A DNA stretch of 64,000 nt from Hemileia vastatrix (taxonomy: Eukaryota > Basidiomycota > Pucciniomycetes > Pucciniales > Zaghouaniaceae), in NCBI GenBank assembly GCA_030280995.1, contig JASXTE010000015.1, forward strand, positions 2,142,001 to 2,206,000. Reading direction: 5' to 3'. The notes beneath the pieces were generated by a model. It made no database searches. It was not told the DNA's origin and was given only the letters and a program-made list of their open reading frames with translations. A program made the position numbers and the translations under genes. Positions within the stretch are counted from its first letter, which is position 1. Each line of letters starts with the position of its first letter. Positions 1 to 64,000 of this stretch are shown here, piece by piece.

Positions 1-396
1 CTCTAAAAGTGACATAAATTTTTCTCCATGCACCATGGCATTTGTGAAAGGAGAGTTTTTAATATTTAAAAGAATGTTAAATAGGCCCATGCAAGCAGTG
101 TGAGAAGCTTTGTCAAATTTGGAGCTCAGAATAGAGAACACTTTATGGCTTGTAATACCAAAGGCAATGAATGCTTGAAGTTTTTCATCAATGGTGTTGT
201 AGATTGCATGCCAGCTCATCTCATCTTCAAATTTTGATATATCATCTTTTATGGTATTTGCGTCTGAAATGTACTTAGTTAAATATACATGGCATGTTAA
301 AAAAATGTTAATATTTTTGACCCAAGTTTTCCAGTTAGTACCATCAGCTTTCAGTTTAGACATTTTATTTGTTCTTTGTATAATTTCATCAATCAT
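1..396 (-). CDS. Copia-type gag, N-terminal part, cut by window edge
   Basis: An open frame of 132 codons begins at an ATG at 396 and runs off the left edge without a stop. The protein contains KLKADGTNWKTWV near residue 14, then a tryptophan/alanine-rich helical stretch (MSWHAIYNTI, FIAFGITSHK). This resembles the N-terminal gag/UBN2 region of Ty1/Copia retrotransposons, which packages element RNA. No zinc knuckle or pol is visible because the frame leaves the window. I could not identify a convincing LTR or primer-binding site upstream (400-1000). The family call rests on motif resemblance only. It could be an old fragment rather than a live element. Confidence 0.55.
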   Translation of the reverse strand, partial: MIDEIIQRTNKMSKLKADGTNWKTWVKNINIFLTCHVYLTKYISDANTIKDDISKFEDEMSWHAIYNTIDEKLQAFIAFGITSHKVFSILSSKFDKASHTACMGLFNILLNIKNSPFTNAMVHGEKFMSLLE

Positions 397-2086
397 ATCA
401 GCACAATCTTTCCCTTTGTAAGTTATAAAAGTGGTGGGTTCATTTTCTGATAAAAAGGAATTGCTACTGAAGCATTACAAAGAGCTAGACTGGCACACAT
501 GAGTGGTTCCTGAATGACACAACAACCAGGCATGTTACCAATTGTGTTTTGGTTGTCACAAATGCAAACCGTGCTTTTTTTGTGATGCCATTGTAGGGAG
601 GTGAACACCCATGGTCTGTTTACTGAGATGGGGGGAAGATCATGGGGCAATTCCTCGCTAAAATTTAGTGGTGGTGAGATAGGTGTACCCAAGAATGAGC
701 ACAAACATTGCCTTGTTTGGGTATTCAAAGAAGGGGGAGGTTTCAGATTTTGCAGTTCTTGGCTAAGAGTGGGTTGGCACTCGCAAGCTAAGTGAGGACA
801 GGATTGGAAAGGATTATTTGTAGTATCAGGGAAAATCAGCATGTGTTAAATTGCCATTGGAGAAAAAAAAATAATGGTGGAATCTATCAACACCAGGAAA
901 AAGACAGGTTTAATGTGAGGAAAGTGTGGGGCACACAATTGTTTCCGGGAAGTATACAAAATTTATTACTGCTAGTAAAAAATTAGGGACAGCTCATAAC
1001 CTATGGTAGCAGTGTCAGCACTTTGTCCGGAGTGAACTGGAGTTAGACATGTCAGCTGCACCACTGACTATATACATGTTATGTACTTAACAATCACTAA
1101 GCTATTATTATACTAAACATAACACTTATTTTTGGGTATTTCTCTTAAAAGAACCTCACATCAGATTATTTTATTATATTTTCCTCATTTTCAGCTCAAA
1201 ATATTTCAAGCTACATCATTTCTTCCTGCCCTTTGAATTCTGCCTCAAAATTAAGTAGTCAAAAAAAACTATCTCCTCTATGGCTTTGAATTATTTTATC
1301 TCTCAGAAAAACACACACAAAGATGGTGATGATCTGGTGACTAAAATGGTTGACCACATGAAGCTTGATGAAGAGGTTTTTACTTAATTATTTATTCTCC
1401 CCTTCTCATATGTCCCTCTTAGGAATATTCCTCTAATTATTCTATCTTTTTTAATTTTTTTTATTGTATAGGTGGAGGCTTCCATAAATCATGTTATAAA
1501 ATCACCTTCCAATAAAATTTTAAAGATGAACAGGGTTTTTAGTAATGCTTAAAAAGGAGCCCTACTTTAAATGCACTTTTTTCATGGTAAAATTCAAAAC
1601 TTGAAAACTCTCTTAGATTCCAAAACTTCAGAATTGGCCACTATCAAGAAGTCTCATTATGTTTCACCTCACCAAATTGATAATGAAAACTCTGTGATTT
1701 AGTTTAATTTTCTTTATTTCTCTCATATATCCATCATAAAAACCATCAATATTATCTTGTCAAGCCCCTTTCAAACAGTTATGTAATCTCATATCTAAAT
1801 AATTCAGAGTGGAGCTCAGAATTGTACAGTTCTGGATTCATTTGATGATAGTGAGCTTGATTATAAAAATTTATGGATCTTGAAATGGAGGGACTATGAC
1901 TGAAGGCTCAAAAGTTGTTAAATCTTCATTTAAAATTCTATCTTCAATTATGTGATTATAGACAATCATATTGTGCCATATAATGACACAAGTCATGACA
2001 TATTGAATATTTACTAAATGCTGCAAGCAGCATGGTTTAGGAATTATGCTTGATTTTTTTTATTTCTCACAAAGATCCATATATTA
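397..2086. other. unassigned sequence left of the first DNA transposon
   Basis: No gene can be supported here. Two short exon-like stretches occur on the plus strand: 1280-1375 (starts MALNYFISQK and ends at a possible GT donor) and 1573-1704 (44 codons starting MHFFHGKIQN), separated by AT-rich sequence with a possible acceptor near 1470. They contain stops between them and match no family I recognise. A proline- and cysteine-containing open frame on the minus strand at 423-842 has no recognisable domain. Confidence 0.3.
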
Positions 2087-2116
2087 GGGGGTATCAATGT
2101 TGACCGATCCGCAATT
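2087..2116 (+). repeat. left terminal inverted repeat of element 1
   Basis: Begins GGGGGTATCAATGTT; the GATCCGCAAT block further in recurs in inverted form at the right end. A second TTGCGGA copy lies just inside, at about 2123. Confidence 0.85.
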
Positions 2117-2436
2117 AAATTAATTGCGGAAAATAATCTGCATACCCCAATTATCTTCCGCAATTATTTTTGCTAATAATTGGGTTATTAGACACTTTAC
2201 GTGTCAATGTTCACCTCTTATCTGACATTTTTATCCTCAATATTTCATAACCACATCTTGGACAACTTTCTGGATATCCCAGCCTTCTACCTTGCTGTGC
2301 ACTTCCATTCTCATCCCATCCTGTTCATTCTATCCGCTCAGAATTTCTCCCCATTTCATCTATTTGATTCTTCTCCTTTTCATATCGCTATCTCATCTGC
2401 TTGTTTCTGCTCCTTTTCATCTTCATTTATAATAAC

Positions 2437-3833
2437 ATGCCTCGTCATCCTAGATCTTCTCAAAGGCAGCCATCACCCAGTTGTTCTTCAATTCCCACTA
2501 CTTCCTCTTTCCCCCGCTCAGCCAAGAAATCAAAGACTGTTCAATTAAAAAAAGATGAACATCTCATTCTTATCAACTGGCTGAAAACCAAATCTAACTA
2601 TGATTCTTGTTTTGGTACTGAGTATGCCACTAAAGTAGGACGGCCCCCCACATCAAAAGTTAATGGCTATCTTCTAATGGCAAATGAATTACGCAATAAG
2701 ACCAAGGGAAGGATTGATCTTTTGCCTAAACAGATGTCTGAACGCTTCAAGCATTATCGAGCAAAATACAAGAAGGCAAAGGCTCTTTCATCTTCCACTG
2801 GTTTTGGGGTTACTGACATTGATATAACTAAGGGTATAAAATCCATAGACAATAAACTTGATTCTTTATGTCCTTACTTTAAAGAGATGGATGCAATTTT
2901 TGGAGAGCGAGCCAATTTTAATCCTGTAAACATGTTGGATGGAGAAGATCCTATCTCCGAACATGATGTCGAAGCAAATCTTTTCCCATCCTCTTCCTCC
3001 ACTCAAGCCTCCCCTCATTTGAATGAGACATATCTAAATAGCTTTTCTGTAGATCCTATAGGTGATTTAACCCAACCAAATCTAACTCAGGTCTGTTTCT
3101 TTTAACTTATCAATTCTATTTTTTATTTACTTATCTTTTTCTTATTTCATAGAAGGCTGATGAACAAACCCAGGATCCTCAATCAACTGAGTCTGAAGCT
3201 AGTGACAATGATGAGGAGGAAAATGCTACGTTGAACAAAAAGAGAAGGGCTTCAACTAGTCTAAATTTCCTCTCCCAAAGAAGACGAAAAAGTGATACTT
3301 CATCACAAACACCTTTTTCTTCAATGGAACAGTTTTTAGAGAAACGTGATGCTGGTAAGTGATATCATACCTCTTATTACTTTACTCTGCTTTTCTTCTA
3401 CTTTATGATAATTTTTATTCTCACTCTAGAACAAGTGGAAATTGCTAAAGAGACTCTGAGCTTTGAAAATAAGAAATACGAGCTCTCTTTAAGGAGGGAT
3501 GACAGAGTACAAGATTTGGAAGAGAGGAAGTATGAGCTCTCCTTACGGAAGGATGATCGGATCCAAGATTTGGAGGAGAAGAAGTTTGAGCTCTCTTTAC
3601 AGAAGGATGGTAGGGCCCAAGATTTGGAGGAGAAGAAGTTTGAGTTAACTCTTAGTATTGAAAAATCCAAAAATAAGGAAAAAACACTCGAGCATCAAAA
3701 CTTAATGGAACAGATGAAGTATAAGCATGATCTCCAAGAAAGTTCTAAAAAGAAAGATTTCTTGATCGAATGCATTAAAGCAAACAAATCTGTTGAAGAA
3801 ATAGAACGTTTAATGAAATTTTTTGTTGACTAG
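2437..3833 (+). CDS. SANT/Myb-like DNA-binding protein of element 1
   Basis: Three exons, 2437-3090, 3153-3354 and 3430-3833, join in frame (GT..AG introns of 62 and 75 bp) to give 419 residues. I chose the ATG at 2437 because the homologue in element 2 starts at the same place (MP.RH). A basic, serine-rich leader is followed at about residues 45-165 by a SANT/Myb-like domain (LKKDEHLILINWL, then a RFKHYRAKYKKAK helix and YFKEMDAIFG). This is the usual second protein of PIF/Harbinger elements, which binds element ends and helps import the transposase. The last exon is a charged coiled coil made of repeats around QDLEEKKFELSL. It is the only apparently intact gene of the two transposons and is transcribed inward from the left end. 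Confidence 0.8.
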
Positions 3834-3978
3834 TTTCTTTTATTTCTTTCACACTTCATGTGTTCATATTTATTTGTACATAAATTTTACAATTATTTTC
3901 TGTATTTCTTGAAATATCGTATTTTAATGTTAAATATTCCTTTTTTAAATAAAATTTTCAAGTCTCCTTTGAAAATTT

Positions 3979-4381
3979 GACAATCCCCCACCCCTGGATT
4001 TTTTTGAAGTAAGGGGTGGGTATCACAAAAATTCTTTCATGTCATGAATCTTGAAAGTTTTATATGAAAATTTGGCTTTACTACCCCCTGCATTTTACCG
4101 GTATCCCAAAAATTCTTACATGTCAAGAATTTCACAAGTCTTATAAGAAATTTTGGCACAACCCCCCATGGATTTTATTGAAGTAAGGGACGGGTATCAC
4201 AAAAATATTTACAAGTCAAAAAAATTCTATATCTGTTTAAAAAAATTGGCAATACTCTCCCCTGCATTTTATTGAAGCAAGGGGTGGGTATCACCAAAAT
4301 TTTTCTAAGTCATCAATTTCACATGTCAGATTTGAAAATTTGGCAATACCCCCCCCTGCATTTTATTGAAGTAAGGGGTGG
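3979..4381. repeat. about 90 bp minisatellite, 4-5 units, inside element 1
   Basis: Diverged units recur, each with a C-run, a CATTTTATTGAAGYAAGGGG-like stretch, a GGTATCACMAAAA block and an ATTTGG end. It lies between the convergent 3' ends of the SANT and Tet-like genes. A two-unit version sits at the matching place in element 2 (about 12700-12890, inverted), so the repeat predates the split of the two elements. Confidence 0.8.
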
Positions 4382-4450
4382 AAGTCATCTAAATTTAATA
4401 TAATTACATAAATTATTAAATAAATATCTAATATATATCAATTTCCCTAG

Positions 4451-4590
4451 TTTAAAGTAATGACAATCCCTCAAGCCAAAATGCAGACCAAGTCGAGAAA
4501 CAAAAGTTTGGGACTTTCTACAGGTATAGGCAAGAGGAACCCCATGAAACAAATAAATGTTATCATGATTACCTGTTATACAACACAAGG
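4451..4590 (-). other. conserved 140 nt segment downstream of the Tet-like gene (element 1 copy)
   Basis: Aligned by eye with 12497-12635 in element 2, it differs at 13 positions including one gap, about 91 % identity. A catalytic-core stretch of the neighbouring Tet-like coding sequence is only about 75 % identical between the elements. The changes are not concentrated at third codon positions, and the one-base gap would break a reading frame. A short frame here (LFHGVPLAYTC) is open in element 1 but not in element 2. It may be a structured RNA, a regulatory or transposition signal, or a small exon. Confidence 0.55.
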
Positions 4591-4681
4591 TCGATGGCTC
4601 ATCACATTATTTGAGAAAATTGATATATAAAAAATTTTTATTAAAAATTTATGAAAAAATATAAAATTTTTGATGACAACT

Positions 4682-5390
4682 CTAATCCCCATACTTTTTG
4701 GATCTAGATAAAGTTTTTTTAAATTGAATAACTTTACCTTCTTTCTTTACCTTATTGATTCTTTGTATCAACTTATTACTGATTTGAAATGAGCAACCAA
4801 AATGAGTGAAATCTTGACAGGATTCCAAACCAGGAGGAGCTTTGGTCGTTTGATGATTATCCTTAGAAGAATTCCAAATAGTTTCAATGATACCATTTCC
4901 CAAACCAAAATCAATGATGCACCGGTGGTCTGGAAAATATAAACCATGTCCTTTGATTTTAGCTGGAGATGGTATTGGGTGGCCAGTTATCGGATTGATA
5001 TATGAGAATATTCCAAAAGTAAGAAAATTGGCATTATTCCTATCGATATGAATCCTATTGTGGAATCCAGAATGAGTGATAATAACATTAGAAAATAAAA
5101 GATATTCGTGGCTGATATCTTCCCATTCGGAGTCACACCAATTCGGTATTCCAACTTTGGTTGCAAGTTCATGATTTTCTTCAAATGCTTTATTACAGAG
5201 CTTGTTGAGTCAAAAAGCAAGAATAGAGTCAAAGGAAGGTAGAGTGTCCCATAAGCGAAAATCTTCATCTTTTTGAGCTTTAGTGATATTCTTGATCAAC
5301 AAATATATGCCTATATGATTGAAACGCCTAGATAATAATCATATAAGAGTTTCAGAATCCTTATCCTCTAAATATGCAATATAAAAATGT
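4682..5390 (-). pseudogene. Tet/JBP-like 2OG-Fe(II) dioxygenase, decayed copy in element 1
   Basis: Read on the minus strand, the frame ending at the stop at 4684-4682 contains ITHSGFHNRIHID (the HxD iron-binding pair), then PAKIKGHGLYFPDHRCIIDFG, then NHQTTKAPPG with the distal histidine. This matches the Tet-like 2OG-Fe(II) oxygenases that are expanded in basidiomycetes and related to TET/JBP enzymes that oxidise 5-methylcytosine or thymine. The frame is interrupted by TGA at 5212-5210 and at 5341-5339. The arginine expected after the distal histidine (FTRFG in element 2) is histidine here (FTHFG), a CGT to CAT change, so 2-oxoglutarate binding would probably be lost. The N-terminal half is not recognisable; a conserved leader exon lies upstream at about 6277-6420. 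Confidence 0.7.
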
Positions 5391-5410
5391 GAAATAAGAT
5401 AAGTGAAATT

Positions 5411-5733
5411 TGGAAAAAAGGCTCAACTTCAAAGGTCAAAATCTCAGCAACCACTGAACCTAATTCAAACCTGTTTGTGGGAAATGAAAGATATGCTTTA
5501 GTAGAATCTTCAGTTAAAGGACATGTGATTTAAATAAACCTAACCCTAATTTGTTACATAAAAAAAATGAAATAAAAATTTAAATTGGGAAAAAAAAGGC
5601 TCAACTTTAACAGTCAATATCTCAGCAACCACTGAATCAAATTCAAATCTGTTTGCAGGAAATGAAAGGTAGCCTTCAGGAGAATCTTCAGTAAAAAGAA
5701 CATTAGATTTGAATAAACCTAACCCTAATTCCG
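5411..5733. repeat. two-copy direct repeat, about 150 bp units
   Basis: The blocks 5411-5560 and 5587-5733 share AAAGGCTCAACTT, ATCTCAGCAACCACTGAA, GGAAATGAAAG and AAATAAACCTAACCCTAATT with scattered changes. The duplication sits upstream of the decayed Tet-like gene and is absent from the matching place in element 2. Confidence 0.8.
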
Positions 5734-6276
5734 AGTCTGATTTTCAAACTTTTACAAAAACTTGAAAAGTGGTAATGAAGATGAGATCAAAAGGAGTTTT
5801 ATAAGTTCACTGTTATCCAGATAAGAGTCATACATATATTTAAGTATGAAGTTTCCATAAAAGGAATGAGATATCATATAGGCATGAAAAAAAGGAGATG
5901 AAACTTACCTTGATTGAAAAGTAGGAAAAATAGAGTGAGAAAGATTGATGTTGGAATTGTGGGGAAATTGAATATGGAGTAAGTGAAATGCATAAAGAAT
6001 GTGCAATGTATGTGTTTCAATGAAATGGAGCCAAAAAAAAGTGAAATAAGGGAAAGGGGGGATAATGACAATGCCAAGGAGGGATGAAGAGTAGGGTGAT
6101 GGAGCTAAAAAATAAAGTAAAGAGGGAGAGAAAAAAAAAGGTTAATTATACCATTGAAATCCAAAACAACCACTTACAAAAAAAATTTAGATAAAAAAAA
6201 TAAAATAAACAGAAAAAAACAAAAAAAATTATAATTAGTAATCAAAAAATCAAAAAAAAAGAATAAAATGACTTAC

Positions 6277-6420
6277 CTGGAGAGATGAGATGACAAAATG
6301 AATGAAACCAAATTGTTTGAGGGATGTTGGAGGAGAATAGGAAAAGGATATGAGGGATGAATGAAAAAAAAAATCACTGACAAAATATGCAATTTCAGAA
6401 AATATGCGATTTCATGTTGA
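6277..6420 (-). other. conserved non-coding leader exon of the Tet-like gene (element 1)
   Basis: On the minus strand this segment contains ATGAAATCGCATATTTT and ends CATCTCTCCAG before GTAAGTCATTTTA, a consensus 5' splice site. The same segment and splice site occur in element 2 at about 9926-10057. The ATG frame stops after six codons in element 1, so conservation is not coding. It lies between the divergent transposase and Tet-like genes in position, and points toward the Tet-like gene. Confidence 0.55.
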
Positions 6421-6575
6421 GCTGGTGAAAGAAAACCAATGAGCCATCCAAAAAAAAGATATTCACCGTAAATTCAAAAAAAAAAATGAATATGCAACAA
6501 AACAAAATACAAAACCAAGTGATTAAAGTACACAAAGAGGACATTTGGAAAGTATGAAAACATAAAAATTAAAAA

Positions 6576-7836
6576 TTAAAAGGGTGAAGAGAAATGTTGG
6601 AGAGTAATTGGCATTATAATGGGGCGTATGCCGGTTGATTGAATGATTTGTGAATAAAGGGAGGGGAGTGCCAGTGGTGGTTCAGGATCATCTTCTTCAT
6701 AAAGATCATTCCACTCATCCTTTAAATCAGCTAGAATATTGTGGAGTATTACGCAAGTCAAGATCCAATGATTTGCAGTTTTGATCTTCAATTTTTTTTT
6801 GAAATTGGATTCTGAGCTCCCAAAGACTAGAAAATTGTCCCTTTAAAATACCTATAGCATGTTCAATTTGTACTCTTGATTGTGCAAGGTGATAATTAAA
6901 TTTAGTTTTGGGGTCATTTTCTGAATTTGCACCACGGAAAGCAGGTATAATGTACTTTCCACTTGCATATGCTGAGTCTGCAAGCAGGTACTGAGATTCA
7001 TCAAAGTATGAGTCAGGGGATTGAGAAATCCTCATTCTTTGGAAGACGGAAGAGTCATGACATGATCCAGGGCAGCCACTGTGAAAAGCAATAAATTTTT
7101 TATTGACATTGCATACAAGTTGAACAGCAATAGAGTATCTAGAAAGAAGATAAAAAAATAGATTGTGAAAGATGAGAACTTGGAGGAGATTTTGAAGAAA
7201 CCTTTTTTTGCGATCAAAATAATGGTTGCCATCATGAGCAGGCTTTTGACTCAAAGGGATGGTTGTGCCATCAACAAAACCTATACAGCCAGGGAAACCT
7301 TCAGCTTGCATTACTTGAGAGGATTCAAGTCGCTGTTCTGGAGTTGGCCAAGCAAGAGTTTGAGACTTGAGGGAAAGGATAGCAATCATACAGCGCTTGG
7401 TGTATAATATCACGGTACCATATCCTATGTTAAAGAGATTATCCAAACGTCTTACGGCAGCACCATTTCCATTTGAGCCAAAGCGACATAGAGCAACAGC
7501 AAGTTGGATGGCTGGATTACGCTGTTTGTTATGAGAATTGTTATGGAAGATAGGATGATCGGAGATGAGTTGATAAAGTTTGAAGAAAGAATCGGGAGAA
7601 GTTCTAAAAAGTTGTGTGAAGTTTAAATGAGGAATGTTGAGAATGGAGGCCAGATCATATCGGGGATCATGATAAAGATTTGGCCCCCTGGTGATGATGT
7701 AACGCTTTTTGGAAAGAAAACACATATAAGCTAAAGCATCTTCCAAATCAGAGTCAGATTTATAGTAAAGAACTAAAAGAAAAGTGATAGCATTCATTGT
7801 TGAGTGAAGTAGCTTCCTAGTAGAGAGGTGTTTCAT
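6576..7836 (-). pseudogene. PIF/Harbinger DDE transposase of element 1, one frameshift
   Basis: Exons 7836-7202 and 7138-6576 are separated by a 63 bp intron whose length is a multiple of three; the element 2 gene has an intron at the same codon. The catalytic triad is visible as D in GFVDGTTIPLSQKP, D in LLADSAYASGKY and E in IEHAIGILKG, the DDE superfamily-4 pattern of Harbinger transposases. I start at the ATG at 7836 (MKHLSTRK); upstream in-frame sequence has no ATG. The C-terminal helix (NHWILTCVILHNILADLKDE) is reached only by a one-base shift in an A9 run near 6792. All catalytic residues precede the shift. It faces away from the right end of the element. Confidence 0.85.
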
Positions 7837-8100
7837 TGTTGCTGGTGGAAGGGTTATGTGATGAGGGAAGTGGGAATTCACCGCCAAATGTGCAGTTGGG
7901 GTGTGTAGATAGAAAAAAAACTTAAGTGTTTGCCACCAAAATTAAGTAGCATAGAGTGAGGAAAGACTTAAGGATGGCATCAGCAATTATAAGTCATGTG
8001 ACTTTCTTAAAAATCCATCATGGATGAGATGAGTTTGGGATCAGGAATTAGGAATGGAAATTGGGGTATAAGAGGCGGGATAATGCATTATCGTGGATTT

Positions 8101-8132
8101 CTTATCCACTAGCCCCAGGGCTAGTGGATAAG
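8101..8132. repeat. perfect 15 bp hairpin near the right end of element 1
   Basis: CTTATCCACTAGCCC and its exact reverse complement are separated by only CA. It lies about 85 bp inside the right terminus, next to a CCGCAATTAAT subterminal motif. A related but imperfect CACTAGCCCCAATACTGGTGG occurs near the left end of element 2. It may be a transposase- or SANT-binding structure. Confidence 0.85.
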
Positions 8133-8185
8133 AATCTTCCGCAATTAATAATGTCTGATCCCGGGAAAAAAAATTCCTGATCCCT

Positions 8186-8215
8186 GATTGCGGATCCCTG
8201 AACATTGATACCTCC
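8186..8215 (-). repeat. right terminal inverted repeat of element 1
   Basis: Ends AACATTGATACCTCC, the inverse of the left terminus with one change (GGAGG for GGGGG). Only 5 bp (TATTA) separate it from element 2. Confidence 0.85.
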
Positions 8216-8220
8216 TATTA

Positions 8221-8300
8221 GGGGGTGTCAGTTCTGGCAAATCCGCACTTACAAATCCGCACTTAAATAAGTGTGGATTTCCAAAACACACTAGCCCCAA
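8221..8300 (+). repeat. left terminal inverted repeat and subterminal repeats of element 2
   Basis: GGGGGTGTCAGTTCTGGCAA is followed by two direct CAAATCCGCACTTA copies and then an inverted AAGTGTGGATTT. The right end mirrors this at 14745-14796. Confidence 0.85.
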
Positions 8301-8505
8301 TACTGGTGGATTTCAAAATGAAATAAGTCACTTATTTCACTCAAATCCGCACTTTCACAACCAAAAGTGCTTATTTCACCATCAAGTCCCATTTCACTGA
8401 TTTGTCAGCATCATCCCATTCATACGCAGAACTCCACAGCATAACACTTCATAACTCAAAAAATTGCACATCATTTACATTTTCATATCATATCATATAA
8501 GAGTC

Positions 8506-9795
8506 ATGCCTTCCTCACTTTCAAATCGTGATAAATTACATAAAGCAATGACTTTCATGGCTCTTGAACTGCTCTTGGACTCTGATTGCGATTCTGATTC
8601 TGATCTAGAAGAAGATTTTGTCTTTTTATCAAAAATGGCCACGAAACATTAACTTCTTCCCAGAAAGCCTCAAGTACTTCATACCCCCAAGTACACCATG
8701 CAAACACTTCTTAACCTATCTATACCCAGTTTTAGACAGCTGTTCAGGACTTCTCAGGAATTTTTCCTTAAATTTCTTGAGCTTATTCAGGATCATCCCA
8801 TATTTCACAATAATTCTCAAAAAGAACAACGACATCCTTCAATTCAATTGGCCATCACACTATGTCGTTTGGGCTCAAATGGTAATGGAGCTGCTTTGAA
8901 ACGTTTAGAAAATGTCTTTGATTTAGGGTATGGTTCAATTAACACTTATACCAAACGATGTATCACTGCCATCAACTCCTTGGAATCTCAACTTCTCACC
9001 TGGCCAACAAAAGAAGAGCAACTTGAATCATCTCAGGTTATGCAAGCAGAGGGCTTCCCAGGATGTATTGGTTTTGTTGATGGTACTACTATTCCTTTGA
9101 GCCAGAAACCTGCTCAAGGTGGAAACAATTAATTTGACCGTAAACAGAGGTAGATTATTTTTAACTCTTTTCATTCTCTTTGAAACTAACACAAACAAAT
9201 ATATCTTCTTTATAGATATTCAATTTCTGTTCAGCTTATATGTGACATAAACAAAAAATTTATATCATTCTTCGCTGGCTATCCTGGCTCATGTCATGAC
9301 TCCTATGTCTTCCAAAGAATTCAAATTTCAAATGAACCTGAAAAATTCTTTGATGAAGATCAATATCTTCTTGCAGATTCTGCTTATGTGAATGGAAAGT
9401 ATGTACTTCCTGCTTTTTGGGGAGCAGCTTCAGAAGAAAGTCAAAATGCCAAGTTCAACAATCATTTGGCAAAGTCAAGAGTCCATATTGAACATTCTAT
9501 TGGAATCTTGAAAGGCTGTTTTTCTAGCTTAAGGGAATTAAGAAGTCCTCTTAGAAATAAATCTGAAATGGAGGCGGTGATAAACTGGATTCTGTGTTGC
9601 ACTATACTTCATAACCTACTTGCTGACCTCAAAGATCAATGTTTAGAGCTGTATGAAGATGAACAAGTTGATTCACCTCCGACTATATCCAACACTTCTA
9701 TTTCTCAATCAACTAGTATAAGGGCAAAAATTCTTCCATCAACACTCCAACATTTTTCAACACAATTTAAATTTTTTTTCATTCTCTTCAAATGA
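8506..9795 (+). pseudogene. PIF/Harbinger DDE transposase of element 2, two nonsense codons
   Basis: Exons 8506-9149 and 9216-9795 (intron GTAGATT..TTTATAG, 66 bp) join in frame to a 407-codon gene starting MPSSLSNRDK. The triad is present: D in GFVDGTTIPLSQKP, D in LLADSAYVNGKY, E in IEHSIGILKG. Two in-frame TAA codons interrupt it, at 8650-8652 and 9130-9132; at the second, element 1 has tyrosine (NHYFD). There is no frameshift. The gene begins about 285 bp inside the left terminus, so its promoter lies in the terminal region, as for the transposase of element 1. Confidence 0.85.
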
Positions 9796-9925
9796 TCTAT
9801 TTGCATGTGTTATTCACTGAGAATGGTAAAATTTTTTGCATATTTTTTTGGTTTTTGAATTTGCTGTTAAAGTCTTATTTTTTTTATCTCTCTGTGTTTT
9901 CTTTCATCAACTCAACATGAAATCG

Positions 9926-10057
9926 CATATTTTCAGCAAACGCATATTTTTTCAGTCACTCTCTTTTTTTTCTTCACTCATATCCGTTTTCTCCTCTCTT
10001 CCTACATCACTCAAACAATTTCACTTATATTTCTTTTTTCTCAACTCATCTCTCCAG
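9926..10057 (+). other. conserved leader exon of the Tet-like gene (element 2)
   Basis: Matches 6277-6420 of element 1, including ATGAAATCGCATATTTT and the splice donor CTCTCCAG/GTAAGTCATTTTA (GT at 10058-10059). If used, the intron would run to just before the coding start at 11222 and would contain the G/C-rich inverted repeat. Confidence 0.5.
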
Positions 10058-10239
10058 GTAAGTCATTTTATCTTTTTTACTTGATTTTTTGCTAATTTCT
10101 TTTTTTTTTGGTTTTTTGTTTTTGTGTTTTTTTTTGTTTTTTTTTGTAAGTGTTTTTTTTTAAATTTATAGGTAAAATTAACCTTTTTTTCTCTCTCTCT
10201 CTCTCTGTCTCCCTCTTTTCTCTCATTTATCCTATTCTT

Positions 10240-11010
10240 TATCCCCCCTTGGCCTGGGCTTTTTCCCACCTTTACCCTCTCCTTGGAATGGATACTTCCC
10301 CCTTTTCCCCCCTTTGGCTGCCTTATTCCCCCCTCCTTGGCTCACTCTAACCTCCCTTTTCTCCCTCTTTGGTCTCATCTCTCCCTTTCTCCCCCTTGTT
10401 GGTGTCCTCATTTCCTCACCTCATTCCTCTCTAACCCCCCTCCAAATCCCCTGAATCCCCCCTCCAAATCCCCTTAAAACTCTCCCAATCACCCCCTCCA
10501 ACCCCCCTTCCAAACCTCCCTTCAATCTGTTCCTAACCCTCCCTCCTATCCCCCTCAAACCCCCCCAATCCCCCCCCTCAAAACCCCCCTACCCCCCCCT
10601 TAAATGTCCCTTAACAATTCGTTAGCAAATTGTTAAGTGACATTGGGGGGGGGTAGGGGGGTTTTGAGGGGGGGATTGGGGGGGTTTGGAGGGGGTTTGG
10701 AGGGGGGATAGGAGGGGGAGGTTAGGGGGGTTTTGGGGGGTTTGGAGGGGGGGGATATAGGTGGATTGAAGGGGGCGTTGGGGGGGGGGGGGTTGGAGGG
10801 GGTTTGGGGGGGATTGAAGGGGGGTTTGGAGGGGGGTTTGGAGGGGGGTTTGGAGGGTGATTTGGAGGGGGATCAGGGCAGATTGAAGGCAGGTTTCAAA
10901 GGGGGTTTGGAGGGATTTAAAAGGGGATGTGAATAGGTTGGAGGGGGGGTTTGTACAAGGGTTTTGGCGAGGTGGGAGAGAGGTTTGGGGCAGGGAATTT
11001 AGGGGGATGG
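10240..11010. repeat. large polypyrimidine/polypurine inverted repeat, G-quadruplex prone
   Basis: The plus strand is almost pure C/T from about 10240 to 10610 and switches to G-rich from about 10640 to 11010. At the switch, TTAACAATT and AAATTGTTAA face each other across a few bases, and the arms (CCCCCC/TCAAAACCCCCC and the inverse) pair over long stretches. The right arm is a degenerate minisatellite of TTTGGAGGGGG units. Glycine-rich open frames in it are artefacts of the repeat. It sits in the presumed leader intron of the Tet-like gene; no equivalent is present in element 1. Confidence 0.85.
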
Positions 11011-11221
11011 GGAAGTGATAAAAAAAAATTCCCAGTTTTTGAATTTTTTTTTTTGATTTTTTTAATTTTAGAGAAAAATATTCAACAAGTTCAAGTGAAA
11101 TAAAAAAAATTCTTATTAGTCTTTTGAGGATTTTAATTTTTTTAATTTAAATTAAGTGAGTTTTTTTTAATGTATAATTTTGGGTGTTTGAAAATTAACA
11201 AATTTTTAAGTAGAAAAATAC

Positions 11222-12408
11222 ATGTCTTTAACTTCAGATTCACCACTTACCTCACTCTCATCTTCTTTAACTTCATTATCATCTTCAAATTCAACTTCTT
11301 TTCAATCATCATCTAAAACATTGACAAAAAATGAACAGTATCAAAATAAAAGAAATTTTAAAAAAAATATTCACTTGGATCAAATATTTGGCCATATTTC
11401 AAAAATTAAATACTATAAAACTAAAGTTGAAAAAAACAATATCCAAAAACGTTACCTGAAAATATACATTATTTAACTGAAACTGGAGGTGATGAAGTTG
11501 AAGCTGTTATTAATAATACTTTCAAACCTCAATTTATTTACGAAAACCATTCTTTTAATGGTTTAAAAGATGAATCATTTAATCAACTCTGCAATCTCAT
11601 CATAACACTTTATCAAATGGCTTTGGTTCGCTTACCTTTAAGGAATAAGAATTTGTTGGGTGGAATCATGATTGGTATGGGATGGAGACCAGGATTTGAT
11701 AAAGGTTTTTCTCTTGGTATGTTTAAAAATTTTTCTGGATTTTTTAATATCATTATACTGAATTTAAATCAAATAGGCATATATTCTTTACTCAGATCTT
11801 TATCTAAAGCTGAATTAGATAAAGATTTTTGAAAATGGAATACTTTACCTTCATTTAATTCATTTCTTGCTCTTCAACTTAAAAAACTCTTCAATAAAGC
11901 TTTTGAAAAAAATCATGAAGTTGCTAAAAGACTTGTAATACCAAATTGGTGCGACTCTGAATGGGAAGATATTAGCAGTGATTATCTAATGTTTTCAAAT
12001 GTTATAATCACTCATTCTGGATTTCATAACCAAATTCACACTGACTCAAATGATGCCAATTACCTCACTTATAGAATTTTCACATATATTAATCCTATCA
12101 CTGGACAACCTATTACGTCACCTGCAAAAATTAAAGGACATGGATTATATTTCCCGGATCATAGATGTATAATTGATTTTGGATTAGGAAATGGAATCAT
12201 CAAAACAGTTTGGAATTCTTCTTACGATAATCACCAAACCACAAAGGATCCTCCAGGTTTTGAATCTTGTCAAGACTTCACGCGTTTTGGTTTCTCTTTC
12301 CAGATCAGTCAAAAGTTAATCCAACGAATAAACAAGTTAAAAAAAGAAGAAAAAGGTAATAAATTTAAAAATTCTTTAGGTAGATCTAAAAAGTATGGGG
12401 ATTTGTAG
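11222..12408 (+). pseudogene. Tet/JBP-like 2OG-Fe(II) dioxygenase of element 2, nearly complete
   Basis: About 395 codons from MSLTSDSPLTS to the stop at 12406-12408. A Ser/Thr-rich leader is followed by LLGGIMIGMGWRPGFD (conserved in basidiomycete Tet-like oxygenases), then ITHSGFHNQIHTD (HxD iron ligands), GHGLYFPDHRCIIDFG, NHQTTKDPPG (distal histidine) and DFTRFGFSFQIS (arginine for 2-oxoglutarate). All expected catalytic residues are therefore present. Two lesions break it: one base missing in an A-run near 11435, and TGA at 11830-11832 where element 1 reads arginine (CGC). Members of this family are known from basidiomycetes as expanded, transposon-linked genes related to animal TET and kinetoplastid JBP. 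Placement between SANT and transposase genes, inside the inverted repeats, shows it is cargo of the element. The family call is from motifs only. Confidence 0.75.
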
Positions 12409-12496
12409 AGTCACCAAATATTTAATATTCTTCCATAAATTTTTAATAAATAAATATGATATTTCAATTTATGAAATTAAAGTAATGGGCCAATGA

Positions 12497-12635
12497 CCTT
12501 GTGTTGTATAAAAGGTAAGCATGATAACATTAATTTATTTCATGGGGTTCCTCTAGCCTATACCTGTGGAAAGTCCCAAACCTAGTTTCTAGACTTGATC
12601 TGCATTTTGGCATGAGGAATTGTCATTACTTTAAA
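12497..12635 (+). other. conserved 140 nt segment downstream of the Tet-like gene (element 2 copy)
   Basis: Counterpart of 4451-4590, about 91 % identical, beginning CCTTGTGTTGTATAAAAGG and ending TGTCATTACTTTAAA. It begins 88 bp after the stop codon of the Tet-like gene, on the same strand. The flanking sequence is far more diverged. Confidence 0.55.
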
Positions 12636-12699
12636 AGTAGTAAATTTGACATATCTTATTTATATATTAATTAATTTATGTAATTATATTAAATTTTGA

Positions 12700-12890
12700 T
12701 GACTTTCACCCTTTACTTCAATAAAATGCAGGGGAGGGTATTGCCAATTTTTTAAATCTGACATGTGAAATTGATGACTTAGAAAAATTTGGTGGTACCC
12801 ACCCCTTGTTTCAATAAAATGCAGGGGAGGGCATTGCCAATTTTTTAAATCTGACATGTGAAATTGATGACTTAGAAAAATTTAGATAAT
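12700..12890. repeat. about 90 bp minisatellite, two units, inside element 2
   Basis: Two near-identical units contain CAATAAAATGCAGGGGAGGG and GACATGTGAAATTGATGACT. They are the inverted counterpart of the 4-5 unit array at 3979-4381. Confidence 0.8.
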
Positions 12891-13128
12891 CCAACTTATT
12901 GACTTGAAAGTAAAGATAGAAAATTTTTATTATATTTTCAAATTTTTGTCAAAATAAAAGTATAAGCAAACTTATTGACTTGAATGTAAAGATAGAAAAA
13001 ATGTGTGATATTTTCAAAAATTTGTCAAAAATAACGTACTATATTCAAGACCTTTTATAAGTCAGCATATAAGAAAATATTACCAAAAAGAAATCAGACA
13101 AAATTAAATTAACTAGAAAAACAATTTA

Positions 13129-14441
13129 TCAATTGAAAAGGTCAAGTAATTTTTTAATGTCCTCATAAGATTGGCCATTTTTTACACATTCCATAATGAA
13201 ATCTTTTTTTTAAACTCTTTTGTTTTTCCAATTCACAAGTAGCCATTTCTCTTTGAAATTGATAGTCATTTACTCTTTCCATCTGCTCTGCCTCAAATTT
13301 TATTTCTTCCAAGTCTAAGGCTTGCTGATCTTTCCTTAGAATATGATCAAACTTCATCTTCTCAAAGTCAAGGGAATTTTTTGCAATAGTTGATTTTGCT
13401 GAGAAAATTAAATTGAAATAAATAAATAAATGAGTTAATGATTAAGATATATAGTAAATGAATCTTACTTATATCTTTTTTTTCAAAATAATCTTCAAGG
13501 GAGCCAAATGAGCTTGTTAAAGAATTACCACGTTTTAATAGATGGTTCAAGTTCATTGAAGTTGAGGCTTGAGGCTTTAGTTTGGAGTTTGAATAAGAAG
13601 CTTCAGGAAGTTCATCAAAAGCAGCTTCTAAAGTGGGATTCACATTTCCAGAATTGAGATTATTTAATGGAGATTGAGTTTGAGTAGGAGGAGACTAGAA
13701 AGAAAGAGAAGTTCAGAGAATAATTAAAGAAAAAACAAAAAGTAAACATACATTTAAATTTTGGGCCTCTGAGGATTCAGATCTGCTGCGATATAATTGT
13801 TCTGCTTGATAGTTGGGATCATCTTCAGCTGAACTATAGTTAGAAGGTGGAGGGGATTGATCCTGTTGATGTACAGGTATTTCAGGAGGATTAATTGATG
13901 GTTGAGATCCAGAGGGTATATTCTTAGTAGTATCGTGTAGAAACCAAGGGTTTACATCAACTCAGGAGCCAAAAAGATTATCCATTTCCTCATAGAAAGT
14001 ACACATGACATTGAAATTTTCGGAAACAGTAGTAATTCCAATCTCCAAATCATCATTGTCAATACCAAAGCCAGTTTCATTTGAAGCATGATGAGCCTTT
14101 TTATATTTTGATTGGTAACTCTTAAATCTCTCCTTCATTTGTTTAAGATTGATATTGATTCTCCCCCTTGTTTTCTTCCTTACTTCATTGGCCATCAATA
14201 AGTAGCCATTAACCTTTGAAGAAGGTGGACGTCTAATACGAGTGGACTTTTCACATCCAAAACATGCTTCAAAATTTGATTTTATTTTAAGGAAGTTGAT
14301 AATGATGAGATAATCATCCTTTTTAAGCTGACCTGAACCTGACTTTGATTTTTCAGGTGTAGGGCTTGCTTTATGAGGAGACTTTTGTGATGAAGCAGAT
14401 TTTTGAGTTACCTTTTGAGATTTGGAATGTCTGGGAGGCAT
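13129..14441 (-). pseudogene. SANT/Myb-like DNA-binding protein of element 2, broken
   Basis: Three exons, 14441-13752, 13694-13469 and 13398-13129, mirror the exon structure in element 1. The N-terminus reads MPPRHSKSQK, then the SANT-like domain (LKKDDYLIIINFLK, RFKSYQSKYKKAH, FYEEMDNLFG) and a C-terminal coiled coil. TGA at 13964-13962 replaces an arginine codon that is CGA in element 1. A one-base indel in an A8 run near 13210 separates the last helix (KKKDFIMECV) from the frame. The gene is transcribed inward from the right end of the element. Confidence 0.75.
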
Positions 14442-14744
14442 TATGAAACTGGCACATAACAAGAAAAAAGATTAAGAGGTAGAAGAAATAAGTAAAAAAG
14501 AATGTAAACATGCCTGGTCAAAATGTTGAAAATGTCAGGAAGGGGTGTGTGCCGAGGATTGATGGGTAGGTAGCAAGGAAGGTCAGTGTGTCACATGTTA
14601 CAGGGATGGGGTAAGAAAGGAAGGGATGTTTTGTGGCCAACATGTGGTTGTGAAAAAAAACAGGAAAAAGTGCTGATTTGAGGTCATAACTGACACCCAT
14701 TTTTGAAATAAGTGACTTTTTTGCAAAATTTAAGTGCTTATTTG

Positions 14745-14796
14745 GTTTGAAATCCGCACTTAAGTTAAGTGTGGATTTGCCAGAACTGACACCCCC
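14745..14796 (-). repeat. right terminal inverted repeat of element 2
   Basis: Reads AAATCCGCACTTAAGTTAAG, then GTGGATTTGCCAGAACTGAC and ACCCCC, the inverse of the left end. Followed by TA (14797-14798). Confidence 0.85.
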
Positions 14797-16984
14797 TATT
14801 TTTATATTTTCAAAAAGAAGAAAGACTAAAATGTATGTGCAGAATCTAAAAGACAACATGAAATTTTTGAAAACTCTGTGATGTCTAAATAATTTAAGTT
14901 TTTGAAGGACACATTTTCTATATTGGCAACCAATAATAATAAAGCCACCAGTAAAAAGAGTGGAGACTTCTTATATTGTTGACAAGAAAAAATTTAGGAA
15001 AAAAAATCTAATTTTTTGCTGCAGTCACCAATATGTGAGCCCTCCAGAGGCATTGATAATTTAGTAGTTCCTCTGGTGAAAAAATTGTTCAATTATTGAA
15101 TGGGCAGTAGTGCATGGGAGGCTAAGGTTGCATGTGATTTGGGATTGGTTACATCCCCTAATTCACATTCCAGACTGAAGAACTTTTGTATTGGTATGAT
15201 TATGGCAAGTTCCTGTTCTAAAGATGGGCATGAAGGGGTAAGGTGAGTAAAAAAGAAAGTAATAAAGTGAGCTTGTACAGAGAAAAGAAATGATAATGAT
15301 AAAAAAACCCCTATCTATGGATAATCAAGGGAGTGGATAATGATATTGAAGAGAGGAACTGTTAGAATTGCCAAGATGGTGGTGGTTTGAAGCAGGAAAA
15401 AAAAAAAAAAAAAAAAGGCTGAGACTGAAAAAATATCTATTTGTGGTGACAAGAATTTGTTTCCAGACACTCTACAAGCTGTTAGTGCTGACTACTCTTG
15501 AATGATTGACTTCAACCAAGCTTTAGCTGAGGTTCAATTTGTCTTCACATCAATTTCAATTAAGGTTCACCCTTACTCTTCAGTTGCTTCCTCTCTACCT
15601 CAGCTTGTATTCAACTTGTGGTTAATTAGAGTTCAAATTTTCTGACTTACTAATGATTCCACCTCCCATATTTTGTGGTGATTGAGGTGAATGAGGAAGG
15701 GGGGATCTGGTTTGTAGCAATGGGTGTGCAAGATGCTGAGAGAGGGGTAGATTGTGTTGGGAACATAAACTAACACATTCAAAAGAAATGAGATTTCCAT
15801 TTTGATAGATGTGATTTTAGTGATTGTAATTATAACTGTATTTTCAATTTTGGGAATTTTGGGAATTGATCTTGTAATATTGTGAGTTCAAAGATCAAAT
15901 AGGGAAATTGTAGCAAATTATAAGTGAGAAATATAGTGGAGTAAATGTAAATGTGATAATTAGTTAGACATATTGAGTTTTTGGGATTAGCAAGTTCAAG
16001 AAACTTTGATTTGCAAAGGAGAGAGACTTACCTTTGCTTTTTGCCAAAAAAAAAAAAAAAAAAAAAAAAAAAACTGGCCCCTAGATAAACTAATTCACTT
16101 TTTTTCTTTTTTTTCTTTTTTTTTTCTTTTTTTTTCTTTTTTGCTAATTCATTTGTCTTTGCATGCTGTATTTCAAATAGCTTTATAGGGTTTAGGATGA
16201 ATTGCTAGTGAGTTTCCTTCACTTACTCCTTCACATTTATTATGATTATTATTTCTACACTTTCCATAATGAAAAAAATAAATCATATTACAAAAAATGC
16301 AAATTAAAACTAAAAAGAAAAAAATCCTCTAGAGATGAGAAGAGATCAGACTGGCAAATAATGTAACAATGTATACTTCACTCCAAAAAACAAAAATTCA
16401 CACTTGTGTAGAGTGTGGTGTCACTTGACATTTGGTTAAACAGGAAGGTTACCATTAATCTAAAACAAATGGATATCCTAGCTAAGCCTTAACTTTCCTT
16501 TGCTAGTGGTTTGACAAATTTCGCAATTTGATATTTGAAGGTGAATGGATTTCACTCTTCATGAATGAAAAAAGATTTGACTAAGTGATCAATTATCCGT
16601 CAAAACCAAATTTTGGTCATTATTTAAAGTATTTTTTCACGACCAACAAATTATTTATAATATGCAGTGAAGCGGGGAAATGAACAGAGCATAGCGGCTA
16701 TAATTGATCTTCATAGAAAACTATGAACTTGTTATTATGTATTTCACCTTCATGTACAAAATTCTATTTTCTTAGCTAGCTCACTATTTGATCAATCCCC
16801 CAGACATCAGAGTAGACGAAATTGGTAAAAAAAAAAGGTAAGAATAGAAAACCACGTCTCTTAAATGGAAACGATATTAACAAATAGTTCTATAAAATCA
16901 ACTATAGGCCTTAGCGAAAAGAAACCTATATCATTGTACTCAAATTCTCAAAGTCGCAGGGGGGACTTCAAGTACACGCCCTGT
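14797..16984. other. intergenic sequence between element 2 and ATP-citrate lyase
   Basis: I see no supportable gene. It holds an A-run at about 15398-15416, a longer one at about 16047-16073, and a CTTTTTTTT-type microsatellite at 16097-16142. The last part includes the 3' flank of the lyase gene, which ends at 16985. Confidence 0.6.
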
Positions 16985-19900
16985 TTACTGGGGTCGCACA
17001 ACGACCCGGTCAGAAATATTTGGGGTTCCCAAATCAATGAAAATGTCACTTTGTTCCGCTCGATATAGTCCTTGTTTCAAACGTTTTTGATCAAGATGAT
17101 GGCCAATGAAACCAATGCTTCGTCCAAGCACGAAGAGAGCATTGAGAGATCCAATCTATAATTGAAATAAATCAAAATTACATTCATCAAGAGCTTTAAC
17201 CTTGAGAGTAGGATTGCGAAAATTGCTTACCTGCATATATTCGTCTGCTTCCTCACGAGTAAACGCTCCAGAATTCCTCATCAAGTCACAGAAACATACA
17301 GCAATGCACCCATCTACATTGAGAATCAATGTATCTTTTTTAGAAGATGTCACATCTTCCACAGCTAGCGCATAATCAAGCATTTCACAGCTGGGAAAAT
17401 TTTCGCGCACAAATTGTTTTACTAGTTCGACTCGCATGTCAGGATTTGATTTAGATTTTATTTTGTGACCAATTCCGGGAATCAATTTGTTTGCCTTCCT
17501 CATTGAATCGACAAATTCGCGGGGAGTGAGACCAGTATCTTTTGCTTTAGAAAACTCTCGCGCTGCGCCATCAAGAGCGCCTCCGAATCTATCGCCAATA
17601 GTAAGCAAGCCAGCAACCAGCGAGCTAACCAAATCCTTTCCAGCTCTTGTGGTAATGACAGTCGTCATTGCTCCGGACACAGCTGGCCCGTGATCTGCAG
17701 TTAACTGAAGACACATTTCCAAGAACTTGCACGCATATGGGGGCAGACGGCGTTTGAACCTGTGAAAAAGTTATGTCATCAATAATGAAAAAAGTAGCCA
17801 TGATAAGATGATAAACAATAAAAAATGTTACCATAACAAAGATATAACGCCACCAACACCAATATCTTCTTTGAAAACATCAGTTATAGGCATACCGGCA
17901 TACAAAAGCTCCGCGCCACGTTCATCAGATATAGTTGAGATAAACGCTGCTGGTTTACGGACCATGCCAAGTTCTTGTGCCCATTTATAATCAACGGGAA
18001 TGTTGGGAGGGTCACGCTCAGGCATTGGAGTGATAGTTCCTTTTGCCACAAGGTCTTCGTAGACCGCTTGTAAACAAGAAGGAAGATCTTCAAATGTATC
18101 CGGAACAATAAATCCACTTGCCTTCATCGCCTTGTTTTTGGCCTCTGCAGTTTCTAAATCTGAGTTTGCCATGGAACCAGCATGCCCAAATTGCACTTCA
18201 GTGGTGAACATTTTAGCACATGTTCCGATGGCCCAAGCAACTATGGGCTTGGTAATTTTACCGCTTTTTACAGCCTCAATCACCCTATACTCTTCCACGC
18301 CACCAACTTCTCCAAGGAGAACTAACATTTTGCAATTAGGATCGGCTTCATATCGTAACATGTGGTCAATGAAGGTAGTACCAGGATATCGGTCACCACC
18401 AATAGCAATGCCTTCATAAGTACCATTAGTAGTAAGAGAAAGGATGTTGTTCAACTCATTTGACATTCCACCAGATTTGGAAACATAAGCAACGGATCCA
18501 GGCCGGTATAGTTTCGAAGATATTATATTATCCATCATGCCGCCAGTGTTACCAATCCTAAAACAACCTGGTTTGATACCTCCAACAGTAGCAGGCCCAA
18601 TGATTATGACATTCCTCTTTTTAGCCAAGTGCAATATTTCTCGGGCGTGACGCTCGGGCACACCCTCAGCAATCAGAGCAATTGATCGTATTTGAGGGAG
18701 CTCCAAAGCCTCCAACGTAGATAAATAAACCGAGCGAGATGAAGCAAAGTTAACCAAAGTGTCGGCTTCAGGGTGCTTTTTAACAGCTTCCTGAATCGTG
18801 GTATAAACAGGCAATAAAGTTTCTTTAGTGCCCCAGTAAAATTTTTGAACATGGTGTCCTCCAAAGGGATATATCATCGCTGCCACGGAAGGTTTTATTC
18901 GTCCACAAGCATAATCGAAATCCAGCATTCCTTGGATAGCGCGTGGCTGCAGCCCATACACCAAACCTCTGGTTGTTTCATCAAATGGACGAAACCATGG
19001 CCTTTGAGCTGGAGCATCTTGCTCGAATGAAACTATCCCATGGTCTTCTCGACTTCCTGGTACTACTGTCGCCACAGCAGTGTTTGGTGTTGGAGAAACC
19101 GAAGCAGATGCCCCATTAATGGAAGTTTGGGAAGGCTTAACGTGTAAACCGTTGGTAGTGAGGCTTTTTGAGGTCGATTTTGTAATCCCCAGAGCCAGAG
19201 GAACGATCGACGAGATGTGAGTGTCAGGCTGCGTGATCAATTAAAATATAATGTAAGTGATAAGACGAATGCAAAATGGCAAAAATAACCTACCCCGAAA
19301 ACCTGAATTTCCAACCCAAGTGATTCTCCAATGAGGCGCATTTTTTTGAGACCTTCTTGATAATTAGGACCACCTCGGCGAACAAAGATGCGGACTTTGT
19401 GTCGTTGAAGGCTTTCTTTAAACTCCTTGAGGGCATCTATTATGCCGCCAAAGGTTGCTGCAACGTTTGTAAAGTTGGCAATACCCCCACCAATGATAAG
19501 TACCTTCCCCTCAGGATGCGGATTCCCACGAGTCATGAGATCAAGGATAGTTTTGGCGTATTCATAAGTTTGGTTTTTGGTAGGAGCTCCGGAGTATTCA
19601 CCGTAATTAGCCAATTCAGAGGCATATCCGTGCGCCGCGATAGCATCACTAGAGAAAAATTGGCAATGCACAATGTTAGTATGAAAGGTGGTTTGATAGA
19701 AATATAGGTTAACTAACGAATAAACTACTGAGGCGCCACCACCTGCAACCATTGTCCAAACACGTCCTCCTGCATTCAGAACAGTTAGCTTCAACGAGGC
19801 TCCAGTGCTGGCATCCAATTTTTGAATGTACGCTTCTTCTTTAGTTAAATCACGGCCAAAGGGAGCTGGAAATACCATTGGTGGTCCTCGATCAGTGAAA

Positions 19901-21186
19901 ACTTTAGAGGCAGGAGCCTTACCATTGGCTTGGGAGGTAATGTCACGCGCAATAGCCCATTTGGATCCGGACAAATAATCAGCAGTCTGGTCCAATTTGG
20001 CGGCCATATCAAGGAACGCTATCGATGGCTTCCCTTCAGAATCTTCCATGCAAACAAGAGGATTTATTTCGAGATATGTATAATGCAAATCCACATAAAC
20101 GCTGTACAATCTTGAAATAAAATTGACCAACGCATCTTGACGGTGAGACGGAACAGCACTGAGCAAGCTTTTTTTCATTTCATCGCGGGAAGGAAGGTCA
20201 CCATCAACCGCTACAACAATTTTGGCAGCTTTAGCATCGACATCACCAATATCAACCCCTCCTTCATGAGTAAACAAGATCACGTCACCCTCCCGGATGG
20301 AATTGATACAGATGTAATATTCGCTTTCAAAGAATGGATGAAGAAATTAGCAACTATTCTGCTCAGATATCTGACAAGTGTATAGTGAGTACAAATTGAT
20401 TACAGTAAAGCTTACGTGTCTGGGGGATGAGGAGCAAATGGTTCAACAATAAAACTACTTAGAGTCCCTACCACGCCTTCGACGTTTACGGGCTTTCCAG
20501 CTCGCTCAAGAATCCAAGCCTTGGCCTCATCCCATGTTTTATTGAGACCAAGAAGCCCAGCCTTCCCTCGTCGTTTGATGAGCTGGTCAGGCTTTACCAC
20601 CAATTTGTGAGTTGAAACCCAGGAAGGCAATTTGTTATCAGGAGTAATAGTGTTTGTTTCGGAATCCCATAAAATCTATCACAACAGAAAAAAAAATTGA
20701 ATGGATTAAGTTGAGCGGCTAAAGAGACCATCTATTATTTACGTATACTAAGCAGAAGCAAGAAATTTGTAGCAAAGTTATGTGACAGAAAGATTCATAA
20801 AATCGATTTTTGAAATTGGTGAATATATTGCTGACGTGATGATGAAAAAACTAGCTAGTGTAAAGTGTAGAATGAAGAAATACGAAGGAGAAGACAGGAT
20901 GTAAAAATGAATCATATCTTACCTGCGCAACTTTCACCTCAGGAGAAACAAACTGGTCACTAGCAGGGCAAGATTTGCCAAATTGCGGAGCTCGAGCGAG
21001 CCAATATCCTACGAGGAGTTTCGCGTCATACTCTCGAATGGCTTGAGTTCAAAATCAAAGAAAGTAAGAATGACATAAACAAATAGGATTCAGATCATGA
21101 TATTTCATATAGTTAGCCACAGCAAAGTAAAAATGTCAAATAATCAATCAATAGAATAAGAAAAATAGTATACCTTTGGCAGACAT
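16985..21186 (-). CDS. ACLY: ATP-citrate lyase, single-chain form (ATP citrate synthase)
   Basis: Makes cytosolic acetyl-CoA and oxaloacetate from citrate, CoA and ATP, feeding lipid and sterol synthesis and protein acetylation. Eight exons: 21186-21174, 21041-20923, 20675-20416, 20323-19718, 19648-19294, 19228-17832, 17759-17231, 17155-16985. All use GT..AG introns and sum to 3450 bases, 1149 residues plus stop, close to animal ACLY (about 1100). In order: N-terminal ATP-grasp/CoA-ligase half ([44 protein letters not shown]), a Ser/Thr-rich linker at about residues 465-515, the CoA-ligase alpha part ([15 protein letters not shown], phosphohistidine in FGHAGSMAN near residue 800), and the citrate-synthase-like end ([51 protein letters not shown]). 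The C-terminal 25 residues, ending VVVRPQ, differ from the animal tail. One fused chain is typical of basidiomycetes and animals; ascomycetes use two genes. No lesion is seen. Confidence 0.97.
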
Positions 21187-22709
21187 GACTGTGGTACTGC
21201 AAGTAACGAAGAAAAAAGTTCGACGGAATTACAAGCAAAGTGCGGCAAGTACGGTAGAGATTTGGAGATTTGATTTAGAATAAAAAAGAAAAGATGGAGA
21301 AAGAAAAAAAGGTGATGAGTTAGAAATTAATTACAAATGGTGGGGTGGCTAAATTGAAGAAAATAAATTGAGAACAAAGATCAAGGTAATCTAATCCAAT
21401 AATATTTTCGACCTTGTATATGTATGAAAGATGAAGATCGACTGGCTGTTAAGGAACACACACCTGCACTCAGTTCAGAAATTTCAAACAAGCACGCAAA
21501 AGTACTTCAGGAGGGTATATAGAAGAGTAAAGGTAGATTAAAAAGTTGATCTAGCCTAGAGGGAATGAGGATACTCAATTGGAAGAGGAAGGATCAGATC
21601 TTAAGAGAGAATAGGCAAGCGATTGCAGATGACGCAGCACTCTGCCAATTCGATGGGGTGAAAATTGGATTGATGACGGCTATGTAACAAATTTGCTACA
21701 AAACTTAAATTGGATGGGGTAACCCAGCCGCTAACAAATATAGATATATATGGATATACATACATATATATATATGCATATATTGATACATATATCGATA
21801 AAATTGAGCAAGTCAAGAAAAAAAAATTGCCAATTGAAAAGGGGGTACCCCCAACCTACCCCCCACCCTTTTGAATAAACAAATCATTTTTTGTAACAAA
21901 AACCAAGTTTAATTTTTTCCTTAAAGCTTCCGAAAACTTTTCTTACTTGGCTGGAACTCCAATAGAAGGAAAAAAAAGAAAAACGAAGGAGACAGGGAAA
22001 AAGGAGAATTCAACTTGAAAAGGGGTGAGATACAATCCAAAAAAACTCCTTTGTCTAAATTTACAATTGGGTTAACATCCTGCGGTACTTTAATTTAGTT
22101 TCGCTTAGCATTGCGATTTGGTGGGGCAAACATAACTTGAACTTTTCGGACTTAAGCAAGATATATGCATACAAGGAGATTTGAAACGGTTTATATAAAC
22201 AACCAAAAATTTCTGTAATTTTTTGACAGGTCCAAAAACTGAGTTGCAGATTTTTTTCGACAGCTTCAATTCATTTTGTGGCACTATATCAATTTTCCTC
22301 CTCATTTCGCCTCATCACTCCCATTTCAGTGCCCCATAATGAATTACAGCTCTGTATTTTAACTTGCCAAAAAATTTCTCAAGTATTTTGATTTTGTTCC
22401 AACTTTTTCGAATCTCCCTGTGCTATGCAAAATTATGTACCCGGTTAATGATGTCAAGCAAACGGGATCAACTGGGTTTATCCTCACACTTGCCTTGAAT
22501 TGTCTTGCCATATGACTCTTTTGCAGTTAAGGCCCATTGTGGTGGTGCAGAAGGAGTAACTTACTTTTGGGATATGGGTACCAGGCTAATGAGAAGAGAA
22601 AGGATCTAAGACAGATTGTTGAAGCTAAATATGCACGTTTCTCAGTAGCTGGCGAAAAAAGGAGTCGGAACAGGAAATCCCTTCAACGAAAGTGCTCAAA
22701 AACTCAATA
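21187..22709. other. upstream region of ATP-citrate lyase, no gene seen
   Basis: Contains the presumed promoter and 5' leader of the lyase. A purine-rich tract and a TATATA/CATA repeat (about 21740-21800) are visible. I cannot assign a TATA box or start site with confidence, and no other coding region is supportable. Confidence 0.5.
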
Positions 22710-22912
22710 GGGGGTATCAAATATGGCAAGTATATCATTAGAAAATCCTTTTCGTTTGCTTGAAATTAATCATTAATAAAGTCTTGATTACAATCAAGAC
22801 TATTGGCTCTAAGAATCCTTCTTTTGTTGATTAAACATGGATTTGATCCTTATATTTTGGTGGTAAGTTATGAATTTAACGTATTGGTGTATTTGTCATA
22901 ACTGATACCCCC
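22710..22912. mobile_element. 203 bp MITE with the same termini as the two DNA transposons
   Basis: Begins GGGGGTATCAAATATGGCAA and ends with the inverse of GGGGGTATCAGTTATGACAA, an inverted repeat of about 23 bp with four changes. Flanked by TA on both sides (22708-22709, 22913-22914). A central palindrome, AGTCTTGATT/AATCAAGACT, is separated by two bases. It has no coding capacity, and its left end most resembles that of element 2. It lies about 1.5 kb upstream of the ATP-citrate lyase start. Confidence 0.8.
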
Positions 22913-23539
22913 TAAAAAGTCGTGACAAAATCCATTGCGTCAAACTTGTTTTTATCAAAAGCAGATTTTTTCATTTTTTTTTCTTTCCGTCTAAGGGGAG
23001 AGGTAAGAAGCGCAGGAGATAAGAGCAAGAGACAAACCTACAGCACAAAGTTAGGGGAAAGTAAAGATGATGAATAATGACATGATTCCCAATGGTCAAA
23101 ATTTAAACGGTATGAGGAGTGCTGAGGAGCAAGCAAATTAGCCATTTTCAAGATGAAAAGACTCCAGAAAACGTCTAAATGTGGTCTGAATTGAGTGTAT
23201 GTACATGGCCAGATCCATTCAAAGGAAAGAAATCAAAAAAAAATGGAAAAAGAAAAATATCAAAAAAGAAATACCCGAAATTAGAGACTGTCGTGTCTTG
23301 ACCAAGATGCTTTTTTTTTGGGGGGGGCAGTGATCCAGCGACAACCTAGTATTCTAAAGATAGTAATTAACATCTATATTATACAGCTAAGTCATAAAAG
23401 CTTGCGGAATTTTTGAATAAAAAATAAAAGTTGTTCTTGTTGGGTTTCAGTGTTTTGGTGATAGAAACAAATTAGGTTAGGGCACAATGAAGCCCGCATG
23501 TATATAGTGTCAATGCCGCACCCGGTCAGTCTCCATCCA
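22913..23539. other. intergenic, no gene seen
   Basis: AT-rich sequence with a T9G7 run near 23315; no coding, RNA or repeat feature can be supported. Confidence 0.5.
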
Positions 23540-25485
23540 TTTTTTTTTTTTTTTTTTTCATTTCATACAATCTCACCCGACGAGGGGCATGAAGGAGAAG
23601 GCAAAACACATAGACGGCAGTATATACACGTGAGAGTAAAACCTAGGCGGAGAACTAAGGGCAATTAAAGGGACATATGATTGAGAAATGGAGAGGAGAG
23701 CTAGTGAGTAAGAGGCAAATTATTAGGAAATCTACCAGTATCAACCAAAAACTTAGCCACAGCACTAATAGCTGGGGATGAAGAAAGAAGGGACGAGGTA
23801 GAGAAGGACAGTTTGAGTTTAGAACATTCCTTGATGAGCTTAGAACGCAAAACCAAGTGAGCTGGGCAGAATAACAAGACATGTTCCGGGGTGTCAAGTG
23901 CGCGTAGAGAACATAAGCTACAAAGTGGCGAGTCGGACGCTTTGAATTTGAATAAATAGTGGTTTAGCGGGGAGTGACCAGATTGACATTGGGCGAAAGC
24001 AGTAGCATGAGCCCTGGGAAGAGCAGAAAGTGAGTTGAACAATTTGATCGGTTCATACTTGCCACGGAGTTTTTTAAGAATATTAGTGGGAGGGGGAAAA
24101 AGGAGTAGAGAGGATGAGTGTGAGCGAAGGAATGTTTTGAGTGAGGATATGGATGGAGAAGGAGGGGACAGTAATGTGAAAGACTCAGCAGCGGAAGACA
24201 GAGGATGAGAACCATTGGCTAGAGCATCAACAAGCTCGTTACCAGGGATGCCATTATGACCTGGGCACCACTGCAGGGAGATTTTCATACTGGGATTATG
24301 ACTTAGAATGGTTAAGGAGGTTTGCACGATGGCCTGGATAATAGAGGAATTGGAGGAGGGGGAGGAAAGAGAGGAGAGGCGCCAGATCACCGATTGATTG
24401 TCCGTAGCGATGGTGAGAGAGGGGATAAGGCAGTGGAAGGGATTGGTGAGAAAGAGGTGTAAACCTAGAAGGATACCTATCAATTCAGCCTCAAAGACAG
24501 AAAAGAGAAGAGAGTCCCCTAGACAAGCAAGCATGGGGGAAGAGCTGCTGGGATCAAAGGCGGCGGAGAAGACCCCTTCCTTAGATTTCGAGCCATCAGT
24601 GTAAATGAAGTGAGAGGGGAGGGGGCGAGAGGACAAGGAGGACTGGATTTGGGAGAGAGCATCAGATTTTGAGGGGGCAATAATTGGACTAAAAATGGAG
24701 GGGGCCCAGGGCGGCCAAAAAGCAAGGGAGCGAGAGTCCAGATTATCGAGTGGGAGGGATGGAGGGAAAAACCTAGATGAAGCCAGGACATGAAGAGGGT
24801 GAAGATGGAGTCGAGGGGCGGGAGAGGTGGACAAAGATCTGGCCAATCTTGCCATTGGGTTAGATACAGGAAGGGTGAGGAGACGTGCCCAAGCCTGATA
24901 CACTGCAATGTCCAGACGTTGCTTGCAGGAGAGAGAGGATGAGTTGTGAAGGAGGATGCAAATGGGTGTGGATCTAAAACACCCAAGGGCTCGCCTAAGG
25001 GCCTTGTTGTCTACAACCTGTAACATCCTAGTGGTGCGGGTGGATTTCTTTGGGGAGTGCCAAACAATAGCAGCATAATCGGTTCTTGAGTGAACAAGTG
25101 AGCCGAGAAGGAGCTTGTACTGTCTGAGAGGAATGCCCCAGCCAGAGGAGGCAAGGCGATGAATAAACGAAGCAGATTGGAGGCCACAGGCGATTGACTT
25201 GGTGCCTTGAGGTTTAAAAGAGAGGGTAGGATCGAGTAAGACTCCCAACCATTTGAGGACCGGAGAGGGAAGGAGGACGCAATTGTCAAAAGAAAGAGGA
25301 GGGGGAGACTTCAGAATAGACAGTTTTTTGGTGAGCATCATCCACTTAGTTTTTGCCACGTCAAAGACCGCGGCATGTGACGTGACCCAACTGAGGGCCT
25401 CTTTCCCAATGCAGGACAGAAGCTGAGAAACAATACTTGGGTCTTTGTCAGCCGCAAGATATATGACATCATCAATGTATCCAAT
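23540..25485 (-). mobile_element. 3' half of a non-LTR retrotransposon (LINE)
   Basis: Minus-strand LINE fragment. A poly-A tail appears as an 18-19 base T-run at 23540-23558. The 5' part is missing because the gamma LTR begins at 25486, immediately next to the reverse-transcriptase active-site codons. Base composition is more GC-rich than its surroundings. Confidence 0.85.
23701..25485 (-). CDS. LINE reverse transcriptase C-terminal part with RNase H domain, 5'-truncated
   Basis: Open for about 594 codons with no internal stop, ending at 23701. It starts at GYIDDVIYLAAD, the reverse-transcriptase active site, so fingers and most of the palm are lost. A thumb/connection region follows (KWLGVLLDPTLSFKPQG, RTDYAAIVWH). 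Then a complete RNase H: D in FIYTDGSKSKEG, E in VFEAELIGILLGL, D in TIATDNQSVIW, and H/D in WCPGHNGIPGNELVDALA. A cysteine/histidine motif, CSLCSLRALDTPEHVLLFC, sits near the C-terminus. A LINE with C-terminal RNase H suggests the Tad/I group. The intact frame suggests the LINE is not old, unlike most neighbours. Confidence 0.85.
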   Translation of the reverse strand: MGYIDDVIYLAADKDPSIVSQLLSCIGKEALSWVTSHAAVFDVAKTKWMMLTKKLSILKSPPPLSFDNCVLLPSPVLKWLGVLLDPTLSFKPQGTKSIACGLQSASFIHRLASSGWGIPLRQYKLLLGSLVHSRTDYAAIVWHSPKKSTRTTRMLQVVDNKALRRALGCFRSTPICILLHNSSSLSCKQRLDIAVYQAWARLLTLPVSNPMARLARSLSTSPAPRLHLHPLHVLASSRFFPPSLPLDNLDSRSLAFWPPWAPSIFSPIIAPSKSDALSQIQSSLSSRPLPSHFIYTDGSKSKEGVFSAAFDPSSSSPMLACLGDSLLFSVFEAELIGILLGLHLFLTNPFHCLIPSLTIATDNQSVIWRLSSLSSPSSNSSIIQAIVQTSLTILSHNPSMKISLQWCPGHNGIPGNELVDALANGSHPLSSAAESFTLLSPPSPSISSLKTFLRSHSSSLLLFPPPTNILKKLRGKYEPIKLFNSLSALPRAHATAFAQCQSGHSPLNHYLFKFKASDSPLCSLCSLRALDTPEHVLLFCPAHLVLRSKLIKECSKLKLSFSTSSLLSSSPAISAVAKFLVDTGRFPNNLPLTH

Positions 25486-26258
25486 TGTCACGCGCCACGT
25501 GACACTCAAGGCGAAATTAACTCAATAAATCAATAATATCGAGTCCTAAATCTATACTCGAAGCGCAGAAAGCAATTCTCCATAGCAACTGCGATTTTCC
25601 TTTGTGTACTTACTATTTAACTGCGCTAGCCTAAACTCTAAATCTAAATTAGTCAATCTCCCAATAGGGTACCTTAGTCCTTTTCAATAAGCGACGCACA
25701 GCGCTAGGATCAACAAAATAGTATAGTAGTAGTTTTTTCATTAAAGTTTTGTTAATTAATTAAAAGGGGTAAATTGAGCATGGACAGATATTTAGTGGAG
25801 AGGGTCTAAGTGTATGTTAGTAATGGTCAATGGAATGGGAATGCTGCGATGGAAGGGAGGTCAATGCGAGGAGGAACAAAGGATATAAAAGGAGTTGGGT
25901 ATTTGGTTCGATATTCCTTAGAATTAAATTATAATATTGTATTTACATTAATAGTGGTAAATCCTTAAAAGTTAAATCATTGTTATTGTATCTTTCTTTT
26001 ACCTTCTCAATATTCATTCCTAAATCCTAAATCTTTGATTATTGAGTTTCCAACCCTTCGTGAGATTTTAAGAATTATTATTACCTTGGAACTAGTTTAT
26101 AATTCTTCTCGAACGAACCTCGAACCTATAGCTATTACTTCGAGTGACCTTCTAATCATTTCCTCAAATCATTCCTCTGTGCTTCGAAGAAGTTTCTAAA
26201 ATCCCTCATCTCACTTACAGGAACATCCTCGACCTTGTGCATAGGTCGTCCGGTGACA
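25486..26258 (+). repeat. 5' LTR of gamma
   Basis: 773 bp, starting TGTCACGCGCCACGTGACA (itself a palindrome) and ending CGGTGACA. A TATA box, TATAAAA at 25884-25890, lies 30-36 bp before AGAATTAAATTATA (25920-25933). Compared with the 3' LTR there are about 17 single-base differences, of which about 12 are transitions at CpG. Confidence 0.9.
25884..25890 (+). promoter_or_regulatory. TATA box of the gamma LTR promoter
   Basis: GGATATAAAAGG; predicted start of transcription about 30 bp downstream, at 25914-25920. Retained in the 3' LTR. Confidence 0.65.
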
Positions 26259-26259
26259 G

Positions 26260-26273
26260 TATAATTTAATTCT
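26260..26273 (+). promoter_or_regulatory. predicted self-priming primer-binding site of gamma
   Basis: TATAATTTAATTCT, starting two bases after the LTR end, is perfectly complementary over 14 bases to LTR positions 25920-25933, where the mRNA is predicted to begin. No tRNA-like TGG start is present. This is the arrangement used by Tf1/Sushi chromoviruses, whose mRNA 5' end primes reverse transcription. Confidence 0.65.
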
Positions 26274-26356
26274 CCGTAGTTCTCATTCTTTGCACTACTA
26301 CCTCCTTTTAGGTGTTTCTAAAATTTTAAATGGCACCTGTTTAACGCACTCCTCCT

Positions 26357-27517
26357 ATGGGCGCTGCTACTAGAGCTCGAGCTAGAGGCAGGCCAACAGC
26401 CACAAGGTCTGTTTCTCGCACTCACTCTTTGGAACCACTCGACCTTAGGAAACGGCAACATTCAGTTCAATCTGTAGAAGACATTCCACAAGATTTTGAG
26501 GATTCTAGTGATGAAGAAGAAGGAGAGGATACAATGCATGAGGCACCATCTGCCCCTGCCAATCACCCTTCTGGCCAATCCTCAGAACTGGGACCATCTA
26601 ACTCTCTGGAGGATTTCATGAGACTTTTCATGAAAACTCTTTCAAATCCAACGTCTTCAGAGGGATCTAAGTTCAAAGCTCCTTCTATGAAATCTCCTGA
26701 CAAATTCGACGGAGATCACCCCGACAGATTGCGACCCTTCTTGCAAACCTGCAAGCTACTGTTCCATAATGACCCTCGAACCTTTAACAGCGACCGATCA
26801 AAGGTTGTTTACGCTTCTTCATTCCTAGCCGGGAAAGCAGCAAGATGGTTCGAACCTTATCTACTCATGCTTTCTTCGACAGAAACCCACTTACTCATCA
26901 ATAATTGGGAAAAATTTGAGGACCAACTTTTTACGTTGTTTGGGGACCCTAATGAAACGGACAACGCGGAAATTGAACTTGATTTTCTTCGCATGAGTGA
27001 TAATGGTAAAGCTTCTGAATATATCTCGAACTTCAGAGCACTTCAAACTCGAGTAGGATGGAATGATGCTGCCCTTAAGTATCATTTCAAGAAAGGACTT
27101 CCTTTGAGGATTCTAGATCAATTAAATCTTCATGGTCAGAAGATGACTACTTTAACGGACTTAATGGATCGAACCCTCGAACTTGACGGCGTTTATCAAG
27201 GACGACTTCAACATCATCGATATGCCAACAAATCTCAAGGCCTAAATTTTAAATCGGGACCTTCTTCACACCCACGACCAAATCAATCCTCCTCGACTCA
27301 ATCCAAACCCAATAAGGGAAAGGATAAACCTCGACCAAAAGGCTCGACCCCAGGCGATATCAGCAAAGTACTGGATCCTAAAGGGGAACTTAAAGAAGCT
27401 GAGAGGAAGAGAAAAGCAGATAATGGGTTATGTATGTATTGTGGGGGTAAGCACAAGTTGGAAGACTGTGTAAAGTTGAAGGAAAGAGAAGGTACTAGTT
27501 CGAAGTCAAAAAACTAG
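26357..27517 (+). CDS. gag: gag of gamma
   Basis: 386 residues from ATG at 26357, intact. An acidic N-terminal region (residues 35-60) is followed by the capsid-type gag domain (KSPDKFDGDHPDRLRPFLQTC near 113, AARWFEPYL, FEDQLFTLFGDPNE, ALQTRVGWNDAALKYHFKKG). A basic, serine-rich linker and one zinc knuckle (CMYCGGKHKLEDC) near residue 357 close the protein. It forms the particle that packages element RNA. The stop TAG at 27515-27517 directly follows the heptamer A AAA AAC. Confidence 0.9.
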   Translation: MGAATRARARGRPTATRSVSRTHSLEPLDLRKRQHSVQSVEDIPQDFEDSSDEEEGEDTMHEAPSAPANHPSGQSSELGPSNSLEDFMRLFMKTLSNPTSSEGSKFKAPSMKSPDKFDGDHPDRLRPFLQTCKLLFHNDPRTFNSDRSKVVYASSFLAGKAARWFEPYLLMLSSTETHLLINNWEKFEDQLFTLFGDPNETDNAEIELDFLRMSDNGKASEYISNFRALQTRVGWNDAALKYHFKKGLPLRILDQLNLHGQKMTTLTDLMDRTLELDGVYQGRLQHHRYANKSQGLNFKSGPSSHPRPNQSSSTQSKPNKGKDKPRPKGSTPGDISKVLDPKGELKEAERKRKADNGLCMYCGGKHKLEDCVKLKEREGTSSKSKN

Positions 27518-30500
27518 TAGATAGTTTACTTGTGTGCAAAGAAAACTATCTTATCTCTCCCAGTGCACAGAACCTCCATGTCTTAATGACTGGAGTTGCC
27601 TTAAACCGCTTGAGATTCATTCTTTTTAAGGAGGATATCCCCTTCAGTTGTCTTATAGACTCTGGAGCTTCAATTTCTTTTGTTAGTTTATCTTTTGCCG
27701 AGAAGCTTCAACTAACATTTACAGATATCAATCGAACTCCCATCTATTTGGTCGAATCAGAGGAACCCAAATATTGGGTAAGTAAGAAAGTTTTATGGGT
27801 TTTCAACTTTCCGAACTTTCCCCCCTTCGAGTGGGAATTATCAGTCTTGGACGCCCCCAGGATGGACGATACCATTCTTGGCCATGACTTTTTAACGCAT
27901 TGGAATCCCGAAATTGATTGGACTAGGGGATTGATCACCCCATGCTCTAAGTATATTTCTGATTCTTCAATGCAGGTCAATAGGGAGTTAAACAACCTGC
28001 CTGACAACGTCCTGCTAGAGGACAAGTCTCTGCCAGATGACTTGCAAGCATCTGATCCTTCTTTAAATGAGCAATTGGCTAACCCTTCTAGCTCGATGAC
28101 TTCACTCGAAGAGGATTTAAATTGACTCGAAGTAATCGAATTCTGCTCTCTCAATACAGGTATCCCCTCGACAGATTCTCTCGAAGATGAAGAGGATGAC
28201 CAAATAAACGTTGAAGCCATCAAATCAACTCTACCGGAAATCTACCACGATTTCCTCGATGTTTTCTCAATCCGCAAGGCCGATAAGTTACCACCTCATT
28301 GACCCTACGACCATCAAATAGAGTTAATAGGCCCAGTACCTCCGGCAGGTCCTGTCTATTCTTTATCGAAGGACAAATCTCAAGTTCTTCAAGACTACAT
28401 TGCAGAGAATGTAGCCAAAGGTTTCATCAGAGCCAGTAAATCTCCAACCGGCTCCCCTTTCCTCTTTGTAAAAAAGAAAGACGGTAGTCTTAGGTTGTGT
28501 GTTGACTATAGAAAGCTCAACACAGTCACTAAGAAGAATGCATATCCTGTTCCTCCTATGTCATTACTTCTTACCCTTTTCAATGGTGCTAATTTCTTTT
28601 CTAAAATTGATCTTAGAGGCGCTTACAATCTTATTCGCATTGCGGAAGGTCATGAACCACTGACTGCAATGCGCACTAGATTTGGTAGTTTTGAATATTT
28701 AGTTATGCCTTTTGGATTATGTAACACACCTTCAACTTTTCAAACTTTTGTTAATGATATCTTTCAAGATGTTGTTGAACAATTTGTAGTTGTCTATTTA
28801 GATGATATTTTAATATTCTTGAAAACACTGGATGAACATATTCATCATGTTTGACAGGTCCTAAATCGTCTTCAAGATCATGGTCTCTACGCCAAGCATA
28901 ATAAATGCGAATTCCACCTCAAATCAATTGATTTTTTGTGCTTTACGTTGTCCACTGACGGTTTAGTCATGGATGACAAAAAAGTCCAGAAAATCCTGGA
29001 ATGGCCTGAGCCAAAAAACATTAAATCACTCCAAGGATTTTTGGGTTTTGCAAACTTCTATAGAAGATTTATTAAAGATTACTCTAAAACTATTTCCAAT
29101 CTTACTTCTCTTCTTAGAAAAGATATTCCTTTTGTTTTTACTTCTACAGCACGAAAGGAATTCGAAGCACTAAAAACGGCGTTCACCACAGCCCCAATTC
29201 TTCGACATTTTGATCCTTCTGCCTTGACAATAGTTGAGACAGATGCGAGTGATTATGCTATTGCAGGGGTCATCTCCCAATTAAATCCTGAAACAAATTT
29301 GTTTCATCCTGTTGCTTTTGAGTCACGCAAACTCATAGCCGCAGAATTAAATTATGAAATTCATGACAAAGAGCTTTTAGCTATTATCCATTGTCTTAAA
29401 AAATGGCATTCTTTTCTTCTCAGCCTAGATAGTCCTTTTCAAATTTTAACAGATCATAATGCTTTGAAATACTTCATGTCTTCTAAAGTGTTAACCAGGC
29501 GTCAAGCCAGGTGGGCTGAATTTTTGTCTGAATTTTCTTTCTCTATTTCCTATCACCCAGGAAAAAACTGCATTGTCCCAGATATCTTGTCACGTCGGGA
29601 CGACGTTTACCCACAGCGGGGGGACGCATTTGCTGACAAGAACCCAGCAAATGTGCAATCAATCTTCAACAAATCAATGTTAACGACTCATCAACTTAAT
29701 TCAATGACAACTCAATCTTTTCAAAATCCACTATCCAACATCCTCGAAGCTCAGTCAAAGGACGATTATTGTTTAGGGTTAAAAGACAAAATACTCTCGA
29801 AGCAAGGCCCCAAAAGATTTAATATTGATTCAGGTCTATTAGTCTTCAAAGGTAGAGTAGTCATACCCGACAACAATGAGATAAAATTATGGATTTTCAA
29901 CAGTCGACATGATTCTCCATTAGCTGGTCATTTTGGGGTTGATAAAACCTACCAGTTAATAGCAAGGGATTTCTTCTGGCCAGGTATGACCAGGGAAATC
30001 AAGGCCTATATAAAAGCTTGTTACGAATGTAATAGGAATAAGGCTCCCCGTCACCAGAAGCATGGGTTGCTTCAACCACTTCCTATTCCCGCTAAACCTT
30101 GGGAATTTTTATCGATGGATTTCATTTCTCAACTTCCTATTTCTAATGATTTTGATGCTATATTAGTAATAGTAGATAGATTTTCAAAAATGTCTATTTT
30201 TATTAAAACCACTACTACTGCTACAGCAGAAGATTTGTCAAAATTGTTTCTAGAATATGTATTTTCTAAACACGGCTTACCAAATGATATTATTTCAGAT
30301 AGAGGCTCATTGTTTGTATCCACATTCTGGACCCAACTGTGTCGACAACTCAATATCACGAGGAATCTCTCCACGGCCTATCACCCTGAAACTGATGGTC
30401 AAACAGAAAGAGTTAACCAAATCCTCGAACAATATCTTTGAATGTATGTCAGTTACCAACAAGACGATTGGACCACATGGCTACCATTGGCCGAATTTGC

Positions 30501-31164
30501 TTCTAATAACTCGACTCATTCTTCGACACGACAATCTCCCTTCGAAACCATTTATGGACGACATCCTCGATTCAACTCAATCCATGTAGGAACTAATCAT
30601 CCTGCGGAACACTATCTTCGAACTATATCACGACTCCAAGAAGAACTTAAAACAAATTTGGAATCAGCGATTTGAAGATACAAGGAACAGGCCGACAAAC
30701 ATCGACAATCTGCTCCTTCCTTTAAACCAGGCGACAAAGTATGGCTTGACGCACGAAACATTCGAACAACAAGACCATCAAAGAAACTGGCTGAAAAGCG
30801 CTTGGGACCATTCGAAATCGACTCTGAAGTCTCTAAAACTGCATTTCAACTCAAGTTACCTCCTAAATGGCAGGCGATTCACCCTGTTTTCCATGTATCT
30901 CTCCTGGAACTGGCTCGAGAAATATACCCGGGCAAGAACCAACCCCCTCCAGAACCAGTCAAAGTAGAAGATCATCTAGAGTGGGAAGTAAGTCGTATCC
31001 TTGATTCAAGAATACGCAAGGGGAAACTTCAATACCTCGTGGAATGGGAAGGCTTCCTCAATGACTCAGACAAAACATCCTGGGAACCAGCCATCAATGT
31101 TTCCAACGCTCCTGAACTCCTAAAATCTTTTCATTCGAAATATCCTTTAAAACCAAAACCTTAA
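27499..31164 (+). pseudogene. pol: pol of gamma: protease, RT, RNase H, integrase, chromodomain; five TGA codons
   Basis: One frame of about 1220 codons without any frameshift. Protease CLIDSGASISFVS (27648), RT with LRLCVDYRKLN and VVVYLDDILIF (28490-28830), RNase H TDASDYAIAGVISQ and TDHNALKYF (29241-29470), integrase zinc finger (RHDSPLAGHFG..CYECNRNK) and catalytic D,D,E (SMDFISQLP, IISDRGSLF, AYHPETDGQTERVNQ), and a C-terminal chromodomain (EWEVSRILDSR..LQYLVEWEGF..SWEP) at about 30985-31130. Interrupted by TGA at 28123, 28300, 28852, 30439 and 30673. Every one is preceded by T and several sit where the family has arginine (PPHRPYD, HVRQVL), consistent with TCGA to TTGA. The chromodomain is known to steer such elements to marked chromatin. 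Confidence 0.92.
27508..27514 (+). promoter_or_regulatory. predicted -1 ribosomal frameshift site at the gag-pol junction
   Basis: A AAA AAC in the gag frame, immediately before the gag stop. Slipping back one base reads AAA AAA CTA and enters the pol frame, which is open from 27499. No other start for pol is obvious: there is no in-frame ATG before the protease motif except one near 27586. Confidence 0.65.
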
Positions 31165-32122
31165 AATTTCTTTATTTAAAATTTTCTTTTCTTTTCTTTC
31201 TTTCTTTAAAATCTAAAACATCTCTTAAATTTCTTAGCCTTGTTTTCTTTTTTCTCTCTTCTTTTTCTTTCTTCTCCTTCTATAAAATTTCCTCCAAAAC
31301 CAACTAAAATTAAAATCAAAATTAAAATTAAATACAATAAAATAAAATAAAAATTAAAATTAAATAAAATAAAATAAAATAAAATAAAATAAAATAAAAT
31401 AAAATAAAATAAAATAAAATAAAATAGAATAAACATAAATAATAAAATAAAATAAAAAACTCATAAATCTCTCTAAATATTTTCCTTCTTTTCTTTTTCA
31501 ATTCTTTAAATACATTCTTTTCTTAAATTTAAAATTCTCTTCAAAAAATTTCTCTTCCAAAAAATTTATTCTCTCTTTTAAAAACTTTCTTTCCTTCGAA
31601 TCATCAAATCTTGTACGACACGACCATTTCCTCGAACTTAACTTCAACCCCTGAATCTCCCTATAATAATTCTTCAAAACAAATAAATCTTCTTTTCAAT
31701 TCTCTTAAATTCTAAATTCTGTTTTTTTTCTTTTCTTTCTTCTTCCTCTCTTTTCAACTAAAATTTCTTAAAAAGAAAAAAAAAAAAAAAATTTAAAATC
31801 CTCAATTTAACAAACTCATCTCAATCACAAAACCGTTTCTTTTTTTCTCCCTCTTTTCTTACATAAAAATTTTCCTTTTTAAAACACTAAAACTTCCTTC
31901 AATTAAAACAACCTTTTTTTTCTTTCTTTAAAATTCCTCTTTCAAATTCTAAAAATTTTTTATTTAAAACTTCTTTTTTCTTTTTTTCTTTTCTTTTTCT
32001 CTCTCTTTCAAATCTTATAAAATTAACAACATTCACCTACAATAAAAAAAATAATACTAATAATAAAATAAAATAAAAATACAATTTTTTTTTTCTCTAC
32101 TTCTTTACATCTCCTTTTCTTT
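31165..32122. repeat. low-complexity AT-rich tract with (AAAAT)n microsatellite
   Basis: Pyrimidine-rich sequence with an (AAAAT)n run at about 31316-31460. Open frames here are repeat artefacts. It fills the space between the pol stop and the end of the antisense zinc-cluster gene. Confidence 0.8.
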
Positions 32123-33067
32123 TCAAATCTTTTCTTTTAACTTCTCTCGAACTAATCTTTTCATTTTCTCCAAAACTACCCTTATTTCCTTCCTGCATTT
32201 CTCAAATACCTCCTCCTCTCCTACCGGAACCACCTCTCCCATCTCCAATAGCTCCTCTGCCACGTCGAAGGAAGCAGCGTCAATAATAGCGTCGACCTCC
32301 CCACATAGTTCTTCCGCCAACCTTACTCGTCGACCTTGACGAGGTTTCTTCGACCACACCTGGTCCAGGGTGTCTTTGGGCTCTTCAACTACTTCCGTGG
32401 CTGGAGGGTTTGCCTCAGTTGGTATAACCGGCGCAGGCTCCGCAATCGGCTCTTCAAGGTTATTCAATGTCTAAAACAAAAAAAAAAAATCTCATCAGTA
32501 ACTTCATCCTTAAAACAAACAAATAAAACTTACCTCGAAGATGGGGTCAGGCTCTAGAAATAACCTGGGCGCCACTTCGACCTCTACCTCTCTCTCTCTT
32601 CCTCATCGTCGTTTCTTGGGTGCCCGCCCTGGAACAGGGACTTCATCTTCATCCTCCTCCACCAATTTGTCGACCTCTTCCTCGACACCTCGCTTCGAAC
32701 TTGTGGCCTGGGTTACCCAGGTTGAGATCTCGTTGTTCAACTCTTTATCATTTTCCCCCACTGATTGTTCATCTTCGATCGAGACATCCCAAATGTCTTC
32801 GACCACCTCTTTGGTCTTCGGAACTACCCAAAACTTAGTTTTTGTAAATCGTTTTTCAATTTCCACGTTCTTCGTCAACGCATCGCATGCCACTCGCCGC
32901 CAACGGCAAAACTCGCATTTCTGGCGAGGGCCTCGAGTCGCCGTACTTTCGACACAGAAATATTCCATGCTTTCACAAGCCGTGCAAGTCTGTGAAAACT
33001 GTCGTGTGATTATTCCCCCATCCGCTTTAGGGTGTGGAGGCGTGGGTGTGGGAGTAGGGCAGTTCAT
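32123..33067 (-). pseudogene. antisense zinc-cluster (Zn2Cys6-like) accessory gene of gamma
   Basis: Two exons, 33067-32534 and 32470-32123, with intron GTAAGTTTT..GTTTTAG, join in frame to 294 codons including stop. Residues about 27-64 contain CTACESMEYFC then CEFCRWRRVAC: C-x2-C-x6-C-x12-C-x2-C-x6-C, the cysteine spacing of fungal binuclear zinc clusters, but with the basic half second instead of first. The remainder is acidic; exon 2 has a proline-rich start and a helical, charged C-terminus (VFEKCRKEIRVVLEKMKRLVREK). One TGA at 32605-32603 follows CGACGA. It runs opposite to pol and starts about 110 bp before the 3' LTR. Three similar genes occur at 35095-35930, 37066-37756 and 43540-44355. 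Function unknown; DNA binding is inferred. Confidence 0.65.
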
Positions 33068-33175
33068 TATAAAATAAGTAATTAAGAGGTGAGGGAAAAA
33101 GTATTAGACAAGGGAAATTAGTGTGGGAAGATGGCTCAAGCTCAACGGAGTTCGCATTTTTTATACCCAGGCATC

Positions 33176-35094
33176 TGTCACGCGCCACGTGACACTCGAG
33201 GCGAAATTAACTCAATAAATCAATAATATCAAGTCCTAAATCTATACTCGAAGCGCAGAAAGCAATTCTCCATAGAAATTGCAATTTTCCTTTGTGTACT
33301 TACTATTTAACTGCGCTAGCCTAAACTCTAAATCTAAATTAGTCAATCTCCCAATAGGGTACCTTAGTCCTTTTCAATAAGCGACGCACAGCGCTAGGAT
33401 CAACGAAATAGTATAGTAGTAGTTTTTTCATTAAAGTTTTGTTAATTAATTAAAAGGGGTAAATTGAGCATGGACGGATATTTAGTGGAGAGGGTCTATG
33501 TCAGCCAGGCTATTCCAGGAGTCCAGTAAATAATATATAAATTATAAAACCTTAAAGAGTGGGTAAGACTTGTATTTAATGAATATAACTTAATATTTTA
33601 TTGCATAATGAAATTATATAAGAATTTTATTATATACAAATGTTACATTAAATTTATTGGTTATATATATTTTTATATACAATTAAATTGAGCATAATAT
33701 AATATATTCTACAAATAAATGCGCATTTTTATGTATTTAATAATTATAAATTTATATTTAATTAATTAAAAAACATATATTATAATTACAAGTGTAAATT
33801 TGATTTATAATATATTTAAATTAATTACTTAAATTTATATATTAACTAATACCTCTCATATGATACTAAACAATTATTAAGGACGCTTCTTTTGACCCTT
33901 AATTGTGTTAGAAAAAACAAATAAATTAATTTGGACTAAATTGAGATTAATTGCTTGTTTTGTTGCGTCAAATTATTTTTTGTTTCACTTAAAATGTCCT
34001 CTAATCAGGATGTACCATCTGTTGGGAATTATATTTCTCATAGTTCCTATGTTTCCACTCTTGTTTAGTTATTTACTATTGTCACTTACTGATTTGGGGA
34101 TTAATGGCGGGGAAATTGGATTCTTAATTGGGCTTTTAATTATTTGTTTCATGTTTTTCTCTATATTGTTATGTTTCATTTACTCTTTTGATATGTTTGT
34201 TTTATTCCTTTCTAATCATTGTATTTACTGATATAGTAGCGCTTCAGAGGACCCATTGCCTATAAAAGGGCCTTGGATAATCCCCTGTAGCCTTATCACT
34301 TATTATACACTCAACAAATTAAATACAATTTTTATATTACGTTTATATTCTTTTTATTAGTAATAAAATTCTAATTAAAATTTTATATAACAATTTAAAG
34401 GTTGCTTTAAGTCTGATAGTAATTATATTGGTTGCCGCGCAGAATTCTTACTTAAATAATATTCATATTTATAAAACCAAATTGTTATCTCTTCTCAGCT
34501 CACTCGTCGTTGCCTTTCTCTCAATAAATTAAATAATTTTATTAAATTTTATTTGTTTTATTACCCATATTCCTTTCCTCCTTCTCCTCCTCTCTTTCTT
34601 TCTTCTATCCTTCTCCTTCTTCTAGACGACCGGCCGACAGTCTAAGTGTATGTTAGTAATGGTCAATGGAATGGGAATGCTGTGATGGAAGGGAGGTTAA
34701 TGCGAGGAGGAACAAAGGATATAAAAGGAGTTGGGTATTTGGTTCAATATTCCTTAGAATTAAATTATAATATTGTATTTACATTAATAGTGGTAAATCC
34801 TTAAAAGTTAAATCATTGTTATTGTATCTTTCTTTTACCTTCTCAATATTCATTCCTAAATCCTAAATCTTTGATTATTGAGTTTCCAACCCTTCGTGAG
34901 ATTTTAAGAATTATTATTACCTTGGAACTAGTTTATAATTCTTCTTGAATGAACCTCGAACCTATAGCTATTACTTCGAGTGAACTTCGAATCATTTCCT
35001 CGAATCATTCCTCTGTGCTTTGAAGAAGTTTCTAAAATCCCTCATCTCACTTACAGGAACATCCTCGACCTTGTGCGTAGGTCGTCCGGTGACA
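33176..35094 (+). repeat. 3' LTR of gamma, split by a solo LTR
   Basis: Matches the 5' LTR from TGTCACGCGCCACGTGACAC to GTCCGGTGACA, apart from the insert at 33499-34639 and one copy of its target duplication. Confidence 0.9.
33499..34639. mobile_element. solo LTR of another retrotransposon inside the gamma 3' LTR
   Basis: 1141 bp starting TGTCAGCCAGG and ending CCGGCCGACA, flanked by a perfect 5 bp target duplication GTCTA (33494-33498 and 34640-34644). The uninterrupted sequence is preserved in the 5' LTR of gamma. No internal domain remains, as expected after LTR-LTR recombination. A hydrophobic open frame within it is not credible as a gene. Confidence 0.92.
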
Positions 35095-35930
35095 TATTGT
35101 TGGAAATAAGCGATAAGGTTATTAAAATTAGCAAAGAGCTTTTCAGACACTAGGTGAATTGGAACTCTAGGGAAGCTTGGATTAGGTTCTGGTAGTTCAT
35201 AAGCTGAATATGGAATTGGAGAACTGGTGGACGCTTATCAAATTAAAATATCAGCAAATTAAAACCTGAAGATTAAGAAAATAAAAAGAGACAACTAACC
35301 TGTGTCAACACCATCAAGATCATAGATAAACGGCTTACTTGGTAATGGAGTGGGATATTTTATGTTTAAAAAAGGATTTTTTATTTTTGATAGATGAGGA
35401 GGACTGATGTTGGATTTGGTGTTTGAAGTAAATGTTCTGGGCTTTTTGGATGAAACAAGAGAAGATGAAGATTGCTGGCTATTATAGGACCTTTTGTGCT
35501 TCAAGATGTTGGAAGTAGGAGAAGAATTGTTAGAAGGTTGAAGCATGGCCCTGGGAGCAGCAAGAGTTCTTGGGGGAGTAGCAGCAAGTCTAGATTGGAG
35601 AGAAGGACCCAGAGAATTAGGTGATGAAGAAAGATTTAAATAGGCTGATGAAGAAAAAGGGATGGGATCTTTAGAGGTTGATGGAATAGGGGGTGGAGAA
35701 GAAGGTGAAGAAGAAGGAGGAGGTTTGCAGAAGGAGGCAAATCTAGTAGCAGTAATGGGGAAAGAACCACAATTCAAGCCAGAACATTTTCTTTTCTTCT
35801 CATAACAGGATAAACAGGCCCTGTTCTAAGTGTGCTTTTGCCAGTTGAAAGTGAAGATACATTCCCTATGGGTGAAAGCACAGTATTTGCAAGATTGATC
35901 AGCTGAAGCAATGAAGTCAGAAGGTTTCAT
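35095..35930 (-). pseudogene. antisense zinc-cluster gene, truncated by gamma
   Basis: Exon 1, 35930-35300, starts MKPSDFIAS and contains CKYCAFTHREC then CLSCYEKKRKC: C-x2-C-x6-C-x14-C-x2-C-x6-C. A TAG at 35828-35826 lies between the two halves. A long Ser/Pro-rich region and a basic stretch follow, ending YDLDGVDT. An intron (GTTAGTTG..TAAG) leads to exon 2 from 35233 (SSPIPYSAYELPEP), which is cut at 35095 by the end of the gamma LTR. The layout matches the genes at 37066-37756 and 43540-44355: zinc cluster, disordered region, intron after an acidic Asp/Glu motif, helical end. Confidence 0.6.
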
Positions 35931-36021
35931 CTTGTTAGGAGATATTTTTTTGAAGAAGAAAACTTGAAACTAGGATGAAGAAAGCTGGTGGCAAAATCTG
36001 GGTTCAAGGATAGAGAAGTTG

Positions 36022-36494
36022 TTAGGTCCACCAAGACCTTAAACTGGGCTGTTATCAAGCTGTTGGGTCCACCATGACCTTAAACTGGATTTCTTATCGA
36101 TCAAATGTTTGGTCCACCATGACTTTAAACTGGTAGTTCATTCATTGTTTTAGTCCACTATGACTTTAAACTGGAAAATTAATATCTGCAGGATAGTTCA
36201 ACATTCATTGGTCCACTATGGCCTTATACTGGATTACTTGTCGATCAAATGTTTGGTCCACTATGACATTAAACTGGATTATCAAATTTATTCAATCTTT
36301 GGTCAATCCTAGGCCTTATTTAGGAATTTATCAAGTTATTTATGCACCTAAACGATCTTTGGTCCACCAAGACCATAAACTGGCAATTGATTATATGTTT
36401 GGTCCACCAAGACTTTAAACTGGAATGTCAATCTTGTTTGGATAACTCAATTCAATCTTTTAATTTATCACTGTCCACTAAGACTCTAAACTGG
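36022..36494 (+). repeat. array of nine spaced 25 nt motifs
   Basis: GGTCCACYAWGACYTTAAACTGG occurs about nine times at 40-105 bp spacing; the sequence between copies is not repeated. Single inverted copies (CCAGTTTAAAGTCATAGTGG-like) lie downstream of pol in the beta elements at about 45519, 45778, 49871, 50163 and 50674. It belongs to the 3' region of this Gypsy group. Confidence 0.8.
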
Positions 36495-37065
36495 TTATTC
36501 AATTATTTCTGGAATTGGGTGCTGATAAGCTTTAGGAGGTAAAAATTTTAGGTGGTGATGATGCTAAGGAAAGCATAATGGTTAATTAGGTGAGATTTGT
36601 GGCGCTTTAACATGGTCTAAAGTTAATATTATTATTGGAAGCCCGGCAAAAGTATTTTATGGGTTTGCTGTATAGCAAAGTTTGAAAATTGTGATGAAGG
36701 AATCAGAAGTTAGGATGGTAGTTGGATTTTAGGGAATGATTTTTAGTGCCTCAGTGTTAGGCCATTTTTGGTGTGAAGCTTGGAGGACCTTATGGCGAGA
36801 TTGGAATCATAGAATTCGGCTCAGTGGGGGGCCCTATGAGGTTGGAATCAGGAGTATTTGGCTCATAGGAAGATCCACTCTCTCAATGCTGTGGCAAGAA
36901 GGAAGACTGGTATATGGGAGTCTGAAGGGATTCAAACCTTGCTCTCAGTAGTGGAATCATCACAAGATTTATTATTTTATGTTAAGCCAGAGAAGAAAGA
37001 AAACAACATTTATGTTGAAAGTTAAAGAAGACCAAGCAAAAAAAAAATTTTATCAAGTTATACTG
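36495..37065. other. 3' region of Gypsy element delta, no gene seen
   Basis: Sequence between the motif array and the next zinc-cluster gene. Contains a short duplication around CTTATGGCGAGATTGGAATCA and CCTATGAGGTTGGAATCA. No coding region can be supported. Confidence 0.5.
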
Positions 37066-37756
37066 TTAGAAAAGATAATTTCTTTGAAATTGTTCAACAT
37101 CATTATCAAAGCTTTGCATTAAAATTCTTCTTTTCATGAGGTCTTCATGGTTATTAGCTGGAGTTTCTTGAAAATAGCCCAGAATTTTTTGTTTCAGCTC
37201 ATTAGTAAAGTCAAGAAAAAGATAGCAATGAAAATTTGGATAATGATTGATATAGTCCGTCTTCACTCTACCAACATCATCAGTGTTGGTTATTTCAACA
37301 GCTAGAAGTTCAAATATGTTATTAAGTCATAGGTTTAGTCAATTTTGATTAAAAGTTTTTTTAGTAAGATAATAGGGTCTTACATTTAGAGCCAGGAAAC
37401 ATAGTCTCAGCAAAGTTGGTTGGGGGCACTGGCGTTATAGGATTAGGATCTTGTGAAGGCAAAATTAGGCCGGGATCCGCTGATGAAGATTGAACTTTTG
37501 AAGCTGTTTTTGATCTTATTCTTTTTAAGAAGACAGGAGTTTTTGATCGTTTTTTAGAAGTTGAGGGATCAGGGAGAGCTGCTGGTCCTAAATATACGTT
37601 TGTTTTAGAAGGAACTATTGGCCGGTTACATTTGACTTTTTTCACACGGCATAAGTCGCAAGCTGTCCTGCCAGGAAGATTAGGGTTGGATATTAAACAA
37701 GGTACCTGGTATCGAGCGCAGAGTTCACATGGAGAGACAAGTTCTTTGAAAGACAT
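37066..37756 (-). CDS. antisense zinc-cluster (Zn2Cys6-like) protein of element delta, intact
   Basis: Exons 37756-37384 and 37301-37066 (GTAAGACC..TTCTAG) join in frame to 202 residues with no lesion. Residues 10-43 read CELCARYQVPC, a 12-residue spacer, then CDLCRVKKVKC: C-x2-C-x6-C-x12-C-x2-C-x6-C, the same spacing as in the gamma gene. In Gal4-type clusters the basic triad (CxxCRxKKxKC) comes first; here it is second. A basic, Ser/Pro-rich middle follows, and exon 2 is acidic then helical (FTNELKQKILGYFQE, NDVEQFQRNYLF). It starts about 110 bp before the polypurine tract and LTR at 37880, and runs against the retrotransposon. I infer a nuclear DNA-binding or regulatory role only from the cluster. 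Confidence 0.65.
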
Positions 37757-38997
37757 ATTGATGAAGATGAATTTTAAAGTTGATTAAAGAAGATGGTGGT
37801 TGAAAGTTAAAGATGAATATTGTGTTCAACCACTTATGCAAAGTCTTAAGAATGGGGACATTCTCAATTGGAGGGAGTATGTGGTAGCCTAAAGGTTAGT
37901 ATGGCACCTAAGTACGTAAATGGAGCTATTACGTCGTGCAAGATTGGTGTTATTATTTTATAAAAGGGTTTTATTTAATTTATTTGAGTTTTAAATATGA
38001 AGAAATTAGTCAAGAGCGTATGCCTACACGAAATCAATTTATTTTACAGAGAAAACTTATTTTTATGGTCTGAAAAATTTATAAGTATCAAGTCGAGTCA
38101 CTCAAAAACCTTAAGAAATTTTTCCAGAATTTTTACTATTTTTCTTATATTTTTAAATGAATTTTAAAGATTTATAGAAATATTTACGTATTCATAAATT
38201 ACTTAACTTTGATGAATTTTCACGGGGTAATTAGAGCTGCGCAAACTACTAAAATTAGTTTGGAATGTAAAGGAGAAGTGGCTCTATCATGTGTAATTTT
38301 TCTAGATTTTTTATTATAGTTTTAAAGGTTCTAATTGAGTCCGGAAGTCCGGACGGACTCCGCTTCGACTCCGTACGGACTCTGTACGGGCTCCGGATTG
38401 ACTCTGGGTGAGCTCTGGAGGGGAAAACTTAGGCACGTGACTAGGAATACTTAAGAGTCTCTCAGACTCGAAATTGAGGGGGGGGGGATAGAACATACAG
38501 CTTAATCTTTAACCACCACGGTCTCATTTTTTATTACTCAACAAAATAAATAAAATTGTAATACCCTTATAACTTTATATATTATATATAACATTTTAGA
38601 AATACTACTCAACAATTTAAATCACACTTCATACAGGGTATCTTTAGAAAGGTCTTCATCACTGGGACTTGATTATTGATGTCTCATAAAAACTCAAATT
38701 ATTATAAAAACATAAAAGTCAATCTTTACAGATCTTTCACTGGTACACCTTAATTGTTGTTATCAGTATTTCTTTCTCAACAGCCACTTTAACTTAAATC
38801 TCAATAAGCGTTATAAATTTTAGAGTTTCATTATTCTTTTAACAATCAGATCCAAGTAGACTGGTTAGCTTAGTGATTTAGAATTCCCATTTTGTTATTT
38901 TTATTGGAAGGACGGGGTTTTCAGCTAAATCCACACATCTCCTCCGGATTCTGCTTACAGCAAGGCGACTGTAAGAGTTTACCTTACCATAGCCGGT
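37757..38997 (+). repeat. 3' LTR of Gypsy element delta with its polypurine tract
   Basis: ATTGGAGGGAGTA (37867-37879) is followed by TGTGGTAGCC at 37880; the LTR ends near TTACCA at 38997. The last part (GGATTCTGC..CAGCAAGGCGACTGTA) matches the end of the beta LTRs, and about 38520-38690 matches 63815-63980. A GC-rich patch of GGACTCCG/TCCGTACGGA units (38338-38412) lies inside. 37757-37866 is the presumed promoter of the antisense gene. Confidence 0.65.
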
Positions 38998-39479
38998 GGG
39001 CCGCCTGACGTCGGAGATGCCGCCTGAAGCGGCCCGGCCTCCCTGAATCCAGAAAACCAATAAAAACCACTAATCTACTTAGAAAAATTAGCTACAACTA
39101 CTAAAACCTTTAAAACACGGAATTTCACTATAACAACATTGTGACATGAAATATAGAGAAAATTTAGCTCTATCAAATGGTACTAAGCACTTAACCCTAA
39201 GACTTAAGGTTAGCCCTTAAAACACGAAAAACAAAATTAAACAGCAATCTTTTATAAATGAAAAATGAGGAAATGACCCCTTAAAACTCAGAATATGAAA
39301 AATGTCTTCAAGACATAAAATATAGAGAAAAACCAGGGCTATCCAATGATAGTAACCACATACCCGTAGACCCAATATCCACGGGATAAAACCAGAAAAA
39401 TACCAAGTTTCTTAACAGATGTCAATTAAGACATGCACAAACAGCACCAAATCATACAACAAAGGCCCCTGCCAATGTT
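38998..39479. other. unassigned, with a two-copy internal repeat
   Basis: A GC-rich patch (38998-39050) is followed by AT-rich sequence in which GACATRAAATATAGAGAAAA..GCTCTATCAAATGG and a related GGCTATCCAATG copy recur about 185 bp apart. The GGCTATCCAATGG motif also occurs in the beta LTRs, so this is probably an LTR fragment. It abuts the 3' end of alpha-1. Confidence 0.45.
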
Positions 39480-39653
39480 GGAAGACCACACCGTAATCAA
39501 AGAAATTAAAAAGCTTAGGTATAATACATTCTACAGTAATATTCCCAAGACACCTATAAAGTACCGCTTTACGTATCCCTTCTTGTTGGACTGACTGGTC
39601 ACTATCCGAGTTCCTCTGATCCTGGGAGATAGTAACACCTAAAATGCCAGTCC

Positions 39654-40834
39654 CTAATGAAAACTTTGGCTCCTTCCTGGCGGTTGCCCTATCTCTTCAT
39701 CTGAGACTTCCTCATAAAATTCTATTTCTTTCTCTAACCGCGCAGCTTCAGAGTACTTAGTTTCCCATCCACCATCCTTGGGCGCTACTAAGACCACTGT
39801 TACTGGAATACCATCATCACCCATAATCCTTATTCCAATAGTCTTATTTAAAAAATAATCAATAGTTGCAGAATAATCCATTAAAAATGTTGTGCCTAAA
39901 ACAGGTTTAACTACACCCATTGGAACATAAAAATGTATATCCCTCGTTTCTCCCGCAACTCTAGTGCGTACATACTCTGCTACACCTTTAACAGGTAACC
40001 TACCTCCACAAATTCCTGTGACAGTTCCTTCACCGTCTTTAACAAGAAGATCTAACTCCACTGCATCATCCACTGAAACCACGTTGATTTGTGAACCTGT
40101 ATCCACTAACGCTTTAATTTGCTTACCATTTACAGTAATTTTTAAATACCCTAAGGGCCCTGCATAATGTGGCGCCCTAGGTATTCCAACAATTGGCTGA
40201 AATGTCTGCTGTTCAACATAAAACTCAGCACAATTAGCAATCCTGTGCTTCCTACACTTATCCACAATTCCATTTGCTACATCTGGCGCTACTGCTGTCA
40301 GCAACCCGAATGGAACAGAGACTGTAGTCTTCAAACATTGCGCAACTAAATCCTCTGCCGCTTTAGGAAAATCAGAGTGAACCAGGCGCTGCATATCCAT
40401 TTAGGTTGAGTCACCTTCGCACCAGGTTTTGCTCTTCCAGGTGGGTTCTTTGGAGTATTGTGCCTTGATCCTGGCATCCCATAAGCAGGTACCGCTCTTT
40501 GCTGTACTACCTCTGACTCCTCCAACATTGCCGTTTGATCTTCTACCTGGTGATCCACACCATAACCTCCTGGTTCCATACCCTCCATTTCAACATCCTC
40601 TATAGGCGCAGGTGTATTCTCTCTAGTAGTATATTCTACTTCCTCCATATCCTCTGGATTCGCATACCTAGCACCAGTCCTTCTTGGCCTAGCAACTGTA
40701 GGCGGGGCCAATTTTCTTGTGCTTTGCTGCAAACATCTCCAAACGCGCTGCGGTGAGTGGCGCTGCAACTGCTCCCTCTTTTTCTTTAAAATCCAGCACT
40801 GTGCAAGTAACTGCAAAATTGACTTACTTTGCAT
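39654..40834 (-). pseudogene. aspartic protease region of alpha-1
   Basis: Two overlapping frames. 40834-40346 encodes an acidic linker (RYANPEDMEEVEYTTRENTP). 40400-39654 continues it (HSDFPKAAEDLVAQCLKTTV) after a small deletion near 40395, judged against alpha-2. The retropepsin-like domain has an intact ALVDTGSQINVVS active site (about residue 87 of the second frame) and the downstream VKPVLGTTFLMDYSATIDYF flap-and-core pattern. It ends at a stop shared in position with alpha-2 (DEEIGQPPGRSQ), so the frame probably ended here in the ancestor too. Confidence 0.7.
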
Positions 40835-40991
40835 CCTTGCCTTTTTCTTTAATTTCAGGCTCTTTGCCCTTGTTTGACCTGCCTTCCATAGGCTTTTTAT
40901 TAATATGATCGATGACCATGGCTTGCATCACTCGATCCTTGTCTTTAACAAGCTTAGTGCTGTCTTCCAACATAAGGGTAGTCCCGTCCTC

Positions 40992-41965
40992 TTAAACTAC
41001 CTTTTCCTCTTTATCCCTTTGAAGCGCATTACACCTCATCCTAGTATGCCCCTCTTTATTACAATAATAGCACACAATAGTAGAAAAACGCAAAGGTTGA
41101 GGAGAATTCTTGGGCCTAAACAATTCTTTTGCCTTTGTCGCTTCAATTATCTTTTTCTCCAACTCATCAATCCTTGCCATAACTGAATCTGGCTCCTTAG
41201 TGAAAACTTTATCTTTAGGTGACAACATCTGAGGAGGCGATTGTAAACCAGACGCATCTTCATTCATCTCCTCATTATCCAAAGCAACCCTAGCTGCGCG
41301 ACGCTCAACTTGATGCAACTTCATTTCAGCTTCCACCACCGTTTCTACTTCTTCTAATCCAGGGTACTTATAATTTCTGTCCCTTTTTTAACCAGTTTTC
41401 CTTTGTTATCCAAGTGCCTTTTTGCCCAGTCTTCAACTTCTGGCGCTAACGCTTCACAAAACCAAGGTAAAGACGCATTAGCATCACTAAAGTCTTCATT
41501 ACTAACTAAATATTCAACTATTCGGTTGAAGTCTTCCCTGAAACTTTTAAATTCCTTAGAATCTCGAACACCCCCTTTAGCTTTGACTCTTTTTACCAAG
41601 ATATCCAGGTCCTTCATTGTGTACCTAGTTTCCTTGGTAACCTTTGGCCATCTCTTGAGCATCTGTTCTTTTAGCGCTGGCCAATCTTGCTCTTCATTCC
41701 CTTTTAAATCCTCTAAATCGTCTTTGCACTCATTAGTTACAAAAAAAAAATTTACTTGACGCAACATGTTGTATTCAGTTTCTCCATGAACTTCAGCTGC
41801 CTTTTCAATCCTGCGTAAAAACTTCCTGGTATTAATGCCCGCAAAACGCAAGCTTTCATCTTTACACCTAATGATTGTAGTTACCGTCTTTGGCAACAAT
41901 GCTGAACAATTGGGCGATTTAACCCTCTCCTGATATCCCCTAGATGTAGTCACAGTAGGATCCAT
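40992..41965 (-). pseudogene. gag: gag of alpha-1, one frameshift
   Basis: Starts at the ATG at 41965 (MDPTVTTSRG). The gag domain contains TIIRCKDESLRFAGINTRKFL, DWPALKEQMLKRWPKV and SLPWFCEALAPEVEDWAKRHL. A missing base in an A-run near 41390 shifts the frame; the second part (41339-40992) ends with zinc knuckle CYYCNKEGHTRMRC. A TAA follows at VV where alpha-2 has tyrosine. It serves here as reference: three arginine codons that are CGA in this copy are TGA in alpha-2. Confidence 0.75.
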
Positions 41966-42206
41966 TCCCGAAATATAAAATTGAAACAGAGATCACAAAA
42001 ACACACACTTTGTAATTAAACCTGACTATATTCATGATACAGCCCTACGCTATCTTCTGATAACGGCTTATTGATCCACTCGTTGTAGACCCTACGACTC
42101 TTCCGCTGAAGCGCCGGCTTGATTACGTCATCTTGACGAAACCCTAAAAACCAAACAATCTAATCAAAAACACTAGTTACAATTATGCCACTGTTGGGAC
42201 ACCAAT

Positions 42207-43419
42207 TGTAGACTGTTCTAAAGTAATAAGCAGTAGACACAATGCAAGATGGGTTGGTTCTCCTCTTCAATTTCTAAAAAGAAGTGCCTTCCACTATTGT
42301 TTTAAAGACAGCGCAATAATGTGTAACACTAATATTTGATTAGAAAGTTTATAAGATGAGAGATGAGTCTTAGAGATCAGGAAAACAAGTATTACTATCT
42401 GGATATTTCTATTCTTAACAAGCGCTAATATCCACAGCTACTCCCACTTGAAGCGCTCTCTTTGAATATACCTTTTTATAGCAATAAAATAACTCTAATA
42501 ATAGTCAATCCTACTAAATCTATATATTCTCTCTATGTTACGCTCTTTCACTATGCTATATGAAATACACACACAGATGCACAAATGATAAAAGACTCAG
42601 AAAATATCTCTAATTCACTATTCTATTTTACTTATATAAATATATCTCTTCTCCCTATTCTCTATCTCTATCGAATAGTCCTCCTTTTTATATTTTTCCA
42701 GTACTCAAGACACAGTTCACTAGTGGATCTTCAGCGCTGGCTCTAGCGCCATATTAGTAAAACAATAGCTAATCTATTAGTAACTACGTACACCGCTTGT
42801 AATAACTACGGCGCCTAAAACATACCCTATGATTACTAACACTAGTATTAACTTGTTTCACTCATACTCCACATATGCGCTTTTGACTATACCTTTGTTA
42901 TGTTTCAGCGCTACTTTCAGGTTTGACCCATTCTAATTCTGATCCTAGTTGCCTTGACTCTTGGGTAGTTTTGTGATTGAGTCCCCACTCTCCTTTCTTT
43001 AATACTAAGCTCATAGTTCTGAAGATTCACTTAACTAGTTAGCCTCCTTTATTACCTGTTTCAGTAAGTTTACCCAACTAGCTGTGGTGCAGTATACTAT
43101 GCACTTGAGTTGTCCTTAAGCCATAACTCCTTCCTTAATGTGTAACACATAGTTATTGGAAAGTCCAAATTCATATTGTTTAGCGCTTTACAGTCCTAAA
43201 TCAATAACACACAATTCCCCATTGTGCGGCACATCTTGCTGCAAAATCCGAGCGCACAGACCCTTAATCCTTTTCTGCACTTCCCTTTCCTTTGTTCTTT
43301 GAAACACGCAAATACATATTATATTTTAGCACCTCCTACTGCGCTAACTTCCTTTGCTCTTCCTGGACTACGTGCGCTGATTGGTCTAAAATTATGCTAC
43401 CTGCGAGGCGCATACCACA
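42207..43419 (-). repeat. 5' LTR of alpha-1
   Basis: 1213 bp in minus orientation, starting TGTGGTATGCGCC and ending CAGTCTACA. It carries the uninterrupted versions of the two sites at which alpha-2 was hit by beta-2 and by the CACTA-like MITE. Confidence 0.85.
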
Positions 43420-43539
43420 CCGCTCCTTCCAGAAGATCACACTGCTCTATTCCAATCTCACTCCCTGAAAGACCTACTTTTATCTCAGCGAATTTGGCCA
43501 AATAATCTTCAAAATAAGCTCCCAGGATGCTAGACCATG

Positions 43540-44355
43540 TCCAGGCAGCCCTCCCAACGTTGTGTGGCCCGCCTGCCTTGCAAGAAAGCAAAAATCAGGC
43601 TCAAAACTTCCAAATTCAGCCAGATAACAGCCAAAATAAACCATTAAACACCAACAACTCTATGAAACCACCTCCTAGTGCTCCCAGAGCAATGTGTACA
43701 CACAAAATTTCTTCCTCAGACAACCCCAAAAATTTGAACATCTCTAGAAAACCTGCCAGAGGACCATCTGGAAACACCAGAGCATGCAACACTTCTTCCA
43801 AACAAAAATTTCCAGTTACTTCAAGAAGAACTAACTACACCTCTCCTCTGGCCGCCAATTATTCCTCTGATGGTTCCCTTTCTTCTAGATCTTTATCTAG
43901 AAAACCACAATCAGCTTCCAGGTTACCTTCTCCTGATTCTTCCTTCAACAACCCTGGTTCTCCACCACCAGTGTCCAACCCAACTGGACCAAGCAATAAT
44001 CATATCCACAACAACAACAGCAGCCCTGCTGCTCCAACCAGGCTACAGGAATGCCCTTCTTCTCCTTCATCTTCTCAACACCATTTAGAGAATGATCATG
44101 AGAATCCATACCTCTATCTGGTTGATCCTCCTTCAACATCCATTCAGATTTCTTCAACAGCTCAAATCCCAACTGCTTACAAATTCGATGAGCTCCCAAT
44201 CTGTAAGTACCAAATATATAAATCCAATTTCTTTAACCAAGAATAATTAATGATCCAATTCCTCTGTGTAGTTGGAACCCCGCCTCCTGAAACTACAATT
44301 GGGATCGGCCAACCTCTAGAAACTACCTTAACGCTGGATTACGCCGACATGAAAT
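43540..44355 (+). pseudogene. antisense zinc-cluster-type gene of beta-1, decayed
   Basis: Around 43548-43605 one frame reads SQRCVARLPCKKAKIRLK, resembling the basic half of the zinc clusters at 32123-33067 and 37066-37756 but with two cysteines changed. A frameshift leads to a long Ser/Pro/Asn-rich frame (to 44202) ending YKFDELPI, then an intron GTAAGTACC..GTGTAG (44203-44271) and exon GTPPPETTIGIGQPLE to a TAA near 44355. The order and intron position match 35095-35930. A further open frame, 44412-44726 (KDFEKNLRKQLLDDQW), may be its helical end. It runs opposite to pol, as in gamma and delta. Confidence 0.5.
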
Positions 44356-44763
44356 AACATCATAGCATGATGTGTTCAAACATTCTTTAGGCCTTTTCCC
44401 TCCACGGTACATTGAAAGACTTTGAAAAGAATCTGAGAAAACAACTCCTTGATGACCAATGGAAGATGTCTATAATAATCAAGCACACCTTCCAACACTC
44501 TATCCCTGCTTCTTCCACTTCTTCCCAAAAATTACCTTCCACTCCGGTCCCTGACCATTACAACCCATATACACTTTCCAGCCGCCTACATCACAAAGAA
44601 CAAAGTTCTTCCACCAATCCTAAAAAAAGCCAAAATGTCACCATAATCTGGACCAACCGCCAGAGGCTTCTTCCTCCAGAAATTAAAATAAACAAGAAAG
44701 AAATCAATAAGTCACTAAATAGATAGAACAATAATAATTAACAGAAATATATATATAAAAATT

Positions 44764-44862
44764 TGTTTTATTTTTATTTTATTTTATTTATTTTTATTTT
44801 TATTTTTATTTTTATTTTTATTTTTATTATTTTTATTTTTATTTTTATTTTTTTAAATTTTT
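44764..44862. repeat. (TTTTA)n microsatellite
   Basis: About 100 bp of TTTTTA and TTTTA units. Confidence 0.9.
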
Positions 44863-46044
44863 TTATTTTGAACTACTAACATACTAAAAAAAACTTGAAG
44901 ATAAATAAACAAAATTACCTTAAAATAAGAGAGCTGAGAAATTAAAATGAAATGAAAAACAATAATAAAATGACATAACTAATAATTACAAATGATATCC
45001 CCCAGCCAATTGATGGGCTGATACCTTGATACCTTACCCACATCCAAGTGCACCTTGATGTGGATACACTGTTCAATAATTTTTAAATTAATTGAAATAA
45101 AAAATAAAGATGAAATAAATAGAAATTGAGAGAATAATAAGAAAAAGAAAGAAAATAGTATTGCCCAGCCAATTGATGAGCCTTTCCCAACCAAAGCTTT
45201 CCCACATCCACATGACCCTGATGTGGTGACAACATATAATATAATTTGTGATTTTTCCCTCTTTATATCCTAATAACTCCCCAAAAAAAATAAAAGAAAA
45301 AAAAGAGAAAAAAAATAATCTAAACTACTATCTAACACAACCATAGACACAAACATTAAAGAAAGAAAGAGAAAAAAAAATCCAGCTCCATAGAAAGTCC
45401 AGTCCAAGGAAATGATCACTGGGTGGGCTCCCTCCAATAAGTAAAAATGATGGGAGACCACCAGTGATCCCCCACCAAACCAAATAGACAAAAGAATCCA
45501 GTTTCAAGCCATTAAGCCAGTTTAAAGTCATAGTGGACTTGAAACCTGAATAATTAAAACCAGAACTAGGATTCAACTAGGAAAAACAAAATGCTTGAAA
45601 CAGACATTTTGGGGTAACTGTTCTACACAGCAGCCAGCTCATCAGTTACCCCCACACTTGCCAAAATAAAATCTAGAAGTCCCCCCTGGGTACCTTCTAA
45701 AAAAAACACAAAATCCAAATACTAAACCAAATCCGATAAGCGTGAAGAGTCCGGCACTTGAAGACCAAAAGAATTTCCAGTTTAAAGTCATAGAGGACTA
45801 AAAAACTATGAAGAAAAACCAATACTAGGGTTCAACCAAATTAAGAGAAGGGGTTAGAAACAGACAATCTGGGGTAACTGTTGATAGAACAGCCAGCCCA
45901 TCAGCTACCCCCACACTTGCCAAAACAAAATCTAGAAGCCCCACCCATGGGTACCTTCTAACAAAAGTTTCCAAAAAAACAGATGCACAGCATCACCAAA
46001 AGCCAAAATTAAAGAATGTTCCATAGTTTATCCTCATTGCGGAG
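44863..46044. other. non-coding 3' region of beta-1
   Basis: No gene seen. Holds repeated blocks CCCCAGCCAATTGATGRGC (about 45000 and 45166), CACATCCAAGTGCACCTTGA-type sequence, two inverted TTAAACTGG motifs and a duplicated segment GGGGTAACTGTT..CAGCCAGCYCATCAG (about 45611 and 45872). Similar blocks occur at 50275-50850 in beta-2. Confidence 0.65.
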
Positions 46045-47403
46045 TCAATCTTCTTCACTTTTTGTGCCTCTAGGATAAAATCTCTTCACCTGATCAGCAG
46101 CCACTCTCTTCTTTAAGACTGCACCATCTAACTCATCCAAAACATAAGAACCTCCAGACACCTGAGATCTGACTTTTAATGTTCCATTCCATCTGTCAGC
46201 AAACATCTTTCCCCACTGACTCTCCAAACTTCTATTATACACCAAAACCAAACAACCAGGTTTCAAGGGATTCCTGAGTCTATGAGCCAACTTCTTGTCC
46301 CAGTATCTGACTTATTGATTTCTTATCTTCATCATTCTAGAGTATGCCTTCTCTTAAAATTCCTCTCTACATTTAAACTGTTGCATCCTGGCACAGAGCA
46401 AATCTTCTGTTGAGCATATATCATCCCAATCAATTCCAAGACAAGAGACAGCTTAAAAATCCACTGTCAGAACAGCTTTCTGCCCAAAAATTAATTTATA
46501 AGGGGAATAGCCAGTTGTCCTTTTTACAGTGACCCAATCAGCAAATAACACCAAGGGTAAATAATGCCTCCATTTTTTATCACTATCTCCACACATTTTC
46601 ACCAAAGCATTTTTGATAACTTGATGGCCTCTTTCAAACATGCTTCAGCTTCAGGAAAATAAGGTGTAGCTACTCTGACTTTAGAACCAATACTTGCCAC
46701 AGTTTCTTTGAATTCAGCTCCAAACTCTGGCCCACCATCAACAGTCACCAACTTCATTAACCCATACCTAAACACCCATTCTTTCTTCAAAAATTCTGCC
46801 ACATTTTTGGCAGTCAAATTCACCAGAGGAACCACCTTAATCAACCAGACAAATAATCCTTGGAAACAACCAAGTATTTATACCTGCCCTCTTTAATATG
46901 GACAGCATCCAAACTGACTCTTCCAAACACAGTTGTTTCACCAGTAGCACGGCCAACCTCTTTAGGTTTCAAGTGACTTCTTCTTTGACATTCTTCACAA
47001 GCTTAAACCCAACCCTGCACAGCCAACTTCATACCTGGCCACCAAAATCTATCTGCTACTCTTTTATAAGTCTCCACAAAGCCTTTATGACCAAGGTCTT
47101 CATGCAAAGACTTCAAAACCAATTCTTGACCCTTCTTCTGAGTCACCACCACTTGAGGATTTGGATGTCTCTTCCTCATCAACCTCCTTCCTGACACATA
47201 AAAGCCAGGACTCTTCTTCTTGATTGCCACACAAGTATCATCATCACAAGTATCTGGCCTCTCTAAGGCTAACAGATATTCAACCATAATAAAATAAAAC
47301 CCAATCTGACCCCAGGTCTCATTTTCAAAATACAACAAAACAATATCAAAGGGTACAACCCTTTCATCAAAATCTCCAGTGTACACATGAGCAACACAAC
47401 CAG
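46045..47403 (-). pseudogene. pol: integrase end of pol, beta-1
   Basis: Fragments in several frames. Zinc-binding part HEDLGHKGFVETYKRVADRFWWPG, with a TAA where beta-2 has glutamine, then core pieces VTVDGGPEFGAEF and ATPYFPEAE, and a C-terminal module (FADRWNGTLKVRSQVSGGSYVLDELDG) down to 46045. It is homologous to 52400-50978 of beta-2. The upstream part was cut off at 47403 by alpha-2. Confidence 0.8.
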
Positions 47404-47878
47404 TGTGGTTCCCCCCTTGCAGGTAGTATGATTTTGGACCAATCAGCTTGCATAGCTTAGGAATAACAAAGGGGATTAATAGCGCAGTAGGTAGTGCTAA
47501 ACTATAATACGTATTTGTGTGTTTCAAGAACAAAGGGAAATAGAAGCGCAGAAGAGGATTCAGGGTCTGTGCGCTTGGATTTTGCAGCAGGATGCGCCGC
47601 ACAATGGGGAATTGTGTGTTATCAATTTAGGACTGCAAGCGCTGAACAATATGGATTTGGATTTTCCAATAATCATGTGTTACGCACTAAGGAAGGAATT
47701 ATGGCTCAAGGAAAGACTCAAGTTCAAAGTATACTGCACCACGGCTAGTGTGGCAACTTACTGAAACAGGTAATATAGGAGGTTAGCTAGTTAAAAGTCA
47801 AAGCAACTAGTATCAGAATTAGAAGGAGTCAAACTTTGAAGTAGCGCTGAAACAAAACAAAGGTACAGTCAGGAGCAT

Positions 47879-49408
47879 TGTAGAGTAGACTCCTACAGTC
47901 GCCTTGCTGCAGGAAGAATCCAATGGAGTTGGAAAAACAAAAAGAAATCCCTGTCCCTCTAAGTAAATGTAAGATTCAATTAACTAAGCTTGAAGAGTTG
48001 GATAAGTTGAAAATCTGAGAGAAAGATTTTGAAAGTGTTGGAAACCTATAATATAGAAAAAAATAAGTGCAATAAATGATTAAACCCCCAAAACAAATAC
48101 CTTATACCAGATTACACTGATACAAGTCACAGAAAATACTTAGAACAAGCCGCAACACTTGCCCCAGAGACTGAAAAGTACAGTAAAGTACCCCAGAAAC
48201 TACCCTTGGGATGATCTGTTCAAAGGTGCCTTATTAAAGGTCTGCCCCAGATTTACCCAGTTTCACACCAAAATTAAAGAGTGTTCTTTATTATACTTTT
48301 ATTTTATAAATTTTATAAGAAAAGAAATAAATTTGAGTCACCAAGGATGAGAGCTATCCAATGGTAACCTATATGTTGATATTTTTTATTATAATTGTTT
48401 TTATATGTTAAATATTGTTAATTATCAAAAAGACACTTGTTATCGAAACTAAAAAACAAAAAACATGTAGAAGACTAAGATTCCCAACCTTCATCTTATT
48501 CTCCTCCTCCAAACCTTTCCAACAATACCCTACATGCATAGGATCTACAATAAACTATTGATCTAACAAGCATGATAAATTCTAACCAAATTTTGCCACA
48601 ATAGCCAAACTTTTCTGCAGTGACCAAACTTTGCACTGGTGATCAGACTTTTCTACAGTGACCAAAATTTACCACAGTGCCCAGACTTTTCTGCAGTGAC
48701 CAAACTTTGCACTGGTGATAAGACTTTCCTACAGTGACCAAACTTTACCACAGTGCCCAGACTTTTCTGAAGTGACCAAACTTTGCACTGGTGATCAGAC
48801 TTTCCTACAGTGACCAAACTTTACCACAGTGCACAGACTTTTCTGCAGTGACCAAACTTTGCACTGGTGATCAGACTTTCCCATTGTGAGAAAATTTTGC
48901 CACAATGAGCTCTTTTTGCCATAATGAGCTAATTTTGCCATAATGAGCTAATTTGGCCAGAGTGAGTTAATCTTTTCACCATAACTAAACTTTTCCACAA
49001 TGACAGAATTTTTCCAGTACACTTCGCTTTTACACCAGAAAATCACTGGAGCAAACCGGAGTGCACCGGAAAAAAATGGCTACTCCATGAGCACACTGCA
49101 TCCACCAAAAGTACCAAGAGAGCCCTAGAAAATCCAGTAAAACCAATACCCAATCCATGAAACCATCAAATAACAATAGGAATACCAACATATATCCATT
49201 CCAAAACACCATAAATCCTCCAAAAAATCACCATAAATCCTCCAAAAAAACACCATAAATCCTCCAAAAATCACTATAAATCCACCCAAAAAAAACTCCA
49301 TTTAACTCCCTTCAACCAAATTAACACCCGCTAACACCATTATTTTCTTCCAACCAAGGTCCAATCAAATTTTCACCTAAGTAGCCTACCCAGATTTGGA
49401 ATGCCACA
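47879..49408 (-). repeat. 3' LTR of beta-2
   Basis: 1530 bp; minus orientation starts TGTGGCATTCC and ends CTCTACA. A minisatellite of about 21 bp subunits (CAGTGACCAAACTTT, GGTGATCAGACTTT) covers about 48596-48990. It differs from the 5' LTR by a few short indels and scattered substitutions. Confidence 0.88.
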
Positions 49409-50977
49409 TCCTCCCTCCAATATGGAATGTCCCCATACCATTCTGAATCACATAAAAAACTTTTCCACCATCATTTCAATAAAAATTTTGCTTCTAAAGT
49501 TGACTCCACTTGATTTTGATGCTTCAATCCGCTGAGTATGAAATAGTAGGCTTTAAACCCTACTGAGCTAGAACTGCAATGATCTAAACACCGCCATGAG
49601 GTCCTCCAACCTCCTCTACCATTCACCTCCAAAAAAATAAAATTAAGAGAGTGGGCTTTCATCTCCACTGAGCCAGAACTGCAATGATCTGGACATCGCC
49701 ATGAGGGCCTCTTATTTCCAAAACCACCAACTACAGAAAAGAAAATTTAGAGAGTGGGCTTTCATCTCCACTGAGCCAGAACTGCAATGATCTGGACATC
49801 GCCATGAGGTCCTCCAATTTCCAAAAACGACCTCCACTTGAATTTTATTGAGTCATCAAGCGCAAAAAATTACCAGTTTATAGTCTTAGAGGACTTCCAC
49901 CTGCATCACAAAACCAATGCTAGAGATCAATCTATAAACAATAAAGCATATAAACAAACTTTGTGGGGTAATTGTGTATAGAGTTGCCTACTCATCAATT
50001 ACCCCCAAACTTACCAATATAAAATATAGAAGGTTCCCCAATGAACACTTCTAACTAAAAGAAACCCTCCTCAAATCTTGACCATTATAATTCCTAGTTT
50101 TATTGACATCTTCAGTTTTCCATGGTCTTGAAGTTTAGGACCAATCATAAACAATCTTGAAAAGAATTTCAGTTTTAAGTCTTGATGGACTAGCAGAATA
50201 AATAAAATAAATATATAATAAAATAAAAAGAGAAATAAAATTAAAGATAAATAAAAAAATAAAAGATGTCCCCCAGCCATTTGGATGAGCCGAACCCCTG
50301 ACATCATACCCACATCCAAGTGCACCTTGATTGTGGATACACAAGAAAGCAAAATTAAAAATATAACATAAAATGAAATTTTTGAAAACAAATTATTTTT
50401 GAAAATAATAATTTTTTTTTTTTTTTTGAAAATTAAATTTTGAATTTTTTTTTTTTTTTTAATTTTTTTGAAAATTTAAAGATTCGAAAAATGATAATTT
50501 AATGAAAATCAAGAAAACAAACTAATGATCACTGGGTGGGCTCCCTCCAATATGTAAAATTGATTGGAGACCACAAGTGATCATCCACCCCAATACAAAA
50601 AAAAAAATGAAACAAAACAAAATTCATGAATCCAGACTTCCAAAAGATTGTGCTGTGTTGACGTAAGGTTCCAGTTTATAGTCATAGAGGACTACCTATA
50701 TAACAAAAAACAAAGCCAGGATTCAACTAGAAAAAGAGAAGGGTTGGAAACAAACATTATGGGGTAATTGTGAATAGAGCTTCCAACTCATCAATTACCC
50801 CCAAACTTGCCAATATAAAATCTAGAAGGTTCCCCTGTGAACACTCCTAACAAAATTTGTTTTCCCCTCATATGTTCACCACATAATAAAATTTTAAAAT
50901 TGAAGTAATGATTGATTTTTCAAAAGACTGTGAGATTTCCTAAAAGATTGATGTTGTAGTTTATCCTCATTTCGGAG
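49409..50977. other. 3' non-coding region of beta-2 with tandem repeats
   Basis: The polypurine tract is at 49409-49420. A roughly 103 bp unit, containing GAACTGCAATGATCTGGACA and CGCCATGAGG, is repeated three times at 49549-49825. Three TTAAACTGG-type motifs and homopolymer A/T runs (50410-50470) follow. No gene seen. Confidence 0.75.
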
Positions 50978-53900
50978 TCAAACTTCAGCACTCTTTGTGC
51001 CCCTAGGGTAAAACTTCTTTACTTGATCAGCAGCTACCCTCTTCTTTAAGACAACACCATCCAGTTCTTCCAAAACATATGAACCGCCAGAAACCTGTTC
51101 TCTAATCCTATATGGTCCATTCCATCTATCAGCAAACATTTTCCCCCACTGACTTTCCAAACTCCTATTATACACCAACACCATATCACCAGGCCTCAAA
51201 GGCTTCCTGAGTCTATGAGCCAACCTTTGATCCCAATACCTGACAGACTGATCCCTGATCTTGATCATCCTATTGTATGCCTTCTCCAAATCTTCCTCCT
51301 TCTTTTCTTACTGTTGCATTCTAGCACAGAGCAAATCTTCAGTAGTTTTGAATACATCCCAATCAACACCAAGATAAGATTCAGCTTCAAGATCAACCAG
51401 TAAAACAGCTTTCTGACCAAAAACTAATTCATAAGGAGAATAACCAGTTGTCCTCTTGGTGGTACTCCTGTCAGCAAATAAAACAAGGGGTAAATAATGC
51501 CTCCACTTTTCAGCACTTTTTCCACACATTTTAACCAAAGCATCCTTAATAACTTGATGCCCCCTTTCAACCATTCCTTCTGCTTCAGGATAATATGGGG
51601 TCGCCACCCTAACCTTTAAGCCAATTTTTGAAACAGCTTCCTTGAAGTCTGCACCAAACTCAGAGCTGCCATCAACAGTTACCAACTTCATAACACCATA
51701 CCTATACACCCATTCCTTCATCAAAAATTCTGCTACATGTTTAGCAGATAAACTAATAAGAGGGACAGCCTCAACCCAACCAGACAAATCATCCCTTTCC
51801 ACAATCAAATACTTATATTTACCTTCCTTGATGTGAACAGCATCCAAACTAACCCGTCCAAAGATAGTATTTTCACCATTAGCATTTCCAGGTTCTTTTG
51901 GCCTTAAATAACTTCTTCTCTGACATTCTTCACATGACTGAACCCAAGATCTAACAGCCATCTTCATTCCAGGCCACCAAAATCTATCTACAATCCGCTT
52001 ATAAGTTTCTCCGAAGCCCCTATGCCCTAAATCTTCATGAAGAGATTTCATCACCAATTCTTGACCTTTTCTTTGAGATACAACAACTTGAGGATTCAGA
52101 TGTCTTCTTATCATCAACCTTCTACCAGACAAATAAAAACCAGGTGACTTCTTTTTGATAGCCACCCATTCAGCTTCATCACATTCTTCTGGTTTTCCCA
52201 GAGACAACAAATATTTCACCATTAAAAAATAAAACCCAGTCTGGCCCCAAATTTCATCAGAAAAATCCAATAATATAACATCCAAAGGAACCTCCCTGTC
52301 CCCAATATCTCCCACTTTTGAATGAGCAATCATTCTCTGAGCATTTGGCTGTTTGCTGAAATTCACATAATCCACCTCATTCAAACATTTTTCCATGCTA
52401 CCACTATCCTCCTTCAGATCCCAAACATAAACACCATTAACCAACTTCCAATTATCCCAAACAACCACACCATCCTCATCTACAAAAACCTCATGATCAA
52501 CTAGATCATCAACTTCATCAAATTCAACAAAAATAGAACCAGCCAGTTTAACCTCATGGGGGAGGTATGGAAAGTCCTCAGCACCCTTGGTACTGGGCTT
52601 GATTATAGGTATATCTTCATCAAACTCTTCGGAATCAGAATCATCTACTGTAGGTGGTCTTCTTGACAATCCATCAGGCATAGTGAAAGATTTTCCAGGC
52701 CTGTGCACCAAATCAAATGAAAAATGTTGAATAAAAGCTACCCACCTAGTCATTGGAGCATTAGGTAAACTAGGTGAATTAATCATCTGAATTAAAGATT
52801 TAGCATCCACTTGAAGTTCAAAATGTTGACCCCATAAGATATTTTGAAGTTTCTTTGAAATTTTTGCCACATCACAGAGTTCCAACTTTGGTTGTGAATA
52901 TCTTGATTCCACCTCAGTAAAAACTACAGATTTATACCTAAATGGTCTAATATAACCATCCTTATCCATCTGAGAAATCACTGCACCAGCCGCCAGCTGA
53001 CTAGAATCAAAAGCTAAATAAATCCTACCAGCTCCTTCACCATAATCCAACTTATGAAGAATAATATCTTCAACAACCACCTTCTTCAACTTAACAAAAG
53101 CTTCTTCACAAGCTTCATCCCAATCCCAATAAGCATCCTTCCTAGTTAACCTTCTCAATGGAGCAGCCAATAATGAGAAATCCCTAATAAACATCCTAAC
53201 ATAAACACATACTCCCAAAAATCCTCTAACTTCAGTAGTGTTTCTAGGTCTCGGCCAAGATTGAATTTTGTTGACTTTCTTCTTTGAAATAATTTGGCCT
53301 TCCCTACACACCACATTACCAAGAATCTCTAAAGCTGGAACACAACAAGAAAATTTAGAACCGGAAATAGTTAAACCAGCTTCTTCAATCCTAAACAACA
53401 TCCTTTCCAAAGTTACTGCATACTCCCAAATAAACCTCCTAATACCTGGATTCTCCTCCAACACTTCATTATCATAATCAGTTGAAGGACCTTTAATTCC
53501 ACCATCATCAATAAATATACCAGCATACTGTGGAATTTCATCTTGAAGAATCCAAGCCATTTGTGCTTGATAAACAGCAACAGAATTAGTAGCACCTTGA
53601 GGTAATCTAGTCAGCTGTAACCGTCCAAGAGGAGTATCAAAAGTTGTCAGAGGTCTTGAATCCGGATGTAATTCTCTTTCATCATAGCCCCCCATAATAT
53701 CACCCAAACCATAACATACCCTTCCAGAAAAAGCATCTACAAATTCCTCAGTACTTGGAGGAATACCAGCATCTTTTATAGTCACCATATTCAATTCCCT
53801 AAGATTATGAACCACTCTAAGCTTTCCATTAGGCTTCTTGATACAAAAAACTGGACTTGAATAACTTGATGACAATTGTTCATAAATTCCAGTCCTAATC

Positions 53901-54795
53901 CTTTCCCTAACAACTTCAATATAATCATCTTTTGAGCAGCAGGAATCGGAATTGGCTTGAGTTGCCAAGGTTCATGACAAACAACTGGAATCTTGTAAGG
54001 TTCACCATGAGAATGCTTTAAAACACCCCTCTCTTCTTCCACAAATGCAATAGCCTTCTCCCTCAACACCATCACATCCAACAACAAGTTCATCTCCTCA
54101 CCAGATAACCAACCCTCTGGCCCAAAATTTACAACACCAATCCTATCAAAAGTAATTCTTGACGTTTCAGAAAATTCAGGCGGATTCTTTCTTAAAGGAG
54201 TTTCATATGGATCTCTTGACAAAAGTGGTCTCTTCAATGGCGGATTCAATCCAGTTGGCAGTGCTTCATTGACTGGTTTAACTTTCACAGCAACCTTCTT
54301 ATATTTTCCTGCTTCCACTTCCACATATACTTGAGGAATTGAGCCCCTTTCATCAACAGAATTTTCATCTTCATCAGAATTAAGAGTAACAGAATTTTTA
54401 CAAAAAGAATTATTAGAATCAGATAAAGAAATTTTATCAGTTTTATTTTTATTTTTTGAAAAAGAATTATTAAAGTTTTTAGAAACAGAATTATTGGAAT
54501 TTTCAAAAATATTGTTATCTAGTTTTTCATTATTCAGACAATTTTTAATTTGATTTTTATTTTTAGAAATAAGAAAAGAATAATCAAAAGTATGAAAAGT
54601 TGGCAGTCTATCCTCATGCAGGAGGTTACCAGCATGCCAAGTAGGCTCAGCCCTATTGACAGTATCTTTACATAAATATTTTTTTTGTTGATTTTCATTT
54701 ATCTTGAGATTTTTTTCTTGATTTTCGTCAAATTTTCTCTTGCTATTCCTAGAAAAATAACCAGGGGTGTCCCCAATGCTCACATGTGTGGCCAT
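50978..54795 (-). pseudogene. pol: pol of beta-2: RT, RNase H, integrase; frameshift and stop
   Basis: 54795-53800 encodes an Asn/Lys-rich leader and NFGPEGWLSGEE..HEPWQLKPIPIP. A one-base deletion in an A-run near 53950 shifts into the main frame (to 51308). RT shows VHNLRELN, RLPQGATNS and an unusual GIFIDDGG catalytic box. RNase H has YLAFDSSQLAAGAVISQ. Integrase has a zinc finger (HEDLGHRGFGET..CEECQRRS) and core residues LDAVHIKEGKY, VTVDGSSEFG and PEAEGMVERG. An in-frame TAA at 51310-51308 separates the last module (51289-50978), a GPY/F-like WNGPYRIREQVSGGSYVLEELDG. This is a basidiomycete Gypsy lineage distinct from gamma and has no chromodomain. Confidence 0.88.
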
Positions 54796-55120
54796 GGTAA
54801 TGATTTGAAAGGTGTAGAAGAAACCCTAGCGGTGCACAATTGGGAGGACTTAATTTTTGACCCATTTGCCACCACTCCAAAACTTTTCTGCTCCAACAAA
54901 ATTTTCCCTAAAACATCTTCAGAACTTGAAATAAACTTGAGAGAAAAACTTGAAGAAAAACTGAAACCAGACAAATAATTTGACAAAAATTGACATAATA
55001 AAGTAATATTATCTGCAAAAAGTTGAGATTCCACTTGATATATCTCCACTTGAGCTGATCTACTGCAATCCGGGATTTCTTCTTGAGGAGAGATTACAGC
55101 ACTAGACTGATCAGCCCTAT

Positions 55121-56167
55121 CTACCCTAAAAAAGAAGGGTCACCACTATCCTCAAATACACCAGAAGAGGACTTCAAATCTTTTCTCTTCCTAATGCAAG
55201 TGCAAAACTGACAAGATTCAGAAACACCAGGCCTAGTTTCACAACCTTCATCACCTGGGGGTGCCAACCTCATATGTAACTGCCTCATATCCTCCCCAGT
55301 AATCTCCAAACTAATCCCAACACCTGACTGATAACCAATCTTGGCCTCAAAATCCATCAAAAATGGCCCTCCTAAAACTGTCATCACAGCTCCTCTAGCC
55401 ACATAAAAATGAACTTTTCCAAAAGCTCCACCTACACCTAACTTTACATGCTCCGCTGTACCAATCAACTCAGTAGCATGCCCACCTATCCCTCTGAGAT
55501 TTCCTCCAACACCAGCTTTAATTGGCGAATCCAGACTAGTTGTTTGATCCAATGAAATTAAAATTATTTGTGAGCCTGAAACAACCAATGCCTTCACATC
55601 TTTGCCATTTAAAGAAACCACCAAATATCCCAAAGGAGCAGAAAAATGAGTCTCCACCTCATTACCAAACTTCTCCACATTTTCACACATATACTCCACC
55701 TCACCAGTAGCCACTCTTCTCCTAGTCAAATGCTTCTTCTGCTTTTCAGCAAGGACTGGACTAATAGTGAACAATTCACCCAAAGATAATGGAATCTGAA
55801 GCTGATTCACCCTTCCCAAAACAACATCCATAGCATTCTCTTGACCAGAAACCACTGGCCTCTCATAATGAGCCTTACTCCTAGAAACCTTTTCCCTAGA
55901 AGACTCCTGAGGTCCCACATTACCAACAACATCACGCATCTCCACGTCAGAATTATCCCCATGAACCTTTCCATCCACAGAGACCAAACCAGAACCATCA
56001 ACAGTAGTTCTAACTCCCTCCATTGGCCCACTAGAACTTGGCCTAGGAAAAGAAGCCAAAGGCACATCCTCCTCTGTATCTGAACCATCATTCAAAGGCA
56101 TAGGATCACCATTAAGATCAAAAGCACCAAAACTAGGGGGACTCATATCAGCTATCCCCTTCTGCAT
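55121..56167 (-). pseudogene. protease region of beta-2
   Basis: About 348 codons continuing the gag frame after a TAA near 56242. Retropepsin-like fold by alignment with alpha (APLGYLVVSLNGKDVKALV, then VHFYVARGAVMTVLGGPFLMDF). The catalytic DTG is replaced by VSG (ALVVSGSQI), so it should be inactive. A cysteine pair, CQFCTC, occurs near the end. Confidence 0.7.
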
Positions 56168-56239
56168 CTGACAAATCTCTTCAGGTGTATAAATCTTCTT
56201 GGGATCTTCAGCCTTCTTTGAATCCGCCTTTCCACCTCT

Positions 56240-57634
56240 TTACCTTAACTGATTAGAAATAATGCTTCTAGCTTTAGAAGCAGCCACCCTCCTAGCAGCC
56301 TCCACATCATATACACCAGCCATAAACTCACCATCCGCCTTAAAAACCTTTACTAACTCCAAATTACCATATGAAGTAGATAAAGTAGCCTTACTAACCT
56401 CTTTTTCCTTCCCCTTATCTCCAGAATTATTTCCAGTACCAGAAGAAGCCTCAGTAGGCAATTCCTCAAACCTAGCTCTCTTTTTACCCATACTATTCCT
56501 CCTCACCAAATCCAAAGGAGCCTGACCTTCACTGGGCTTGATAAAAGATCCATCAGGAAACCTAAATACCTTTCCATCAAATTTTACTTTACCAGCAGCC
56601 TGATCCCTATTCAAAGTCCAACAATTATTAGACTTATTTCCCTTCCAGTTACAGTAGGGACAAATCCAAACATCAACAGTACCACCATTCCTCCTATCAT
56701 AACCTCTACTTGAATAAGATGATGAAGAAGAAGCTGAAACCCTGCTGTCCTTCTGAGTTTCTTGAACAAAGATTTTCAATTGCTTTATTAAGTCATCCAA
56801 TTGATCCACCATCTCCTTATCCACATTCTTATCCACCTTAGGAACCGGTTTCCCCAACTGAGCTTTTCTTACCTACTGAGCCTTCTTCATAATATTGTTA
56901 TTATCAGCCAAAACTTCATTAATCTTGCTGACATACTGTGTACAGGTTTCTTGATAACTGTCCACAGCCAAATGCTTGAGGTGAGACCCCACCAATTCTT
57001 TAACCACCTTAAGAGCAGGAAACTTCTGCTCCCCATTAGGTAAGGTTTTCATCAAACCCTTCCTAGACAGCTCCTTTAACACATCCATCCTAACATCTCT
57101 CCCAAAAGTGGACCAAAATAAATCTTTGACTGCATTTTCATGAGCCAATTCCTCTACCTCAACCAGATATTCCACCACAGTTTTAAAACCACCAAAAAAT
57201 TTCCTATAACTCACCAAAGAAGTTATTCCACCCTGCACTTGCCATTCTCCAACAACCTTATTTAAATCCACCATTGAATATCTGACTCCCCATCTGTCCA
57301 CCATTTCCCTACTAAGCCTTTTCCAATCCCTAGTCTTATAACTCTCCATACCAGTAATCTCCTTCTCAACTTCCCTATAACCAATGAAAAAGATTACCTG
57401 CTTCACCATATCTAAATGAGAAGCCCCATCAATTCCAGCAGCAGCCTCATATCTGCCTAAAAACCACTTTACATCATCACCAACAAACTTGGGCCCATCC
57501 CAAGTTTTAATCCTTACTGAAGGCCTGACACCATCAGCAGCAGCAGCAATAACACCAGCACCAGATGGAGAAGACATCCCAAATAGCACCAGAAACCAAT
57601 AAAATCTGCAAGGGTTCAGCCCTTTACCAGACAA
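56240..57634 (-). pseudogene. gag: gag of beta-2
   Basis: 57634-56873 and 56857-56240 are the same frame split by one TAG (KKAQ-stop-VRKAQ). The gag domain (IKTWDGPKFVGDDVKWFLGRYE, DWKRLSREMVDRWGVRYSM) is homologous to alpha gag. After the stop come a serine-rich stretch and a modified knuckle CPYCNWKGNKSNNCW. 57635-57888, between gag and LTR, holds repeated AAGGGTTCAGCCCTTTACYAGG blocks, four copies about 60 bp apart. Confidence 0.78.
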
Positions 57635-57888
57635 CCGACAATATCCTACAAGGGTTCAGCCCTTTACTAGGATAAAACAACAAACAAAAAAAATAACAGA
57701 TCTAGCAAGGGTTCAGCCCTATACCTAGATCCCTACTACCACAGATCCTGTACTGGTTCAGCCAGTTACCAGAATCACCAAATAACCAACCAATCAAAAT
57801 CCAACAACCAGAAAACCAAAATCCAGAAGTCCAAAAGTAAGTTTCTTCAGAAGCTAGAGAATTTGAACCCCACTTTGGGCGCCAAAAA

Positions 57889-59358
57889 TGTAGAGTAGAC
57901 TCCTACAGTCGCCTTGCTGCAAGCAGAATCCAATGGAGTTGGAAAAACAAAAAGAAATCCCTGTACCTCTAAGTAAATGTAAGATTCAATTAACTAAGCT
58001 TGAAGATCTTCTTGAAGAGTTGGATAAGTTGAAAATCTGAGAGAAAGATTTTGAAAGTGTTGGAAACCTATAATATAGAAAAAAATAAGTGCAATAAATG
58101 ATTACACCCCCAAAACAGATACCTTATACCAGATTACACTGATACAAGTCACAGCAAATACTTAGAACAAGTGGCAACACTTGCCCCAGAGACTGAAAAG
58201 TACAGTAAAGTGCCCCAGAAACTACCCTTGGGATGATCTGTTCAAAGGTGCCTTATTAAAGGTCTGCCCCAGATCTACCCAGTTTCCCACCAAAATTAAA
58301 GAGTGTTCTTTATTATATTTTTATTTTATAAATTTTATAAGAAAAGAAATAAATTTGAGTCACCAAGGATGAGAGCTATCCAATGGTACCCTATATGTTG
58401 ATATTTTTTATTATAATTGTTTTTATATGTTAAATATTGTTAATTATCAAAAAGACACTTGTTATCAAAACTAAAAGACAAAAAACATGTAGAAGACTAA
58501 GGTTCCCAACCTTCATCTTATTCTCCTCCTCCAAACCTTTCCAACAATACCCTACATGCATAGGATCTACAATAAACTATTGATCTAACAAGCATGATAA
58601 ATTCTAACCAAATTTTGCTACAATAGCCAAACTTTTCTGCAGTGACCAAACTTTGCACTGGTGATCAGACTTTTCTACATTGACCAAAATTTACCACAGT
58701 GCCCAGACTTTTCTGCAGTGACAAAACTTTGCACTGGTGATCAGACTTTCTTACAGTGACCAAACTTTACCACAGTGCCCAGACTTTTCTGCAGTGACCA
58801 AACTTTGCACTGGTGATCTGACTTTCCTACAGTGACCAAACTTTACCACAGTGCCCAGACTTTTTTGCAGTGACCAAACTTTGCACTGGTGATCAGACTT
58901 TCCCATTGAAAGCAAATTTTGCCACAATGAGCTATTTTTGCCATAATGAGCTAATTTGGCCAGAGTGAATTAATCTTTTCACCATAACCAAACTTTTCCA
59001 CAATGACAGAATTTTTCCAGTACACTTCGCTTTTGCACCAGAAAAAAATGGCTACTCCATGAGCACACTGCATCCACCAAAAATACCAAGAGAGCCCTAG
59101 AAAATCCAGTTAAACCAATACCCAATCCATGAAACCATCAAATAACAATAGGAATACCAACATATATCCATTCCAAAACACCATAAATCCTCCAAAAAAT
59201 CACCATAAATCCTCCAAAAATCACCATAAATCCACCCAAAAAAAACTCCAGTTAACTCCCTTCAACCAAATTAACACCTGCTAACACCATGATTTTCTTG
59301 CAACCAAGGTCCAATCAAATTTTCACCTAAGTAGCCTACCCAGATTTGGAATGCCACA
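57889..59358 (-). repeat. 5' LTR of beta-2
   Basis: 1470 bp, same termini as the 3' LTR; the minisatellite is at about 58612-59015. It lacks a roughly 30 bp stretch (ACTGGAGCAAACCGG region) present in the 3' LTR and has an extra 12 bp near 58005. Confidence 0.88.
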
Positions 59359-59883
59359 GCGTGCATGTGGAGTATAAGTGAAACAAGTTAATACTAGTGT
59401 TAGTAAGGATAGGGTATTTTTTAAGGGGTGTACGTAGTTTAATAATAGATTAATTATTCTTTTACTAATGTAGCGCTAGAGTCAGAGCTGGAGATCTACT
59501 AGGGAACTTTGTTTTGAGCACTGGAAAATTATAAAAAAGGGTATTGCATCTAGTAATAAGAGGGAGAACAATTGATGAATAATTAGTTAACGAACAAATA
59601 GTTAATAATTGTGGATTCAAGTGTAAGATATTAGATTCTCTACAATCATTTGTTTGAGAATATATTAGAGATATTTCTGAGTCTTTTTGTCATTTTTGCG
59701 TCTGTGTGTGTATTTTATATAGTATAAGTGAAAGATCGCAACATAGAGAGAATATATAGATTCAGTAGCATTGAATAGTATTAGAGTTATTTTATTTCTA
59801 TAATAAGGCATATTCAAAGAGAGCGCTTCAAGAGGGAGTAGCTGTGAATATTAGCACTTGTTAAGAATAGAAATATCCAGATA

Positions 59884-60143
59884 CACTACGCAATATAGGG
59901 GGTGGACTTGCTAGCAAGTCCCCAACCTGAACTCAGACTGAACTCAGATGGAACTCAGACTGAACTCATACTGAACTCATACTGAACTCTACTTGAAGAC
60001 CCACAAAAACTGTTATGCTGAGTGGTGTTCATCCCTGATTGTATGGTTCCTTTGTCAATAGCTCAATGTGTGTTCAATCTGTGGTGAATTTGAGTCCAAG
60101 GTTGCGGACTTGCTAACAAGTCCGCCCCCCGTATTGCGCGGTG
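59884..60143. mobile_element. 260 bp CACTA-like MITE in the alpha-2 LTR
   Basis: Left end CACTACGCAATATAGGGGG, right end the inverse of CACCGCGCAATACGGGGGG; both continue into GGACTTGYTAGCAAGTCC, giving about 38 bp of inverted repeat. A 3 bp target duplication ATA flanks it (59881-59883, 60144-60146). The unoccupied site CCAGATAGTAATAC is present in the alpha-1 LTR. Termini starting CACTA and a 3 bp duplication are the hallmarks of the CACTA/EnSpm group. The core contains tandem TGAACTCAGAC/TGAACTCATAC units (59930-59995). Confidence 0.85.
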
Positions 60144-60589
60144 ATAGTAATACTTGTTTCTCCCAATCTTTTAAGCTCATTTCTCAACTTATAAACTTTC
60201 TAATCACATATTAGTGTTACACATTATTGCTCTGTCTTTAAAAATAAGAGTGGCAGGCACTTCTTTTTAGAAATTGAAAAAAAGAACCAACCCATCTCGC
60301 ATTGTGTCTACTGCTTAGTACTTTAGAACAGTCTACAATTGGTGTCCCAACAGTGGCATAATTGTAACTAGTGTTTTTGATTAGATTGTTTGGTTTTCAG
60401 GGTTTTGTCAAGAGGACGTGATCCAGCCGGCACTTCAGCGGAAGAGTCGTAGGGTCTATACCAGCTGGATCAATAGCCGTTATCAGAGGATAGAATAGGG
60501 CTGTATTGTGAATATAGTTGGGTTTTATTACCAAGTGTGTGTTTATTATTTTTGTTATCTCTGTTTTGATTTCATATTTTTGAAATAGA

Positions 60590-61616
60590 TCCTACTGCAA
60601 CTTAATCTAAGGGATGTCAGGAGAAGGTTAAAACGCCTAATTCAACGGTGTCATTGCCGCAGATGTTAACTACAATAATTAGATGTAAAGATGAAAGTAT
60701 GCGTTTTGCGGGTTTAAATACCAAGAAGTTCTTACGAAGGTTTGAATAAGTGGCTGAAGTGCATGGAGCGACCAAGTATGATATGGTGCATCAAGTGCTT
60801 TTCTTTGTCTCTAATGAGTGCAAAGAAGATTTAGAGGATTTAAAGGGGAATGAAGAGTGCAATTGGTCAGCGCTAAAAGAGAAGATGCTTAAGAGATGGC
60901 CAAAGGTTACCAAGGAAACTAAGTATACAATAAAGGATCTGAATGTCTTGGCAAAGAGGGTCAAATCTAAAGGGGGTGTTTGAGACCCTAGGGAATTTAA
61001 AAGTTTTAGAGAAGATTTTGATTGAATAGTGGAATATTTAGTCAGTAACAAAGATTTTATTGATGCTAATGTGTCTTTACCTTGGTTTTGTGAAGCGCTA
61101 GCACCAGAATTTGAAGACTGGGAAAAGAGGCGCTTGTATAACGAAGGAAAGCTAGTCAAGAAGAGGGATGGTAATTATAAGTACCCTGGATTAGAAGAAA
61201 TAGAAATGGCAGTGGAAGCAGAAATGAAGTTGTGCCGATTTGAGCGTCGCACAGCTAGAGTTGCTTTGGATAATGAGGAGACAGACAAAGATGCGTCTGG
61301 AATGCGGTCCTCTCCTCAGATGTTATCTCCTAAAGTTAAAGTTTTCACTAAGGAGCTGGATTCAGTTATGGCGAGGATTGAAGAGTTGGAGAAGAAAATA
61401 AATGAAGCAGCAAAGGTGAAAGAATTGTTTAGGCCCAAGAGTTCTCCTCAACCATTGCGTTTTGCTACTATGGTATGTTACTATTGTAATAAGGAGGGAA
61501 ATACTAGTATGAGGTGTAATGTGCTTCAAAAGAATAAAAAGGAGAGTGTAGTTTACAAGGATGGAACTACGCTTACGTTGGAAGATGGGACTAAGCTTTT
61601 CAAAGACAAGGATTGA
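60590..61616 (+). pseudogene. gag: gag of alpha-2, several stops
   Basis: Aligned with alpha-1 gag over its length (TIIRCKDESMRFAGLNTKKFL, WSALKEKMLKRWPKV, SLPWFCEALAPEFEDW, knuckle-like CYYCNKEGNTSMRC, in which the histidine of the CCHC is lost). TGA at 60981-60983, 61023-61025 and 61614-61616 replaces arginine codons that are CGA in alpha-1. A TAA near 60750 replaces lysine. The sequence after 61616 continues in frame as in alpha-1. Confidence 0.75.
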
Positions 61617-61777
61617 GGGATGCAAGCCATGGTCATCAATCATATTAATAAAAAGTCTATGGAGGGCAGGTCGAGCAAGGGCAAGGACGCGAAGTCAGTC
61701 AATTTTGCACTCACTTGCGCAGTTTAGACTTTAAAGTAAAATAAGGAGCGGTTGCAGCGCCACTTACTGCAGCCCAT

Positions 61778-62865
61778 TTGGAGATGTTTGCAGCAAAGCA
61801 CAAGAAAATGGCCCCACCTAAAATTAGTAGGCCAAGAAGAGCTGGCGCTAGGTATGCAAATCCAGAGTATATAGAGGAAGTAGGGTATACAACTAGAGAT
61901 AATACACCTGCGCCTATTAAGGATTTTGAAATGGATGGTATGGAACCAGTTGGTTATGGTGTGGATCATCAGGTAGAAGATCAAACAATGATGATGGAGG
62001 AGTCAGAGGTAGTACAGAAAAGAGCAGTAGCTGCTAAAGGAATGCCAGGAAAAAGGCACAATACTCCAAAGAATCCACCTGGAAGAGCAAAGGCTGGTTC
62101 AAAGGTGACTCAACCTAAATGTAGGATGCAGCGCCCGGTTCACTCTGATTTTCCTAAGGCAGCTGAGGATTTAGTTGCGCAATGTTTGAAGACTACAGTT
62201 TCTGTTCCATTGGGGGTGCTGACAGCAGTAGTGCCGGATGTAGCGAATGGAATTGTGGATAAGTGCAGGAAGAAAAGGGTTGCTAATTGCCCTCAGTTTG
62301 ATTTTGGAGAGCAGTCATTTCAGCCAGTCATTGGATTACCTAGGGCGCCGCATTATGCAGGACCCTTAGGGCAAATAACAATTACTGTAAATGGTAAGAA
62401 AACTAGATTGTTAGTGAATACAGGTTTGCATATCAACGTGGTTTCAGTAGATGATGCTGTGGAGTTAGGTCTTCCTGTTAAAAATGGTGAGGTTACTGTC
62501 ACAGGAATCAGTGGAGGTAGGTTTCCTGTTATAGGTGTAGCAGAGTATGTACGCAATAGAGTTCCGGAGCAATGAGGGATATACATTTTTATGTTCCAAT
62601 GGTTGTAGTTAAACCAGTTTTAGGCACACCATTTTTAATGGATTATTCTGCAACTATTGATTATTTTTTAAATAAGACTATTGGAATAAGGATTATGGGT
62701 GATGATGGTATTCCAGTAACAGCAGTCTTAGTAGCGCCCAAGGATGGTGGCTGGGAAACTAAGTACTCTGGAGCTGCACAATTAGAGAAAGAAAGAGAGT
62801 TTTATGAGGAAGTCTCAGATGATGAGATAGGGCAACCGCTAGGAAGGTGCCAACATTTTTATTAG
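61778..62865 (+). pseudogene. linker and protease region of alpha-2
   Basis: 61778-62575 encodes the acidic linker and most of the protease. The catalytic DTG is changed to NTG (LLVNTGLHIN), a likely inactivating substitution. A small indel near 62570 moves the rest (RDIHFYVPMVVVKPVLGTPFLMDY) to the frame ending at 62865, at the same place as in alpha-1. Confidence 0.72.
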
Positions 62866-63086
62866 GGACTGGTATTTTAGGTGTTACTATCTCCCAGGAT
62901 GAGAGGAACCCAGATAGTGACCAGTCAGTCCAACAAGAAGGGATACGTAAAACGGTTCTTCATAGGTGTCTTGGGAATACTACAGTAGAATGTATTATAC
63001 CTAAGCTTTTTGATTTCTTTGGTTATGGATTTTGTTATACATATATTAAAAAGAAAAGACAAAAAAAGGATTTAAATGTAACCTGT

Positions 63087-64000
63087 TGTGCATTCCAAAT
63101 TTGGGTAGGCCACTTAGGTAAAAATTTGATTGGAACTTGGTTGGAAGAAAAACATGGTGTTACCAGGTGTTTCTTTGGTTGAAGGGATTTAACTGGATTT
63201 TTTTTTGTGTTGATTTTTGGTGTTTTGGAATGGTTATATGTGGTATTTCTTTTTTAATTTGATGGTTTTATGAATTTGTATTTTTGGTGAATGAAGTGTG
63301 CTCTTGGAATGGCCACTTTTCTGGTGCACTCCAGTGTGCTCCAGTTTGCTCTGGTGATTTTCCGGTGCAAAAGTGAAGTGTACTGGAAAAATTCTGTCAT
63401 TGTGGCAATGTTTGGTCATGGTGACAAGATTAACTCACTGTGGCAAATTTAGCTCACTCTGGCAAAATTAGCTCATTATGGCAAAAAGAGCTCATTGTGG
63501 CAATGTTTTCTCACAATGGGAAAGTCTGATCACCAGTGCAAAGTTTGGTCACTGTAGAAAAGTCTGATCACCAGTGCAAAGTTTGATCACTGTAGAAAAT
63601 TCTGATCACCAGTGCAAAGTTTGGCTATTGTGGCAAAATTTGGTTAGAATTTATTATGCTTGTTAGATCATAAGTTTATTGTAGATCCTATGCATGTAGG
63701 GTATTGTTGGAAAGGTCTGGAGTCTGAGAATCAGATAGAAGGGGAGAATCTTAGTTTTCTACAGGTTTTTTGTCTATTAGTTTCGATATTCAGAGTTTTT
63801 TTGGATAATTAACAACCACCTTCATATTTTTCATTACTCAAAAAAAGTAAATAAAATTATAATACCCTTATAACATTTATATTTTTCATAACACTGTTGA
63901 AATAAAATACAACAATTATATTTTCATCACATATAGGGTATGATTGGAAAGGTCACCATCTTAGGGACTTGTTTTTATTGTTATCTCATTAAAATAAAAT
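63087..64000 (+). repeat. beta-type LTR, plus strand, runs off the window
   Basis: Starts TGTGCATTCCAAATTTGGGTAGG, matching the beta LTR start. It has the same 21 bp-subunit minisatellite at about 63390-63650, then, from about 63815, sequence matching the delta LTR (38520-38690). It is probably the 5' LTR of another element lying beyond the edge, or a truncated LTR. Confidence 0.7.

Follow-up and report, generated by a model that had tools for sequence, protein, structure and literature searches.

The closest described systems are the PHISTA elements (TET+ Harbinger), named by Kojima in December 2025 (Biology 14:1741, PMC12730594). In that study TET+ PHISTA were reported from six rust species, and escape from methylation silencing was proposed as the role of the oxygenase. 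The same paper states that a Myb/SANT domain is absent from all third proteins of PHISTA, and that no signature was present at the swap ends that were compared (PMC12730594). Here we describe two neighbouring elements, E1 and E2, in a stretch of 64,000 nucleotides of Hemileia vastatrix DNA (the window, meaning the whole stretch that was analysed). Their type is already published as PHISTA, and E1 and E2 are new members of it. New beyond the PHISTA paper are a strong CpG-mutation mark in the copies and a swap of the oxygenase between related elements.

Structure of the two elements

E1 and E2 each contain three genes, coding for a DDE_Tnp_4 transposase, a third protein, and a Tet-like 2OG-Fe(II) oxygenase (TET; Table 1). 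The elements are diverged and lie in opposite orientation, E2 being inverted relative to E1, and their gene order is identical, as an earlier note on this DNA had stated. That note had described them as two diverged PIF/Harbinger-type elements with a TET/JBP-like oxygenase, which the ends, the DDE_Tnp_4 matches, and the matches to PF20515 bear out. Its claim that GGGGGTRTCA repeats bound both elements holds exactly for three ends (at 2087, at 8221, and at 14787-14796 on the minus strand), but the right end of E1 (8206-8215, minus strand) has the motif with one mismatch, GGAGGTATCA. With at most one mismatch allowed, the motif was matched 16 times in the window versus 4.83 expected, and 16 matches were reached in 0 of 100 shuffles. 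Further along the window, a TET-free, Gypsy-like element lies at 26345-31164.

Table 1. Positions of the features of E1, E2, and a further element in the window.
Feature	Position	Strand	Remarks
E1, PHISTA-type element	2087..8215	- (transposase strand)	TA both sides
E1 left terminal repeat GGGGGTATCAATGTTG	2087..2102	+	0 mismatches
E1 third gene, open pieces and putative introns	2437..3833	+	weak Myb/SANT-like region, repeated charged C-terminal part
E1 tandem array, period ~93-94	3987..4395	.	3' side of TET; oxygenase-swap boundary
E1 Tet-like oxygenase, N-terminal part missing	4682..5340	-	stop interrupts window copy
E1 transposase	6727..7941	-	DDE_Tnp_4 E 8.5e-22
E1 right terminal repeat GGAGGTATCAATGTTC	8200..8215	-	2 mismatches
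E2, PHISTA-type element	8221..14796	+	TA both sides; relatives L039, L071
E2 left terminal repeat	8221..8251	+	31 nt, 96.8% to opposite end
E2 transposase, two open pieces	8653..9795	+	DDE_Tnp_4 E 5.4e-26 on 9190-9795
E2 C-rich/G-rich minisatellite	10415..10990	.	5' side of TET
E2 Tet-like oxygenase, broken in window copy	11222..12408	+	PF20515 E 2.3e-24 on 11833-12408
E2 tandem array, 93-bp	12691..12883	.	3' side of TET
E2 third gene, weak Myb/SANT-like	13163..14441	-	Myb_DNA-bind_4 17 bits
E2 right terminal repeat	14766..14796	-	31 nt, 96.8% to opposite end
Non-autonomous element, 203 bp	22710..22912	.	similar ends, TA flanks

TA flanks all four ends of E1 and E2. Eight other E1 copies were fetched whole; the right end was the same and was followed by TA in 8/8, and TA with the same left end was found in 7/8. 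These copies were 96.6-98.7% identical over the main aligned parts, and their TA sites differed. Oxygenase copies lying mostly outside such inverted repeats, a pattern that would speak against the earlier note, were not what we found among these eight. At a level of at least 98%, all 40 places scored for the E1 oxygenase were matches (window copy counted; 3652 first-look candidates). Both ends could be read in seven of the whole copies, where the left triplets were TTA or ATA and the right ones TAT or TAA; because they agreed in 0/7, these copies do not show the 3-bp TSD of Nuwa. The flanking TA of E1 and E2 may be a TSD or may belong to the element ends; no empty site was seen. Some places overlap: L071 covers L060, L047 lies within L070, and L031-L038 cover the places of L002, L003, L005, L007, L009, L014, L015, and L012.

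For the E1 transposase the best-scoring named proteins were from Puccinia (51%), with the top Austropuccinia protein at 45%. The first piece of the E2 transposase has 64% protein identity to E1, and transposase dN/dS between the two elements was 0.14-0.16. As for the third gene, which the earlier note had called SANT-like, E1 reached 18.6 bits against Myb_DNA-bind_4, where the cut-off is 27. Matches in E1, E2, L039, and L071 (two families) all stayed under this cut-off, at 17-19 bits (E 0.0014-0.0077), whereas neither the Austropuccinia relative P0001 nor two of the shorter L070 pieces gave a match. The resemblance to Myb_DNA-bind_4 is weak, its score is sub-threshold, and Kojima denies such a domain in third proteins. 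The E2 third protein matched Austropuccinia psidii O181_127113 at 47% over half of the query. AlphaFold models, with pLDDT of 41 (third protein) and 34, were too poor for use.

The oxygenase and its conservation

The profile search that the earlier note had proposed gave clear matches to PF20515 in both window elements (86.8 and 87.0 bits, cut-off 27); the E1 open piece at 4682-5209 on the minus strand matched profile positions 85-211 with E 2.7e-24. In L071 an unbroken, Pfam-checked frame of 352 aa scored 116.5 bits (E 2.2e-33, profile 8-211 of 211). By hand count, 35 of 150 scored hits (10,849 first-look candidates), that of L071 among them, were unbroken TET frames running from profile position 6-8 to 210-211. 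The N-terminal part was absent from all 30 E1 copies examined; the E1 subfamily thus spread although none of its own enzymes was complete. As read from the score-table rows with a frame length of 218 aa, E1-type frames seem to begin at about profile position 47-50 of 211.

The HxD...H...R signature given in the earlier note was found in part. Among the E1 copies, the distal-H motif was readable in 30/30 and the HxD motif in 23/30, and both are present in E2. The R is not conserved: His occupies this position in 29/29 readable E1 copies, in L039, and in the 4/4 E2-family frames that reach it, and Arg was seen only in the E2 of the window, where it is consequently a private state. The idea that the E1 enzyme is dead through Arg to His at CQDFT[R]FG was rejected, since L039 and the E2-family frames also have His. 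No 2OG-binding residue was identified in the oxygenase, none of 38 phmmer candidates for the TET piece had E <= 0.001, and PDB sequence searches gave nothing useful.

TET dN/dS between E1 and E2 types was 0.06-0.08 in five of six comparisons (128-175 codons; dS undefined in the sixth); one comparison, at 0.08, had a pN/pS bootstrap of 0.12-0.24. Against the oxygenases of A and B it was 0.20-0.26. Between families, dS has reached saturation. Within E2-family copies dN/dS was 0.41-0.73, and variants between E1 copies look neutral. The low E1-E2 values argue for long-term purifying selection on the oxygenase, in support of the earlier suggestion that its retention reflects selection. Independent retention in two families, also put forward in the earlier note, did not hold up, because each of the three genes of E1 is homologous to its counterpart in E2. 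Since the synonymous divergence is, in addition, similarly saturated in TET and transposase, common descent of the oxygenase in E1 and E2 is the simplest reading.

CpG decay in TET-carrying copies

We determined C>T spectra in copies of TET-carrying elements (E1, E2-type, and cluster A). In 25 E1 copies, C>T changes affected 56/70 CpG sites versus 94/1154 other C sites, and the rate per site per copy was 0.0966 at CpG versus ~0.004 elsewhere, a ~24-fold difference; this spectrum drops L002, L008, L015, L017, and L025 as more diverged in the alignment. Across all 30 E1 copies the counts were 60/68 and 304/1155, respectively. The CpG excess was 9.5-fold in seven E2-type copies (only 22 CpG sites) and 10.2-fold in 16 cluster-A copies (only 4 CpG sites). 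Such CpG-specific decay in E1 copies is as expected of methylated DNA, and PMC8444563 describes CG methylation in young transposons of a rust. As the decay is strong despite the presence of the gene, the oxygenase gives no full protection.

Tandem arrays and conflicting trees

Among the best 30 PF20515 loci, out of 10,849 first-look candidates, 29 had the 93-bp array or the leader that flanks TET in E1/E2, and the array adjoined the oxygenase in 24. The 1.5-kb flanks of these loci contained the third gene in 14/30 and the transposase in 0/30. In a third PHISTA family the third gene is 86% identical to that of E1, whereas its oxygenase is different (68%), from which it follows that TET was swapped between PHISTA families. 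Trees of the third gene and the oxygenase conflict, with the same supports for both splits when repeated without L047 (same place as L070), and one simple history for whole elements was rejected for this reason. As judged from these comparisons, the data show that the oxygenase gene was exchanged between PHISTA families, with one boundary at the tandem array.

We considered whether the conserved 3' tail forms a structured RNA but did not adopt this view, as Rfam gave no match at gathering score in 2000-23500 and the z-scores of the tail were 0.27 and -2.6. Those of the tandem repeat were -2.0 and -5.6.

Discussion

E1 and E2 belong to two related PHISTA families, and the exchange of the oxygenase between families of this type is shown by the comparisons above; we consider it probable that the enzyme serves methylation escape and can act in trans. 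The host would methylate CpG within E1/E2-type elements, and the element oxygenase would oxidise 5-methylcytosine on element DNA, so that promoter and ends stay active. Because the enzyme could act in trans, E1 with its truncated version could spread, and would do so at the expense of complete elements. A more far-reaching reading, which we offer tentatively, is that the TET gene is an exchangeable cassette moved by minisatellite recombination and that truncated E1 lives on enzyme supplied in trans, together forming a producer-cheater anti-silencing system. In the same joint reading, and just as tentatively, families would switch their TET lineage and retain their own third gene and ends.

Exchange between families, and the 93-bp array recurring next to the gene, might also be expected if the oxygenase were a small mobile unit inserted into PHISTA and not an integral gene. 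This is highly improbable given that gene order and relative strand agree in E1, E2, L071, and the fetched part of L070, and that the oxygenase was present in 8/8 whole E1 copies; no terminal repeats or duplicated site around it were noticed in passing, and Kojima argues against such a unit too (PMC12730594). Could the gene instead be a passenger without a role in transposition? The spread of E1 with a truncated gene and the neutral look of its copy variants point that way, but the dN/dS values, both between E1-E2 types and versus the A and B oxygenases, and the 35 unbroken, full-length frames make it unlikely.

The enzyme might also act otherwise than on 5mC silencing, for example by installing a modified base that hides or marks the element; oxidised T, 6mA, and glyceryl-5mC are candidates. 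TET/JBP relatives perform several such reactions (Kojima, PMC12730594), and almost every copy seen has His in place of the Arg. We nevertheless think this rather doubtful, since the decay is CpG-specific, which makes 5mC the likely local target. As to the decay itself, a RIP-like mutator in place of plain 5mC deamination is conceivable, if not what we favour: TCG hypermutation is known in Pucciniomycotina, as cited by Kojima (PMC12730594), and TCG sites were mutated in 28/32 cases in E1. However, ACG (13/18), CCG (11/16), and GCG (4/4) were mutated as well, so the TCG preference is only modest.

A transposon with its own methylation eraser would allow the arms race of mobile DNA against epigenetic silencing to be tested directly. 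A single genome here holds many young copies, some with complete and some with truncated enzymes; their CpG decay can be measured and a swap of the enzyme gene is documented, which makes cis protection, trans supply, and cassette exchange testable from sequence together with read-level methylation.

Among known systems, the KDZ elements (Kyakuja, Dileera, Zisupton) resemble E1 and E2 as fungal DNA transposons with TET/JBP genes, but have a transposase of another superfamily, and an 8-bp TSD is reported for Zisupton and the Dileera element Zisupton-1_PGr (PMC12730594) versus TA here. Nuwa, of the PIF/Harbinger lineage, combines a transposase with a Myb/SANT protein, but has 3-bp TSDs and only two proteins (PMC12730594). 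PHISTA agrees with E1 and E2 in its PIF/Harbinger-type DDE transposase, flanking TA, third protein, TET/JBP oxygenase, and rust host, a likeness drawn to the published description of the type. Unlike that description, the third protein of E1 and E2 has sub-threshold Myb/SANT matches, and E1 represents a truncated-oxygenase subfamily that multiplied. Finally, whereas the swap ends compared by Kojima were without signature, the swap found here lies within PHISTA and has one boundary at a tandem array.

Two mobile elements with the same three genes

The earlier note had described two diverged elements bounded by GGGGGTRTCA and enclosing the same three genes, and we found both to be real. Allowing up to one mismatch, the window contains 16 matches to the motif where 4.83 would be expected, a count reached in none of 100 shuffles. 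E1 and E2 each contain an oxygenase, a transposase and a third gene, with DDE_Tnp_4 (transposase) and PF20515 (oxygenase) matches well over cut-off in both. The PF20515 scores, far over cut-off, also bear out the proposed assignment of the oxygenase proteins to the Tet-like 2OG-Fe(II) family (TET). The elements are adjacent and in opposite orientation, and their transposase ends face each other across the five-base spacer TATTA.

Features of the window
Feature	Position	Sequence or ends	Remarks
E1	2087-8215	GGGGGTATCAATGTTG / GGAGGTATCAATGTTC	
E2	8221-14796	GGGGGTGTCAGTTCTGG on both sides	31 nt, 96.8%
E1-E2 junction	8206-8230	TATTA spacer	E1 then E2
Non-autonomous element, 203 bp	22710-22912	GGGGGTATCA ends	TA flanks; one end like E2's end (86% over 28 nt)
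Array units in E1	3987-4395	GGTATCAC-like	near terminal motif; one repeat with hairpin z -5.6
Array units in E2	12691-12883	GGTATCAC-like	one repeat with hairpin z -2.0
Non-coding tail 3' of TET, E1	4259-4681		80-97% identical to E2 tail (60-base windows)
Non-coding tail 3' of TET, E2	12409-12840		
G-rich/C-rich minisatellite 5' of TET	10415-10990		
Non-repetitive gene	17156-20346		CpG observed/expected 0.80
Retroelement-like region	51308-57655		CpG observed/expected just 0.12
Comparison region	26345-31164		CpG observed/expected 0.69

The assembly (747.6 Mb, 791 contigs) was searched with E1 oxygenase DNA, and 40 of 3652 candidates were scored; all 40, the window copy included, were at least 98% identical. 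Eight of these copies were fetched as whole elements (L031-L038). Their main aligned parts were 96.6-98.7% identical to the window E1 and their flanks differed; all eight ended in TTGATACCCCC followed by TA, and seven of the eight began with TA and GGGGGTATCAATGTTGACCG. In the eighth, L036 (1-260), the left end is replaced by an inverted copy of itself, as from aberrant transposition or recombination, and L031 lacks 1.47 kb, mostly third gene. At nine insertion sites (seven copies, E1 and E2) AWTAWT fits every pair of flanks, these being ATTA/TATT five times, AATA/TAAT three times and AATA/TATT once. The E1 and E2 elements are real and mobile. The 203-bp element is flanked by AATA/TAAA.

A TATTA spacer identical to that of the window also separates PHISTA neighbours (the TET-carrying Harbinger lineage) in L035 (1-140), where an E2-type end precedes E1. 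Hairpin potential is strong for one array repeat, and the array repeats may be internal binding sites. The TET 3' tail is more alike between E1 and E2 than most of the coding part, reflecting either constraint or conversion. The minisatellite is greatly expanded in L039, an E2-type locus (about 1560-3030).

A truncated oxygenase and a disputed third gene

All 150 PF20515 hits scored, out of 10,849 candidates, were over cut-off. By hand count, 35 of them ran stop-free from profile position 6-8 to 210-211 and 36 started at 47-50, mostly in a 218-aa frame; judged from its table rows, this second group resembles E1, in whose copies the frame is equally long. The longest open oxygenase frame was 161-218 aa in all 30 E1 copies examined, the window's included, and 218 aa in 12 of them. 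The first 110 of the 133 residues of the E2 N-terminal piece were matched in none of these 30 copies, whereas at least 88 of the 110 were matched in each of the 33 loci L039-L071 (31 places). E1 is a subfamily with a truncated oxygenase. Three E1 relatives (L058, L059 and L069) keep most or all of the N-terminal part, and unbroken full-length frames are present among E2-family relatives, such as L071 (352 aa; PF20515 8-211 of 211, E 2.2e-33). Oxygenase dN/dS was 0.41-0.73 between E2-family copies; of six comparisons of E2 types with E1, five gave 0.06-0.08 and one was undefined, and E2 types gave 0.21-0.26 against locus L062, the between-family ratios being rough because dS is saturated there.

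The third gene had been called SANT-like. The gene itself is present, and we keep Myb/SANT-like as an unproven label: Myb_DNA-bind_4 scored below cut-off in each of four sequences (E1, E2, L039 and L071; E 0.0014-0.0077), and the profile search gave no match in the Austropuccinia relative P0001 or in two L070 pieces.

Oxygenase exchange between families

Of the 30 best TET loci, 17 form a third family, cluster A; one of them is L047, covered together with its surroundings by L070 (left end TTA followed by GGGGGTATCAATGTTCAGGGATCC). The third gene of cluster A resembles that of E1, at 86% identity for L070 (dS 0.28-0.55) and 81-83% for other A loci (at least 190 bases), compared with 57-63% between E1 and E2. 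The oxygenase shows the reverse, with 78% between E1 and E2 and 68% between E1 and L070 (dS 1.48). Trees of 15 distinct loci each joined E1 types with E2 types for the oxygenase (support 0.995) and E1 types with A for the third gene (support 1.0). Part of an A transposase was 81% identical to that of E1 over 173 bases. In the global alignment of E1 with L070, identity per 100 bases was 0.72-0.96 from 2087 to 4386 and 0.60-0.73 from 4387 to 5286 (oxygenase and tail); from 5287 to 6086 it was 0.71-0.82, a stretch that is uninformative because it gave no local match. The 3' drop in identity falls at the end of the tandem array, and the opposite boundary can be placed somewhere between about 5190 and 6075. 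Since synonymous divergence between E1 and E2 is similar for oxygenase and transposase, we infer that the replacement more likely occurred on the A lineage.

CpG decay

Across 25 E1 copies, C>T changes affected 56 of 70 CpG sites, a rate of 0.0966 per site and copy, compared with 94 of 1154 cytosines outside CpG, at a rate of 0.0029-0.0051; the difference is about 24-fold, and all four NCG contexts were affected. CpG observed/expected was 0.36 in E1 and 0.20 in E2, as compared with the higher value in the non-repetitive gene, which resembles one for ATP-citrate lyase. Read from these substitutions, the decay of E1 is the footprint of CpG methylation or a RIP-like mutator. It is seen in elements that carry the oxygenase gene and shows that such carriage protects them incompletely. 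CG methylation on young transposons has been described for a rust (PMC8444563). The CpG gap between the retroelement-like and comparison regions reflects either old versus young sequence or different treatment.

Comparison with known systems

The top-scoring named transposase relatives were from Puccinia (51%), with the best from Austropuccinia at 45%, and the third protein had a single match, to a protein of Austropuccinia psidii (47% identity, covering half of the query). These relatives point to a rust fungus as the probable host. In Puccinia and Austropuccinia, Kojima 2025 (PMC12730594) describes fifteen TET-carrying PIF/Harbinger families with TA duplications, for which the name PHISTA is introduced and whose oxygenases are discussed as removing silencing marks; our literature search found no further paper on such elements. 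An anti-silencing role for the element oxygenase is likely, though putative. The third-gene question is relevant to one of the grounds on which Kojima treats PHISTA as distinct from Nuwa, the lineage with a Myb/SANT protein. By that paper's description, E1 and E2 match the features of PHISTA, the disputed third protein excepted; this kind of element has been on record since December 2025, and what is added to it here is a CpG footprint, a successful truncated subfamily and an oxygenase swap within PHISTA.
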